Notes under the pieces: model-generated
What the model was told of the DNA's origin: nothing
The model's database searches: none
The model's input: the letters and a program-made list of their open reading frames with translations, nothing else
Program-made: the position numbers and the translations under genes
Shown: positions 1-64,000 of the stretch, piece after piece
Layout: every line of letters starts with the position of its first letter
Numbering within the stretch: the first letter of the stretch is position 1
Origin: Trichomonas tenax
Taxonomy: Eukaryota > Parabasalia > Trichomonadida > Trichomonadidae
Assembly: GCA_023091735.1 (NCBI GenBank)
Contig: JALKBU010000073.1
Location: forward strand, 1 to 64,000
Length of the DNA stretch: 64,000 nt
Reading direction: 5' to 3'

Positions 1-70
1 CAAAAATTTATTTTCCATATGGGGGGACCCTAACTTGTAAAACTAATTCTGTCGTAAATATATTTAAAAA

Positions 71-115
71 GTTGTTCGCAGAACTCGTGGCGAAGACACG
101 AGTTCTGCGAACAAC
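71..115. repeat. Perfect 19-bp hairpin palindrome
   Basis: Positions 71-89 and 97-115 are exact reverse complements around a 7-base loop (90-96). The stem is more GC-rich than its surroundings. It lies just upstream of the Maverick polymerase remnant. It may be a transposon sub-terminal palindrome, a hairpin RNA or a terminator-like element; the sequence alone does not decide. Confidence 0.85.
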
Positions 116-125
116 TAATTACTAA

Positions 126-647
126 CTCACGTATGACAATAAGCCAGCATTAGATAGAATAGATAATGGGAAACCACATACAAAAGAAAATTGTCAATTA
201 ATGTGTTGTTATTGTAATGTTGTCAAATCAAATAAAGATGAAAACATCCAAAGGTTAAGAATTAATTTGAGAAACTATGCGCTCAAAAATAATTTACCCA
301 TGACTTTGAACTCAGTGGAGGCTTATCATATACTCCGTAATGGAATCACTGGTGGACTCTCTAATGTTCAACATCGAGTCAATCTTAAAGGAATCACACA
401 TATTAATAAATTATCATATGAACCATTAACAAAAACAGTCTCGAATAAAGACACTGATAACATAATGACACACTTTGTGGGTGTTGATTTTAATTCATTA
501 TATCCTTCATTATTTTCATCAAATAAGCATGAATTTATTAAATACACCAATGGTAGAATGTACATGCCAGGACGTTTGAATGAGGTTTTAATTTGTGATA
601 CAGCAACAAAGAAAGCAAAAGCATTAAGTATTATTAGAAGAATGTAA
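126..647 (+). pseudogene. Maverick/Polinton DNA polymerase B fragment with HNH-like segment
   Basis: An open frame without its own start begins after a stop at 123-125. Its first part reads like an HNH/endonuclease VII finger (DRIDNGKPHTKENC followed by CxxC then N near 150-220). About 110 residues later comes GVDFNSLYPS, the motif A signature of family B polymerases with the catalytic Asp, at about 478-510. The frame stops at 645-647, far short of motifs B and C, so this is a broken piece of a protein-primed PolB. Such polymerases replicate Maverick/Polinton elements, which are abundant in trichomonads. It runs straight into a helicase-type fragment in another frame, so the copy is internally deleted. 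Confidence 0.75.
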
Positions 648-658
648 CGAATATAATA

Positions 659-1111
659 ATGATATCAAATAATTTCAATTCTGTTAAAATTGAATCTGGG
701 GACAGACGTTATGTCGTTATTGAGGTCAGTGATAAACACAAAAATGATTTTGAATACTTTAGTCAGTTATGTAACTCATTTGATAAAGTGTTTTATGATA
801 ACCTTTTTACCTTTTTCATGAAACGCAACATTTCTAAATTTAATATTCGCAAACTACTGCAAACAACAGAGAAGGAAGAATTGATAGAAATGAATAAAAG
901 CAGTTATGAGCTATTTTATGAAGAATATAAGAATTCATTTAAAGATGGATGAATTTGTAAAAATTGTTACAACCATTACGTCAGATTTGCTAAAGAAAAC
1001 GGATTTTGCATTTGTGCTTCCAATACTTTTGGTGGAAAAATGAGAGAATTTGTTGAACGTAAACGTGTAAAAATTGACAGGGAATGTGAATGGGTTTACT
1101 TATCTAAGTAA
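659..1111 (+). pseudogene. D5/NrS-1-type primase-helicase C-terminal fragment
   Basis: The frame is open from about 641, overlapping the end of the PolB fragment. It reads through GDRRYVVIEVS and FFMKRNISKFNIRKL to a TGA at 950-952, then continues in the same frame with a Cys-containing segment to a TAA at 1109-1111. The RRYVVIEVSDK-type segment, followed by a Cys-rich tail, resembles the C-terminal end of D5-like (DUF5906-type) SF3 primase-helicases of DNA viruses and virus-like transposons. This family call is from memory and moderate. The direct abutment to PolB suggests a rearranged, dead transposon copy. Confidence 0.5.
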
Positions 1112-2368
1112 TACTAAACATTATTTTTGTTATAATTTATGATGTAAAAGCTGAAAAATATCATGAAATAAAAATGGATTTAAAACCAACTAGGAACCAG
1201 GAACCTAGGAACCACAACTGACAAAGGACTTTTCTCATTTTATTCAGGCTTGAAGAACAGTTTAGAATCATTCTCATTTATGTTATTATTATATACCCGG
1301 TACTGTTTATTCAAGAATGTTAAATTAAATAATACAAAAATAACAATTTAATTTTTTAAATTTCTGTATTGTATTATTGAATCATTTATCTTGTCAGAAA
1401 TGATGTGTTAATTTGATCAATAATGTGTGCATAGATGTGTTTACAAATTTTGGCAAATAACCCCCTATATATACTTCTAAATAATGCAAACCTTCGATTT
1501 CATATTTTTATCAACTAACATGGATTTTTAGCGACGGCCAAAACAGAAGCAGTGTAGCTCCTACCAAATCTCCGTATTACAGCAATCATGGGCTTGTTTT
1601 TAAATAACACGCTTCCATGATACACACTATCGGATTTTTGTTGTCATGTATATGCTAAGCATGTTGGCTTCTATTTAGCTGTTCTATTTCAATTACATAA
1701 AATTCGCAAAAAAATTTGTCAATTTATTGGCTATTACTCGGTATAGTTACATTTCTAACGTGCGTTAGAATATTGTTTCATTACATACATAAGATTATTT
1801 ATACTTTTCGATGTTCAAAAAAAATCAAACATCCTATAGCTAATATTTATATCTAGAATTGAAATTACATACGTTGGGAGAATATGTCCAATTGAAGAAA
1901 CCGATGGATGTCCAAAATATATATATTCCTATTTTAGATTTTTATCATATCTTTGAATAAACATGTTTTATAGCTCGTATATACTGTTTTTTCTATATAT
2001 TCTATATATAAAATGCATATTGTCAGTTTATCTACATCATCTAGATGCAGATATTGCCAAAAATCTATTTTTCTTTAATTGCATTATTATGTTCTTCATA
2101 CTTAATTATAATTTTATAGAAAAACCATATACTATTGATCAATATTACTCGACAACACAAATCATATTATTTTCCTATGTCTTATGACTATAAATAAGTA
2201 GGAATTGATATACACTTGTGCGTTATGTTGTGATTATACTGTTAAATGTGCTATGCACACTTTGAAAATTCATTTGAAAAACTTCTTTCATTAAAAATGA
2301 ATTTAGGCAACTTTATATCAGTAGATTCAATTAGAATTATACAATGTTTAGTGTAAACTGTTAAATAT
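1112..2368. other. Intergenic, AT-rich, imperfect foldback
   Basis: No credible gene. Positions 1551-1680 form a long, loose foldback: AGAAGC near 1550 pairs with GCTTCT near 1670, and AATCATGG near 1595 pairs with CCATGATA near 1616. Three AGGAACC units lie at about 1192-1214. The open frame at 1963-2187 is T-rich and looks like chance. Confidence 0.5.
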
Positions 2369-3116
2369 TTACCTTTCATTGAGATTTAAATATGTTTTCA
2401 TAAATATGTTTTCATAAACTTTTCTGATTTCATTAATGAATCGGTAGAGATTTTGATTATCGAACAACTCGCCAACCATCTTAACAATGTTGATGAGGTT
2501 ATCTTTGATTTCATAATACTCGTAGTAAACATTGTAATTAATAATTATGTTTGTCAGAATTTCAGGATCGATTTCATGAAGATGGGGACCTATGATGTTA
2601 TAAATCTCTTCAATTCCTAGAAATTTAGGATGGGAGATCAAATTAGCAAAAAAGTCTGGAAAAGGAATTTGCTTTGCTACGCATCGCTCAGTATACTCTT
2701 CAGCATCATAAACGGATTGTAGGTATCCTATATTTACAATGAAATAATTTATCAACTCAAAACTATGATTTCAAAAAGCGCATCAACATATTCATTTGTT
2801 AAGTTGGAAGGTAGTTTGAGCTGTTCGTCTATTAAAAAACATGATTAATATCAATTTTCACCTGCTTAAACAGTTCTAATGTGAATTCTTCAAAATTGGA
2901 GACCGAGTTTTGTGAGATCAAATGACAATTTTTGCTAAGCAGATAATAGATCAGTTCATAGTTTGTATATAAATCAACAAAGTTTGATGTGAAAATAACT
3001 GTATCTTGAAGCTCTAAATCTAAGTTATTTATTTGCTGGACTACCTCATTGATGGATTTAATCCCAAGTCGGTCAATGGTGGAAAAATTTAATTTTGATA
3101 AATGAGAAGTTGACAT
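2369..3116 (-). pseudogene. Frameshifted trichomonad-specific gene (family not recognised)
   Basis: Two open segments (3116-2832 and 2755-2369) and the gap between them make one continuous coding signal if two frame changes are allowed. The first is at a T run near 2838-2845, just before LIDEQLKLPSNL. The second is near 2760, where the middle frame ends and the last one resumes at SFELINYF. The reading is Leu/Ile/Asn-rich and helical, and resembles the non-repeat N-terminal part of trichomonad ankyrin-family proteins, but no ankyrin repeats are present. Either a decayed gene or assembly indels would fit. The last codons include a duplicated 14-base stretch at 2391-2418. Confidence 0.5.
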
Positions 3117-3613
3117 TATCTGAGTTTTACTTTGCAGATTGACAAAGATTCCATATGAAGGTTATGTCACCATTATATCGAAACTACATACTCATTAAAT
3201 ACGTTTTCTGATTGATTATCATCACATATCTCTTACTAAAGTTTGAAATTATCATAGCGAGCATGTTCAGTAACTTCTTTTAAGATTTCGATATCGTTTG
3301 TACAGCCCATTACACTTCCTTCTTTATAAGAATATTGATATATATCATGCCTAGATTTCAACTCCTATTTTTTGCATGTTTCTTTTGATTCGATATGATT
3401 TCATATCTTTTATAGTTATTTTAAGTAAATAATACATGATATTATGGATCAGTAGCTTTTAATGATACCATTGCATTAAATCATAGTCACCTATTGTTGA
3501 TAGATTTAGTGAAAAATGAAAATTGATATTTTTATCGAAGAATAATATTGTCAAGTTGTTCAGCCAAATTTTAGAATGCTTCGAATCTTATCGAATATAA
3601 ATAACATATTCAA
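3117..3613. other. Intergenic, AT-rich
   Basis: No open frame, RNA gene or clear repeat seen. Confidence 0.5.
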
Positions 3614-4495
3614 ATGAGATTATTTAAAACAAAGTGCACACAAGCAAGCTTGCTCTCAGATAAAGATTCTGCCCTGAATGAACTCAAAAATATTTTTAAT
3701 TTCAGTGATGATTTTATTAGAAGCAATCTTCACGAAATAACACCATATGTTAGTTTTAATATAAGGAAAGAAGAACAGTTCATTCAGAACAAGTACATGG
3801 ATCACAATGGGTTTAGATATCATTTAAAATATATTCTGTACTCAAAGGATGATAACTATATAACTTGAAAAATTATTAATGGAAGGACATTAAACTTCCC
3901 TGTGAAAAGAATTGATTGCGTCGTTATGGATGGTAATGTAGCTGGAAATAATGAACAAACTACTTGCACTGCTGCATTTATTCCTTTATTCGTCAATAGT
4001 GTGTATTTGTTATTTAAGAAGAAGCCTAATTACTATACTGTCTTTGAAAATCCACTGTTTCAATCAATTCAGCTTAACTGTGGAGGGTATGGAAATATTT
4101 CATGTGAAGGTACGGCGGCAAATTCTGCCATCTTTTACGAAATGCTTGCAAATTGCACAAATAATAACAATGATGAAGTAGGATTTAATTATGATGTGAT
4201 GCGGTCTATAACTGCGACAGGTATTACAGATACTGGTTATGAATCGAATGATACAACACATTTCATTTGTGGATTCCCATGCGAAACTGATTACACTTAT
4301 CAGCAAGGACAATTATCTAACTCTCCAATTACTTATACATTCACTATGAAAGGCTCAGAGGAATTAGCTAAGTATAAGGAGAAGCCTATCATTTGCTTCC
4401 TCAGACATACATGCTTATCAATACAAGTCAAACAAGTTGGACCTCCAATTGTCTTATTAAATGATTACGATTTAAGTGCTCCTGCTACTTAAAAT
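3614..4495 (+). pseudogene. Possible Maverick structural (capsid-like) protein with one in-frame stop
   Basis: The ATG at 3614 opens an 84-codon frame ending in TGA at 3866-3868. The same frame then continues unbroken for about 208 codons to the TAA at 4493-4495. The second part is rich in beta-type segments, Asn, Gly and Thr (for example TATGITDTGYESNDTTHF) and ends cleanly, as a viral jelly-roll coat protein might. It lies a few kb from Maverick PolB remnants in the same orientation and is followed closely by two small frames. I do not recognise a specific domain, so the capsid idea is inference from context. A TGA that is read through is possible but less likely than decay. Confidence 0.4.
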
Positions 4496-4515
4496 AATAT
4501 TTTATCTTGATTTAA

Positions 4516-4680
4516 ATGAGTGAACTTGAAGAGCTTTTTAAGGAAAAACAGATTACATATGTTGAAATAGATGATAAATATACTTTATTCAGTTCTAATG
4601 GATTTCCTATTCTAAATATTGAATATAATGATAGCATATTGATCAGACCAGTAAATTTGAAGTTTGATGACGATGATTGA
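4516..4680 (+). CDS. Small acidic protein, unknown
   Basis: A 54-codon frame from ATG 4516 to TGA 4678-4680, beginning MSELEELFKEKQ and ending in four Asp. It starts 20 bases after the possible coat-protein gene, suggesting it belongs to the same element. No domain recognised. Confidence 0.4.
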   Translation: MSELEELFKEKQITYVEIDDKYTLFSSNGFPILNIEYNDSILIRPVNLKFDDDD

Positions 4681-4753
4681 TATTATTTCGCAAGAGAATG
4701 TGGATGTTACAAGATACATAATATTGATAGATTATATGATATAAATTGTAGGC

Positions 4754-4930
4754 ATGCTATGGACTTTTAAAAAGACATTATTTTTGTCTATATATAGATT
4801 CGTCGCTATATATTATTTGTCTATACTCACACACTATGTGGAAATATTAGTTTTACTGGTGGGTCTAGTTCTGATTATATTCCTCCTTATTGCGCTGTTG
4901 TTGCATGGATTAGAACTGCATAAGAAATAA
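4754..4930 (+). CDS. Small single-span membrane protein, unknown
   Basis: A 58-codon frame from ATG 4754 to TAA 4928-4930. A basic start (MLWTFKKTLF) is followed by about 25 hydrophobic residues (ILVLLVGLVLIIFLLIALLL) and a short polar end. Small membrane proteins are common cargo of Maverick-like elements, and this follows the possible coat gene in the same orientation. It could be chance, because the region is T-rich. Confidence 0.35.
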   Translation: MLWTFKKTLFLSIYRFVAIYYLSILTHYVEILVLLVGLVLIIFLLIALLLHGLELHKK

Positions 4931-5210
4931 ATCTAATTCTAAAATAATATATTATTTTCTCTGGTATATATGGGGACTCGTGGGCACTTGAGTGAGGTGA
5001 TTCGCTCTATATATATGCGAGAAGTGATGTCATTTATTAATTTCACTCTTTATATAAGTGAAAAAATTAATGATGTTGACTTTTTCCGTATTTCTCACAA
5101 TGTGTCAGTGGAATTGTACTCGCAGAGGACAAGGACAACGCACATTGTTATACTTCACTCTTTAAATAATAAAAATGTTTTGAAAGAAAATATATTTTCC
5201 AAAAAGTGAC

Positions 5211-6221
5211 GTGTGTAAAATGACTGCAAATGGCAAATACATCTTCCTTCTGGAGTACTTGAAATATCAAAGTGGAGCTCCAAAATGCGAATTTAGCTTT
5301 CACTATGGTAAATGCAATGAACCGAGATTTATTGTAACATTTGCAATAGGAATTATTATGTTATTACCATTTTTCTACACATTTTTAAGTTATTCAGTTT
5401 GGGCAGTCTCAGGAAGAAAAATCCATTCAATTCTACAATGTTATGCTGCCTAATTTTCCTCTATAATTGCTATTTATTGTGCATCAATTTTTTAGGATCA
5501 ATTATATTTCATGAGAGGTATGAGACTTTAGTTATTAAGATTTGGACGGTGCCGAGTTTCTTAAGGAATTTTTCTATATTTTGCTTTTTCACAAGTATCA
5601 TTAAAGTAATTACAGTTTATGATGTGAAATATTTCAAACACACTTTAGTTATTTTGAAAATTTTATATTATTTACTTTTGAGATATTTCATTGCTGTCGT
5701 TTTCGCTATTTTTGGGCTGATGCCACAAAAGATTGACTTTGTTATTAGCATCATTGTTAGTTCAACAATTGTTTCAATATTTTCTATCTTTTTTACATCC
5801 ATTAGTGTTATAGTCCTTTTCCACTGCTTTGTGTTTTCAAAAATAAAGGAAATTATCCGGAATATTTACATTGGGTTTTGATGCAATCTTTCGATCACTC
5901 CACTATGCAACAGATAAAATTCTGTACAATAAATACAAAGTTGTAGTATTGCCCTTTTAGTATGTTCTAGATAAATATTCAATAGCTTATGTATTTTTAG
6001 GCTTATTCAATTTGCTTACAGAATCGAATAATTTTTTATTCATAAATATCAATTTTTTAAAAAAACTCTTTGAAAACATCTTACCAAAACTTGATGTAAT
6101 AATTGACATGAAATCAAGGATTGGTAAAAGTATGTTATTTCATTTTTTATTATTATTACAAATTGTTGAAAACACCATATTTCATATATTTACGTTGCTT
6201 GGTGCACCATTATGGTTGTAA
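5211..6221 (+). pseudogene. Broken multi-spanning membrane protein
   Basis: Three consecutive frames encode strongly hydrophobic stretches that join logically. Positions 5211-5453 carry a Cys-containing N-terminal part and one span. Positions 5399-5881 carry four to five spans. Positions 5882-6221 continue with a stop near 5959 and at least one more span. The frame changes fall near 5430 and 5880. The whole would be about 330 residues with seven or so spans, a receptor-like plan, but no family motif is recognisable. A small hairpin (about 5032-5073) lies upstream. Confidence 0.5.
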
Positions 6222-6469
6222 ATTAAGCTTATTAGTAGCTTTGACTTTGCTTTATTAAATAAATATCTGTAATTGTTGAGATACCACATTGTGATAAAAA
6301 ATGTATAAGTCTGTTTTTGAAGAAAAATGTTAAGATAATTTTTATTCCAATAATAGTGTCTTTATTCAAACTAACATTACATCAATTATTTATTATTGTA
6401 AATTTTGTTCATTAGTAAGATACAGAACAATCGGTTTCTAAAAGAGGCACTTTTCTTTTGCTATATTAT

Positions 6470-6960
6470 GAAAACAAAAATTGCAGTATTGCTTTTGAGT
6501 TTGTTAGCCTTATTTGGATTGATGAATAAACTCAAAAGTGTCAGATGAAATAAACTAAATCACCTCTGTCGCTGTTGGTTTATTCAGATATCTCCTTTCT
6601 GATACTGTAGCAACATTTGGCACTATAAATGAATCCAGAGCATGGGATGATGTGTATGATTGTAATGGATATGTAAATCCGAAATCAACCAATTATCATG
6701 TTGAAATCCCAAATACAATTGTATACGGAGGTAAGCAATATTTAGTCACTGTCATTGGATGTCAAGCATTCAGGCATTCTCATGTAACCTCAATAAGGAT
6801 TTCAAGTTGCTTTCAAAAAAAATTGGCTTTTTCTATTGATCTATGCCACAAATTTACTTCTATTTACTTTGACCCTGACCGAAAAATTGATTCTTGTCGC
6901 TTCTTCAGACACCAAATTATAGGAAACTCGTTAAGTTATTTTAACACTTTAGTTGATTAG
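6470..6960 (+). pseudogene. BspA-like LRR surface protein, N-terminal remnant
   Basis: ATG 6470 encodes MKTKIAVLLLSLLALFGL, a good signal peptide, but the frame stops at 6546. From about 6588 another frame reads through a non-repeat leader and then TVIGCQAFRHSHVTSIRI, which is the Treponema/BspA-type leucine-rich repeat pattern (xxIGxxAFxxxxLxSIxI). It stops at 6958-6960 after about one and a half repeats, whereas family members usually carry many. So this is a truncated and frameshifted copy of a secreted or surface LRR gene. Confidence 0.55.
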
Positions 6961-7475
6961 CGATATTAATTTAATTAATATATTATTCTAAAGCCACAAC
7001 AACAGAGACACATACTTATATATTATTGTTTATAAGATAACTCATCACTATTTAATTTGAATAAGAAATACATTTTTAAAATTTTGACAAATAATGAATC
7101 GAAACGTCATTATTTGAATCATGTAGGAAGTAAATTAATAACATAGTTTTTTGCCTAATTTTGAATCGTTTTAATTAATTTTTTAGAACGTAATTTTGGA
7201 TTTTACATAGAAAAAAATTAATTTTTGTCATATATTTTTTACCGTAAAAAATTTCTAGCAAAATTTTAGATTTAAATAGGCGTTAATATTCTGTATCTAT
7301 ATTAAAGAAATTTTATTTAAATTCACGATATTTACCGAAGAAAAATTGATAAAAACAATTTTGAACATTAAATTAGATATAGAAAGGAGTTTAGATTTCA
7401 AAATCATCATAATTTTCAAACACTTACCAAAACGTAACAAAGTGAATATTTAAACGGGCTTCAAAAAATTTTGAA
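6961..7475. other. Intergenic, very AT-rich
   Basis: No gene or convincing repeat seen. Long A and T runs only. Confidence 0.5.
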
Positions 7476-8162
7476 ATGTTGGAGACGAATCAACAGAGTT
7501 TCGATTATGGATTTGAGAAACCAAAATTCAAAATCGAGGCTCCTATAGTGCCATCGAAAATTGAGCCAAAAATTCCAACAATTGAACCAGATTTTTTCGA
7601 AGGAACTTCTGTTATAATAATTATAGAGAATAAGAATATAAGAAAACTTGCGCATAACGCTTTAGAGAGAGCAGGAGCATTAGTTATGTCAGAAAGTCCC
7701 ATATTAGCAGATTATATTATTTCAGATAAACAAGTTACAATAACAAGCATTCCTTTTAAACCTTCTCGTGGTACAGCTCTGCTTAATGCAGCATCTATTT
7801 CACAAAATGTACCAAAATTAATATTGTTGAAGCAAATTCCATGGATTTACGATATGATTGGCGACTTTTCACCGAAGAAACAAGAGGAACCAATAAAACC
7901 TGTGATGGTTGTATCAGATGGATTACATGCACCAAATTATCTCGAATTGAATTTACCAACATTACATTTAGGGCAAGTTCCTCGTGAATACTTTCAATGC
8001 CCATTCGAACCTATCACTTTGGATATAAATATAGAAGAATATAAACAAAGACCAAATCCTCCACAAACGCCACAATCCAAGATCAGAAAAACATGGCCAA
8101 ATGATATGTGGAAAGAATTTGACAAAATGTCTCTTGAAGTATCAAACAATTTCTATAACTAA
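7476..8162 (+). CDS. Uncharacterised 228-residue protein, possible BRCT-like segment
   Basis: An intact frame from ATG 7476 to TAA 8160-8162. The N-terminal 45 residues are rich in Pro, Ile and Lys and probably disordered. Residues 45-100 contain a hydrophobic strand followed by a helix and a Gly/Ala turn (VIIIIENKNIRKLAHNALE then AGALVMSESPILADYIISD). This has the shape of the start of a BRCT fold, but I do not see the conserved Trp and would not rest a function on it. The C-terminal 40 residues are Pro/Gln/Lys-rich. The next gene downstream is convergent. Confidence 0.7.
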   Translation: MLETNQQSFDYGFEKPKFKIEAPIVPSKIEPKIPTIEPDFFEGTSVIIIIENKNIRKLAHNALERAGALVMSESPILADYIISDKQVTITSIPFKPSRGTALLNAASISQNVPKLILLKQIPWIYDMIGDFSPKKQEEPIKPVMVVSDGLHAPNYLELNLPTLHLGQVPREYFQCPFEPITLDINIEEYKQRPNPPQTPQSKIRKTWPNDMWKEFDKMSLEVSNNFYN

Positions 8163-8299
8163 TAATTTATGTAAGATTTATCACTAATATTCATTACATA
8201 TGTCATCAGCAGTGACAAGATATATTATTTTAATACTATTAATGTTTGTTTTTATTGTTTGTTGAAAATTATATTTTATATGTTTTAGAAAAAAAAATA

Positions 8300-9832
8300 T
8301 TAGAACATTTGTTTTGGTGGATCACAATCAGACCAGTTGTTATATAGAATGTCTTCATCACCTGTTGGCATTTGGTGGCTTTCACATGGAGCACATCCAG
8401 GATCTGCATCCAACATTACTTTTCCACAGCATCCGTAAGCGACATATAGGTGATTGCCGATTGTTTCTTCAATAACAGTATTTCCTTTAGTGTCTACGAA
8501 TGGAACTCTATCTTGAATGTGGCCTCCAGGTGGACATGGGACTCTCTGATAGCTCTGGAATGAGCAGCGTGGACATTCATAATAACAAACTTTATTGTAT
8601 ATCTTCAAGTATATTTGATTGAATAAATCTAATTGTGATTTAATCTCTCCACCTGAAATTGTTGTTGTCATCATATAGATATTAAAATTAGTCAATCCAT
8701 CTGTGAACTTCGCTAATTCGTTGGATGATCTTCGAGCTTCAACCTTGTGTGAAGATTTCTCGAATTTTTCGTCTGATATTCTTTGCTTGTCCATAAGTAA
8801 AACCAATCCATTATTATTTGCTTCTGTTATTAAATCCCTCTGTGTGAAAACATCGAACAAAACCTTCTTGAATGTTGCCATATAAAGTGTATTCTTTCTT
8901 GAAAACATTGTGTTGTAGACGCTAAAGAATTGCGTGCAAATATCGGCTGCTGAAATTCCCATGTAATTTGCGAACGAAACGAATGCATAAGCCTGATGTA
9001 CTTGGAAAGCAACAGGGAGTTTTAGTGGAAGACATAATGCATAAACAGTCTTCTCTCTAAGGAATCTTTTCTCTGTTAAACCAATTTCATCTTCTAATTG
9101 ATTAAAAGCGAGTCCTTCGACGATGAAAATGGCACAATTCAATGAAATTTGCATGACATTGGAGTCAAAGTACATTACATCTGGTAATGGTTGATAATAG
9201 CTGCTCTTAATGTGAAGTTTCAGTTCATCTGCGAAATCTTCGAATTTAATTTCCTCATTGAGGCCTGGTGGGTATTCAAATGACTGCGAACGAACACGGA
9301 ACATTGGAGATAAGCGATCTAATTGGAATGTTGCCTTTATTGCTTCGAATATTTGTCAACCAATATTTTTGGATCAAATTTACACTTTAAAACATGTATG
9401 TTCTTTAATGATGTAAGTCCTATTATATCTATACCATCGTTTTTCTGTCCGAATGTAACTTCTGCATCAAATTGATTTTTTGGAGATTGAAAACCGAGTT
9501 TCCTTGTTTCGAAAGGGGATTTATAATTGTAAACGAATAATAATATCGATGCCATTTGTTTTGGAAGATGAAGATTAACTTCATAAGGAGATTTGTCATT
9601 AACAAGATGAAATTCGTACTTTTCCATCTCAGAATCTATCTTTTGCATAATCCTTATCTGTGGCGTTCTAGAAACTTCAAAAGTCGACTTTTGTTCTTAA
9701 TCTCGAGATTTAAATAACAATTGTTGTGACTTCTTTTGGTAAATTATGTTTTTTCTTGTATGCTTCGATGAAATCACTGTCTGTGATATAGGCAATGTTC
9801 TTCTCTACTTTGTTTTTGGAACTTAATTCCAT
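8300..9832 (-). pseudogene. Uncharacterised Cys-rich protein gene interrupted by two frameshifts
   Basis: The long 3' frame (9304-8300, 334 codons) is open upstream of its ATG back to about 9356 with good coding sense. The segment 9648-9337 reads in another frame up to exactly that point. A third stretch from ATG 9832 to about 9713 supplies a plausible N terminus. Joined, they would make roughly 500 residues. The C-terminal quarter has Cys clusters (CPRC, then CC, then CAPC) that could bind a metal. No slippery heptamer is seen at the 9337-9356 junction and no trichomonad-type intron signals. Either a young pseudogene or assembly indels. The 334-residue 3' frame alone may be expressed. Confidence 0.55.
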
Positions 9833-10723
9833 TTTGTCATTTTTTATTATTTCATATTCTTATTTTTGTTGAAAACCATAAAAATAGCTGTTCTGTTAAA
9901 GGTATGGCAACTAATAACCTTATTATTTTTAGACTCTAGACATTAAAGACGTTAACATAACTCAGCATTCAGGCATTACTATAGCTCAAGCCTTAGCCAA
10001 GGCAATAAGGTTCTGGGTGTATTGCAATGTCAGGTATGCTAGGTAGTAATTTTTACGCACCATACCTTTGTTCTGTTAGAATCAAATTCTAAATTTTAAA
10101 TTATTTTCAACTCTTGGCTAAAAAATGAAAGTCGTCGAAAAAAATATTGTCTTGGAGACAAATCTTCAATACTTAATTTTACAATAATACATCATTTCCA
10201 TTCAGCATCATCTAAGGTTCATACGTATATAATTTGTATTATTATATCTATTTTCCATGCTTCCAAAACAATAAAATTATAAAACATGAAAACTTTGTAA
10301 AAATTCTCATCAATGAATGATTTCAAATCACCAAATCCATATAGTTTGTATTTGCCAAAAAGAACATGTAAGTGCGCATGGTTATATTCTACATTTAGGA
10401 ATCCTTATGTTTACTATTGAATTATGAAATAAAAGTGAAAAATATGAACTTTAAAAGAAATTGATCAAATTCGTATCTGCATGTGTCCTTGTAGAAGTGC
10501 CCAAAGGTAAAAGTTATGTGTCCTAGTACTCAATTTTTTTGATATTTGAGTGTCCACGAAACCCAAAATGTGTTACTTTTCCAAAGCGTGATTTTACTCA
10601 TGTCGGAAAAGCCGTTATGTGTGTGCAAGCGAAAGTGTTGTCTTTGAGAAAAAGTTTATTGGTCAAAGAATCATATAAAGGTAATTTTAATAACATAACA
10701 AATATCATGATGTAAAAACTAAA
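9833..10723. other. Intergenic with a weak foldback
   Basis: An imperfect inverted repeat spans about 9898-10070 (AAAGGTATGG at 9898-9907 against CCATACCTTT near 10060-10069). A second, looser one lies near 10510-10600. No gene seen. Confidence 0.4.
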
Positions 10724-11941
10724 TTACTTTTTCAACTTCTTTCCCTCAGGGCTGTTTGTCTTTTCGTTAAGAGCCTCGAAGTCTGCAATTTTCTTCTTCA
10801 TCTCAGGAATAACTTCGACGAGCTCTTTAGCTTGAGGACCAATTAAAAAGATGTCATCTGCGTATTGTGCACCATTCATCTTATGCAACAAATATTTGAG
10901 ACGCTTCCTAAGCATTTCGTTCTGTTCAGCAAGCTTTTTATCATCATCTGTGATCACCGGTTCATCTTCAACAGAATCAATCGATTCAATCTCTTCACTG
11001 TCGGACTTTTGTTCATCTTCATCTTGCTCAATATCTTCCTTACGAATAATCTTTTGATTGGGCTGATTTTGTTGTCTTCTCTTCTGTTCTATCAATTCGT
11101 TGAAAATTTCTTCGCTCTGCGTCTTCTTAACGTTCTTCTTTGGCTCATCATCACTCGAAACTTGAAGCATTTGCACGAGAAGAGCTTTCTTGTTGATTTG
11201 TGGTTTTTCATTTTTGTCCATTTCAGACATCACAGTGATTGTTTCGATTTCATCGGAACTAGATGTTTCATCGTCTGGCCTTACGTTAGGAGATGCTAGT
11301 CTATCATTTATTTCTTTCTGATCATGTTCTGGTAATGAATCAATTGTGATTCTCTTCAAAACGCGTTCTCCTTCTCCTTTCTTCGAATTTTTATTTATAA
11401 AGTTCACTATTGCAGGTGTTGATCTGTTTGTTAAGCCGCAGCTCAAAATTTTTATCTCATGAATTTTATATGGACTCAAAGAACCGACGAATTTGATAAA
11501 TTGGTCATCACATATATGTACATTCTTGAAGCTAATTATTTCTATCGAAGGACAACTAACAATTGCGCTGAAGATTCTTGGAATAACTTTTCTATTTAAT
11601 CTCATAGAAGAAAATTCGATTCTTTTCAGTGCGTTCGTAGACGGGAGAATAATTTTCATGATTTTGAGAAGATATTCGATGAATTTCGGTTTGTTGTTTG
11701 CAATAGAATTGATAATGATTTCTTCACGTTTTTCGCTCTTTCTTCCAAGCTGAGAGTACTGATATTCGAAATTGCAGGAGAATGATATCGATTCTATCTT
11801 TTTACGCAAAAAAGTTGGAAAAGTGTTGAATAATTTCGTGTATTGATCGATAGGAATGACCGAAAAATCGAAGGAACAGTCGGAGAATGTCCCGTTTCCG
11901 ATTTTATACATCGTTTTTATCGGATACATTTGTGGATCCAT
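10724..11941 (-). CDS. LRR-containing protein with acidic linker and coiled-coil tail
   Basis: About 405 residues. I place the start at ATG 11941 (MDPQMYPIKTMYKI); the frame upstream lacks an ATG. Residues 40-200 contain RNI-like leucine-rich repeats (for example LKRIEFSSMRLNRKVIP and IEIISFKNVHI). Residues 220-330 are acidic, Ser/Lys/Gln-rich and probably disordered, with DSEEIESIDSVEDE. Residues 335-390 form a heptad-like coiled coil (KLAEQNEMLRKRLKYLLHKM). The plan resembles the larger LRR protein at 42513-45677, which has the same order of LRRs then a disordered acidic C-terminal region. Probably an actin- or scaffold-linked LRR protein, but the role is unknown. Confidence 0.75.
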   Translation of the reverse strand: MDPQMYPIKTMYKIGNGTFSDCSFDFSVIPIDQYTKLFNTFPTFLRKKIESISFSCNFEYQYSQLGRKSEKREEIIINSIANNKPKFIEYLLKIMKIILPSTNALKRIEFSSMRLNRKVIPRIFSAIVSCPSIEIISFKNVHICDDQFIKFVGSLSPYKIHEIKILSCGLTNRSTPAIVNFINKNSKKGEGERVLKRITIDSLPEHDQKEINDRLASPNVRPDDETSSSDEIETITVMSEMDKNEKPQINKKALLVQMLQVSSDDEPKKNVKKTQSEEIFNELIEQKRRQQNQPNQKIIRKEDIEQDEDEQKSDSEEIESIDSVEDEPVITDDDKKLAEQNEMLRKRLKYLLHKMNGAQYADDIFLIGPQAKELVEVIPEMKKKIADFEALNEKTNSPEGKKLKK

Positions 11942-12489
11942 CGATTTTTTCGCGAAAAAGAAAAATAAATAAAAAATTTGCAAAAAAATTTAAACCGTCG
12001 AACATTTTTGTAATTTTATTTTGTATTATTTTTATTTGATTTTAGATATGTATATATAAGGTATTTCACTTTTTGCAATATAATTATGTCAAAATTTCAA
12101 TGTTTTTCATTGGAAATTTGAAATTTAAATGTATTGATTTCAGCATTACATTGCTAATAAATGAGATCAATTATATGACATAAAATATCTTAATTGCTGC
12201 AATTCTTCATTGATGAATTCGATTCGTCATTGCTTTGGAATGATGAATATTTCTGTTTGAAAATTCATTGTGAAATGAACTGAAGAGATACACCAATTCA
12301 CATTTTAATGCTTCAAATAGAAAAAGACATCAATCAAATACGATATTTTTTAACAAACAATTGAAACTAAAATATGAAGAGGAAAATATAGCATAAGATG
12401 AAACTTTGGTATCCCTGTTCTTTTAAAAAATGTTCAAAATAATAGACATCAGGGAAACAACCAACTGTATCAAATTTGTTCTTGTTTTT
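11942..12489. other. Intergenic, AT-rich
   Basis: Contains the 5' flank of the LRR gene. No other feature seen. Confidence 0.5.
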
Positions 12490-13326
12490 TTAAAAGTTCG
12501 GGTTCAGCTGAAGATTGGGAGTGTTGAACAAAGTTGTGACTTTATCAATGTAACATTCAATTACACGTATTGTTCCTTCATTATAAAATGTATATTGAAT
12601 AATATTGTTCAATACATAACAATAACTAATTGTTAAATCTCCGTTCGTATATATTAAAATATCATTAATATTGTTCTGAAAGTTGCAATTTGATTTCATA
12701 ACTGCATTCTTATATGTTACAAAAACTACAGAGTCATGTCCAATTTGAGTATTGTTTATTAAATTAGAATATGCAATCATTCCCCTCGTTTCAATGTTAT
12801 TCATATGGAAACCTCCATAAGGTCCATTTACATTATTAAATGAAAAATTATCTTGATTATGAAGAGTTTGAATGTTTTCAAGCTGTGTTAAAAGTGAATA
12901 ATAATTACTTTTAGTTCTATCGTCTGATATTGAGCTTTCATATGCCTGCAATACACAATTTGCAGATTCTGATGCAATAATTATAAAAGCAATTCTTGTG
13001 GATGCAAAAGATTGAATAAAACAACGAGATATTACTGATTCTCCTTCAATACCAAAAAATATTGAGCCTCCTCCAGAGTCAATTTTCCGACAATTCTGGA
13101 ATTTACATAAACCTACAAGTAGTTTGGTACTCACACTATTTGATGATATATTAATTGCTCCATTTTGTACTTGATTAAAAAATTTACAACAATATACTAA
13201 ATAATTAGTATTTTCTTTTTTGATGTATTCATTATGTTGATTAATATATCTTTTATCAATTACATAACCACTGAAGACCTGATTCCATTTCGATTTAATC
13301 GAATCAAAGTTCCAAACGTAAATATG
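12490..13326 (-). pseudogene. Beta-helix (Pmp-like) surface protein, 5'-truncated
   Basis: The frame is open from 13326 (after a TGA) to the stop at 12490-12492 and has no in-frame ATG near its start. It begins YVWNFDSIKSKWN, a context seen in trichomonad repetitive surface families, then carries irregular right-handed beta-helix style repeats: FxNC, GGGSIFFG, SRCFIQSF, SNCNFQNNINDILIYTNG. There is no signal peptide and no C-terminal membrane span, both expected in complete members. So this is an internal fragment of a polymorphic-membrane-protein-like gene. Confidence 0.6.
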
Positions 13327-14174
13327 TCAGTTTTAATAAACAAAAGTTTTTTGTGGTAGGTGTCAAACACTGCCGGCTCTCAAAGTTCTCAATTGATTGA
13401 AAGATCTTTCAATTGATTCTGAATGTTATTCAAACAAATTGAAAGGCCCTAACAAAAGTCAATACTTTGTAATGTTTTGAAATCTGTACCGAAACAAAGT
13501 AATGTTGATATCTTCTATATTAATTTAATCAAAAAGAAATCGAATCGACCAAATGTGAAATAAATTCATGAATTTATGATAGATAACTGTATTTTATATC
13601 AGGTTAAATTTATTTTCTATTTTTCCCCATTTCGGAATTTATTTATTGGATCCGAGAAAATTTTACACTTCTGAAATGTTTAAACTCTGGGAAATTCATT
13701 TTGTAATAAAAGCAATTAAACTCCACCCAAGGAAGACCTATATTCATCGACGATCAGCATTCTTGTAACTATGACAAAACTCTTATTTCTTTTCTGATTT
13801 CGGATCCGATGTTTAGGTTCTTTTAATAATGAAAATTACGATATAATCTAAATTCATGAAAATGTTTAATCCGAAATAAGTTGTAGCCGTATCAAAAACT
13901 AATCATCGAATCGAATTTTTTTCCCCGTTCATTGTTTTTAATACATATATAGAAGTATTTATTAAATTTTATGTCATTGGCGAACTGTATATTTTATCCC
14001 TAATGCAGGTTTGCATCGACTGATTAACTTTTCTTTTCATCAATGCTTTAGCTTTTAATCTTTCTCAATCCTCTAGCTTCCTTCCTTCCACAAGATTTTG
14101 TTCATTAGATATGTGTTTTGTCAAAAAAATATTTTACATGACATATTGTTAAAATTTTGCCAAAAAAAAATAAG
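13327..14174. other. Intergenic 5' flank of the large helical-repeat gene
   Basis: AT-rich, with a short palindrome (TTGAAAGATCTTTCAA) near 13399-13414. At 14121-14144 the string GTCAAAAAAATATTTTACAT resembles one at 37437-37459 and the ends of the TIR elements described below. Confidence 0.4.
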
Positions 14175-17100
14175 ATGAGTAATTTTGATGTTTACGAAAA
14201 GATTCAGACTGTGCAGAATCTAGTTTCGTATTTATCTGTTGCAAAACAGGACGAGAATGCTGCTATACAGCTCTGTTACGTAATGTCAGAATTATCAGTT
14301 TGTTATTCGAAGATTCCCATCGATATCAAAAACGAATTCAAATGTCTTCTTCCAGTTGCAGTCAAAATCTGCTGTCGATACAACAATTGCATCATAAAAA
14401 CATTCGATTTTGTTGTTGATCTCGTTTTACCATTGCTTCAGGAACAAAATATCCTCGCATTTACGTTGATTGAAGCTGTTATTCAGTATTTCTCGCAACA
14501 ACAACTCGAAGTTAAAGCAACTTCTGTCAAATCACAAATGGATACTACAAATAACGGACAATTCACCGATAAAACGTACATTTTCGATCAAAGCATTGTC
14601 TATTTAAACCCAGAACTTATCGCAGTTCTTCGTTTACAACGTTTTTATTTTTTTATCAAAGTTATTCGTTACTTAGGAACATTACCAGAAGAAAATGAGT
14701 GCTTGCGCAAATGCTGTCAGTTTATTGAAACATACTCTAGTTATTTTTCACATGATTTTCGCGATTATCTGATCGAAAATATTTTCAATAACTTAAATGG
14801 AGATCAACCGAGTGTTTATCGATTGATGGTAAGTTTAATTTACCAAGGAAATGAAAGAAATGAAGCTATTATTGATTTATACATCGATTCTTTATTATTA
14901 CATAAAAACTTGATCCCAGAACATGTTAAGATATTGTTATCACACTACAGTGAAACAGATCCGATTATGAAAGATATTGCTGAAAAGATCGAAGATGAAT
15001 TTTTCAAAAATGTCACGAAAAAAGATGAAAAAATCGCATTATCATTTATTTCATATTTGAAAGCTAATAACATGTTCAACATATCACATGTAATTCAAAA
15101 TATGTCGAACTTATGGTTTGTTTGCTTAGATATAATTGATGAAATTTCCGAATCTATTACAGAACAACAATTTATCGATGTTGTTAATAGCTTCAACTAT
15201 ACAGCTGAATCTTCAGATATTATTGCAAATTTATTGTTCAAATATCATGAAATCAAAAATTTAGAATTTAATCCGTTTTATGAAATACTCAAAACAGCTA
15301 GTTACACTACAAGAAATGCTATGGCAAAAATATATTCTGGTAATAAGTATAGATCACAAATCGTTAAAGCAGCAAATAAATTAAATGAAAATGCTCAAGA
15401 TTTAGAAATAAGCTTGTCGCAAATGATTCTTTTATGCAAAATAATTCGCTCAACGGAAGATAAGTCTCAATTTGATCTTGATTTATTTTGCGACAATGTT
15501 TTCTTTTTATTGGACAGCGATTTAATATTGAGGTTTTTAAAGAAAAATTCTTTCATCAAACTGACTCAAGATAAATACGAATACTTGTTTGATTTCATTA
15601 GTCCATCTTCGCAGTTATATGATTACATTGAAAACAAGTTAATCAATGATCTTCCTCTTTTTGAGAAACAAATAGTCCAAAATTCTATCAAAATTGATTC
15701 GTTCTCCAAATTAATGCAAAAAGCATATGAAGTCCACAATAAAATTCTTTATCTGCTTGTTGCATATTGCAAGTCAAAGAGCAAATCATTTAAGTTTGAA
15801 TCAATAAAAATCATTCAAGAACATGAAAATGAACTTGATCAAATTCAAAAGGATTATCCAGAGTTTGTTCAAGAATTCAGAGATGATGTGAAGAATCAGA
15901 AACCATTGCAATTAGAAGAAAATGAATCAGAAGAATATCTTAAACAAATATTTAACGAATACATATCTCCGAATTCTCCGCTCTCAAAATTATCACTTGA
16001 TTATGGAAGACAGATAATATCGAAGTTTTACAAGAATCCTGGTTTGCTTCATACGCTTATTTCTGATTATAAATGCGACTATAATCTTGCTGAGCACTCA
16101 GGTCTCAAGTATCTTACAATCTCAAGTCAAACACCAATGATTCAAGCATTTGGGCAAAATTTATCTCTGATACAAACACTCTCTAAAATAGATATGAAAG
16201 AAACAGATATTGGTTATAAGCTTCTTGAGATATTAACAAAATTAAGATTCAGTCACTCACCAGTAATTGATTCATCAGATCTCTTTAAAGGAATTACTTT
16301 CGAATCTGGAGATTTCCTTACATTAATTTCTAAGCTTCCGCCTCAGGTTCTAAACGTTTTCAGATATGATACAAATATCATCAAACATTCAGTAATGGGA
16401 CCAAAAACGGATAAATATGTTGCAATGTATTTCAGGAACCAAATAATTGACTCACTGGAAGATTTTATTTATAAAAGATCCTGGAGAATTCAAGACAATA
16501 TGGATCAAATTTTCACTACAACTAAGTCTTCTGATTGCAGAGTGTTTATTTGCGACAAAAACTCTAAAATTAATATATCACAAGTAATTAATATGGCATC
16601 TTATTCAATCGATGATTCATTCTACGATTTATCATGTGTTATTGCAAATAATACAATTGCATATATTAAGGCTGATGATGGATTTTATAAATGCCGAGGA
16701 CTAATCGTTCAAAAAGTTCCACAAGTTCCAACTGATGCAAAAATCAGCATGTTGTTTTATAATAAGAGAAATATGCCATCCAATGAAGAAGTTTGGGATG
16801 AAATTCCACTTTCTATCCGAGAAAAAACTCTTAATACGAATGAACAAATCTTATTGTTACTTAGAGATTTCAATGATTGGGATAAGTTCGAAAAGAATGA
16901 AGATTTGTATGAATTGGCCATTTTTGTTGCCATCAATTTCAAAGTTTATGATGGTATTATTTATTTGAAAGATAACAAAGAATTTGCCGATAAGTTTATC
17001 GAAAACATGATTCCTTACACAAATCCATCTATTGTTGAAAGCATTCCTGATGCTGTTTTAGATATTACAAGACTTTATAATATTCCAGAAAACATTGTTG

Positions 17101-19178
17101 AAGTTTGCTCATCATTTGTTGATGATGATGACGAAGAAATTTCTTCTGCAGCATTATTCTTCTTATCAGAATTTGCACCAGATTATCCTGCTATAGAAAA
17201 AGTTATTCAATTATCAAACAGCTTAACATTCACCAACTCTAATATATTCGGATATATTTGCAAGAAGATTCTTACTCAGAGAGGAGAAGCTGCAAAAGCT
17301 CTCGTTGGTAATGCTCAGATTCGTAGAAAATTGATTTCTTTGAAAGATGAACGAATCATTCAGTTCTTCGAGATTAAGGAAGATGGCCTCGATCAAGAAG
17401 TTGTCAATGATCTTTTGCAATATTCGAATGCTAAATTCTGTCTTTTAGTTTATCATATGACAAACGAAAATTTGGCAATATTCAAGCAGTTAATTTCTTT
17501 GTTGGCTGAAAATGAGTCAATTATTGATGTAATTGATGATTTATTCAAGAGCAATGTTTTATTCGATGATCCTGAATTTATTGCTTCTTTGTTCACATCA
17601 AGTTCAGAGATAATTAGAAACATGATCAAAAAGCTATTCAATGACAAATTCAAGAACAGCAACGAACAAGAATTTCACAAACTAAGAATGATTTTGAAAT
17701 CAACAATCAAACTATTGACAACAATAACAGACAGAGGAAATGATATTTTGGCAATCATGCAACAATTCCATCAAGTTTTCAACGAAAAAATCAATGTTTA
17801 TTCAGAACTCTTGGAATATGTTTTCTATACTGTTCCATCAGTTGTCAGTAGCGGCGATGATCTTTATGAGTATTTAATTAATCTTCCTCCGAATAATGAA
17901 GATTTGAGAAAATTCAGTCCAAACTTTTTCAATGTTATCCAATATCTTCTCACTGCTCGCGGAGTAAGTCCAACGCTTATTGCAGAAGGCATTATCAAAT
18001 TCCTTCTCCTATGGATGACCAACCAAGAGAATGCTGATAGAGTTACAACTACTGGAAGTACAGATACAATGATGTCAATCCTTTCACATCCTCCACTTAT
18101 TGTTTCCGAGAGTTTCGCGAAATGGTTCAGAAAAACAGTTCTTCGAATCTTAGGAAAGCACAACTATCCAGCAATACTGTGCTGCTTTGCACTTGCTCAC
18201 ACATCAGACAAACTTCTTCTCAGCACAGTTATCGAAGAAATTGTTAATCTTGAATATATATCTGAACACGCAATTATTCTTAAGTCTGTTGTTTACAGCC
18301 TTTTGGCATTCAATACATTCAAAGTTGCCAACAATGCAACAGCTCATTTTGTTAACTGCTTAGCGCAAATTGTCGAAAAATTTGATTATAAATCAATCCA
18401 TAATCAGCAAGGATGGACTATTTCATGGGTAATGATTGCAAGAACTCTTCCTCAAATTGCTATTTTATTCAAACTTTCTTATCAAACAGACGCTTACACT
18501 GCAGCAACATTCAGGTTATTGAGAACTATGTTCAAAGTTTCAACATTGAATATTTCACTGTTTGCAGCAATTTTTGCCGAGTTTAAAAACATATCACTTG
18601 GTCCACTTGCTCTGGCTGAATTCGTTAAAACATTAGATTCTTATGCTCGCCATATGTGTGCTGATGTTAATGTAATCAACACAAGTATGCCTGATCGTGT
18701 CAATCAATTTATCAGTGTATTTAATGGAGGAATTAAATACATCCTCGAATATGACAACTTAACTTATTCCATTGTCAAGCCACTGATTGTTTTAATGACT
18801 GCAATCTTGAAGAATAACAGAGCTAAAGCGCTCTTGAAACCTACAATATGTGAAGGAGGAATATTCTCAAGATTACTAAGATGTGTTGAAGACGATGATG
18901 AATGTTTGGAGAAAATTAAGAATCTTTTATTCTACTCATTGAAATATAACAATTGGCTTGATGCTGAAGAAGTTCTTGGATTCATTTTAGCTGTTGGTGA
19001 CTTTGAACACAAAGAAATGCCTGCAATGATTGGAGTTCTTATTCTTCAAAGAGCAAATCCTTCATGCCTAGAAACGATACGTGAAGTTATCATTGATTTC
19101 TTATCCAATAACAAAGAAAACATCAAAACTCCATTAATTCGAAAAATGATTGATGCCATTCTTGGAAACAACCAATAA
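14175..19178 (+). CDS. Large helical-repeat (armadillo-type) protein, 1,667 residues
   Basis: The start is ATG 14175 (MSNFDVYEKIQ); the upstream in-frame codons contain no ATG. The stop at 19176-19178 is followed by A, giving TAAA, the trichomonad polyadenylation context. The whole protein is Leu/Ile/Asn-rich and predicted helical, with repeated amphipathic pairs typical of HEAT/ARM solenoids. I see no HECT, RING, kinase or BEACH signature. Residues 790-890 (about 16540-16850) are less helical and could hold a small embedded domain. Possible relatives are solenoid scaffolds or the N-terminal parts of E3 ligases lacking a catalytic end, but I assign no function. It stands alone on this strand with debris on both sides. 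Confidence 0.85.
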   Translation: MSNFDVYEKIQTVQNLVSYLSVAKQDENAAIQLCYVMSELSVCYSKIPIDIKNEFKCLLPVAVKICCRYNNCIIKTFDFVVDLVLPLLQEQNILAFTLIEAVIQYFSQQQLEVKATSVKSQMDTTNNGQFTDKTYIFDQSIVYLNPELIAVLRLQRFYFFIKVIRYLGTLPEENECLRKCCQFIETYSSYFSHDFRDYLIENIFNNLNGDQPSVYRLMVSLIYQGNERNEAIIDLYIDSLLLHKNLIPEHVKILLSHYSETDPIMKDIAEKIEDEFFKNVTKKDEKIALSFISYLKANNMFNISHVIQNMSNLWFVCLDIIDEISESITEQQFIDVVNSFNYTAESSDIIANLLFKYHEIKNLEFNPFYEILKTASYTTRNAMAKIYSGNKYRSQIVKAANKLNENAQDLEISLSQMILLCKIIRSTEDKSQFDLDLFCDNVFFLLDSDLILRFLKKNSFIKLTQDKYEYLFDFISPSSQLYDYIENKLINDLPLFEKQIVQNSIKIDSFSKLMQKAYEVHNKILYLLVAYCKSKSKSFKFESIKIIQEHENELDQIQKDYPEFVQEFRDDVKNQKPLQLEENESEEYLKQIFNEYISPNSPLSKLSLDYGRQIISKFYKNPGLLHTLISDYKCDYNLAEHSGLKYLTISSQTPMIQAFGQNLSLIQTLSKIDMKETDIGYKLLEILTKLRFSHSPVIDSSDLFKGITFESGDFLTLISKLPPQVLNVFRYDTNIIKHSVMGPKTDKYVAMYFRNQIIDSLEDFIYKRSWRIQDNMDQIFTTTKSSDCRVFICDKNSKINISQVINMASYSIDDSFYDLSCVIANNTIAYIKADDGFYKCRGLIVQKVPQVPTDAKISMLFYNKRNMPSNEEVWDEIPLSIREKTLNTNEQILLLLRDFNDWDKFEKNEDLYELAIFVAINFKVYDGIIYLKDNKEFADKFIENMIPYTNPSIVESIPDAVLDITRLYNIPENIVEVCSSFVDDDDEEISSAALFFLSEFAPDYPAIEKVIQLSNSLTFTNSNIFGYICKKILTQRGEAAKALVGNAQIRRKLISLKDERIIQFFEIKEDGLDQEVVNDLLQYSNAKFCLLVYHMTNENLAIFKQLISLLAENESIIDVIDDLFKSNVLFDDPEFIASLFTSSSEIIRNMIKKLFNDKFKNSNEQEFHKLRMILKSTIKLLTTITDRGNDILAIMQQFHQVFNEKINVYSELLEYVFYTVPSVVSSGDDLYEYLINLPPNNEDLRKFSPNFFNVIQYLLTARGVSPTLIAEGIIKFLLLWMTNQENADRVTTTGSTDTMMSILSHPPLIVSESFAKWFRKTVLRILGKHNYPAILCCFALAHTSDKLLLSTVIEEIVNLEYISEHAIILKSVVYSLLAFNTFKVANNATAHFVNCLAQIVEKFDYKSIHNQQGWTISWVMIARTLPQIAILFKLSYQTDAYTAATFRLLRTMFKVSTLNISLFAAIFAEFKNISLGPLALAEFVKTLDSYARHMCADVNVINTSMPDRVNQFISVFNGGIKYILEYDNLTYSIVKPLIVLMTAILKNNRAKALLKPTICEGGIFSRLLRCVEDDDECLEKIKNLLFYSLKYNNWLDAEEVLGFILAVGDFEHKEMPAMIGVLILQRANPSCLETIREVIIDFLSNNKENIKTPLIRKMIDAILGNNQ

Positions 19179-19255
19179 ACATTTTTTTATTCTATAATCT
19201 TACATTTTCACTCTTTGATATATGTCCAATGATACTCACATCATCTTCTTCTTCA

Positions 19256-19676
19256 TTAATTAATTATACTGATATCATTATATGAATCATCTGAAACTAT
19301 ATCTCCAAAAAGTTCAAGTTTGTTGATTGCTATGCATGGAGGGAATCCAGGACATGGATCATTTTGAATAATACAGACATATCTAGAAGTATATTCTTTC
19401 TCTAAAGGAAATGATTTCTCGTTGCAAAGACGCAATGAATCACCTTTTTCGATTCTATGAACTTATGTCCATGTTGTATTGATATTCAGAAATAATTGTC
19501 AATAATGGATCCATGACGTAAACTTTCTCTAAATTAGGACTATAAGTAATGAAATTATGTGTAGCTGGATCATCACTTAAATAATATAAATATTTCAACA
19601 CTGTACACTCGTTAATAAAATCATTTATTTCTTTCGGAATTGGACTTGAAAGGTAGACAATTGTAATAATAGTCAT
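19256..19676 (-). pseudogene. F5/8 type C (discoidin-like) fragment, frameshifted
   Basis: The frame from about 19452 to TAA 19256-19258 ends with YVCIIQNDPCPGFPPCIAIN and KLELFGDIV, the C-terminal beta-strands typical of trichomonad F5/8C domains (YxRLxQTGP...FEFxG). The adjacent upstream frame (19676-19455) is LRR- or BspA-like in flavour and ends at a frame break near 19455. A carbohydrate- or membrane-binding domain remnant, no longer a complete gene. Confidence 0.5.
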
Positions 19677-19700
19677 TAAAAATTGACAATTTTACTAATA

Positions 19701-19878
19701 TTGCGAATCGAGAAACTCTCTCTCTCCAACTTCAACGGATCGAAATTTCAATACTGCTCCACTTGCTAGGGCTTAGGGGTCGCTGCTTCTTGTTTTCGAG
19801 TCAAGCCGTGTTGTTTAGCTTGATTATGAATTGCGAATCGAGAAACTCTCTTTCCAACTTCAACGGATCGAAATTTCA
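19701..19878. repeat. Near-identical direct repeats (50 and 48 bp) around an 80-bp insert
   Basis: Positions 19701-19750 recur at 19831-19878. They differ only by one T-for-C change and two bases missing from the CT run. The intervening 80 bp are more GC-rich (GCTAGGGCTTAGGGGTCGCT near 19767). This looks like a duplication bracketing an insertion, or two units of a 130-bp tandem repeat. Confidence 0.8.
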
Positions 19879-20352
19879 TTAAGTGACCATTTCCGCAAAC
19901 TTATTCAGTACACTTGCATATCGAAGATAGAGTCGATAAAGATAATGAACACGGATAAAATCGATTACCTTCACAGACAGCAGATGAGGAAGGAGTTTAA
20001 CAGGATACTCGCAGCAGCAAATTTCGGATGGATTCTGCTCGAAAACTACGAAAAAGAAGAAGACTATGCAGAAAAAGCTGAGAAAGCAATGTCAATACCA
20101 GAAAAAGTGAGTCAGAATGGAAATCTGATAAGAAAGTTCGAGATATTCATCACATTCCAGCAGATGTTGAAAGCGATCGTGAGACAAAACAAGAGGATAA
20201 AGTGGCTGAAGATATTCATTCAAATCGAATTCTTGTACTTGTTCCTCACTATGAACTTCGTTGTCATTATGAAAATTCTAAAGAAAGCGTTCTCGTTCAT
20301 AATAGATATAGCAATTCATGATTCGATTTTATATTCTTCATTCTCATGTTAA
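19879..20352 (+). pseudogene. Coding-like fragment, unknown
   Basis: The plus strand stays open from the second direct repeat to 20352, with a charged helical segment (HRQQMRKEFNRILAAANFGW) at about 19970-20035. Near 20120 the better coding sense moves to another frame, suggesting a frameshift. No family recognised. Confidence 0.3.
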
Positions 20353-20641
20353 GGACGATATTGCATTGACAAATATTGCTATAGAAATATCTCTTATCTC
20401 TGCAATAATAATTATAATAAATGTACAACTTATCACAAGTCAAATACCATTTGAATATATCATTCATCGCATACTTATTGACTATTGCATTATTTTTAAC
20501 AGTTACATTGCTATGAATATATCGATCATGTTATTACTCCATCAAATGATTTGTTGAATTCTGAAGCTTGATATAAAATTGTTTTATCTTTTGAATACAG
20601 TGAAAATGAATTATCATTGCAAAAATTTTCATTGATAGGAT

Positions 20642-20806
20642 TTACAATAATTTTTTAAGAAGATTATGTGCGAAGACTCCTTTCACTTCTAGGCTTATTA
20701 AATTAGGTCCAATTTCGACTTGATTTATGTTGTTTGCGGCAAACCCAAAATTACCAATATGATTCAAAGTATTGGGGAAATTCAAAACGCCAATCACTAA
20801 TATCAT
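20642..20806 (-). pseudogene. BspA-like LRR fragment
   Basis: ATG 20806 to TAA 20642, 54 codons. It reads NFPNTLNHIGNFGFAANN and then VEIGPNLISLEV, two BspA-type leucine-rich repeat strands. Too short to be a whole gene; an isolated piece. Confidence 0.5.
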
Positions 20807-21400
20807 TTGATCAAAAGCCCAATCTTTTGGATTATTGGTTCATCAATAGGATCAAATAAAGGAGCTTGGGAATGTTTTTGCCATTCTAATGGCAATTGTC
20901 TTGTTAGTCAAATTAATATGTCTTATTGTACATATGTATTTTCATGCTTTTTCAGACGTGAATCAGATTGCCAATCGGAGACAATTACAACATTTTCTAC
21001 ATTTTCAAATTCAAGAAATGCTGATAGTAATAGGATGACAATAACTTCTCCAGATGGAGATCAGTCTTTTGATTATTGTACATTTCAAAATAATGATGTG
21101 CATATTGGAATGATCATTTATGCTGTTAAAGAATTAAAGCAATTCATGAATTTATATATTTCAAATTGTGTTGTTAAAAACTCATATCTACCATCTAATA
21201 ATTTTAATCCTTCAGCAGCAAATAAAATCTATTGGTCTAATGCGTATTCATTTATCTTATCTCACTTATCAACATACAAGTGTCAAGCACAAAATAAGCT
21301 CAAAGTTGAAGAACTCTTTATTATCACTTGCAACTTCAGATCTCAATTTAAGTTTTCTCTTTTTGTAAATATGATGTTATTTGATAAAAATGAACTGTAA
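20807..21400 (+). pseudogene. Beta-helix surface protein fragment
   Basis: Frame open to TAA at 21398-21400. It carries irregular Asn/Cys/Ser-rich beta-helix repeats (INMSYCTYVFSCFF, FDYCTFQNNDVHIGMIIYA, LYISNCVVKNSYL), as in the gene at 27933. There is no signal peptide or membrane span. It faces a second fragment of the same type on the opposite strand (21414-22233), so the pair is tail to tail. Confidence 0.5.
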
Positions 21401-21413
21401 TCTTTAAATATAT

Positions 21414-22233
21414 TCATATGGAATAAATATTTCCATCCATATATATGTGCAAATCATTTCTAAAATTTTCATTTTCACTGTTTACAATAAAGTGATGGCA
21501 TTGATCAGATGTAATCAAATTCATATTTATACTTGCTGAAAATTTTTTATTTATTGTTTCATCATCTACAACTACATTCGAAACTGTTTGCTGATCCAAA
21601 AAGCTTGCATAAACATAGGCAATATAATATAATGATTGAATAGAACAGGTTCTTAATGAGTTATTAGAGAAAAATAAATGCGATATTGTCATTTGCTGGA
21701 CACTATCAACTTGAATATGATATGTTATTGACGATTGATTTATATTGTTGATATTAGAAGCACCAACTTTTGACATGACCAAAAATTCAATGGGAATTTG
21801 TTTCCTTTATTTTGTATGCAATTTAAAAATGATAAAAAAGAAGGAATACCTCTTGCCATCAAAGTAGATTCTTGGTTACCTGAATTTGAAGTTGTGTTAA
21901 TGTCACTGATATTGAATTGAGAGTTGGATGTACAAAATGTTGAAGCCGATCCTGAATTATTATACAATGATGATATGCTGAAAGTACTAAATTTGGAAGC
22001 GTACCAAGTAGCAAAATATCCATAGGTATGAATATCTGGCGATTGCTGTTTCCAAAATCACAGACCTTTTTAAAATTGAGATTTTGTACACTTGCATGAA
22101 TTGCACCTCCGGTTGTTGCTTTGCAGTATCCGAATGAAGATGAACTGATATTTAGCGTAACACTTGATCCTTGAAAAAATAATGCTCCTCCATAATTTAT
22201 TGAGTATTGTCCTAAATTATAAAAAAAACGCAT
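21414..22233 (-). pseudogene. Beta-helix surface protein, multiply frameshifted
   Basis: Three overlapping minus-strand frames share one coding signal. Positions 22233 to about 22040 read INYGGALFFQGSSVTLNISS and TTGGAIHASVQ, the clearest GGA(I/L) beta-helix repeats here. Positions 21967-21740 and 21782-21414 continue in other frames. At least two frame changes are needed, so it is a decayed copy. Confidence 0.55.
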
Positions 22234-22640
22234 GAAATGATTCTGAAGGATATCTCATTTTGAAATCTGAAATGATATTCTGCATTATATAATTTCGTAA
22301 CAGATATGCTAAAGCATCTCCATAAGATGACACTTTTTGTAAGTAAAAGTGACGAATTGAGAAGTTCCTTACATCGTTGATTTAGATATATTGATTCAGC
22401 ACATTCACATCATTGAACTTGATTACCTTATGACAATGGCATAAGTAAATTCAGACTATTTCACTATTGGACACTAAAATCATTGCATAATTAGCTCCAA
22501 ATTTAATTTTGAGACAAACCTTTAAGAAATAAATAATATAAACTTGTGTAAGTTATATGCTGTTGGCTGAAGCACAATAAAAATTAGATATTTTGAAAAT
22601 TTCAAAATGTCATCATCTTTAAATTTTGCATATATATGTA

Positions 22641-22658
22641 AGTAGTTCTTTTATTTGT
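22641..22658 (+). repeat. Left 18-bp direct repeat flanking a TIR element
   Basis: AGTAGTTCTTTTATTTGT, repeated at 23006-23023 with 17 of 18 matches, immediately outside the inverted repeats of the element at 22659-23005. Confidence 0.8.
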
Positions 22659-23005
22659 GTTGGGTATAATAAAGAGTCATGAAAAGTGATATATTTACAT
22701 GGCAAATATATTTCATTTTGACATGTAAAATTGGTTAGCTAATTAGGATCTGTATTTATAAAGTTCAATTAAACTTGTTATAGCATCTGCAAATCTTATT
22801 AGAGAATCTATCAAGCTTGCTAGAGCGTCTAATAAGCTTGTTAGAGAGTCTATTAAGCTTTTTATAGCTCATTTCAAGCTTGTTAGAGCATCTATCAAGC
22901 TTAATAGAAGGCCCTTTGTTAAAATGGCAGACTTTACATGTCAAAACATATTTATAACTGCCGTGTAAACACGTCGCTTTTTTGTGGGTCTTTATTATAC
23001 CCTAC
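22659..23005. mobile_element. 347-bp TIR (MITE-like) element with internal 21-bp tandem repeats
   Basis: The ends are imperfect inverted repeats of about 75 bp. The left begins GTTGGGTATAATAAAG and reaches TTTTGACATGTAAA near 22731. The right mirrors this from TTTACATGTCAAAA (about 22933) to CTTTATTATACCCTAC (23005). The middle is a tandem array with exact 21-bp period: AAGCTT or a variant at 22771, 22792, 22813, 22834, 22855, 22876 and 22897. There is no coding capacity. The two 18-bp direct repeats just outside look like a target-site duplication, long for a DNA transposon. No transposase relative is visible in the window. Confidence 0.75.
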
Positions 23006-23023
23006 AGCAGTTCTTTTATTTGT
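23006..23023 (+). repeat. Right 18-bp direct repeat flanking the TIR element
   Basis: AGCAGTTCTTTTATTTGT, differing from the left copy at one position. It abuts the outer end of the right inverted repeat. Confidence 0.8.
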
Positions 23024-23443
23024 TTAAAGTTTACTATAGAATTCTATAGAATTTACTAATCTATTATTAAACTTTGAAATTTAGAAATGAAATTGTTGAT
23101 TATAGAATTGAGGATAAGTTGCATATTGTGCACTTGATAATTACCATTGAGCATATTCCTCTATTAGAATTAAATTGAATAACATTTTAATAAAATCTAT
23201 GTGTATGTACATTATAAATTGTTAAACTGTCAATATGGTTCTCTGTCTTTGAAAGATCAAGCTTCGTAAATCAAGTATATTTTATGAATATAACAATATA
23301 ATGTATTTTTCATCGAAACTCTGGAATATTATAGTCTAAGTGATAGAATATATAATCTCCATATAGACTTTTGCTGGAATCGAGTTTTGAGAATGGATGG
23401 TTGAAAACGTGACAGTACCGCCAAAAAACATAACAGCAAAAAA

Positions 23444-24232
23444 ATGATGGATTACGAATTTCTCGCGCAACTCAACATCGAGTGCCAAAGGCCGCGCGAG
23501 GCATTGGAGAACATGTTTATGCTTATTTCAAACTCATCAAAACTCACAACATCGCAGAAAAATCTTTTAAATTCAGCCGTAAAATATTCTATTGACTCAA
23601 CGAGAACTTCTGTAAAGAAATTAAACAATGTTATAGCTACAGAGCGATCAGCTGGACACGCTGACAACGTCGAAGAACTCTCAAAAATCAAGAGAAACGG
23701 CGTAAATGAAATAACTGAAATTTGCAATCGATGTCTTGATGTTTTGGAGAACAAATTGATACCAGGCAATGCTGATGACCCTGAATCTCTCGTTTATTTC
23801 CAGAAAGTCAGAGGCGATGTTTATCGTTATATTCTGGAAACTTCTCCAGATTCTGAAAACGCACTCAAAAACGCAAGTGATTCATATTTATACGCATATA
23901 CAAAGAGCCAGGAGTATCTTACTCCATGTGTTCCCATTAGATTAGGCGCATTTTTGAATTACGCGGTTTTCAAATACGATCACTTACGCTGTATTGAAGA
24001 AGCGACAGAAATCCTTCAGCAGGCGCTGACGCATTACACTGAAGGCCTCGATAAACTCAGCCAAGATACAAAAGAAGAAGTTTTGAATATTGTAAGAGTT
24101 ATTCAGGATAACATCAGGAAGTGGACTGTTGCGGAGTCAACTGATGACTCTGAACATGAAGAGGAAGAAGAGGAGGAAGAAGATCAACCGGATTCTCCGA
24201 ATAACTATGATTCTGAAGAAGAGGAAGATTAA
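23444..24232 (+). CDS. 14-3-3 protein with acidic C-terminal tail
   Basis: 262 residues from ATG 23444 (a second ATG follows at once). It is a phosphoserine/phosphothreonine-peptide binding adaptor that normally dimerises. The binding-pocket residues are present: Lys47 and Arg54 in VKYSIDSTR, and Arg128-Tyr129 in RGDVYRYILE. PIRLGAFLNYAVFKYD at 164-179 matches the conserved PIRLGLALNFSVF stretch. The N-terminal dimer region is diverged (FLAQLNIECQRPREALENM). Residues 232-262 are an uninterrupted acidic tail with EEEEEEEE, longer than in typical members. Length is close to the usual 245 plus this tail. Cytosolic. Confidence 0.92.
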   Translation: MMDYEFLAQLNIECQRPREALENMFMLISNSSKLTTSQKNLLNSAVKYSIDSTRTSVKKLNNVIATERSAGHADNVEELSKIKRNGVNEITEICNRCLDVLENKLIPGNADDPESLVYFQKVRGDVYRYILETSPDSENALKNASDSYLYAYTKSQEYLTPCVPIRLGAFLNYAVFKYDHLRCIEEATEILQQALTHYTEGLDKLSQDTKEEVLNIVRVIQDNIRKWTVAESTDDSEHEEEEEEEEDQPDSPNNYDSEEEED

Positions 24233-24596
24233 TTTGATAATCATGTTTCTTATAAGTATTATATAGCCTTAAAATTATGTATTTATTATCTATCTTTTTA
24301 TCTCAAAATATTCTTTCATTTATCACAAAACCAAAAGGAATTCTAACTTTGCAATATTCTATGGTCTCAAAACTGATTGTTTTTTAGTATTTGTTCGCTT
24401 AAACCTTTTTAAAGAATGAAATATTTTCAAATTTTTAAGTTGATGTGATATCATTCATAAATTATAATAAATTTGCCTAAAATGTTATGTATTTAAAAGA
24501 TTTGAAATATGTTTTTGGATGACACTGAAAAATAATTAAATTTGAAAATATTTTGATGAAAAATCCATAGTAAATTTATATTTAGTAATATGACAT
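24233..24596. other. Intergenic between convergent genes
   Basis: AT-rich shared 3' region. No further feature seen. Confidence 0.5.
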
Positions 24597-25766
24597 TTAA
24601 ACACCAAATGATCCGGATATCTTATTGCAAGAAATGACAAAATCAGCAACACCAAGAATGAATAATGGTAAAATACGAGCAATTTCTTGGGCTGTTCCTG
24701 ACATAAGATAAGAAATTCCGTAGACAAAGCAGCATAAAACTATTGCAATTGGATATGAAATTAAAGCGATTGCATATGTTGGTAATAATTCAAGAGATCT
24801 GTTCAATGCGTTTTGGAACTGCTTTCCGGCTTCAAATCTTCTGGAGATATCAAATTCACTCAAATATTTGTATGGATCGTTGAGAATGATTCTTAATGCG
24901 GCTTTTGTCTTAACAAGCAAGAAAACAGCGATAACAAGCTGCAAAGCTAAATATACGATATCAGCAATCAAATCCATATGTGGATATTCAACTAAATACC
25001 AACGGCAAATGATGAAAATTAATGTTAAAAATGGAGTCAAGCGATGGAAGAAATTAAAGCACTGTCTCGTGAGCCATTGGTAGTATTCGTACTGTTTCGA
25101 ACAGATATCCCAGTTAACAATTTTCCTTTTTGGAGCTGTGAATGCTAAATAAAGCTGGTGATACTTTATGCAAGGATAGTAGAATGAATATGCAATAAAA
25201 GCGGCAAAAAACGACGTAAGAATGTTCATTAGCCAGTTTGGAAGATCAATATAAGCTAAAATTATTGGTCGGATGTCAAACGGGCCCAAATCGAAGTATG
25301 TTAATGCGATATCGAAGATGATGCCGAAAATAAGTGCAAAAATAAGTCCAACTTTTCTGTTTAAACTGCTGTTCGACGCTGTTGAAGAACCGAAGTAAAG
25401 AACGACGACAATAGAAATAACGCTGAGATATATTGCGTTGTTGATGTTTTTGAGTCTGAATATGCATGGAACTGAAACAGAAACGATTGTAGAGATGAAA
25501 ATCGAAATCAAAACGTTGACAGAGCCGAAGAATGGAAGCTGAGGGACATTTTCCTTGCGAATTAATGAGACACTGATTTTCATTTTTGGTGGGTTCTCTG
25601 GTGGATTCGTTTGCTTTGCTGGAATCGAATATTCTTTCACTGTTTCGTCAGTGAACAGCGGAAAAAGAATTCCCTCGAAGAGAAAATCGGAAACTGGAAC
25701 TTTGCTGCGTAAAATTACTAAAACACAGATAACGAATATGAAGAAACAATCAAAACAAAAATCCAT
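24597..25766 (-). CDS. Polytopic membrane protein, possibly TMEM161-like
   Basis: 389 residues. The start is ATG 25766 (MDFCFDCFFIF), because the upstream codons lack ATG and a TCACTTTT initiator lies 5-12 bases upstream. There are eight or nine hydrophobic spans: residues 5-22, 82-105, 110-128, 140-160, about 180-205, 250-270, 280-300 and two after 345. Long loops carry Lys/Arg (NDPYKYLSEFDISRRFEAGK). The order of spans and segments such as a tandem LTPFLTLIF helix resemble the TMEM161 family, but the match is from memory and weak. No signal peptide beyond the first span. Confidence 0.7.
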   Translation of the reverse strand: MDFCFDCFFIFVICVLVILRSKVPVSDFLFEGILFPLFTDETVKEYSIPAKQTNPPENPPKMKISVSLIRKENVPQLPFFGSVNVLISIFISTIVSVSVPCIFRLKNINNAIYLSVISIVVVLYFGSSTASNSSLNRKVGLIFALIFGIIFDIALTYFDLGPFDIRPIILAYIDLPNWLMNILTSFFAAFIAYSFYYPCIKYHQLYLAFTAPKRKIVNWDICSKQYEYYQWLTRQCFNFFHRLTPFLTLIFIICRWYLVEYPHMDLIADIVYLALQLVIAVFLLVKTKAALRIILNDPYKYLSEFDISRRFEAGKQFQNALNRSLELLPTYAIALISYPIAIVLCCFVYGISYLMSGTAQEIARILPLFILGVADFVISCNKISGSFGV

Positions 25767-25770
25767 TGTG

Positions 25771-25778
25771 AAAAGTGA
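25771..25778 (-). promoter_or_regulatory. Initiator-like TCACTTTT
   Basis: On the minus strand TCACTTTT lies just before ATG 25766, giving a leader of about 10 bases. It matches the trichomonad initiator consensus TCA(+1)Y(T/A). It also selects this ATG over longer non-ATG readings. Confidence 0.6.
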
Positions 25779-26029
25779 CAATCCAAAAATAATCGTAAAA
25801 AGTGGGTATACGATAATTGTAAACAAAGTTTATGTGTCAAAAAAAATCACACTTATCATGATTCATTCTGATGTTTACTATCAAATAACTAAGTGGATGT
25901 TATCATAGCATTTATATATGTATCTAAAATATCAAAATAATTCATAAAGCTCTGCTTTAAAATATCGGTGTAAAACTTGTGATTTTGTGAACTGAACTCA
26001 AAAATGTCCTTTTTATGATTGATTTGATA

Positions 26030-27050
26030 TCGATGTTTCACAAAAATCGACACAATTAGAATTTGGCAGTAATAGTTATATTCGATTAGTCAATAAAAAC
26101 TATAATGGTTCAATTACTATTGATTATTCCTATCATGGAACAATTGTAAAAAAAAATTTGTGCCGAAGGATTTAAACAATCGGATATAACTTTCATTGAT
26201 ATGTCTGCAACATCAATAACAGTTATAAACATTAAAGCTTTTGAGTTTACTTATAGGTTAAAAACTGTAACATTTCCCGAATCTTTAACAAAAATTCTTT
26301 ATTATGGATTTCATGGGAGCTATGTAGAAAATTTCTCATTTGAAGCGAACTTATATGAATTAGGAGATGCTGCTCTTGAAGGTTGGAACATCCAAAATTT
26401 CTATGTTAATGAAAATAATCACATTTGTTTTGTTGATGATAAATGTTTATATTCAACGAATAAATGGGTGATAAGAGCATCAAAACAGACAGCAAGAATA
26501 AGAGATGATATAATTGGAATTGCTAGAGCTTGCTTTAATTGTGTCCAGTTCAAATTGCTAAATTTTAGTGCAACATTGACAAACCTAAGTAATTTTGCTT
26601 TCTTTGCAGCAGGAGAATTAGAGACTCTTGATTTATCAAGAACAAAAGTTCTGACAATTACAAATGGGTGTTTTGGATATTCTCCCAAGTGTTCTTCAAA
26701 AGTTCGAAACAACTATTTCTGATCTCAAATTGACAAGTCTGTATTTTCCCGCTAGTGTTTCTTCGATTTATAACAATTTGCTGAATGAAACTTCAACTTT
26801 GAGAAACTTAATTTACTTTGGAACTTTTAATTTTTCAATATATCCTTTGAACAATAACAATATTAGAGTATATGTCACGCATTCATATCCATATGAAAAA
26901 TTTGGAAATTTACGCTATTTAGTCTACGATAGTTATGATACATTTATTTCTTTCATGAATCCTCATTGCAAAACTATTGTTATTCGGAATGGAAACCTTT
27001 TTCTTAGATCTTTACACTTATTTGTCTTTTTATTGATATCAGAATCATAA
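26030..27050 (+). pseudogene. BspA-like LRR surface protein with two frameshifts
   Basis: Positions 26030-26170 read a beta-rich leader. The frame changes at the A run 26150-26158 and resumes as CAEGFKQSDITFIDMS. The main frame to 26722 has BspA-type repeats (LKTVTFPESLTKILYYGF, LYELGDAALEGWNIQNFYV and IIGIARACFNCVQFKLLNFS). Near 26680 the frame changes again and goes on to 27050 with further LxSIxF strands (LKLTSLYFPASVSSIYNNLL). There is no obvious start codon. These proteins are secreted or surface adhesion-type LRRs; this copy is broken, unless the homopolymer shift is an assembly error. Confidence 0.65.
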
Positions 27051-27276
27051 AAATCATTACAAAGTATCTATTCTGAATAAGCTGATTTAGATTTCAGTAA
27101 ACAATTATGAGGTATTCCATCTTTGATGAAATGATGAAAAACTTTATTGGGAAAAGCTTACAAGTTGAATTAGAAATTAATGTTATCATTGTTAATTTTT
27201 GTGCGCAATATGAAAGGGTGTATGTTCATTTATGTTGTGTAAAATATATTGTAAAGTAAAAGTGGCAAAAAGGTAA

Positions 27277-27693
27277 ATGAATCAATATCAACGCGATTTT
27301 TGCTTAAAGTTGACAAGAGAACTCAAGAAAAAGCACGTTTTCAAGGATTTTGTGAATCCTGTCACAGATGATATAGCGCCAGGCTACAGCCAAGTTATTT
27401 CACATCCTTCGTGCTTAGCTGAAGTAGAATCGCTTCTAAAGAGCAACAAAATATCGAGCGTCGATGAATACAAGAAAAGAATGGACAGAATTTGGAAAAA
27501 CGCAATCAGATACAACGAAGGAAATCATTTTTTCTGCTCTTTGGCAAGTTTAGGCAAAGAAATATTCGAAAGGAAAATAAAGAAACTTAGAAACTCAGAA
27601 GCTGAGAATTGGACACGAAAAGTCCAAAAATGCGTAAAAGCAATTCAAACAGTGACAAAACTTATGGAAGAAGAGTCTCAAAAACTCCAGTAA
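27277..27693 (+). CDS. Small single-bromodomain protein
   Basis: 138 residues from ATG 27277. Bromodomains bind acetyl-lysine on histones. The diagnostic run is complete: FKDFVNPVTDDIAPGYSQVI (about residues 24-43), then HPSCLAEVESLL, then SVDEYKKRMDRIWKNAIRYN (about 65-84) with the key Asn of the acetyl-lysine pocket at the end. The ZA-loop PVxxxxAPxY pattern is kept. The rest is a basic helical tail (KLRNSEAENWTRKVQKCVKA). There is no second domain, so it is almost a free-standing reader module, probably nuclear and working with partners. Confidence 0.9.
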   Translation: MNQYQRDFCLKLTRELKKKHVFKDFVNPVTDDIAPGYSQVISHPSCLAEVESLLKSNKISSVDEYKKRMDRIWKNAIRYNEGNHFFCSLASLGKEIFERKIKKLRNSEAENWTRKVQKCVKAIQTVTKLMEEESQKLQ

Positions 27694-27925
27694 TCCATAC
27701 TTATTCATAATAATACGACATAATTGGTTGATATTTTTATGAATATTATTTATTGCTATATATGAATCAAATATGATAGAAAATCATAATACATAAAGCT
27801 TGTTATTATTAATTTTAAACTAATTCCAAAATAAATTTTATTTGAAAATAGTTTGAAAATAAAGCAATATATATACAATGATAGATATACTTATAGGTTT
27901 CCTATAAAGAAATATAGATTTTAAG

Positions 27926-27932
27926 TCATTTT
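27926..27932 (+). promoter_or_regulatory. Initiator-like TCATTTT abutting the start codon
   Basis: TCATTTT ends immediately before ATG 27933, which would leave a 5-base leader. It fits the trichomonad initiator consensus. Confidence 0.45.
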
Positions 27933-29156
27933 ATGAACTTGAGTCTCAATGCTCTTCGATTGAGCAATTTGATGACTTCAAGTTTGATATCAGTAAATGC
28001 AAAGACAAAAGAAAATTCGATAATTATTACGAATTTGCACGTTTTTAGATCATTTTATTCCTTAATTTCATCTAATCAAGAATTTAATTCGCGGATTTTT
28101 AAGTCAACATTCAAAAAATACCTTGATTCTGTTATAAAAACTGATAGCTTATACATGCAAAGACAGGTATTTAGAAATGGATTAAATAATATTTATGATA
28201 TTTCTATTCAATGCCAGGATTGCAAATTTATCGATTGCTTAAGTCGCACAAAAGGCAGTGCAATATGTACATCCACACCATTAAAGCTTTTAAATTGCTA
28301 TTTCAAGAATTGCGTTTCCGAATTCGGCGGTGCTTTGTATTGCCAGGAATTGGATACTATATACACTTCCTTTGACAGATGTTCAGCAAAAAATTCCGGA
28401 TCAGCATTATACATTCCTACAGCAAACACAGTAAATATTTTATATAATGGAATTCACAAATGTTCTGGAAATTCAGCTGGAAATATGTATATCTGTTGCA
28501 ACAAAATTACAGTGAACTCTATAAACACAACACAATGCTGTGTTTTGTCATCAACAGGAAATTATTATTTATCTAAGTGTTCTGGATATATCTATTACAT
28601 GATATACAATTCCGTAACATCTCTGGGTAATATAGCTGGATTTTACTTTAAAGAAACGAAAGAAATGAAAATCTCGCATCATTACAGTGTTAGACTGTTT
28701 GTAACTGGTAACGATGATAACTGTGGCATTGGTTTTCACGGAGATGGCCTCGAAAGCAACACAACAATTGAATTTTCTTCATTCAATGGATTCCACGCAA
28801 ATCGTGGATATCTCATTGCGTCATTCAATTCCAAAGGAGGCTATGTTATACTGAAAGATAATTGTTTCAAAAATTCCAATATTAGTATCCATTCAAGTGT
28901 TATTCAAGCTGATAGCAATATTTATGAATCACAATGTGAGCAGTTTATTGTGATCATGTTTTATAGAAAAGTTGGATATATGAATTGGGAAAAGAAACCG
29001 AAATCATGGTATTATAAATTATCTCATGAATTGTTCACGAAAGATATACATCCTCTTCAATTAGTTGTCTTCATTATAGGATTTATGTTGACATTTGTAA
29101 TGATGTTTATATTCAACATGCTCAAACAATTTGATAAGAAAACAAAAAAGAAATAA
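27933..29156 (+). CDS. Beta-helix (Pmp-like) surface protein with C-terminal membrane anchor
   Basis: 407 residues. Residues 80-340 contain irregular parallel beta-helix repeats rich in Cys, Asn and Ser (CQDCKFIDCLSRTKGSAICT, NCYFKNCVSEFGGALYC, KCSGNSAGNMYICCN). One span at about 372-394 (LVVFIIGFMLTFVMMFIF) precedes a Lys-rich cytosolic tail (KQFDKKTKKK). Such proteins sit on the trichomonad surface as large polymorphic families. The start has no signal peptide, so the true N terminus may be lost or the anchor may insert from its C-terminal span. It is the most intact of the beta-helix copies without a TTP stalk. Confidence 0.75.
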   Translation: MNLSLNALRLSNLMTSSLISVNAKTKENSIIITNLHVFRSFYSLISSNQEFNSRIFKSTFKKYLDSVIKTDSLYMQRQVFRNGLNNIYDISIQCQDCKFIDCLSRTKGSAICTSTPLKLLNCYFKNCVSEFGGALYCQELDTIYTSFDRCSAKNSGSALYIPTANTVNILYNGIHKCSGNSAGNMYICCNKITVNSINTTQCCVLSSTGNYYLSKCSGYIYYMIYNSVTSLGNIAGFYFKETKEMKISHHYSVRLFVTGNDDNCGIGFHGDGLESNTTIEFSSFNGFHANRGYLIASFNSKGGYVILKDNCFKNSNISIHSSVIQADSNIYESQCEQFIVIMFYRKVGYMNWEKKPKSWYYKLSHELFTKDIHPLQLVVFIIGFMLTFVMMFIFNMLKQFDKKTKKK

Positions 29157-29537
29157 TTTGTTTTGATTCATGATCACAGCTGATCGATTATATTCTACTA
29201 ATGGCATTGGATATTGTAGCGACATATCTCCTTATTTATCAACAAAATTCGAAGATATTTTGATTTCAAAATTGTTTTCAATAATTAGCTTTCATCCATA
29301 GATTTATATTCATATTTTTACATTTGAGGTATGAAAATTAGAATACTGATGCTTATAAGCAGAGATTCAAAAAATACAATTTTTTGTTATGAATTGGAGA
29401 CATTCAATTATTATATATAATACTTAAGTGTTGTTGAATGCTTTTATATTATTGTTATGTATTTTGTTAAAAAATATATTAATTAACAAATATGAAATTA
29501 TATGTTTATTAGGACATCATTACAATGCATCACATGT
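29157..29537. other. Intergenic between convergent genes
   Basis: AT-rich 3' flanks. Nothing further seen. Confidence 0.5.
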
Positions 29538-30776
29538 TTAAATTGTTTGAATATTAGCAAATGACATGTGGCATCCTAAATAAGCGACAAACTGTAAAAG
29601 GGCACAAATAATTCCTGGAACGCAAAGAATGGCGAGGGCGCCAGTGTTGTGCATCTTAACAATCTTCAAATCGTCATCATTCTTGCCATCAGAAAATTCT
29701 GTTTCGATCTTGATGACACCGACGACATCTTCAGAAGCTTCTTCGGAGTTGTGGTATAATTCTGAAAGGTAAAGGCAGTAAAGACCAGAAATTGTAGCGT
29801 TCATGCAAATATTGAAAGCAACAGAGAGGCCATAGTATTCTGTGAAGTAAGCCTTCAAGAATAAGCAGAGAAGTGGAGAAAGATTGAGACCGATCAATGA
29901 GTGCAAATCTAATAACAAAGACCAGTTGCATTGGCCATCATTATAGCCCAAAAGACCGATGACTTCAGCAATAGCGACGAGAACGAGAATTTCCAAAGCG
30001 GAAGTTGTGATTTGTGTTGTTTCTCCGTATCCGAAAATTCCATAAATAGCATAAAGAACAGCAATTCCGGCTCCAATGAATGGTGTGTATTGAGTAACTG
30101 GATTCTGTGAGATGAGGTGGTATTTCAAGTGGTTAAACGTAATGAAAATAACAATTCCAATCATAATTCTGAAAGCCATGAGCTGAAACTGGTATGTGAA
30201 TGGAGAGAACGAAACGAAGAAAAGAACTAAGCAGAGAGCAACAATTGGTGTTTTGAAAGCGTAAACAGCTAAAGCGAGAGCAACAAATGGAATCAATGTT
30301 GTTGTCAAAGGCGGCTGTACTTTGAGTGTTGACTTGACTGTGATAGAAGTGATTGAGCTGACCGGGAATTTAACGAGAATTTCGAGATCTGTACGATTTA
30401 ATTGAGGATATACACCGTCATAGAAAACGTGGTTCTTGATAGCGAGATCAGTGATGTTGAAGCTGTGGCTGTATGTTTCGGATGTTTTGGCTCCATTTGT
30501 CGTAGAGGCAACTTGGAAGCGAACATTTACGTTCGAAACTGTGTAAGATTGGTTAAATTCGAATGACGCTGCAAGCGCAAGGCCAACTGGTAATTTAGAT
30601 AGCTGTGAGAGATTGTAGATATGAATGATTGAAGTATTTTCGGGTTTGATAATATAAGAAGTTTCCTCGGTGTGATAATAAACACTCAAAAGGATGGACT
30701 CGAACAAAAGGAAAATGGAGATGACGGACATTGTTATGAAAACATAACGTGGGTGATTGCTCGCGAGTCTGATCAT
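29538..30776 (-). CDS. Eight-span membrane protein with luminal domain (Wntless/GOST-like plan)
   Basis: 412 residues, true ATG at 30776. One span at about 12-33 is followed by a roughly 120-residue beta-rich extracytosolic region (35-155) with several N-glycosylation sequons (NTS, NLS, NQS, NIT, NRT). Seven further spans lie between 158 and 410. A cytosolic loop with SEEASEDVVGVIKIETEFSD lies before the last span. This one-plus-seven plan is that of Wntless and the GOLD-domain seven-helix (GOST) sorting receptors of the Golgi. I infer the plan from topology, not from recognised motifs, so the family is tentative. Confidence 0.75.
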   Translation of the reverse strand: MIRLASNHPRYVFITMSVISIFLLFESILLSVYYHTEETSYIIKPENTSIIHIYNLSQLSKLPVGLALAASFEFNQSYTVSNVNVRFQVASTTNGAKTSETYSHSFNITDLAIKNHVFYDGVYPQLNRTDLEILVKFPVSSITSITVKSTLKVQPPLTTTLIPFVALALAVYAFKTPIVALCLVLFFVSFSPFTYQFQLMAFRIMIGIVIFITFNHLKYHLISQNPVTQYTPFIGAGIAVLYAIYGIFGYGETTQITTSALEILVLVAIAEVIGLLGYNDGQCNWSLLLDLHSLIGLNLSPLLCLFLKAYFTEYYGLSVAFNICMNATISGLYCLYLSELYHNSEEASEDVVGVIKIETEFSDGKNDDDLKIVKMHNTGALAILCVPGIICALLQFVAYLGCHMSFANIQTI

Positions 30777-30843
30777 TTTTTTATCGTCAAGTTTTCACTT
30801 TTTTGATTTTTTTTCTATTTTGAAATTGTGTTTTTTGGATATG

Positions 30844-31059
30844 CTATGGTATGTCAATTGGAAAATGAACTGGAGGAAGATGGGCGAGCTTATTCAGTGC
30901 TAATGTGAATCCTAAGTTCGCTGCGTTGTGAGATTGAACTAATCTTTTGTTGTTGAGCCACATTCTGAGCCTGAAGTGGTACTCTTCGCCCGTGAATACG
31001 TTTCCTGTCTCCCTCATCCAACTTAGGAACGATTTTTCTTCGTGTTGTTGAATCAACAT
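30844..31059 (-). CDS. Solitary cathepsin-type inhibitor prodomain (I29-like), no protease
   Basis: 71 residues from ATG 31059. It reads HEEKSFLSWMRETGNVFTGE and then RLRMWLNNKRLVQSHN and LGFTLALNKLAHL, which is the trichomonad papain-family propeptide with its ERFNIN-type helix and the GNFD-equivalent end. In full-length proteases the mature domain with the catalytic Cys follows; here the frame stops 10 residues later (30844-30846) and no downstream Cys/His/Asn segments are visible. Either a truncated CLCP gene or a free propeptide-type inhibitor of cysteine proteases. It is divergent in spacing from the membrane protein gene just downstream on the same strand. Confidence 0.7.
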   Translation of the reverse strand: MLIQQHEEKSFLSWMRETGNVFTGEEYHFRLRMWLNNKRLVQSHNAANLGFTLALNKLAHLPPVHFPIDIP

Positions 31060-31317
31060 TGATAAAAAATGAAGTGAATTTTATTCAAACATTTCAATGA
31101 ATATAGGATCTCCATGACCTACAATATACAAAAATCGAACAAAAGTGAGATTAGTTGATTTTATGTCACTTTTGGAATTTTGATTTTGATTGGCAAAGTC
31201 ATTATATATTGGATATCTGATAATTTGGAATTTATGCATCAAATATGTTTTTATTGGGGGTGTTTATATATGAATATGAATCAATAATATTAGGTCAAAC
31301 AATCATAATGAAAAATT

Positions 31318-31569
31318 TCGGGTCTCAGCAGAATTTTGATTGATTCAGATTTAAAAGACACCGGTGGAACTAAATATACCTCAAAATCGAGGTACGCCGG
31401 ATTTTTTCCTATCGTCGCGAAAAATCAGGATTTTATTACGATAGAGAACATTAAACACTCTTTTTTGGAAAATAATGATTATCTGATCCTTGCAATGTGC
31501 GCAAATATCAGAAAGCCCCGAGCCCAAAAGCTGATATTCTTTACAAAGGTCTTTCACATATATATATAG
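31318..31569 (+). pseudogene. Short coding-like fragment, possibly PP2C-type
   Basis: An open frame to TAG 31567-31569. The segment FLENNDYLILAM resembles the DDFLILACDG strand of PP2C phosphatases, preceded at a fitting distance by FITIENI. The metal-binding Asp-Gly is absent and the remainder does not match, so this is at most a remnant. Confidence 0.2.
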
Positions 31570-32937
31570 AATTGTATTTTGTTGATATTTTGATAATGTG
31601 TTTAGTATATGTACTGCTTGTAGTTTCAATGATAATTCACGCTATATAATGTATTTTTTTCTAAAAATGAAATTGAACATTTTTATATAGCGAATATATA
31701 TGTGTGTATGGCATTGTAAGATGTACTATTCAGTGATATAAACATGTTTCCAATGTGTTTTAAAAAAAGAAGTGAGTTCAAGCAATTAAGATTTACAAAA
31801 TTCATCTCAATTTAGATAATATTGGTTTATCAATTGTGTATCTTGAATTTTGATATTATATAAAGTGATTTGTAGAAGTAAACTCAATATATATGAATTT
31901 CTTGACGATTCAATATGTGATTTGGGAGATAAAACGTTGCTAATAATGTTTAAGTTCACATTTCAATATTCACATCTGTTGGATGATAATACTATTAAAA
32001 TATTTTATGCAAATAGTCATTGCAATGTCATGATGTGCTATGATTAAAAGTGACACGTCTTCAATGTTAAAACATCATCATAGAAAGCCCCATGATTGAT
32101 ATCCATCCATATTAACAATGTGTAATGTATTCTATTATATGTGCATAATCTATTCAATATACTTGCGTATTATTCTATCATCTATACGGATATATATATG
32201 CATTGCAAAATTTGTCGACAAATTGTGGGACTTTTTGAACAATGTAAAGTGAATACGTCAGAATGTCAAAAAAATAAAATTGGTTTATTAACATATTTAT
32301 ATGTAGACATTCAAATTTGACTTGATTCATCGAAGAAATAGACATTTTTATTAAGTTTCCAATATAGATCATTTCAAAATTAACGCAATATATTAAGAAA
32401 TACAGTATCTGATACATAAAAACATACTTTTATTGTTAAACTCCTATCAAATGCGTCAAAACGATATTTCAATATTATCAAGCTAATGAAAAAAGAATAT
32501 GAACGACTGCATTTAAGTTCACTTTGTTATGTTGTGCATATATCAGAATAATATGAATTGGAATATAGATGTTTATGATAAAATAGAGCAGATTTAGGCA
32601 ATTATATCATTTGTCAGTGATTTGAAGATCCATAAATGAATGATTGTTTATTCAACTGCATAGCAATCAAAAAATGCTGTAAAATCGCTATGAAAACTTA
32701 GAATATATAAAGAATACTTATATCTTTGAAAATAGCATTCTTCTTATCTCCCTCACATATTACATCAATTTTATATAGGTATTAGGCAAAATTCATGCTT
32801 TTCTCAATAATACGCGATCTTGTAATATAGATTAACGCAAGGATCAGTATATATTGTGCGTATCTAATGTATTTATACTTTATACATAATTTTCATGTTT
32901 GCTACGATCAGAAGTCGATAATTTTTATAAAAAAATA
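31570..32937. other. Gene desert, AT-rich
   Basis: No coding signal above background. Scattered ATATATG runs only. Confidence 0.5.
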
Positions 32938-33035
32938 AAATATCATCAAAAACGAGTAATTTATAGCACAACCTCTCCAGAATTGTGAATATATGGAGAA
33001 TTTGTACCAGAAATTGATCGTTTTTGATGATATTT
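32938..33035. repeat. Foldback with perfect 18-bp arms
   Basis: Positions 32938-32955 and 33018-33035 are exact reverse complements, enclosing 62 bases that contain a smaller TCTCCA/TGGAGA pair. It sits just before the four-hairpin module. Confidence 0.85.
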
Positions 33036-33072
33036 AATAACGGATAATTAGAGATAGTAGATAGCTTCATTT

Positions 33073-33494
33073 ATCTAATAGAATGGCAAACTGATGTTCA
33101 TGGATTATCTGTTTGTCATGCTATTAGACCGCTAAAGCAGTAAATGGAGAACGATAAGTGAAAGATTTCGATTTGTCGCATTTTCTACGATTCTACAAAG
33201 TTGCCGCTTCATCTGGTGTCTCAGAAACTTCAGATAGTCGTAGAAAATGTAGGTTTGTAAATGGAAGCCGAATAATTTAACTCTGATCGAGCCTCAATAG
33301 CATCAACAGTCAACAACCATCTGGAGCGAAGTGCAGCTTCGAATTTCTGGCTTGCTGACCGTTGAGGCTTTGTGGGTGATTGCATTGCAAGAAAATTGAA
33401 GAATTTGTACATCCTTGAACGACAAAACACTCGCGTGGCATTGATTAGAGGGATATCTCCATTGATAACTCTAAAAATCATTGAAAAACGAGTG
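33073..33494. repeat. Four-hairpin module, copy 1
   Basis: Four separate hairpins in order. A is 33073-33127 (19 of 22 pairs). B is 33178-33248 (12 perfect pairs, CATTTTCTACGA). C is 33290-33367 (GCCTCAA/TTGAGGC outside, GTCAaCAA/TTGcTGAC inside, and a CGAAG/CTTCG tip). D is 33426-33494 (ACACTCG/CGAGTGT outside, TTAGAG/CTCTAA inside). The starts are 105, 112 and 136 bases apart. No convincing protein is encoded on either strand. Confidence 0.8.
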
Positions 33495-33821
33495 TCGAAA
33501 GAATGAACATTAAAAATTAACGTGTATTTTTCACAGAAATGTTTTAATCCCTCTTAAGCTATTCCATTCAGATCCATATTTAAATTCGGATCTAATGACT
33601 GATTTAAAATCGTAAAATTATTCGTAAATTCTTGAATTTTTGCAATACTTTATAATTATGATAAAAATGTGAATAAAACTGATTAAGCATTTTTTAGATA
33701 CAAGCAAATTTGGAAAGTGGAAATGATAGCATTAAACTTGCTTAGTGTAGTAAGTTCAATTGTATAATTTATTTGAAAACTACTCAGTTGTACGTTATAA
33801 TTGGTTATCGTTTTTTACGGC

Positions 33822-33888
33822 CAGGAACAGCCTTGACAGTTATTTTACATCGATATTGAATTGAAAATGATCGTTCAGGCTGTTACTG
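33822..33888. repeat. Imperfect hairpin
   Basis: CAGGAACAGCCT near 33822 pairs with AGGCTGTTACTG near 33877 with one mismatch. It lies between the two copies of the four-hairpin module. Confidence 0.65.
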
Positions 33889-33889
33889 T

Positions 33890-35049
33890 CCGAAGCTAAA
33901 GCAGGGGGATGCCGACGATTATTTTTAAACGTAAGCTCATTGTAACTTGTTACGCCATCATTTTCTGCGGTAGTTCACCTAACATAAAATGATGTGCAGT
34001 AACTTTGCAGTCAGCTTACATACACTGCATGCAACAGTTTCACACATTACATTCCACGAATAAGATATCTTCGAAAAAAAAATTGGATTGAGCACAAAAC
34101 TCAATTCAAACCATAGCATTCGCATCATCAAATACCAAATGCACAAGTAAATACGAAACAATGTTCTAATAATTATATTTCGAAATTTAGGTAACATGCA
34201 TTTACACAGTATGAATACAATGATATTCATTGCTGGCTTGTATTTAGCCAGGATGAGACATTTGTTCGATGTCATACTCGATATTTAATATCAAAAATTG
34301 ATAAACGTACACTCATTTTGGCCATAAAGTTCAATTCTCTATCTAACGCGGCACACGCATGTATGCTATCAAGAGAAATTATACTATTCTGCATCTATTT
34401 CTCGTATTTAATAAGTTGCGATATCTGAAGTTTGTCTATAAGCAATTTAAATCATTTTCTGCGCGTTCCATGGTTTAGCCTTACATTCCTTTTGTATCTT
34501 TTGTATGAATAAAGCATAATTTTCCTTAATTTGTTTTTTCAAGTATTTTCAATATTCACAAATACTGTTGTGAATGCAACCAATATATATATATGATCAT
34601 AGTTGTCGTTTTCTAGCATGCATAGTTCATAAAACTGTAGATAAATATAAATGAAAAAATAAAACCTAATATATTCTTATTTTATTGGCATGTATATGTT
34701 ATAATATGATTATATATACTATATCTCAGGTAGTTCCTATTATATAAATGTGTATACTACTGAATGCAACATTATCAAAATAAATACTAATTCTACTGGT
34801 TAAATATTTTACAGAGCTCAGTTTATCCTTAGCCTGTAGGGTGTTCTCAATGAAAACAATGTAATGCACAAAACATGTTATAATATGAATATTTCCTGTG
34901 TAAAAGATATAATATATTTGCACTTTGATCATGAAATATAGCTGCACACTATATTTCATTTAGTAGAGTAGCTGCTTGATAATTCGAGACTCTGGATGTA
35001 AATGTCACAGCTATCGATTTCAAAAGCCGAGATTTGATTCATAGAACGC
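33890..35049. other. Gene desert, AT-rich
   Basis: The minus-strand open frame 34275-33979 has poor coding character. No other feature seen. Confidence 0.45.
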
Positions 35050-35147
35050 AAATCTCGACAGAAATGAACCGTTTCGAGAACAAGCCCTCTAGGAAGTTGT
35101 TGTCCTAGAAGACTTGTGCTCGAAACTGTTCATTTCTGTCGAGATTT
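35050..35147. repeat. 98-nt hairpin with 29-bp near-perfect arms
   Basis: Arms 35050-35078 and 35119-35147 pair at 28 of 29 positions. The interior pairs further (CTAGGA/TCCTAG) around an 8-base loop at about 35095-35102. A third copy of the arm core, CGAGATTTG, lies just upstream at 35023-35031. The size and shape resemble a small-RNA precursor hairpin; it directly precedes the second four-hairpin module. Confidence 0.9.
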
Positions 35148-35187
35148 ACGGATCAGAGTATTAGATGTCGTAAATAACTCTTGCTGC

Positions 35188-35605
35188 CTAATAGAACGAC
35201 AAGCAGGTACCAATCGGCTATCTTCCTGTCATGTTATTAGACAACAAAAGTGCGTAATTCTGATCGATGAACGAAATGTTTGTATCGGTCGTATTTTCTA
35301 CTACTCTCTTAGGTTCGTATGGCATGAAATGTCATAGAAGATACAGAGAGTAATAGAAAATGTAAGTTTAAATTATAACATCGAATTAGCTAGTATGAGC
35401 GAATTTCGAAGACATCAAAGGCCAACATATGACTAGATAAGAAGCTTTTCTTCTTATTTAGCCATTTGTGGGCCTTTGATGTCTTGATTGTGACGAAATT
35501 TGAAGAGAATGGATGAATTCGTGTGCGTTCTCCACTAGTTTTTCATTGGTTGAAGGGATGTCTGTACTGATAGACCCTCAAAATCAATGAAAAATTGGTG
35601 GAGAA
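35188..35605. repeat. Four-hairpin module, copy 2
   Basis: Hairpins in the same order as copy 1. A is 35188-35240. B is 35293-35361 (16 of 17 pairs, ATTTTCTACTACTCTCT). C is 35411-35483 (13 perfect pairs GACATCAAAGGCC plus an inner ATAAGAAG/CTTCTTAT). D is 35528-35605 (TTCTCCAC/GTGGAGAA with a long inner stem). The starts are 105, 118 and 117 bases apart. Linker sequence is shared with copy 1 around hairpin B (TAGAAAATGTA, then GTTT), while stem sequences have changed on both sides together. Confidence 0.8.
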
Positions 35606-35898
35606 AAAACAATAATTATAATAATGTACAAAATATTAAAAATCTCAAAATAACATCTATTATCGATTAGTGTTCTGTATTTATCAATTTACTATCAATA
35701 ACTTCTTATTTCAAATGTCTTTTAGAGTAATTTTTTTAAAAATAGTTTGAGCAATTAAGAGAAATTCACAAATTCAATTATTTATGGATATTGGCGATAT
35801 TTAAAATCAATAATTAAGCATTAATTTAAATATAGCAGCTATTTTGATGATTTGGTCTGATTTTTAAAGTTTTGTAAGTTATAAAAATTTCAAATGCG

Positions 35899-35968
35899 TT
35901 CTCTACGAGTTCTTCACTGATTTTGAGGGATATCAATGAAGATTTCCCTCTAGCCAGTGAAGAACTAT
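35899..35968. repeat. Extra hairpin of type D
   Basis: AGTTCTTCACTG at 35908-35919 pairs perfectly with 35955-35966, and GAGGGA with TCCCTC inside. The GCGTTCTC prefix and following bases match hairpin D of copy 2, so this is a solo unit of that hairpin. Confidence 0.75.
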
Positions 35969-38425
35969 TTGTTTCTCGTTATAAAATTAATTAATTCTTC
36001 GAGATTCTCAAATTTAGCGTGCAAAGAATCATCATTATTTTTGGGAGAATAACACACAGAGCTTATGTGTGAACACTTGGAATACTTTTTTTGTCAAAAA
36101 AAGCTAAAAAAAAGCAAAAAGCAGATTTGTGATTAGATTTACCTATTTATCATCGACAACAACATATTTTACGTTAAAAGAATGCTATACAATGGAAATA
36201 TAATATATTATAATGAGTAAAGCACATCATGGAAAATCAATGTTTTTGATGCAAGATATATCTAATATTTTAATGAAATATAGACTTTGTTAGCTAATTC
36301 TTTAATATATCATGCACAACAGGATTATGTACATTGAGGTTCAATAACTTCGCAAAAAGTTAATCCAGTGAGCTAAAAAACGAGTTTCGCCGACTTTGCA
36401 GATCAATTTTAGACAAGCCTTTTCTTCATTCTGTTGATTTTAGCGGAATTACTTGATTTAGATCCAGTTTTTCAGAGTGAATACAGAAGTTAATCACTTG
36501 AATTGAAGTGTAGCTGTTTTTACTTATTTTTAAAGATTGATTTTCCAGATTTACTTTTTAAAGTGTGCAGAATACATCTAATAGCGCAATATCACCAATG
36601 AATGTACAAAGCAAATAGTTATTAAGTGTAAAAAGCACACAGACACTTCTATGTCGTGAGAAATTGACATAATGTTAATTTATATCCGAAATATTGATCA
36701 CGTTTCATTCGATGCAGAAAGGTGTTCTATGTATCAAGTATTATATTATCACATGCATCACAAGGATAATATGTATTGTTACCTAATTGAAATCTAATTA
36801 AACATAGGTTTAGGCCTGTAGATTCAGGTTAATGCTCTCATTCTTCTTGACATTTTATATAAAAAGTTTAATTTTTATTTGAATATCGAGCGTTTAGAAA
36901 TACAACACAAGCACAATACGAACATAAAAGATATAGAAATAATGATTATATGTAAAATCAAGTCATATCACAGCTTTAGATTCTAGACTTCAATCAAATC
37001 ACTTAAAGCATATGACATTCCATCCAATTCCTAGACAATGCATCATATCCACATATACGCATTAATAATATACTAATTCTATTTGCGTTTTACTAAATAA
37101 TGAATCAATAAATAATTTATATCCTTCTCACTTGTTTTAAATTCATCTATCTCTTTTGATTATGTTTATAAATATGATGTACACAGTTATATACTATTCA
37201 GGATCTCAATATATCTGCTTCGCAATCATTTGATAATTCTCATTAAACTCGACTTGATTTGTTAATGAAGAACACAGTGAATAACAATAGCTACATTTGT
37301 AAGCTAGCTTATCACCTATTTATACATTCAAATCACAAGGTTCTAGCTTGATATTCTTCACAAATCATATTAAAAATATACAATTGATACTGATATTCAA
37401 ATATGCTGCGCCTTCCTCAAAAAGAAACAATTGTCAAAAAAATATTTTGACATTTTGTCAAATAATTTAGTTACATGACATTTTGTTCGAGAAAACGACA
37501 AAATTTTGTCAAATAGGTTGTTATTTTTGTATTTTTGCTATAGAGGTATAATTATGCATTCAATAATCAACAATATGAAATTGAAAAAGTTTGTACCGTC
37601 CTTTTCAATAGAAAAACCGAAAACGTAATTTTTGTTTCATATAAATGTTACTTTTGAGAACCACAATTTCGATTTTCTCAACACCCAAACAAAAATGTAA
37701 ACAACAAGAATTCAACATTTTTGAGAAGACAATAGTCGTTATTTCATTGTGAGGTTTACACGCAAATTTCAATTTAACCATTCAAAATTTTTTGACCTTT
37801 GATAATGATTTTCTCAATATTTGTAATCGATTAAACTCAATTTTTTTTTCGCGACCGATTTTCAGAATTATTCTCTCATACTTTATCTGCAGATATGGCT
37901 CCAATACCGTATTCTAATATTAAGATATCTAAGGAAATCATTTTATGAATTGTAGTAATTTTGAATTTAGTGTATCTCTGATCTCTACATCACATAAATG
38001 TTGTAGATTAAATTTTAAGGGAGTACTGAAATGACGAAATAATTTGAGAGAATCTCACAGAATAATTCAATGAGTTATCTCAAATTTCAGTACTTCCTTT
38101 TACTCAGCAGTTTACAATTTTTCATATTCATTTTTCCCGTAAATTGCTTTAATATTTTTTTTTCATCCAAACCTCCATTTCATAAAACAGTATATTTATC
38201 ATATAATTTTATGAAAATATTTTTCAGAGTTCGAACAAATTTTTCTTTAATAAACACTCAAAATATATGATTTGAGCATATTTCAAAAATACAATTCAAT
38301 CGATTTCATCCGGTAGAATTATTCAATTTTAAATCTTTCTCATATGTTCCGATTACTTTGCTGATCTATTTTCTCAGTTTTTGAAAAATTTTGTAAACTT
38401 ATCAAAATATTTCTTAATATAATCA
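35969..38425. other. Gene desert with one foldback
   Basis: No gene seen. Positions 37437-37520 hold repeated TTTTGTCAAA/TTTGACAAAA words. A foldback at 38020-38097 pairs GGGAGTACTGAAAT with ATTTCAGTACTTCC and, inside, TTTGAGA with TCTCAAA. The plus open frame at 38070-38270 is T-rich and starts inside that foldback. Confidence 0.5.
38020..38097. repeat. Foldback upstream of the mucin-like gene
   Basis: Outer arms of about 13 bp (AGTACTGAAAT) and inner arms TTGAGA/TCTCAA, with a bulge of about 11 bases on the left arm. Confidence 0.7.
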
Positions 38426-40471
38426 ATGTTTTCTTTATTAGTTTCTTTCGCAGCTGGAGTTATAAACGGAGCGACATCTGGAACTCTGACTGTGACAAAT
38501 ACCTATTTCGTTAACCAAACAGACAGATGCATAAATACGGACCAATCTGCGGCATTAACGATTTCAGAAGTTACGTTTTTCCAATGCACATATAACTACG
38601 CACCATGTATTAACTCCCTTGGATCCGGATATACTAATATTCAGAAAGTTTGTGCTTCATTTTGCTTCGCTTCGAACGGAATTAGCTTTATGAGGCAATT
38701 AAACAGCCAATTGTACATGGCATACAGTTCCTGCACACTCTGCGGTAACGGTGGCGGCTCAGCGGACCAAATTATACTTGAATCTTCAAGTGGTTCAAAT
38801 ATGCAATATTTAAACTGCTCCAGCTGCAAACCGATGTACGCCGTTACGAACGCCATGTATACGTCACAGTCAGTTAAGTATTCCAATTTCATCAACAACA
38901 CACACACAACACAAGCATTATTCGTTAAGGGAGGAAATACAGAGTGCAACTATAATATCTTCCATAAGAACAAAGGTATCGGCTTATTTATTGAAGGATT
39001 TGGAAGTTTCTACGTTAGAAATTGCTATTTCACAATTAACGAAGCAAACGACATTTTCGCGAAATCCTCTACGGTATACTTAGAAGGATGCAACTTCTGG
39101 GACATGAAAACGGCAGTAGAATCAGCTTCTATCATACTTAACGGAAATGAAAATTATATTTACGGCTCAGGATACCCAGTTGACAATTTTGGATCAAATC
39201 CAAACTGGGGTAACATCAATAACAGGTGTGCTTATGTTCCTTTCACAGCACCAACATGGCAAGGTTTACCAATCCCAACAACACCTCCAAAGTCTGCAAA
39301 CCCAACGCCATATGACACACCTTCCACAACACCTTCCACAACACCAGTCATAACTCCATCTACAACACCGTCGACAACTCCGTCAACTACTCCAAGTACA
39401 ACACCATCAACAACACCATGTGATACACCATCAGATACTCCTTCAACAACACCATCGACGACTCCATATGACACTCCATCTACCACTCCAAGTACTACGC
39501 CGTCTACTACACCCAGCACTACTCCTAGTACCACTCCATTGATTACTCCTTTCGATACTCCATCAACAACCCCATCGACTACACCAAGTACAACACCGTC
39601 AACGACTCCAGTAGACACTCCATCCACAACTCCTTCTACTACTCCATCTACAACACCTTTTCAGACACCAGTAGACACACCCTCTACAACACCATCCACA
39701 ACGCCGTCCACAACCCCTTCAACAACGCCATCGACGACGCCATCCACAACACCGTCGACAACGCCTTCTACAACACCAGTTGATACACCAATGACAACAC
39801 CATCAACTACTCCATACATAACACCATCAGAGACACCTTCCACAACACCAGAAACTACGCCATTTGAATCTCCAGTTAACACCCCACAAACAACTCTTGC
39901 AACAACACCTCTCGATACACCAAAGACTACGCCAGCAACAACACCGGCTGTTACACCAGTTGAGACACCGGTCACAACATTGCACGCGACAATGACTCCA
40001 GGAACAACACCACATTTCACACCATATCAGACTCCTTCTGATACATTGAATGCAAAGCTTCTTGGATGGGAAGATCCAAAGAATGACATTTCTCCATTAT
40101 CATGGGTCGGAGTTGGCGCTTTAATCATTGCTATTTTCGCTATTGTTGCAACGGTTTTCATTTGCTTGAGGAGAAGACCAAAAATTGTCGTCCACAATAT
40201 CGAAGGTGAAGATGACAATGACTCAACAATTTATGAGTACGAAGAAGAGGAAGAGGAAACACACGAAGTCAATGAAGAGAATGAAGAATTTGTTTTATTC
40301 AGTGATAGAGAAGAGTTCGAACAAGAACCAAATGAAGTTTATGTTGGCCAATATAGCCACGAAAAAACTCCCGACATCGTCTTTTCAGATGATGACCAAA
40401 TCAACTTAGCTAACTTCTCTGCTCGTTGCCAAGAGCTAAAGAAGAGCAGCATTAGTAACTTTATAATTTAA
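38426..40471 (+). CDS. Type I surface protein: beta-helix head, TTP mucin-like stalk, membrane anchor
   Basis: 681 residues from ATG 38426. The first 15 residues (MFSLLVSFAAGVING) form a signal peptide. Residues 20-265 are beta-helix repeats with Cys and N-glycosylation sites (LTVTNTYFVNQTDRCINTDQ, VRNCYFTINEANDIF). Residues 285-535 are a Thr/Pro/Ser stalk of TPSTTP-type units with occasional TPxDTP, ideal for dense O-glycosylation. A span at 560-582 (VGVGALIIAIFAIVATVFI) precedes RRRPK and an acidic cytosolic tail with YEYEEEEEE and EQEPNEVYVGQY. It is probably an adhesin or glycocalyx protein. The stop is in a TAAA context. It is intact, unlike most related genes here. Confidence 0.88.
   Translation: MFSLLVSFAAGVINGATSGTLTVTNTYFVNQTDRCINTDQSAALTISEVTFFQCTYNYAPCINSLGSGYTNIQKVCASFCFASNGISFMRQLNSQLYMAYSSCTLCGNGGGSADQIILESSSGSNMQYLNCSSCKPMYAVTNAMYTSQSVKYSNFINNTHTTQALFVKGGNTECNYNIFHKNKGIGLFIEGFGSFYVRNCYFTINEANDIFAKSSTVYLEGCNFWDMKTAVESASIILNGNENYIYGSGYPVDNFGSNPNWGNINNRCAYVPFTAPTWQGLPIPTTPPKSANPTPYDTPSTTPSTTPVITPSTTPSTTPSTTPSTTPSTTPCDTPSDTPSTTPSTTPYDTPSTTPSTTPSTTPSTTPSTTPLITPFDTPSTTPSTTPSTTPSTTPVDTPSTTPSTTPSTTPFQTPVDTPSTTPSTTPSTTPSTTPSTTPSTTPSTTPSTTPVDTPMTTPSTTPYITPSETPSTTPETTPFESPVNTPQTTLATTPLDTPKTTPATTPAVTPVETPVTTLHATMTPGTTPHFTPYQTPSDTLNAKLLGWEDPKNDISPLSWVGVGALIIAIFAIVATVFICLRRRPKIVVHNIEGEDDNDSTIYEYEEEEEETHEVNEENEEFVLFSDREEFEQEPNEVYVGQYSHEKTPDIVFSDDDQINLANFSARCQELKKSSISNFII
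39310..39890 (+). repeat. Minisatellite encoding TTP units
   Basis: Degenerate 9- to 12-base units (ACACCATCA / ACTCCATCT and variants) in one phase. Third bases vary freely while Thr, Pro and Ser are kept, which shows selection on the protein. Confidence 0.85.
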
Positions 40472-40556
40472 ATAAATATTATGTTTGTATTGTTCATGCA
40501 AATACATTTTTCTTAAAAATAAAAAAAAAAGTTTAAATGGAAAGAATCAAAACAAA

Positions 40557-41915
40557 TTATGGTTGAGCAAGATCTAAAGCTGTGCAGCCGTATTCATCTT
40601 TGATGTCAGGATTGACTCCTGGAGACTTTAATAATCTTCGAACAATCTCAATATGTCCAAATTCAGCAGCAAGATGAAGAGGTGTTCTTCCTCTAATATC
40701 TTGAGGATTCAAGTTGATTCCTGGCTGTTCTAACAAGACTTCGCAGATCATTGTGTTTCCATTCTCTGCTGCTTTGTGTAAACAAGTCTGATGATCGATG
40801 CTATCAGTTACTTCAATGTTCGCACCGTTTTTGATGCAATATTGAAGTGCGTAAAGATTATTGTATTCGGCAGCTGTATAAAGAACTTGATCGAGGTCTT
40901 GAACAGCACTCTGTTGAACAATGAAGTCAAACATAACCTCCTGACGCGCGAGTGTTGCTGGAATCAATGTATTATCCCAATTATCACGATGAATTAATAA
41001 CCATTTTTTTGCAGCATTGCAAACGCCAGCAGCTGTAAACTGTTGGATAGTAGTTCCCAATAAGTCTGGTTTGCGAACTTGAGCTTTCTGTTTTACCAGA
41101 TAATTGAAAATATTTTCTGAATTGTAAAGCGCTGCGAAAGAAATAAGTGATGGTTCATGATGAGCAAGTTCTATTGGCTCGAATAAACTTGGTTTGATCG
41201 TATCATTGAAATCAATTGGATTTCTATAACAATATTCTTCGAATTTATCAATTAAATCATACTTAATCATGTAAGGAACAGTTCCCTCAAGAAATCCGTG
41301 ACGAACAAGTTGACAAATCGGCGCATAACGGTCTTGATTATATTGATATTTTCCTTTCCAGTATTCTTTTAGTGTTTTATCGAAGAATTCACGTGATGCT
41401 GGTGATAAAAAATTCATTTTATCGCATTCAGCGAGAAGTTTGTTTCCTTGTTCACGATTATCGTTGAATAATTCTTGAATGAATGAAACAATGAGTAAGA
41501 AGTATTGATTTTCGTATTTCTTTGGGAATTTGGAGATATAAGCCTTAAGTTCATCAAGAGAAAAGAAATTAAGATAATATAATTCTAAAAGAAGCTTGTA
41601 ATTCGAAATTTTGTCTGCATTTCTTCTCGCAGGATGGAAGAGTTTACTGAGAAGAACATTTTTGAAAGCTGTTGAATGAAAATTGAGTTCGCAACATAAT
41701 TTAGCGATTTCTGTAAATTTCTTTGGCCTCATCATGAACAATTCAGTGATTTCCTTAACTAAACTGCGTAATCCAGCCATACTTCGCAAGAATTTAGTTT
41801 GATTTATTGCATCGATTGTTTCTTCGACGTTCTTTTCAGTGTAGTTCAATAGAATCGTCTGAAGAGGAACAATTTCGTTCTTTGGAATATAAGATCGATC
41901 ATCTGTTGGCTGCAT
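40557..41915 (-). CDS. Ankyrin-repeat protein of the trichomonad type
   Basis: 452 residues from ATG 41915 (MQPTDDRSYIPKNEIVPL); upstream in-frame codons have no ATG. The first 270 residues are helical and non-repetitive, as in the trichomonad ankyrin family. Ankyrin-like repeats start near 275 and the last two are canonical (TCLHKAAENGNTMICEVLLE, then RTPLHLAAEFGHIEIVRRLL). The protein ends within the next repeat (DEYGCTALDLAQP). Probably a protein-interaction adaptor. A TCACTTTT initiator lies 43 bases upstream. Confidence 0.88.
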   Translation of the reverse strand: MQPTDDRSYIPKNEIVPLQTILLNYTEKNVEETIDAINQTKFLRSMAGLRSLVKEITELFMMRPKKFTEIAKLCCELNFHSTAFKNVLLSKLFHPARRNADKISNYKLLLELYYLNFFSLDELKAYISKFPKKYENQYFLLIVSFIQELFNDNREQGNKLLAECDKMNFLSPASREFFDKTLKEYWKGKYQYNQDRYAPICQLVRHGFLEGTVPYMIKYDLIDKFEEYCYRNPIDFNDTIKPSLFEPIELAHHEPSLISFAALYNSENIFNYLVKQKAQVRKPDLLGTTIQQFTAAGVCNAAKKWLLIHRDNWDNTLIPATLARQEVMFDFIVQQSAVQDLDQVLYTAAEYNNLYALQYCIKNGANIEVTDSIDHQTCLHKAAENGNTMICEVLLEQPGINLNPQDIRGRTPLHLAAEFGHIEIVRRLLKSPGVNPDIKDEYGCTALDLAQP

Positions 41916-41952
41916 TTTTTTATATTTTGACACTTTTATTTTTATATTGTAA

Positions 41953-41960
41953 AAAAGTGA
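41953..41960 (-). promoter_or_regulatory. Initiator-like TCACTTTT
   Basis: Minus-strand TCACTTTT about 40 bases before ATG 41915, same octamer as at 25771, 42455 and 61577. Confidence 0.45.
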
Positions 41961-42512
41961 GAATGAGGCAATATTAAATTTAAATTCAGTTTTAAGTGCG
42001 ATAATCGAAATAGCTGTTTATAACAGATGGCCACATTTTAAACTTGGACGGAGAAATGGTACGAGAAATGCTTATCATTTGAATTTCCCAATATATTTTT
42101 CATTTTTGAGCTTCAACAGCTTCAAAACAACATATTTTTTCAGTTCATGAATAAACATATATTCAAGAAAATCATTGTTCAATATTTTTTATGTTCGATT
42201 TTCAAATTTCCGATTGAGACTTTATAATTAAAAATTTGAAATCAAATACTTTATGCAAATATATGGGTAAGATTAAATTATGATATAATCAATTTTGATT
42301 TTGATATTTCTTTGACTTATTTGTAATTTTATGATATTTTATTGTGATATTTGATGTTGTTTCTATTTGCACCGAAATTGGAAAAATCTTTTTGTCGAAT
42401 ATTTTTATATTGCGCTGTTTTTCTTTGATATTTAATCGCTATTAATGACAAAAATCACTTTTGCAGAATCAAAAACTTAATTTAAAAATCGTTATTTTTT
42501 ATTACAAAATAA
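41961..42512. other. Divergent promoter region
   Basis: AT-rich spacer between the divergent ankyrin and LRR genes. It has TCACTTTT sites near both ends and no open frame of note. Confidence 0.5.
42455..42462 (+). promoter_or_regulatory. Initiator-like TCACTTTT
   Basis: Plus-strand TCACTTTT, 56 bases from the A to ATG 42513. Confidence 0.45.
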
Positions 42513-45500
42513 ATGAACAAAACTTCAGCTGCAAAGTTTCGACAGAAGCTCAAAAACATGCAAAAAGAGTTAAACGAGAATGAAATGAATGCAGTTGGAG
42601 ATTTATTCAATGAATTGAACGAATTTATGCAAATTTCAATAATTGATTTAAGTTCTGAAGAGAAACAAATATATGCATTATCACAACATTTCATTTCTAA
42701 ATTCATTATTGACAATAAAACAGGCCAAATTCAACTAGAAACGAATATAAATTTGCTCGAAGTCCAAGAAATCAACTTAAATCAAGATTCGTTGAAAGTT
42801 ATTGCAGAAAATACAGAGTTTGCTATTAATTCAACAAAAATAATCGATTTTGCTAAAATTTTATATCGCAATCTTTCAATTATTCATTTTGCGCACTCTC
42901 AAAAGCAGAAACCACAAGTCTACAGTTACAATAAAACATTGCTACCGCCTTTTAATCCACCATTGTCGCTTGCACAAATATTTCAATTTTTCTATTCTTC
43001 GTTTTTATGCTATGAAAACCTGGTTTACACTCATCATCCGGTTCAGTACTTTCATTATTTGCTTTCAAATTCGATTCCTATTTTTGATTGTTCGAGATTG
43101 CCACAATTTGTGTCAAAATGTCTTCCAAGTGCATTATTCTCAATGATGTCATTTCCGAACATCAAAGGTGTTGTGTGTCATGATACACCATTTCAATTAA
43201 TTTATATTGCAATTTTACAAATGCTTTCTATTGCTCCAAAGAACCTTGGGCTGCTTCACGTCAATAACTGTGATGCAGACACATCAAAATTTGAAGATTT
43301 TTGTCAAGTTTTGAGTTCTCAAAAATTTCCATCTCTCGAATATATTGATATCTCTGACAACATCATTGATTCAATTCAGCCATTTGTTGAGTTGATAGGA
43401 TCAATTTCTAGTCCATTGGTTCATCTTGGACTCTCCAATTGCTGCTTGAATGAACAAACAACAACAATTCTCATTAAATCACTGAAAAGCAACGAAAACT
43501 TGGAAAATATCAAAGAGCTCAAAATCGGAGGCGCAGTTTTCAACAAAGTATCATTAAATGAATTCTCACAATTCTGTTCGAAAGCTAAGCTCTCGTATAT
43601 TGATATCTCTAATACTAATTTCACAGATCAACTCTTGAACATAATATTAAACACAAAACAACCAATCGAAAAACTTCAAATGTCGAATTGCAAAATCAAT
43701 GAATATTGTTATTCCAATATCCTCAAATTGATTCATTCCTCAACCACATTAAATTTCTTGGATATCAGCAACTGCCAGTTTTCAGGATCTCGCTTAGGAG
43801 ACATTATTTCAGCGATGGGACAACACAAAGATTCAACACTTATTATGGATGAAATCTTAATGGATGATTCTGCTGCTGTTGAAATTGCACGAGGATTCAT
43901 TTCGACACCTGCTGGAAATATCAAAAGGATTTCCCTCAAGAGATCGAATTTCACAAAAAGTTTGCAGAAACTTATAATAAGCATTGCTAAAACATTCCAA
44001 CTCGAAGAATTATATATCGATAATCCTTCTGAAGACTGTCAGCAGTTCGTTATTGATTTGTTGAACAGTGGTGTCAAGAGATTAAGTGCACAAAATACAA
44101 TATCGACTTATTCGATGAACGTTATTGATTCTTTAGTAACATGCAAATGCCAGTTTGTTGATCTTTCATTTAACAACATGACAGATGAAGAAGTCGTAAA
44201 GATAGTATCAGCAATCCAAACAAATCATAATTTGAGATCTGTAAAGATTTCTGGAAGTGTAATTGAAGAGAAGGAGACATTTGAGAAAATCGTGAATTTG
44301 TTCAACAAATATCCAAAGTGCACTGAAATGATGTTCAAAGGCAGTGATGACTTCGGTTTTGATAATTATCAGTACTTCTTGCAGATGTCTGAAGCAACTG
44401 ATTCTAATCGTGCTAAGAATGGTTTGAGTTTCGAGATATCAATCGATTCTAACTTTGATGAATTCATTAAGATCTCAAATTCATATTTAATGAATCAAAA
44501 CATTCACAAGCACTCTATTCTTGGTGATTCACTTGATCTTCCATATCCATTCAAGGAAGTGATTGAGAAGCAAAAACGTGGATCAAACGCAGATATAGTT
44601 TATGGACTTCCAGTTAGTCAGATCGATGATGAAAAGAATGAGGATCCATCACAATTGGTTTATCTCCAAAAGAAGAACATCAAGGTCGAAAAACTTGTTT
44701 ATAATGAGAATGATGGTCCATATTATGCAGTTTCTCCACTTGTCCAAGATATCAATGCTCAAGAACCAAAACAAAACTTCATCAATAATGAACTCAAAAC
44801 AGATGATGACGAAAATTACTCAACAGAAAAGATCGAACCTACACCAGCTAAAAAGAAACTTCCAGCGTTTGACTCATCGAGCGATGATGATTATAATGAA
44901 GCTGAAAACTTACATCAACTTCCTCAGTTCGATGATTCGAGTGAAACACATCCTCCAACAGCACAAACAGATGACTTAAAGAATGTTGCAAGATTAGAAT
45001 CAGATTACGATGACTCTGACATTGATGAATTCTTGAATACCAATGCAATGCCCGATTTCACTCCTGATATGTTTTCTAACTTGATTAATAATCCAAAACC
45101 AATTCAGCCATTATCAGATGATGAAATCAAGATGATTACAATTAATGATGAACCTAAAGAACAGTTCTTACCAACTCCAAAGTCATCAACAGCATCAGAA
45201 AAGCCAAAAAAGTCATCAACAGCTTCAGATAAGCAACCAAAGTCATCATCAGCGAGAAAGTCTTATCGTGCTTATAAATCTCTTGACGAAGAAGTCAATC
45301 TTTCAAGCGGAATTGCAGATGTTCCTCCACCTGATGATTCATCAGCAAACATTTCGAGTGGATACAAGAGACCAATGATGTATGAACGATTCTCTTTCTT
45401 GTATGATGAAGTAAAGAAGGAAAAGAAAGAAGAATTGTCACCTCAGATCAAAATAAAGAGCAGTGATGATGATTCGCCAAAACCATCTCCAGCAAAGCAA

Positions 45501-45677
45501 AAATCAAATATCAAGTCCCCAGCAGACAGAAAGCCACAGCCTTCCTCTAAAGTCACATTAAAGAAGCCATCGCCAGCAAGTAATAAGAATCAAATCAAAC
45601 CAAACAAAAGGAACGATAAAGATTTTTTGGCAATGGCCCTTTCTTCTCCAATCATTCTTAGTTCAGATGATGAATAA
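42513..45677 (+). CDS. Large RNI/CARMIL-type LRR protein with disordered C-terminal tail
   Basis: 1,054 residues, ATG 42513. Residues 1-120 are a helical/PH-like leader. Residues 225-640 are ribonuclease-inhibitor-like leucine-rich repeats of about 28-30 residues (LEYIDISDNIIDSIQPFVEL, VHLGLSNCCLNEQTTTILIK, LSYIDISNTNFTDQLLNIIL). Residues 760-1054 are disordered, with DSSSDDDYNEAEN, repeated KSSTASDK/EK and a Lys/Pro/Ser-rich end finishing in SSDDE. The order resembles CARMIL actin-capping regulators, but no capping-protein interaction motif was found. The stop sits in a TAAATG context. Likely cortical or cytoskeletal. Confidence 0.85.
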   Translation: MNKTSAAKFRQKLKNMQKELNENEMNAVGDLFNELNEFMQISIIDLSSEEKQIYALSQHFISKFIIDNKTGQIQLETNINLLEVQEINLNQDSLKVIAENTEFAINSTKIIDFAKILYRNLSIIHFAHSQKQKPQVYSYNKTLLPPFNPPLSLAQIFQFFYSSFLCYENLVYTHHPVQYFHYLLSNSIPIFDCSRLPQFVSKCLPSALFSMMSFPNIKGVVCHDTPFQLIYIAILQMLSIAPKNLGLLHVNNCDADTSKFEDFCQVLSSQKFPSLEYIDISDNIIDSIQPFVELIGSISSPLVHLGLSNCCLNEQTTTILIKSLKSNENLENIKELKIGGAVFNKVSLNEFSQFCSKAKLSYIDISNTNFTDQLLNIILNTKQPIEKLQMSNCKINEYCYSNILKLIHSSTTLNFLDISNCQFSGSRLGDIISAMGQHKDSTLIMDEILMDDSAAVEIARGFISTPAGNIKRISLKRSNFTKSLQKLIISIAKTFQLEELYIDNPSEDCQQFVIDLLNSGVKRLSAQNTISTYSMNVIDSLVTCKCQFVDLSFNNMTDEEVVKIVSAIQTNHNLRSVKISGSVIEEKETFEKIVNLFNKYPKCTEMMFKGSDDFGFDNYQYFLQMSEATDSNRAKNGLSFEISIDSNFDEFIKISNSYLMNQNIHKHSILGDSLDLPYPFKEVIEKQKRGSNADIVYGLPVSQIDDEKNEDPSQLVYLQKKNIKVEKLVYNENDGPYYAVSPLVQDINAQEPKQNFINNELKTDDDENYSTEKIEPTPAKKKLPAFDSSSDDDYNEAENLHQLPQFDDSSETHPPTAQTDDLKNVARLESDYDDSDIDEFLNTNAMPDFTPDMFSNLINNPKPIQPLSDDEIKMITINDEPKEQFLPTPKSSTASEKPKKSSTASDKQPKSSSARKSYRAYKSLDEEVNLSSGIADVPPPDDSSANISSGYKRPMMYERFSFLYDEVKKEKKEELSPQIKIKSSDDDSPKPSPAKQKSNIKSPADRKPQPSSKVTLKKPSPASNKNQIKPNKRNDKDFLAMALSSPIILSSDDE

Positions 45678-45713
45678 ATGTTCCATTGTTTTTGTAATTA
45701 AAACTTTCTACTT

Positions 45714-46760
45714 TTATATACTGAATGTAGTATTTAATATCAAAATTAACGTATTCAATCTAAGATTTGTTCGACAAACACTACAAACAATAAAATCGGA
45801 AGCTAATGTGATTTTGACAAATCCATTCCCATATTGTGTGGATGTGTTACCTTTCAGCAAAATAGTATCAAAGAAAACATATCCGGAATAGTGATTTGGT
45901 TGTCCTGTGTGGATGATATTATTCGATTGAGATTGTTTTGAAATTGCATCACATTGAGGATGTCCTGATATGAATGAAGAAGCGGAACTTCCAACACTAA
46001 CTCTACAATCTATAGAAGAGCCACCTCCACCACCATAATATCCTCCGCCGGATGCTGATCCCCAACAATCTATTTCAGAACTTGGAGAACCTCCAATTCC
46101 AAATTTTCCATTTTCACCATTCTTTAGTGAACTGTCACTTGAAGTCGAACCAATTCCTGGCTGAGTCTGTTTTGCACCAATAGAATTTGTAAGAGTTCCA
46201 GTTGGTGTGCATGTTGGATTATCCCCATATGTTCCATTATCGCCTATGATTGCGCCTCCATGTGGACCTTGAATGAATCCCATATGGTATTGAGATCCAG
46301 TCCCACCTGCAGCAACCATTATTCGCGACATAAGAGATGCAAAATTATCCCATTCACCAGAAATAGTTCTCATATCTGTTGCTCCACCACCGGAGCCCGC
46401 ATAATTTCTTTGGCAATTGCTACCGTGGCCTCCTCCATTAAAAGTTCGAGGCCCATTTGCATCACCTTTCTCGCCTAAATAAAAGAAGAATGTTTCAGAA
46501 TGAGCAATGCCAATTGCACCGCTTGAGTAGGCGCCACGGCCGCCGTTGTTTGAACCTATTACAATTCCGCCGCCTGATGCACCAATCATCTCAATGCGAT
46601 ATATTTCCGGCTTAAAAATAACTTTGTAAGGACTACATTGAGAGCCTAAAGTGCAAGGATAATCTAATGTAACGCTCCTTCCATCACTACTCCACATGAT
46701 ACTTGTATTACCACGAGATGGATATAGTAAATCGATTGATACAAATTTCTTAATATTCAT
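45714..46760 (-). CDS. ALK-type glycine-rich protein
   Basis: 348 residues from ATG 46760. The motif SVTLDYPCTLGSQCSPY near residue 30 and then YRIEMIGASGGG mark the trichomonad family related to the glycine-rich region of ALK/LTK receptors. Gly clusters follow (GGGHGSNC, GSGGGATDMR, GGGYYGGGGGSS) with a final GYVFFDTILLKG strand. There is no signal peptide and the usual C-terminal membrane span and cytosolic tail are missing: it ends about 30 residues after the last domain strand. Convergent with the LRR gene; the two ends are 36 bases apart. Possibly truncated. Confidence 0.8.
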   Translation of the reverse strand: MNIKKFVSIDLLYPSRGNTSIMWSSDGRSVTLDYPCTLGSQCSPYKVIFKPEIYRIEMIGASGGGIVIGSNNGGRGAYSSGAIGIAHSETFFFYLGEKGDANGPRTFNGGGHGSNCQRNYAGSGGGATDMRTISGEWDNFASLMSRIMVAAGGTGSQYHMGFIQGPHGGAIIGDNGTYGDNPTCTPTGTLTNSIGAKQTQPGIGSTSSDSSLKNGENGKFGIGGSPSSEIDCWGSASGGGYYGGGGGSSIDCRVSVGSSASSFISGHPQCDAISKQSQSNNIIHTGQPNHYSGYVFFDTILLKGNTSTQYGNGFVKITLASDFIVCSVCRTNLRLNTLILILNTTFSI

Positions 46761-46900
46761 TCATTTAAACACTTATCGTACAGATGAACGTATATCACTA
46801 TTTATATAATAGATGTGATTAAGTCACAAAAGCAATTGCTTTCATGATTTTAAGATGATGGGCATCAAAAATGCACTTTTCAAAAATACCTTGTTGTTGC

Positions 46901-47512
46901 TTACCGAAATTTGTCACGAAAAAGTGACATTATCTGACATGTAAACACAAATATTTGACAAATAAATATTTACGTGGCGTGTGATTATAAATGATTATTG
47001 GAAGAATGATATCCTATATTTGTTTAAATTTACTTTGAAAAGAAAAATTAAGTGCTTGATTGGCACTGGTATCCAAAATGCTAGCAATCCAGTCCACAGT
47101 TCTTCCTTTCAGAAGCATTCTGTAAAGTAAATCGCTGATTATTTCGAAAATCGAGTCTGAAAGGAAGAACTGTGGACCGGATTGCTAGTACCTTGGCTAC
47201 AAGTCCCAATCAAGCATTTAATTTTGCTCTTCAGAGGCATTCTGAAGTGGAAATCTTTGATTTCTTAATGATGGCGTATGAAAGGAAGATCGGTGAGTTT
47301 AGCTACTAACATGCGTGGTTCCTGTGTCAATGCAGTCCCCAGTTCTTCCCGTCAGACGCGATTTTGAAATAAAAACTAATACATAATTTGAACGATTATA
47401 GGACTTTACATGTCAAAATATTAATATTTTGACAAATAAACGGGAGATCACAATAACTTTACATGTCAGATAAAATTACTTTTTATGTCACTTTTTCATT
47501 GTAACTTTCAGT
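46901..47512. mobile_element. TIR element of about 0.6 kb carrying hairpin repeats
   Basis: The left end (46901-46966) and right end (about 47455-47512) are imperfect inverted repeats sharing AAAAAGTGACAT and TATCTGACATGTAAA; the right copy has about 12 extra bases between these words. Between them are TTTGACAAATAAA words, the 69-bp foldback at 47044-47225 and partial copies of its arms. The GACTTTACATGTCAAAA word at 47402-47418 also occurs in the element at 22659-23005, so the two are related. No coding capacity. Confidence 0.65.
47044..47225. repeat. Long foldback with 69-bp arms
   Basis: Arms 47044-47112 and 47157-47225 are reverse complements with roughly ten mismatches over 69 positions, including a perfect 21-base run at the inner end. 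The 44-base loop starts AAGCATTCTG. The loop plus right-arm start is repeated in direct orientation from 47230 (AGAGGCATTCTG, then GAAAGGAAGA) and the left-arm end again near 47333-47356, giving a period of about 121. Confidence 0.9.
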
Positions 47513-47716
47513 ACGTGAGAATTGGAAATGTGTCTAAATTAAGCTTCATTTCAAAATGTTCAAAGCAATTTTTCGCGAGGTAGGCAACTAATTCCAACAT
47601 TTGCCTGTGATTCACCGAAATTGTTTGTGTAAAATGGGTCATTCTAAATGATTTTTTTTGAAAGATCTCAGTGTTTTTTCCATCAGTTTTTATTTAGGCC
47701 ATTAAATTTTGTTGTC

Positions 47717-47846
47717 AATAGTCATATGACTAAACTTCTTTTTTTAATCTAGGTACTCCTCTCAATTTTTTCAAGGGGTCCCCTCAATATTGTGAGGAAC
47801 ACGCCCGTAGAGTGCCTAGATTAAAAAATGTAGTTTATGAATATTA
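47717..47846. repeat. Foldback with about 37-bp arms
   Basis: TTTTTTAATCTAGG(T)ACTC at about 47740-47758 pairs with GAGTGCCTAGATTAAAAAA at 47810-47828, and pairing extends outward (TAAACT/AGTTTA). A GGGGTCCCC palindrome lies near the tip. It sits just upstream of the broken lipase gene. Confidence 0.85.
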
Positions 47847-47921
47847 TTCAGCGAATTGTTTTGCCTTTAATGTGTCAATTTTTTATAACCGCTGTCAGAT
47901 CTAATTATACAAAGTACTGTA

Positions 47922-49031
47922 ATGTTTTTAGTCAACGAATTAACTTTCGCACTGCTAAACAGGACGATAGATATGTGCGATTGGGCCAGTAGCGGTGCTT
48001 TTCCACCAGGCGGAATCATTTACAATTACGAAGATAATAAATTATATTATCCAAGTCATTACCTATTCAACGATACAGATGTCCTCTATGTTATCACTCG
48101 TGCAACATTTTCAGCTGTCGATTGGCAAATTGATTTTGCAATCCAAGAAGTTGATGGAATATTCGGAAACAGAACATTTAAATCTCATAGAGGATTCTAT
48201 TACTCCGCAACACATATTAAAAACTTTAACGGAAAAACTATTTCACAGGAGCAAGTCTCGGATGAACATGCGCCGCAGTTTTAGCTCATCTTGCTCTCGC
48301 AGACCAGGATTTAGCTGGAAAAGACATCATGGCTATTGGATTCGCTAGTGCTCCATGCATGGAATACATTCCACCAGAAATACAAGAGAGAACATTGTTA
48401 TTTGTAAATCAAGATGATATTATCACAACTGTCTCTATTCCAAACATTTATGATTTGTATATTAACTCAATCGAACGTAACAACTTCTCAGACCAATTGT
48501 TGCAGGATATTGACGATATCAATTCGACATCTAATCTTTTGCGTGCTGCTAAGAACTTGGCCCATCAATACATAGATATAATTGCAGGTTTTGTTAACAA
48601 CTATCATCAAGACAAAAATCAAGTCAAAGTTAGATGCTTATGAGGCAAAATCATGAGATTAACGGTCAACAGCACAAGCTGCTATTTCAATGAAATTATG
48701 ATAAACGCTACATCATTGAATACAGTTCATTTGTTGGGAATTGCGTTCGATGATCATCCATTGAGTGGATATAGAGCAAAAACTTGGATTCTCGAATTTT
48801 GCAACAATATTGATGATGGAGGAAATGATGACGATAATCCAGGCAATCAAACAACTAATCATGATATGATTAAGCGTACGATATATTATGAAACTGTTGC
48901 TGCCCATGGGCTTTGTAATTGTAGCCCTTGTAATAGTATTAATAATTGTAATCGTCAAAAACCAACATCATTTTCCTAGTGCAGCAAGTGTTCCTTTCAG
49001 TGAAGAACCTCAATATAACTATTTAGAATAA
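47922..49031 (+). pseudogene. Class 3 lipase with C-terminal membrane anchor, inactivated
   Basis: The segments read as one alpha/beta-hydrolase of the fungal class 3 lipase type. DWQIDFAIQEV and SHRGFYYSA precede the nucleophile elbow, seen as GASLG at about 48248-48262. The GHSLGG box has lost His and is followed by an in-frame TGA (48263). Then come CAAVLAHLALADQDLAG, GFASAPCMEY, the Asp strand VNQDDIITTV and the terminal His context DDHPLSGYR (about 48755). Lesions: a frame change near 48235, TGA 48263, TGA 48641 and a frame change near 48900, after which MGFVIVALVIVLIIVIV and a tail with EEPQYNYLE follow to TAA 49029-49031. The N terminus is uncertain. Confidence 0.75.
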
Positions 49032-49134
49032 AGATATTCATAATTAGACCTATATTTTCACCTAAATTTTGATGATATGTAGAAATGTTTCTCAAAGGAC
49101 GTCAATATGATTATATAAAATAAAATAAATGTAT

Positions 49135-52100
49135 TTACTTATCATAATTAAATTCGGATATATTAAAAGAAAGCTTTTCGTTGATCTTCAAAATTGCAGA
49201 TTTGAAATATCTGTAAACTTTCGAACCAACAACATTAGAAATTATTGAGCCAGTTTTGCTGACTTCGATAATATCAACACTTTCGAGTGGAGACTGCTGG
49301 ATTGATTCTATTTCTTGTCCTGTAATCCTGTAAACCTTAACTGCAAACTGATATGTTGAAGGAACGCCAATAGCGACGCATTCGATGCAAGAAACCAAAA
49401 CGCATTTTCGTGCCGAGATGATTTTTTCTGTTTGAATCTCAGAGATAACTGTGCCAATGGAATCATAAACGACAATCTTCGATTCTCCGACGCATGCAAC
49501 ACATCCACTCTTGTAGACAAACAATCCATTTGTAACATCAACAGATCTGATCGATGTTATAAAGTCTCCTTCAATAGTTGCAAAAATAAGAGTGTTATCA
49601 ACATCAACACTGCAAATAAGTCCGGAATCAACTGACATTGAGAGTTTCTTGATCTCGCAGGTATGATATGTCATTGTCTTAATAAATGCACATTCTGGTA
49701 ATGACCAAATATGGACATCGCCAATATCGCCACCAGTCAATAAGATCCTGTTTCCAGCGATCGAAGCTGCTGTAACATATGAAGTTCTGTGTTGAACATA
49801 TGTTAATCTGTTCTCTACGAAGTTCTGAACAACAACGAATGGCTCTGGATAATGCGCATCCTTTTCTGACAGATACACTGCGATATTTAATGGTTGGGAA
49901 ACGCCGACAATCTTCCTTGAAACCAAAAATCCGCTATATATGCGTTTCTTGTAAAATCCTTGTCCATTTAATGTTATTCCGAATTGCTTCTTGAAATAAA
50001 TGATCTGGAAGATGCCACTATTCATATTATTGCGTTCTGTTGAATCAAGAATTTTCTCTCTTGACTTGTGGCTGCTGTTGAAAAGCCTTGGAATCGGGCA
50101 CCAAACTGTTTCAAAAGCATGCAAAGAATCATCATTATCATGCAAAAATTCTCCGTACATTTCTTTGTTGCCTCTTGCTGTGCCGTACATCATGTCAAAC
50201 CATTTGTGGATCGACTTGCTTGAATTGAGCTCTAAGAATAGCTTGTGTATCTCAACAAAGTTAACAGCATTACAATACTTGTTTGAAGGATCGATGTAAG
50301 CCCAATCAGGAAGTTTAACGTCTGCATTCTCGCTAGGATCATAGTGTTTCCATAATGGCTTTTGATATCTATTTAACAAGAATTGATAAAATGAGAAATA
50401 TTCTGGTAGGCATTCGGTCTTATTTTGAGTACTATTATGAACATGCTGGAAAATTCTTTCCTTTACTTCAAAATCTCTTTGGAATGCAAGATATGATTCA
50501 TAAAATGGAGTCAATCTTATGAATGTAACAAGAACTTGGTAAATACTCATATATCCATAATTATCAATCGTTCCGTGATCAAGGAAATTTTTAACTCTGT
50601 TTTGATCTATGTTTGCATAACCAAGATTTCTTGGTCGCAATTTATTGAAATCATCAAATATCCATGGGAAGAACGGATAAGCTGAAAAGTTGTTGTATGA
50701 TCTGCCACACAACATATTGAGATAAGTTAAATACTCAAATGTTGATATTTCTCCATTGGTCCATTTGTCCATAATCTTTAGATCATCAACGAGTTTTGTA
50801 ATATCATTGAGATATTTTCCTTGAAGAATAACTGTTTCTTTGTTTTCATATTCACGCGAATTAAGATTTCTGAGACTTCGGAATAAATCAAATTTGTTAT
50901 TTATGACAGGAATTCGATCGTGTGATTGATGAGACCAGATTTCATTGATATACCAAACAAATGAATCACGCTGCTCCTTGCTTGGATGAATAATAAATAA
51001 GGAAGGCTTGAAAGCACTGTAAATTTCGCAGGCTAAATCTTGATTGAAATATTTAACATTCATAATGAATTCAATCTCATCAATACGAAGATCTTCATAA
51101 AAATGACAATTTGTATTAGAAACGCCTTCAAACGTAATTGTGAATTTATCGAAGTTAATATTTTGGTCACCAAAGAATGGATCGGCGAAGATTCCTTTAA
51201 TTGTGCATACGTATGCACCCTGTTTTGGAATTGGAGGATTTGTCTCAACTGAAGCAATAAATTTTGAATAATCCACTTCATTGATGGATCTTCCACCTTT
51301 GCGATTTGTTAATGATGAAACTGAAAATGTTGGCTTGATATTGAAATCATGCATGCATGAACCATTGGTCTTCATGATTAACTCAACATCATTGATTTGG
51401 CTTCGATGGAATTCTTGACCTCTTGAAGACTTTGAAGCAGTATATTCATTATGGTATTTATCGTAGGCATTATAAAATTGTTGTTGTAGATATGATTCAG
51501 CTATTGGTTTATCACTTCCTAATGAATGATCAATCGTTAAATTCGGCTTTGCCTTATTAATCTCTTGCGATAATTCATTGATGTATTTTTCTTCATTCAT
51601 CAATGTATTAAATACAGCAAATGGTTCGAAGTTTGGATTGTAATATCTCGATAATTTTGTAGGTAATTCTAAATCGATAATTCTTGTGAAATTAGAAATG
51701 CACTGCAATTGAATGCCTCTTGTACAAAACTGCATTTTCTCAACAATTATATCACGATATACAGCAACTTCTTCAATTCTAGTTGAGATTTGTGAAAATT
51801 CATAAAGGAGATCAATACACAAATAGATCATTTCGAAAGATTGATTGAAAATCATGACCTGTTTGCCATCATATAAATCGATACTATCAAGAAGCAATTT
51901 GATCAAAGATTCATCTCTTGTGGAATACTTTTTAATTGTAACCTGAATGTCGAAATTTTGGACCTCAAGGAAGGGATTGGTTAAAAACTTCTTAATCGGT
52001 TTGCCAGAAAGCTGAGTATTGCGCATTATCAATGGAATAGCAACGGATAATAATTTATCAAGATGTCCCTTTATCGATTCTTTTGGAATGTTCTTGAGTA

Positions 52101-55100
52101 TCTCAACTTCAAAATTATACCAATCAAGTGATAACTCTTTGTTATTTTCAGCAATGCTGAATAGCTCAATGCACCTAAAGACTTTGATAATTGAATCAAT
52201 CTTGTACTTCAAAATCTCAATGAAAGGCTTTGTTGTATAATATCTCGAAACTTTCATGAAATTGAGTAAGAAGTAATACCAATTATCACATTTGCTGAAG
52301 TTCTCGAGAATTAAATCATCCTTGAGATATTGGCAAATCCAATCAATTGCAGTTCTTGGATCCTCTCTATTCATGAATGTCTTTAATAGAAGAGGAATTG
52401 TAAGAGGAGACCTAATCAATCTGTCTTTGTAGGCATCATCAATAAACTTTCCATCTGGAGCATATGACATGATTAATGCAGTTGTGATACAGATTTGTGA
52501 CAACTCTCTCTGATACTTGTATTCATTAAATTTAGCGAAAAGATCAATAAAGTTCTTTAAGCAAATGTTTTGCACATCAGTATCCTCGAAAGTAATTAAG
52601 AACATCCATGGCAAAAAGCATAATTGGATGTTGTCCGTGAATTTCGTGTACAGGCTAAATTCTAATTGGAAATTATCTGTGAATGCATGTGTGTTCATTA
52701 ATATTGGTTGAATTTCTTGCAATTTGATATTACTGTACCACATTGGATATGTAATAATGAATGATTTGTCGACATCAAAACTTGGATCAACGATCAATAA
52801 TGTTGCAAAATCTATTGCTTTTTCTAACTTTTTCTCTAAAGCTCCAGCAAAATATGTTATCACTGCCTCTCTGTTGAAGAACAGACGCTTATTTTTGTTA
52901 TAAGCAACTATAACATAATTCTCAAAGAAATTTGGGAAATCTTTGGCAATCATTTCATATGTGAAATCAATGTTCAAGAAGAAAGCAATTGCAAATTTAT
53001 CGGCAACTTTTGTATCCAATAAAGCAAGAGCAGCATCCAAAAAGTCTTCATTGACGAACTCTAATTTGAGTGTTGTCAAATACGATGCATAATAATTGAT
53101 GTAGTCTTTTCTGTTGAAATCAATGCAAAGGTCTTCAAGATTGTCTAAAAGTAATTTGAAGATCTTCAATAAAATTACTGCGATGTTTTCCTTGTCTTTT
53201 AATAGAAATGCATCATCTCTTTGACAATATTCTTGAACCATTGGTACCAAAGTGAATAAATTATTTGCGCTCCTGAGAATGTCGATGATCGAATTTTGGG
53301 CAGCAGAAACGGTTCCATTAAACTCAGCTGTAGCTCCGTTATCAAGAGGATCAGTGTGGATGATCTTTTCTCCATACACGAAAAGCGGAGAATAGTTCTT
53401 AACAATGGCTTCATTTTTTGTGATTTTGATCTCTGAGATAAAGCCATCTAAAGATGCATCAAGGAAGTTTGTGGCGAATCCAATTTTTTGCTGTGATTTT
53501 CCAACTTTAAAATCAAAAACTGCCATGTAACCATCAATAGTCAAGCTGAAATTATCATTTGCGAAATCAATTGATACATCAAGCCATTTGCCAATGCACA
53601 TTGGAGAAATAAGAAATGTTTCTTTATCGCTTGGTGGTATGAACTGTGCTTCGAATTCAGTTGAGTTGATCTTGACTATTGCTTTGATATCATATGTTTT
53701 CGGAGATTTCTGGAGCTTAATGCTAAGAGATTGAGAATCAGATATCTGTAAGTAGAAAAATGGATCCATGAACTTTTCGTTAACTTGATTGAACTTGATG
53801 CTGAATTTAATCGATGTATCTGGCGCGATTATTGGTTTATTAACATCATTGCTTTCATCAATGATTCCTGTTCTGAATTTAGACATTGCAAAAGACCATC
53901 TATCTGATTCCATTAACTGGCATGCAATCATGTTTTTGAACATTTCGAAAATTCTATGTGTAAACCTATATTGAGCTTTTTCGAGAGTTTTGAACAGATT
54001 ATGGAACATTGCTGTAGTAAATTGTGCTGTACAAAGCCGTTCCATGAAAGATAATGTTTCTTCAAGAAGAGGGTCAGAACCATCTTTGCATGACAGAAAA
54101 TTATCAAGAGCAAATTTGAAGCCGCCATGAACGATCAACTTTTCCGCGTTTGCTTTGTTTTGAGCAAGCTTATTAAATTCTTTTGTGACAAGAAATTCTT
54201 TGTGTGTATCTTGAGCTCTTTGAGCAAGAAGCTGAATAACAGCTGGAACGTAAATAATTGGAGCTGTATTTTTTTCAAGCGAAACTTCAGCACAAAGGAA
54301 CTTAAGTAAGGGCTCAACAAGATCGATTTGTTGACTACAGTTGATTAGTTCCTTGATATCATCTGAAGTAAGCTTCCTAACATAGATGCAATACTGAGAT
54401 CCATTCATTGCCCATTTCGTCAAAAGCTGAATGATTTCCAGCTCTATATTCTTCTTGCGAGCTTGTTCAATAGCAACCTTTACAACGATTTCTTGATTGA
54501 ATGTGACATTATAGCTATCCTGGATTATAGATATCATATTGTTTGTGATCTGCATATCTTCACACTGAAATCCTTTGATGATTGTATCATTCATGATGTT
54601 GTTTAGAGCAAAAGACTTCTTGACTATATTTATGAATGTCGCTGGATTGTCCATCATTCTTTTTTCAACAAGTTGAACAATTGGATATTCATTAGATGGT
54701 GAATTAAGCGGAATTACGATTTCTGGATAAGAAAGTATAATATATCTAATGTAGTCGAATATGCAGTCGTTCGTTTTAGCTAATTCTGCCATTTTCATCA
54801 AAAGAGTTCCTGAAGATCGAACAAATTCGATGATTTTACCATTGCTTGGATTTATGTAATCGAACAGAAGTGGAGATAAATGATAGAAAACAATCTCGTC
54901 ATCTAAGATTGAAGCGATCTTGTTTGGTATACCTGAACGAGGATCTAAATAGAAATTATTGATTAAATACAGCAAATAATCGTGTGCAGATGTGTTGTAT
55001 GTATTGGAGAAAAAGTTTTTGTTAATCAATGAACTGATTCCATCATACAATATAAGATTTTCCGATTTTGATGGCCAAATCAAGTATGAAAACATCAAAA

Positions 55101-56205
55101 TGGCCTTGTTCAAATGGAGCAATGAATTTTCTCTTGATATCAAGAATTCATCGAAATAGAGACGATAATTGATCAGCTTTGCGAATTGCCTGAAAACTAT
55201 TACGAATTCACTAGTTAATTCATTAGCAAATGGTTTTGTGGGTTCCTTAATATTATTTGATACATGAGAATTGATATAATTTTCGAAGTTAGGATTTTCT
55301 AATTTATAAGTTGCAATTGGTATATTAAGTGTACCATCTAGTTGAATATCAGGTAAAAATTGGTCCCAAAGATGGAAAATTAATGAGATAAGATCTGAAT
55401 TTGGAAATCTGTAACCAATTTTGTTAAGTTTATCGAGTGCAAACAATATAACTTTCATTTTGGTTTCTGTAATCTCTGTGTTTTCAGTTAACTTAGCAAA
55501 ATTAAATATAATTTCAGAAAAAACTTTATCTTCCTGTGTCTTTGGATAAGAATTTGAACTTAAAACGCTGTGTAACTGGACAAGGAAACTATCAGATAAC
55601 ACCTTTGCATCAGAATTCAAATATTTCAACATAAATTCTGTAGTAACAGAAAACATATCATTCTGATCTGTTTTTTGTGTAGGCTGGTCTAAAATTTTGT
55701 AGAATTCTTCAAGAATTGTCACGATAAATTCTTGGTATTTTGGAACTTCTTCCATTTTCTCCATAAGGAAGCGGATTATTGAAGCAAATGGCTTAAAGTA
55801 TCTTGGCTGGCTTTGTGAACCTGTTTTTGGTAGAATTTTGTAAAAAGAGAAATATTTTGCAAAAATGTTGTCAATTCCAAAAACTCGTACCTTGAGTTCA
55901 TTATTTTTGAGTATTTCGTGTATATTTTGGTCAATTTTAATGATTTCACGATTTAAAATTGAAAATATTTCACTTTCATTGGTGTTGTTTCTGTAATTTG
56001 TTGGCAAATCGAAGACAAAGAGCTCATCCATGATATTTCCTTCCTGCAATTTGAACGCGTTTAGAATAATATCTTCATTACTCGATGACGGACGATCGAA
56101 TTGCTTTTTTAGAAAGTCAGGGAGTTTGCTGAGGATCTCTTCATCCAATTTCTTGTACTTTTGTGTGTAACAAGAAATTGTAAAACTGAGATATTCGTCA
56201 TCCAT
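49135..56205 (-). CDS. BEACH-WD40 protein with internal concanavalin-like domain
   Basis: 2,356 residues from ATG 56205. Long helical (ARM-like) stretches occupy 1-780 and 960-1640. Residues 795-935 form a concanavalin A-like beta sandwich (KFSIKFNQ, then GKWLDVSIDF and SLTIDGYMAVFDF). A PH-like BEACH module is at about 1655-1755 (GAYVCTIKGIFADPFFG). The BEACH domain is at about 1768-2050, marked by KWTNGEISTFEYLTYLNMLC, then YPFFPWIF. WD40-type blades end the protein at about 2130-2356 (RILLTGGDIGDVHIWSLPEC). This is the full neurobeachin/LYST-type plan. Such proteins act in vesicle trafficking and lysosome-related or phagocytic compartments. It is intact. Confidence 0.93.
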   Translation of the reverse strand: MDDEYLSFTISCYTQKYKKLDEEILSKLPDFLKKQFDRPSSSNEDIILNAFKLQEGNIMDELFVFDLPTNYRNNTNESEIFSILNREIIKIDQNIHEILKNNELKVRVFGIDNIFAKYFSFYKILPKTGSQSQPRYFKPFASIIRFLMEKMEEVPKYQEFIVTILEEFYKILDQPTQKTDQNDMFSVTTEFMLKYLNSDAKVLSDSFLVQLHSVLSSNSYPKTQEDKVFSEIIFNFAKLTENTEITETKMKVILFALDKLNKIGYRFPNSDLISLIFHLWDQFLPDIQLDGTLNIPIATYKLENPNFENYINSHVSNNIKEPTKPFANELTSEFVIVFRQFAKLINYRLYFDEFLISRENSLLHLNKAILMFSYLIWPSKSENLILYDGISSLINKNFFSNTYNTSAHDYLLYLINNFYLDPRSGIPNKIASILDDEIVFYHLSPLLFDYINPSNGKIIEFVRSSGTLLMKMAELAKTNDCIFDYIRYIILSYPEIVIPLNSPSNEYPIVQLVEKRMMDNPATFINIVKKSFALNNIMNDTIIKGFQCEDMQITNNMISIIQDSYNVTFNQEIVVKVAIEQARKKNIELEIIQLLTKWAMNGSQYCIYVRKLTSDDIKELINCSQQIDLVEPLLKFLCAEVSLEKNTAPIIYVPAVIQLLAQRAQDTHKEFLVTKEFNKLAQNKANAEKLIVHGGFKFALDNFLSCKDGSDPLLEETLSFMERLCTAQFTTAMFHNLFKTLEKAQYRFTHRIFEMFKNMIACQLMESDRWSFAMSKFRTGIIDESNDVNKPIIAPDTSIKFSIKFNQVNEKFMDPFFYLQISDSQSLSIKLQKSPKTYDIKAIVKINSTEFEAQFIPPSDKETFLISPMCIGKWLDVSIDFANDNFSLTIDGYMAVFDFKVGKSQQKIGFATNFLDASLDGFISEIKITKNEAIVKNYSPLFVYGEKIIHTDPLDNGATAEFNGTVSAAQNSIIDILRSANNLFTLVPMVQEYCQRDDAFLLKDKENIAVILLKIFKLLLDNLEDLCIDFNRKDYINYYASYLTTLKLEFVNEDFLDAALALLDTKVADKFAIAFFLNIDFTYEMIAKDFPNFFENYVIVAYNKNKRLFFNREAVITYFAGALEKKLEKAIDFATLLIVDPSFDVDKSFIITYPMWYSNIKLQEIQPILMNTHAFTDNFQLEFSLYTKFTDNIQLCFLPWMFLITFEDTDVQNICLKNFIDLFAKFNEYKYQRELSQICITTALIMSYAPDGKFIDDAYKDRLIRSPLTIPLLLKTFMNREDPRTAIDWICQYLKDDLILENFSKCDNWYYFLLNFMKVSRYYTTKPFIEILKYKIDSIIKVFRCIELFSIAENNKELSLDWYNFEVEILKNIPKESIKGHLDKLLSVAIPLIMRNTQLSGKPIKKFLTNPFLEVQNFDIQVTIKKYSTRDESLIKLLLDSIDLYDGKQVMIFNQSFEMIYLCIDLLYEFSQISTRIEEVAVYRDIIVEKMQFCTRGIQLQCISNFTRIIDLELPTKLSRYYNPNFEPFAVFNTLMNEEKYINELSQEINKAKPNLTIDHSLGSDKPIAESYLQQQFYNAYDKYHNEYTASKSSRGQEFHRSQINDVELIMKTNGSCMHDFNIKPTFSVSSLTNRKGGRSINEVDYSKFIASVETNPPIPKQGAYVCTIKGIFADPFFGDQNINFDKFTITFEGVSNTNCHFYEDLRIDEIEFIMNVKYFNQDLACEIYSAFKPSLFIIHPSKEQRDSFVWYINEIWSHQSHDRIPVINNKFDLFRSLRNLNSREYENKETVILQGKYLNDITKLVDDLKIMDKWTNGEISTFEYLTYLNMLCGRSYNNFSAYPFFPWIFDDFNKLRPRNLGYANIDQNRVKNFLDHGTIDNYGYMSIYQVLVTFIRLTPFYESYLAFQRDFEVKERIFQHVHNSTQNKTECLPEYFSFYQFLLNRYQKPLWKHYDPSENADVKLPDWAYIDPSNKYCNAVNFVEIHKLFLELNSSKSIHKWFDMMYGTARGNKEMYGEFLHDNDDSLHAFETVWCPIPRLFNSSHKSREKILDSTERNNMNSGIFQIIYFKKQFGITLNGQGFYKKRIYSGFLVSRKIVGVSQPLNIAVYLSEKDAHYPEPFVVVQNFVENRLTYVQHRTSYVTAASIAGNRILLTGGDIGDVHIWSLPECAFIKTMTYHTCEIKKLSMSVDSGLICSVDVDNTLIFATIEGDFITSIRSVDVTNGLFVYKSGCVACVGESKIVVYDSIGTVISEIQTEKIISARKCVLVSCIECVAIGVPSTYQFAVKVYRITGQEIESIQQSPLESVDIIEVSKTGSIISNVVGSKVYRYFKSAILKINEKLSFNISEFNYDK

Positions 56206-56690
56206 TATAATTTTGCTGGAAAATTATGCATGAAAAATTTCATAAGCTTGTTTCACTCCGTTGTCTTTCCTTGGTTCAGAAATTTATTATTTTCTGTCAA
56301 TGATTAAAAAAACGGATTATTCAATATATCAAACACCGAATAGAAATGTATTATATCTTGAAATGTAAATGATGTTGTTTCGAATTTTTCACAAATATTT
56401 TTCATTTCTAAAATAAAACATTAATTTTCAACTAAACATATATCAAAAATAGCTCTCCCTTTGTATTTCCATTAATGATTAAGTTAAATGAGGATATTGT
56501 TCGAAAACACAACTTGTTCAATTGTGATTGTTAATTTGCTGAATGTATTATTGCGTCATGAATTTTCATATCCAAAAATGAATTCCTTTCTTTAGCAGTG
56601 ATAACATTTTGAGAAATGAAACCATCTTTCAAATTATTCATTCAATTTTGATGCGTAACTAATGATTGGAAATAAAGAGTGTATAACCTC
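56206..56690. other. Intergenic 5' flank of the BEACH gene
   Basis: AT-rich. No initiator of the TCACTTTT type and no repeat noted. Confidence 0.45.
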
Positions 56691-56696
56691 TCACAC

Positions 56697-57519
56697 ACTG
56701 AAGAGCTTGCGCCAATACATGTTGTACCTGGATATTATCGAATTTAGCTATGGGGAGCACAAGGAGGCAATCGAAATGTCTCAAACTCAATGAATGCGAA
56801 TGGAACATATTCAGAGATAATTTATGAATCAACAAAAGAAGGATCACTATTTGCCTATGTTGAAAAAATGAGAAAATGTTCCAATGAATTTAATCTCACC
56901 ACCCAAATGTATCGAAGGTGGTAGCAATAGCCTTGGTATCGAAAAGCCTATGTCATGCATTGTTGGAGAAGCAACTTTTGTTTTACAATCAAACAATACA
57001 GAAGATGTTCTCGTTGTTGCAAATGCAGGTGGTGGGTCAGGTTATTATTCATCAGGCTTGGTTCATAGAATGGGATTTGGTGCAACAAAGATATCTCCTG
57101 GTAAAGTAGGAGGTTATTTTGATGAAGAAAACCATAAATACCAATCATGTAATGCTTCAGATGGATCAAGATTTAAAGGAGGCAATGCATGTTCTACTGC
57201 ATACGGATCATCGGGCGGGGTTGGATATGAGTATTTTGGTGGTGGCGGTGGAACGAATTCGATTGGTGGGTGTGATGGAAGTAGTTACGCAAAGCCTCCA
57301 TATGCTTATAAACTCCTCAACCGAAACGAAGAATTTTTATCTCCTGAAGGTTTCGCGGAAGTTGAGCACCCAGGAGATGGATACATTCGAATTACTTACT
57401 CCATGACATCTGAAATGTTTGGTATCCTGTTCAAAAACAAATGCACTGTATGTTATCATGCTTCAAAAACTTACAAAAACATCATTTTATTTTCCGTTTT
57501 CATATCGATAGGAAAATAG
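56697..57519 (+). pseudogene. ALK-type glycine-rich protein, inactivated
   Basis: Positions 56697-56880 read VVPGYYRI, a TAG (near 56743), then LWGAQGGNRNVSNSMNANG, the start of the glycine-rich domain with a nonsense codon inside the diagnostic strand. Near 56880 the frame changes and continues from 56884 to 57519: PPKCIEGGSNSLG, VANAGGGSGYYSSG, GSSGGVGYEYFGGGGG and PGDGYIRITYS. A short hydrophobic end (IILFSVFISIG) follows CTVCYH. Same family as 45714-46760. Two lesions make it a pseudogene. Confidence 0.7.
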
Positions 57520-57786
57520 CTTTTTCTTTAGGTAATAATGAATAGCACTATCAAGTATTGACTTTATAAGAGAGTGAATGCCTTATATATGTCAAACTTA
57601 TTACAGAATAAAAAATCTTTCATATTGGAAGAATAGAATTAAGCTGACACCTTTTTTCAAGATAATAAGATTTGCATTGATGCGTTGTAAATGATGCAAA
57701 CAGTCAAAGTTAGCAACATCAAATCAAAATGTTCAAAAAATTAATAAAATGGTAAACTTATCATTTTGACTCAGTTTTATTTAAAC
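57520..57786. promoter_or_regulatory. Upstream region of the kinesin gene with TCATTTTG
   Basis: AT-rich. An initiator-like TCATTTTG at 57761-57768 lies about 24 bases before ATG 57787, supporting that start over the later ATG at 57871. Confidence 0.4.
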
Positions 57787-59451
57787 ATGGCCACTCTCTG
57801 TCAGTTAATATGCAGATTTGGGATAAAATCTTGTTTTACGATTTTCAATGAATGTACGTTTAACAAACAAATGAATTCACGAAAATCACCGAGAAAAGCA
57901 AAAAATCTTCGCGAAAATCAAAATCCCAACAACAGTGTTACGCACACTAAGAAGACTCCTCTTAAAGAAACGAAAGAAGAGCAATCACAAAACGCAGAAT
58001 TAAATAAAAATGAGTCAGATGATGATAAAATCAAAGTATATTTACGTGTACGACCTCTCATCAATGATGAAAATCCAATTGACTTAACATTGGACGATAA
58101 TACAATCACAATTCGCCCTCCAAAATCGAAAAACTCTTCATACTTCTGTGTTGACAAATCTTTTAAATTCAGAGGAATTCTAAACTCACATGCAAATCAG
58201 CAACAAGTGTTTGAGCTTGTTGCTGCAGATTTACTCGAAAATTTCTTAACTGGATCCGATGTTCACATTTTTTGCTACGGGAGTACAAACGCTGGTAAAA
58301 CATATACGATAAACGGTAATGAGGAAGAGCCTGGTTTGCTTTATCGCGTCTTAAACCAAATTGTTCCAAGTATCTTAGAAAATAATTCAGAAACAGCCAA
58401 ACTTTATGCATCATTCAACGAAATCTACAATGAGAGAATCTATGATCTCCTTTCTGATAAGAAAGAGTCACTCTCAATCGGTTTTAATGTTATGGGCGAC
58501 ACAGAAATTAAAGGTTGTATCGAAATACCGATAGAAACTGTCGATGACATCAAAACAGTAGTTCAGAAAGGAATCGAATGTAGACACAAAGGAACAACAG
58601 AGTTTAATCTTGATTCATCAAGATCACACTCAATTTTCAGATTAAAGCTGGCAACAGAGAATGGGTACTCATGGCTATCGATTGTTGACCTAGCTGGCTC
58701 TGAGCGCCTTTCTGTTATGAATTCCTGTTTCGGCTCATTCAAGGAAGCGTGTAACATCAACAAAGGAATGTTAGTTCTCGGTAAATGCATTCGCTGCTTG
58801 AAAGAACAAGGAAAAACCTCACAGAAAATTCCAATTCCTTACCGCGAATCAAAACTCACTCATATCTTCAAAAATTTGTTCGAACCAACAAAGAGGCAGG
58901 CGAAGGCTGCAATCATCATCAACATTTCTCCCAATATCACTCAGATCGAAGATACAATCTTTTCTCTACAATTCGCAGCAGAAGCCTCTGAGTGCTCCAT
59001 CAGACAGATTTCTCGTCCGCAGGACATTCCGGGTGCAAACGATTCGAGCCAAAACATTCTCCGTGAGTCCAGCACAGTTTTATTTTTCGATGACAGCCCT
59101 GAAACGATTGAACGCAGAATCAGGCTCGAAATCGGTAAAAATATGGAAGAGACACTCCTTCAGCAAAAGATGCAGTACGAGTTTGATATTCAACAAAAAT
59201 TGCAGCTTATTGAGAAATTGCCAACGAAAGACAGCATGATCAAGGAATCCCCTGAGATCATGAAAACGTACCTCAATCGGCTGCAGTCCATCACCGATCA
59301 AAATGCCGCAATCGAAAAGCAAATAGCGGAAATATCGAGTGAACAGGACCTCATCAAGCAGCAGCACGCGCAGAGTCTATCTGAAATCCATGAAATCGAA
59401 GCCCAGATTCAAGAATTGAAATTAACCTTAGATGTGATGTCAAATTTATAA
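57787..59451 (+). CDS. N-terminal-motor kinesin, kinesin-6-like P-loop
   Basis: 554 residues from ATG 57787; a start at 57871 (MNSRKSPRK) would remove 28 odd hydrophobic/Cys residues and is possible. The motor starts KVYLRVRPL near 83. The P-loop is GSTNAGKT at 165-172; the TN(S/A)GKT form is typical of kinesin-6 members. Switch I is SSRSHSIF near 277 and switch II DLAGSER near 301. The motor ends about 400, followed by coiled coil (430-554, MQYEFDIQQKLQLIEKL and later). It is shorter than animal kinesin-6 and lacks the long insert. A microtubule motor, perhaps in spindle or cytokinesis work if the class is right. The DENN gene starts 52 bases downstream. Confidence 0.92.
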   Translation: MATLCQLICRFGIKSCFTIFNECTFNKQMNSRKSPRKAKNLRENQNPNNSVTHTKKTPLKETKEEQSQNAELNKNESDDDKIKVYLRVRPLINDENPIDLTLDDNTITIRPPKSKNSSYFCVDKSFKFRGILNSHANQQQVFELVAADLLENFLTGSDVHIFCYGSTNAGKTYTINGNEEEPGLLYRVLNQIVPSILENNSETAKLYASFNEIYNERIYDLLSDKKESLSIGFNVMGDTEIKGCIEIPIETVDDIKTVVQKGIECRHKGTTEFNLDSSRSHSIFRLKLATENGYSWLSIVDLAGSERLSVMNSCFGSFKEACNINKGMLVLGKCIRCLKEQGKTSQKIPIPYRESKLTHIFKNLFEPTKRQAKAAIIINISPNITQIEDTIFSLQFAAEASECSIRQISRPQDIPGANDSSQNILRESSTVLFFDDSPETIERRIRLEIGKNMEETLLQQKMQYEFDIQQKLQLIEKLPTKDSMIKESPEIMKTYLNRLQSITDQNAAIEKQIAEISSEQDLIKQQHAQSLSEIHEIEAQIQELKLTLDVMSNL

Positions 59452-59503
59452 ATTTTATGTTTATTTTTTGTAAACGATTGAATTTTTGATTCTATAATTT
59501 TTG

Positions 59504-61024
59504 ATGGATTCCCCGCTCACTGGGGGTCTTAGTCGCATGGATAGGACCCTTACAACGTCTGTTGCTGAGCTGAACAGCATCCTCACCATCGAAAATTATG
59601 AGCAATTCTTTTTAATTGGGATTCAACCTGATAAAACTCCAAATGATTCTCCACAGGTTTTAATTGCATATCCTTCCTATCAGATAGCAGAACTGAACCA
59701 AAAGCAAATCATAGAGCACGCGCTTCCGTATGGCACAAATAAACGTAAAACTAAGTCTGGAAATTTTGTTATACAAGAAGAATTCTCATTCATGCTGCGC
59801 TTCAGGGAGAGCGAAGTATACGGCATAACAGTAACATTTTACTCAAACTCGTCAGATTTGCCTTTTTTTATGAGCAAAAACACAAAAAATACACTATTTT
59901 CATTCGTTGTATTATCGAGAGTTCCTACACTGTCTACACACTTCTCTTTTCTTACATATCTCGTTCTCGTTGTTACAGGAGGAATTCCAAAGTTTAAGTT
60001 AAGCAACGAAGTCACATTTGTACCAAATTTTCCTGGCCTGCCGATCCCAGACTTAAAAGTTACGAACTCGATAGCGCATTATGAAACATTCGAAGTTCCC
60101 GAAAATATTGCAAAATTCATCGAAGTATATCACGAATGCTCACCAGGAATGCCATCAATGAACATAACTGATAAACTACAGCTGCATTTTCAGCCAAACG
60201 ATGATTCACAGTCGATTTTAAATACAGCATTAGATACTGTGTGTTCGATATTAGAGCCCAATCTGATCCTTGACGTCATATCTGCGATATACTTAGATTA
60301 CCAAGTGCTCGTTATTGGGTCTTGTCTTGAAGAAGTCTCGTTATCAGTTCTTGCATTTGTGCACCTCATCGATCCGATGAAGTACTCGGGAATAGTTATG
60401 CCCCTGCTACCGCAATCCGGGAAGTATTTTGATATCCTTCAGGCACCAACACCGTACATAATTGGAACGATGCCAAGCGACCGATTGCTCGATGTCGAGT
60501 TTATCAACACCACAGTCTTTGTAAATCTGGATACAAAGACAGTGGAAACAGATGATGAGATGCCACACTATCCAGACGCAGAAAATATCACAAAAGAACT
60601 CAAAAAAATATTCTCGACAAAATCAAAGACGCCATATCCATATGTATTCCCTACAGAGTATAAATCGCATCTTAAACACAAATACTCATTCACACCTATC
60701 ACCATCAATCAAATTATGTCGGCAATTCGCAAGCCTCTTGAAAATATTACAACAGATTTCATCTTTTCTTTCTTCGTTACTGATATAGATCACGAAGGAT
60801 CTTCCCCTGTTTTCAATAGAGAATTATTCTTAATGGTAATGCCTCAAGAATCTTTCTTCCAGGATATACTTAACTCGCAAACGTTTGAGCAGTGGACATC
60901 CCAGAAACTGGATGAGTTCATGATTTATAAGGGTATTGATATCAAGAAGCGTAAGAAGAGTGTCAGGCGCAGCACGATGGGCAACCGGCCAAGGAAAATG
61001 TCGGTGAAAGTCCTTGGTCTTTAA
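59504..61024 (+). CDS. DENN-domain protein (Rab guanine-nucleotide exchange type)
   Basis: 506 residues from ATG 59504. DENN proteins usually activate Rab GTPases. The upstream uDENN part covers about 35-200, with FFLIGIQPD near 36, AYPSYQIAELNQK near 55 and TLFSFVVLSRVPTL near 130. The central DENN covers about 215-400: LVIGSCLEEVSLSVLAFVHL near 270, followed by GIVMPLLPQSGKYFDILQAP, PYIIGTMPSD, and the acidic strand VFVNLDTKTVETDDEMP. The rest is helical (dDENN-like) with a basic tail KKRKKSVRRSTMGNRPRKMS, which could bind membrane. Same strand as the kinesin, close spacing. No other domain. Confidence 0.9.
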   Translation: MDSPLTGGLSRMDRTLTTSVAELNSILTIENYEQFFLIGIQPDKTPNDSPQVLIAYPSYQIAELNQKQIIEHALPYGTNKRKTKSGNFVIQEEFSFMLRFRESEVYGITVTFYSNSSDLPFFMSKNTKNTLFSFVVLSRVPTLSTHFSFLTYLVLVVTGGIPKFKLSNEVTFVPNFPGLPIPDLKVTNSIAHYETFEVPENIAKFIEVYHECSPGMPSMNITDKLQLHFQPNDDSQSILNTALDTVCSILEPNLILDVISAIYLDYQVLVIGSCLEEVSLSVLAFVHLIDPMKYSGIVMPLLPQSGKYFDILQAPTPYIIGTMPSDRLLDVEFINTTVFVNLDTKTVETDDEMPHYPDAENITKELKKIFSTKSKTPYPYVFPTEYKSHLKHKYSFTPITINQIMSAIRKPLENITTDFIFSFFVTDIDHEGSSPVFNRELFLMVMPQESFFQDILNSQTFEQWTSQKLDEFMIYKGIDIKKRKKSVRRSTMGNRPRKMSVKVLGL

Positions 61025-61387
61025 GTTTTGTTTGTTGTTTTTATTTTCTAATTTTATTGTAATTAAATTCATGTATTGTTTGTTATATTTTAAGATCTTT
61101 TCTTCCTCCGTTGAAATATTAAAGGTGTTTGCACTTCTTACGCCCGGCCAATTTGTCCCCTGCTCATAGGGTAGATACTAGGCATCATATGCAGTGTCCC
61201 TACCGAGAGAAAATTAAAATATATTTTATGAAAAACTCAAATCTAGATGATTTGATCAAAGAAATAGAATACCCATAAAGAGCAGGAATAATATAACATG
61301 CCGGTGATTTTGGAATTAATTATACTTAATTAGATGAATACTAAAATAAATTTTAGAATACGCTATTAACATGTTATTTCGAAGAAG

Positions 61388-61464
61388 AAAAATTTATAGA
61401 TATCCGACCACTCAGTTTTTGTTGCCCTAGGATACACTTTTCTGGATATCTATAAAAAAATTTT
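61388..61464. repeat. Foldback upstream of the partial BEACH-type gene
   Basis: AAATTTATAGATATCC at 61390-61405 pairs with GGATATCTATAAA at 61444-61456 and further A/T bases; at least 13 perfect pairs with a 38-base loop. Confidence 0.75.
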
Positions 61465-61576
61465 AGGGGAGAATGTTAAACCACAAAACGCATGTTTTTG
61501 ACTTTGATTTCGGGTTCTCGATATCAAGCGACTGATAATTTACCACAAATTTAGGAGATTTTATATTATTATTTTG

Positions 61577-61584
61577 TCACTTTT
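61577..61584 (+). promoter_or_regulatory. Initiator-like TCACTTTT
   Basis: TCACTTTT with its A 17 bases before ATG 61596, fitting the trichomonad initiator. It supports the start chosen for the partial gene. Confidence 0.6.
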
Positions 61585-61595
61585 TGTTATCATCA

Positions 61596-64000
61596 ATGCT
61601 TTTTCATCGCTCAAATTCCGCTGGAGAACCTTTTTCTTTTGACAACGAGAAGTACATGAAACTTCAGAACATTGATGATAAAATAAACATGTTATCTCAA
61701 GGTATAAACACATTTGTCACGAATTATAAGAAAAATCCACCGAATCCGAAAGTGAAAGACAAACATAACGACACGGGTGCGTTTTATAGTGTTTTTATTA
61801 ATGATTATTCGCTTATTTTACATAATAATTTAAGTAATTTAATTGTTGCAATTCCATTTTTTCGACAAATTCTCAATGGATTACCAAATTGCGAGAAATT
61901 GGCGGAATTGAGTCAAATAATCATCAATGATATTAAGACAAAAGGCGCCAATTACGAAAATTCTTTCAAAGCATTACAATCTCTTTGCACTGTTGAGTCA
62001 TTTTGCATCAATTTCCTTTCTTCAGGAAGGTTTACCGAAATTTTTGTCGATTTTATCAAAGATTTGCACTTCGATGAGTTATGTGGAATTTTACTCTCTT
62101 TTCAAACAGATCAATTCATTAACACGATGAAAACAATGAATGCCATTACAACTCTATTTCCAATTTTGAATTATGTCGTTGGAATACAAGAAGCCCAAAA
62201 TATTATTCCTGAAGCAAACTTTATTCAAATAATTACTTTCGTTTTCAACATGTTCCAACTTTGCTACACAATAAACGATTTGCCAATGATAGATGTCGAC
62301 AACTTCCTGTTTAGACAAAATAAATTACTTTTGAGTTATCCAATTTTCAAAATAACAAGGATATACGAATCTCTAAGCAAACAGGATCCACATTACGTTA
62401 TTCATCCGAGCATATTGCGAATATACGAAGATTTATATTTAAATTACGGTGAAGATTACGAAAAGAAGTCTGATTTAATAAATTACATCGCAGGGATATC
62501 AACAGAATATTCAATCGAGTACGCAAATGAATTTAAGCTGATAAAATGGTTTGATCCAGAAATATGTCGAAGATATCCACTATTGAGTGGATTTTCACAA
62601 ATCATTCGATCAATAGCGCACGTTAAACCTGATGATATCACGCAAATATTGAAATTAATTTTCAAACAAATTACTTTACCGTTAAAACCAGAAATACTGT
62701 TCAATGATATTCTTGGATTGTTTAGCAGACTCATCACCGAAGATAAAATAACTCCGGCTCAATTTGGTGATGCATATTTCATAAAACTCTTGATTTTAGA
62801 CGCTGATCCAAAGGATCTTGCAGTAAAACTTCTTCAAAATCCGGAATTCCAAACAATGCTTAAGTTAGTATTCGATTCTAAAAGAATTGGAAGTTATACT
62901 TTTAAATTACTCGAACAAATCATCAAAACAGCTGAAATCAACAAAAAATACTCATTTACAGACTATGTAATCCAACTACTGCATGAAAACTATAATGATA
63001 CAATATTGACGTATTTTATTGAAAATTTAGATTATCAATGCGTTCCAGACATATTTTACCAAGTGCTATCATTTGATCACATTCTAGACACCATAAGAAT
63101 GTTCCATGCAGCAGATTGTTTCTCGATTGTAACGAGAAAACTAAGTTTAGGAAATAAATGGGTCATTCCATTCTTAACATTCATAAATACCATCGTTATG
63201 CATGAGAATGACCATTTCTTCGATGAATGGGTTATCATTCAACCAATTTCTTCTCCAATCTTCAAATTAGAAAAAGAATCAATTCAAGAGTTTGTTTTAC
63301 CACTAATTCCAAACGATCCAATACCAATACCAAGTTTAGCACCACTGTGCGATGAATTTCTAACAACATCAAATTATAATCTTTATCTTTTAGGCGCTTA
63401 TGCACTTCCAATCTATACAAAGCTCGGATTCCAAATAGACAAGGTTTTGAACATCAAAATGATCACAAACAGATTCGTTCGATTAACAGACTTCGAAACA
63501 ATTCTCGAAAAAAATGTTCGTTGTGTCAGCGAATGTTTGATGCAGCCTGTTGACAATTTCCCGATTTTCGAGTTCTTCCCAGGCCACGGCGCAGGATGGC
63601 TCGAGACATCTGATCAAATTATTTATTCCATGGTGACATTAAATATCAGATTCGATCAACCATCGCATGAATTATATAGTTTCCTTAATTTTAACAATTT
63701 AAGTGTTGGAATACAAGGAAACCAACTTGTTGCCCCTGATGGCAAAATATTGGTGGAAATAGAAATCAGCAAATGGCACAACATAATTTTATTATTCACA
63801 AGATCACCAAACATTATCTCTTTTTATTTAGATCAGCAACAAATTTTCTCTGTTCCTTCACAAGAAAAAGGTGTTTTATTGCAAACAATCGGTAACAAAC
63901 TTTATCCAACAATGGCGATGTCTGTTGTTAACAATGTCAATGGCTTAACAAAGCCAATGACCGAAAATGAAGCATTACAATATAAATTACCAGAAACATC
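61596..64000 (+). CDS. N-terminal part of a second large, BEACH-type protein (runs off window)
   Basis: The frame is open from ATG 61596 (MLFHRSNSAGEPFSFDNEKY) to the end of the window, 801 codons without a stop. Residues 60-640 are helical, Leu/Ile/Phe/Asn-rich solenoid. At about 655-790 a beta-rich segment appears (HGAGWLETSDQIIYSMVTLN, ISKWHNIILLFTRSPNIISF, YLDQQQIFSVPS), matching in kind and position the concanavalin-like domain of the BEACH protein at 49135-56205. I therefore expect PH, BEACH and WD40 parts beyond the window; none is visible here, so the class is inferred. Confidence 0.75.
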   Translation, partial: MLFHRSNSAGEPFSFDNEKYMKLQNIDDKINMLSQGINTFVTNYKKNPPNPKVKDKHNDTGAFYSVFINDYSLILHNNLSNLIVAIPFFRQILNGLPNCEKLAELSQIIINDIKTKGANYENSFKALQSLCTVESFCINFLSSGRFTEIFVDFIKDLHFDELCGILLSFQTDQFINTMKTMNAITTLFPILNYVVGIQEAQNIIPEANFIQIITFVFNMFQLCYTINDLPMIDVDNFLFRQNKLLLSYPIFKITRIYESLSKQDPHYVIHPSILRIYEDLYLNYGEDYEKKSDLINYIAGISTEYSIEYANEFKLIKWFDPEICRRYPLLSGFSQIIRSIAHVKPDDITQILKLIFKQITLPLKPEILFNDILGLFSRLITEDKITPAQFGDAYFIKLLILDADPKDLAVKLLQNPEFQTMLKLVFDSKRIGSYTFKLLEQIIKTAEINKKYSFTDYVIQLLHENYNDTILTYFIENLDYQCVPDIFYQVLSFDHILDTIRMFHAADCFSIVTRKLSLGNKWVIPFLTFINTIVMHENDHFFDEWVIIQPISSPIFKLEKESIQEFVLPLIPNDPIPIPSLAPLCDEFLTTSNYNLYLLGAYALPIYTKLGFQIDKVLNIKMITNRFVRLTDFETILEKNVRCVSECLMQPVDNFPIFEFFPGHGAGWLETSDQIIYSMVTLNIRFDQPSHELYSFLNFNNLSVGIQGNQLVAPDGKILVEIEISKWHNIILLFTRSPNIISFYLDQQQIFSVPSQEKGVLLQTIGNKLYPTMAMSVVNNVNGLTKPMTENEALQYKLPET

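What the first reader, a model, noticed from the sequence alone, without database searches (positions are those of the whole stretch)
33073..35605. Duplicated four-hairpin module with preserved pairing but changed stems
Seen: hairpins A-B-C-D occur in the same order at 33073-33494 and 35188-35605, with starts 105/112/136 and 105/118/117 bases apart. Stem B is CATTTTCTACGA-type in one and ATTTTCTACTACTCTCT-type in the other, each fully or almost fully self-paired. Stems C share position, not sequence. Linkers near B are alike. Inference: both arms changing together suggests selection for structure (an RNA or DNA cruciform element), or arm-to-arm gene conversion. I know no named trichomonad element of this form.
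Basis: partly seen in the sequence, partly recalled or inferred. Interest (0 to 1): 0.8.

Follow-up and report, generated by a model that had tools for sequence, protein, structure and literature searches.

The report
Hairpin-packed non-coding jumping DNA elements
The two similar hairpin clusters are parts of two families of non-coding jumping DNA that recur across this trichomonad-like protist's genome; their matched stems are real, but the evidence points to the DNA rewriting one arm from the other rather than to a working RNA.

Summary
Both modules are members of a dispersed non-coding repeat: one hairpin-arm pattern has 134 matches in the 53-Mb genome (a few are both arms of one hairpin) and none for the reversed control. 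They are not a local duplication. They belong to two element families lying side by side. The outer family has ~68-bp terminal inverted repeats and, in some copies, 10-bp target-site duplications; a sister family shows 11 bp in the one copy with both ends. This fits non-autonomous, foldback-like Mutator-like (MULE) elements. No transposase was found in the copies examined, so superfamily membership is inferred.

Across 74 copies in 15 families, stems covary beyond a tree-based null (84% paired against 58-62%). But fixed G·T and A·C mismatches are about equal (86 against 79), so no folded one-strand RNA is indicated. Resident copies decay nearly neutrally, with a weak excess of arm-restoring changes, and some loops are inverted: DNA-level footprints of template switching or arm exchange. 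The resident rate looks too low to explain all covariation, so selection on DNA hairpins in mobile lineages stays open.

The parts
31389..37411 (+). Outer element (family 1), MULE-like by its ends; right end truncated in the window; interrupted by or joined to the second element at 33804-36045
   Evidence: Blocks of 31439-33803, 36046-36418 and 36420-37411 recur in differing combinations in L010-L021, mostly at 86-97% identity. In copies such as L015 about 79 bp and an inverted terminal repeat follow the block that ends at 37411; a self-comparison of 30800-38600 found no such repeat in the window
31389..31456 (+). Terminal inverted repeat TIR1 (left end)
   Evidence: 40 places in the genome, the window included, of 45 candidates; inverted pairs on C733, C1172, C1028, C640; exact 10-bp target duplications flush with both ends on C733 and C1028
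31457..32886 (+). Left arm, non-coding
   Evidence: no ORF of 100 aa or more from a start codon between 30776 and 38426; inner part 64% identical to the arm of the C661 family
32887..33512 (+). Hairpin module 1 (H0, A, B, C, D)
   Evidence: edges near 32887 and 33490-33512 recur in other contexts
32938..33036 (+).
   Evidence: z -9.3
33073..33128 (+). Hairpin A of module 1
   Evidence: z -4.6
33179..33249 (+). Hairpin B of module 1
   Evidence: z -4.2
33290..33376 (+). Hairpin C of module 1
   Evidence: z -2.5
33427..33494 (+). Hairpin D of module 1 (weak alone)
   Evidence: z -1.1
33513..33803 (+). Inner end of the family-1 arm; in L013, L015 and L019 its end lies 18 bp from an oppositely oriented module cut at 33372
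33804..36045 (+). Second element (family 2): left part 33818-34899, module 2, and the stretch up to 36017; nested in or joined to the outer element, probably truncated on the right
   Evidence: C166 (L002/L040), L045, L048, L049 at 82-96% by block; the left part recurs at 40 scored places; a copy on C1358 carries the left part at both ends in inverted orientation
34924..35644 (+). Hairpin module 2, with a small extra hairpin at about 34930-34960
   Evidence: many matches begin at 34924; their right edges vary, many between about 35605 and 35644
35047..35151 (+). Hairpin H0 of module 2
   Evidence: z -13.3
35188..35241 (+). Hairpin A of module 2 (weak alone)
   Evidence: z -0.1; homologous to a stem that covaries
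35292..35362 (+). Hairpin B of module 2
   Evidence: z -5.2
35409..35485 (+). Hairpin C of module 2; loop inverted relative to 11 of the other families
   Evidence: z -11.2
35527..35607 (+). Hairpin D of module 2
   Evidence: z -5.95
35859..36009 (-). Partial inverted copy of the D end of a module
   Evidence: 35536-35644 against 35967-35859, 72%
36046..37411 (+). Right-hand blocks of the outer element (36046-36418 and 36419-37411)
   Evidence: 36046-36418 in L014; 36419-37411 whole or in part in L011-L019, L021, L071, L072

Best explanation
The two modules are the inner, hairpin-bearing arms of two related families of non-coding, MULE-like foldback DNA transposons in a trichomonad-like genome. 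Shown: dispersed copies, terminal inverted repeats, 10-11 bp target duplications in some copies, inverted pairs of modules, and families of copies that differ by a few per cent. Inferred: a Mutator-type transposase supplied from elsewhere moves them. The five hairpins keep their arms matched mainly by a DNA-level process: at a short inverted repeat one arm is rewritten from the other, or the stem-loop is flipped, by template switching or arm exchange. It acts weakly in resident copies and, by inference, more strongly in the lineages that spread. The hairpins need not be read as RNA.
For: Element: TIR1 at 40 scored places with four inverted pairs. Exact 10-bp duplications flush at both ends of C733 and C1028; the same 10 bp on both sides of the L014 copy, but 37 bp beyond the right repeat; an 11-bp duplication on L025 of the C661 family. 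No ORF of 100 aa or more from a start codon in the window between 30776 and 38426; the longest stop-to-stop frame inside the C1172 element is 156 codons with no Pfam match. Families are clusters with short tips on long stems. Covariation: 74 copies, 169 stem pairs, 84.0% paired and 59 covarying pairs, against means of 57.5-62.0% and 25-35 for four starting copies in 60 simulations without pairing, whose maxima were 65.3% and 50; covariation score 0.240 against 0.149 shuffled and at most 0.083 slid. DNA level: fixed states in 10 families are G·T 86, A·C 79; within-family one-sided changes are G·T 151, A·C 161. Five of 343 loops scored are in the minority orientation of their own family, plus hairpin D of L037 seen by eye; in L064 hairpin A a 19-nt apical stretch is exactly inverted. 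Restoring one-sided changes 99 against 62.9 expected, double changes that keep pairing 10 against 5.0, breaking changes 446 against 514.3. Compensated changes cluster with their neighbours (10 of 10 draws above all 200 permutations; z 4.2 after position control, one draw). In several families the two inverted modules of one element differ as much as different families do (tree), as expected if only short-range arms are corrected.
Against: Resident copies show only a weak correction signal. My rough estimate, not a computed result, is a few-fold to ten-fold below what the between-family pairing needs, so the process must be stronger in active lineages or be helped by selection; that step is inferred. 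G·T is not equal to A·C everywhere: hairpin B has 30 against 16 fixed states and H0 7 against 17, and a raw count of all cells over a wider set of predicted pairs gave 1325 against 1031. No loop inversion was seen in hairpin B. The two modules of the C1172 element are 98% identical, against the short-range argument. Neighbour clustering is modest and family pairs are not independent. No transposase lies in the copies examined, and C1172 and C640 show no target duplication. Stems diverge slightly less than linkers between families (0.280 against 0.332), which leaves room for constraint.
Confidence: 0.6

Rival explanations
1. The hairpins are DNA structures needed in cis by the mobile copies (cruciform or single-strand hairpins recognised during transposition or replication). 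Selection in the spreading lineage keeps them paired, and copies decay once inserted.
For: Pairing is kept between families but nearly neutral within them. G·T about equals A·C overall, as expected if both strands' hairpins count. The hairpins keep their order in the copies aligned (family 4 copies lack H0), and the module is better conserved than the adjoining arm in the one pair compared (72.6% against 63.8%).
Against: Stems evolve nearly as fast as linkers (0.280 against 0.332), which is weak constraint. Loop inversions and arm restorations show a mutational route that needs no selection.
Confidence: 0.25
2. The module is a transcribed structured RNA or a cluster of small-RNA precursors maintained by selection on RNA folding.
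For: Covariation is strong; single hairpins resemble miRNA precursors in size, and three of the four Rfam matches listed are miRNA families, all below threshold. Hairpin B alone has more G·T than A·C (30 against 16). Earlier studies looked for miRNAs in T. vaginalis (cited in PMC7845603, passage).
Against: No overall excess of G·U over A·C at fixed or recent changes. Resident copies are not constrained. Loops invert. No Rfam family reaches its gathering score in 31000-38500. T. vaginalis small RNAs in that paper are ~34 nt and its Argonautes PIWI-like (PMC7845603, passages).
Confidence: 0.09
3. Chance hairpins in AT-rich DNA or assembly artefacts.
For: Composition is AT-rich (32% G+C); two of ten window hairpins are weak alone.
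Against: Shuffles give few or none; 134 pattern matches on both strands against 0 for the reversed control; copies on many contigs.
Confidence: 0.01

Closest known systems
TvMULE families of Trichomonas vaginalis (PMC2725143, passages read)
   Same: Mutator-like elements in a trichomonad; target duplications of 10-14 bp, mostly 11, in the part of the table shown; nested arrangements reported
   Different: TvMULEs carry a transposase and lack long terminal inverted repeats; ours are non-coding with a ~68-bp terminal repeat and hairpin modules. The word 'hairpin' does not occur in that paper's main text
Tm1, a Mutator/Foldback element family of root-knot nematodes (PMC3169594, passages read)
   Same: Non-coding members with MULE-type target duplications (mostly 9 bp) and foldback-like composite inverted repeats
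   Different: Tm1 repeats are tandem 13-15 bp units, and some members carry a single histone hairpin; ours carry an ordered set of five different hairpins with co-varying stems
Template-switch homogenisation and spacer inversion at short inverted repeats (PMC8604942, passages; PMC8794818, abstract and passages)
   Same: Arm homogenisation and loop inversion as DNA-level footprints; both seen here
   Different: Those cases are in yeast genes and in RNA genes, where compensation together with loop inversion is reported as extremely rare; here the loops look freer to invert and the process runs in a transposon family
Galileo (P superfamily) foldback-like elements (PMC4168063, search listing only)
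   Same: Long, variable, recombining inverted arms (recalled)
   Different: Different superfamily; no conserved hairpin series that I know of (recalled)

Membership tests
Mutator-like (MULE) DNA transposon | Target-site duplication of about 8-11 bp | tested here: met
   4 of 6 two-ended copies examined: 10 bp on C733 and C1028, 10 bp on L014 with a 37-bp offset at the right end, 11 bp on L025; none found on C1172 and C640
Mutator-like (MULE) DNA transposon | Terminal inverted repeats | tested here: met
   ~68-bp TIR1 inverted at both ends of C733, C1172, C1028, C640; palindromic ~50-bp terminal repeat at both ends of L025. The family-2 ends were only partly mapped
Mutator-like (MULE) DNA transposon | MULE transposase (PF10551) or demonstrable mobilisation by one | tested here: inconclusive
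   11 PF10551 places in the genome; two fetched with flanks carry neither TIR1 nor modules; none of the 11 lies inside the four TIR1 pairs by coordinates; mobilisation not testable
Foldback-type element | Long inverted arms able to pair with each other | tested here: met
   inverted module pairs in L003, L004, L007, L015, L050, L060 and others; many loci with 1.5-kb flanks show one module only
Structured non-coding RNA | Covariation beyond a phylogenetic null | tested here: met
   (60 simulations)
Structured non-coding RNA | G·U tolerated more than A·C in stems of the transcribed strand | tested here: not met
   86 against 79 fixed states over five hairpins, but 30 against 16 in hairpin B and 7 against 17 in H0; 151 against 161 one-sided changes. 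No positive control run
Structured non-coding RNA / miRNA cluster | Transcription and processing | not testable with these tools
   no RNA data held
Known Rfam family | Score at or above the gathering threshold | tested here: not met
   best match 41.8 bits against 105 needed (window 31000-38500)

The most novel reading that the evidence does not exclude
The ordered five-hairpin module is a cis-acting folded-DNA signal that MULE-like elements need to move, so that transposition itself selects, or rewrites, the hairpins each time a lineage bursts. That would be structure-directed mobility in a eukaryotic cut-and-paste element, in loose analogy with folded recombination sites such as attC (recalled).
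Probability: 0.2. Interest if true: 0.8.

Novelty: new variant of a known kind. Interest (0 to 1): 0.5.

Why it matters
Strong stem covariation is widely read as proof of a functional RNA. Here it comes with about equal G·U and A·C overall and with inverted loops, in non-coding transposon copies that decay almost neutrally. That makes this family a candidate counter-example and a test bed: many copies of the same five hairpins in one genome allow rates of arm correction and loop inversion to be measured and set against selection. It also suggests a hairpin-bearing, foldback-like form of MULE-type elements in trichomonads.

Tried and rejected
RNAalifold on the gapped 74-row alignment returned no structure; I folded the column-majority sequence instead. 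I first took the flanks of the C661 family for insertion sites; they proved to be two outer arms in either order. I considered that a MULE transposase locus might carry the modules; two fetched loci do not. A claim of no selection at all was dropped, because the resident correction rate looks too low to explain the between-family pairing. The Rfam miRNA-like matches were rejected as sub-threshold. Statements about print rest on the paper searches: no listed title or shown abstract start describes such a trichomonad element; only part of the hits of several searches was listed, and subscription papers are mostly not held. Rows dropped: hits spanning less than 300 query bases, overlapping hits and duplicates were left out of the 74; the tool alignment used 44 of the 74; families of one or two copies were left out of the fixed-state count (10 of 15 families used). 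On checking the draft I lowered the best explanation from 0.62 to 0.60 and raised the RNA rival from 0.08 to 0.09, because the uneven G·T/A·C counts of hairpins B and H0 and the 98% identity of the C1172 modules had been left out.

Full report
What is there. The window (G000:C1250:1-64000) belongs to a 53.4-Mb genome in 1528 contigs. Its 14-3-3 protein is 71% identical to that of Trichomonas vaginalis and 81% to an unnamed database protein, which suggests a trichomonad other than that species. A further hairpin (H0) precedes A in both copies, so the module has five hairpins; module 2 has an additional small one in front (34930-34960). Strong foldings are far denser here than in shuffled DNA, though two of the ten window hairpins are not remarkable alone.

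They are dispersed repeats. Searches of the genome with either module gave 40 scored places out of 77, 212 and 399 candidates, so the lists are lower bounds. A pattern for the 3' arm of hairpin A with up to one mismatch has 71 forward and 63 reverse matches and none for the reversed control; in at least four cases among those listed both arms of one hairpin match, so modules are somewhat fewer than 134. The 74 module copies that I could cut from fetched loci fall into 15 families at 89% identity. The tree has short tips under long family stems, the shape of transposition bursts.

They sit in transposons. The window's module 1 lies in an element whose left end is a ~68-bp terminal repeat at 31389, found at 40 scored places. 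On C733, C1172, C1028 and C640 the same repeat closes the other end in inverted orientation. C733 and C1028 are flanked by exact 10-bp duplications; C1172 and C640 are not. The L014 copy has the same 10 bp on both sides, though on the right it lies 37 bp beyond the repeat. A second family (C661, C710 and others) has different ends, a ~50-bp palindromic repeat, and an 11-bp duplication on the one copy with both ends in hand. Duplications of 10-11 bp with such repeats fit Mutator-like elements; TvMULEs of T. vaginalis have 10-14 bp (PMC2725143, passages). I found no coding part: the window has no ORF of 100 aa or more from a start codon between 30776 and 38426, the longest stop-to-stop frames inside the C1172 and C733 elements are 156 and 82 codons, the former without a Pfam match, and none of 11 PF10551 places lies in the four TIR1 pairs. 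Modules often come as inverted pairs, or as one against two, inside an element (L003, L004, L007, L015, L050, L060), and central parts occur in both orientations relative to the outer arms. The window's module 2 belongs to another family (33818-36017) that lies between two blocks of the outer element. Whether this is a nested insertion or a recombined composite I cannot tell, because 33803 is also an inner junction in other copies.

Covariation is real. With 74 copies and 169 stem pairs, 84.0% of cells pair and 59 pairs carry two Watson-Crick types differing on both sides. Sixty simulations along the tree without any pairing constraint gave mean pairing of 57.5-62.0% (largest 65.3%) and 25-35 such pairs (largest 50); of double differences between families 60% are Watson-Crick on both sides, against 17-19% (largest 24%). 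The counting tool on 44 copies agrees: score 0.240 against 0.149 shuffled and at most 0.083 slid; but the measure 'further pair types' did not exceed the shuffles (394 of 500 reached it), and 8 of 500 shuffles reached the observed number of pairs changed on both sides. So hairpin structure has been kept while the family diversified.

But not, on the whole, as an RNA would keep it. In a transcribed stem, G·U is tolerated and A·C is not (established; in RNA genes 78.5% of two-step compensations involve G-U, PMC8794818, passage). Here the two are about equal: fixed states in 10 families with at least three copies are 1158 Watson-Crick, 86 G·T, 79 A·C and 91 other; within-family one-sided changes are 151 and 161; between families 27,683 and 26,653 (non-independent). 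The balance is uneven by hairpin: B has 30 G·T against 16 A·C, H0 7 against 17; a raw count of all cells over a wider set of predicted pairs gave 1325 against 1031. I ran no positive control of this test on a known RNA.

Resident copies against spreading lineages. Within families stems change like linkers (0.062 and 0.056 per site), and double changes are near chance (26 against 19.1 expected; 10 of them paired). Between families double changes exceed expectation (38,916 against 23,282) and 66% are paired. A leave-one-out count with a substitution matrix from the linkers finds a weak correction in resident copies: 99 one-sided restorations against 62.9 expected, 10 pairing-keeping double changes against 5.0, and 446 breaks against 514.3.

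Direct DNA-level footprints. Loops occur in both orientations relative to their stems. Of 343 loops scored, five are in the minority orientation of their own family: hairpin H0 in families 0 and 6, hairpin A in families 0 and 5, hairpin C in family 8; none in B or D. Hairpin D of L037, which the trimmed alignment does not cover, is inverted by eye. Between families, hairpin C of families 7 and 10 is inverted against 11 other families. In L064 a 19-nt apical stretch of hairpin A is exactly inverted, and in L049 the H0 loop is inverted while a neighbouring mismatch of its sisters is paired. Such arm homogenisation and spacer inversion are known products of template switching at short inverted repeats (PMC8604942, passages). 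Compensated changes cluster along stems (z 4.2 after position control in one draw), modestly. In several families the two inverted modules of one element are as far apart as different families, as if only short-range arms were corrected; but in the C1172 element of family 1 the two modules are 98% identical.

What it most likely means. The hairpins are short inverted repeats in transposon arms, kept matched by DNA-level rewriting of one arm from the other. My rough rate argument (inference, not a computed result) is that the resident rate is a few-fold to ten-fold too low to explain the pairing kept between families. Either the process is stronger when elements are active, or selection for DNA hairpins in mobile copies adds to it. 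I put the first at 0.60 and the second at 0.25 as main cause; a functional RNA at 0.09.

Compared with the known. TvMULEs and the Mutator/Foldback family Tm1 (PMC3169594, passages) are the nearest relatives in kind; neither is reported in the passages I read to carry an ordered series of five hairpins. Membership in Mutator rests on duplication length and terminal repeats; the transposase test is inconclusive. Seven paper searches listed no description of such elements in trichomonads.

Noticed in passing
window 3106-3877: A repeat 91-95% identical to stretches beside or overlapping the start of MULE transposase frames on C383 and C1441 (L076, L075): probably a remnant of a coding MULE of another family.
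   Followed up: partly
window 47731-47838 and 47080-47190: Strong hairpins outside the finding; the first recurs at 89% identity inside the left part of the C733 element, so it may be another small dispersed palindrome.
   Followed up: no
L069 about 7520-7569, L070 about 5735-5784 and relatives: The terminal repeat of the C661 family is itself an almost perfect ~34-bp palindrome; the element's outer arms occur in two types that swap sides.
   Followed up: partly
window 45714-46760 and 56884-57519: Two genes with the ALK/LTK glycine-rich domain near a BEACH-domain protein (49135-56205), a kinesin, a DENN protein and an ankyrin-repeat protein; a 14-3-3 protein lies at 23444-24232.
   Followed up: no
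window 35044-35152: Sub-threshold Rfam match to a miRNA precursor family (41.8 bits, 105 needed; E 1.5e-6), an example of how a long palindrome can mimic a miRNA.
   Followed up: no
L050, L051, L057, L060, L061, L064: A family with three modules per element, one facing two in tandem, the inner of the two lacking H0.
   Followed up: no
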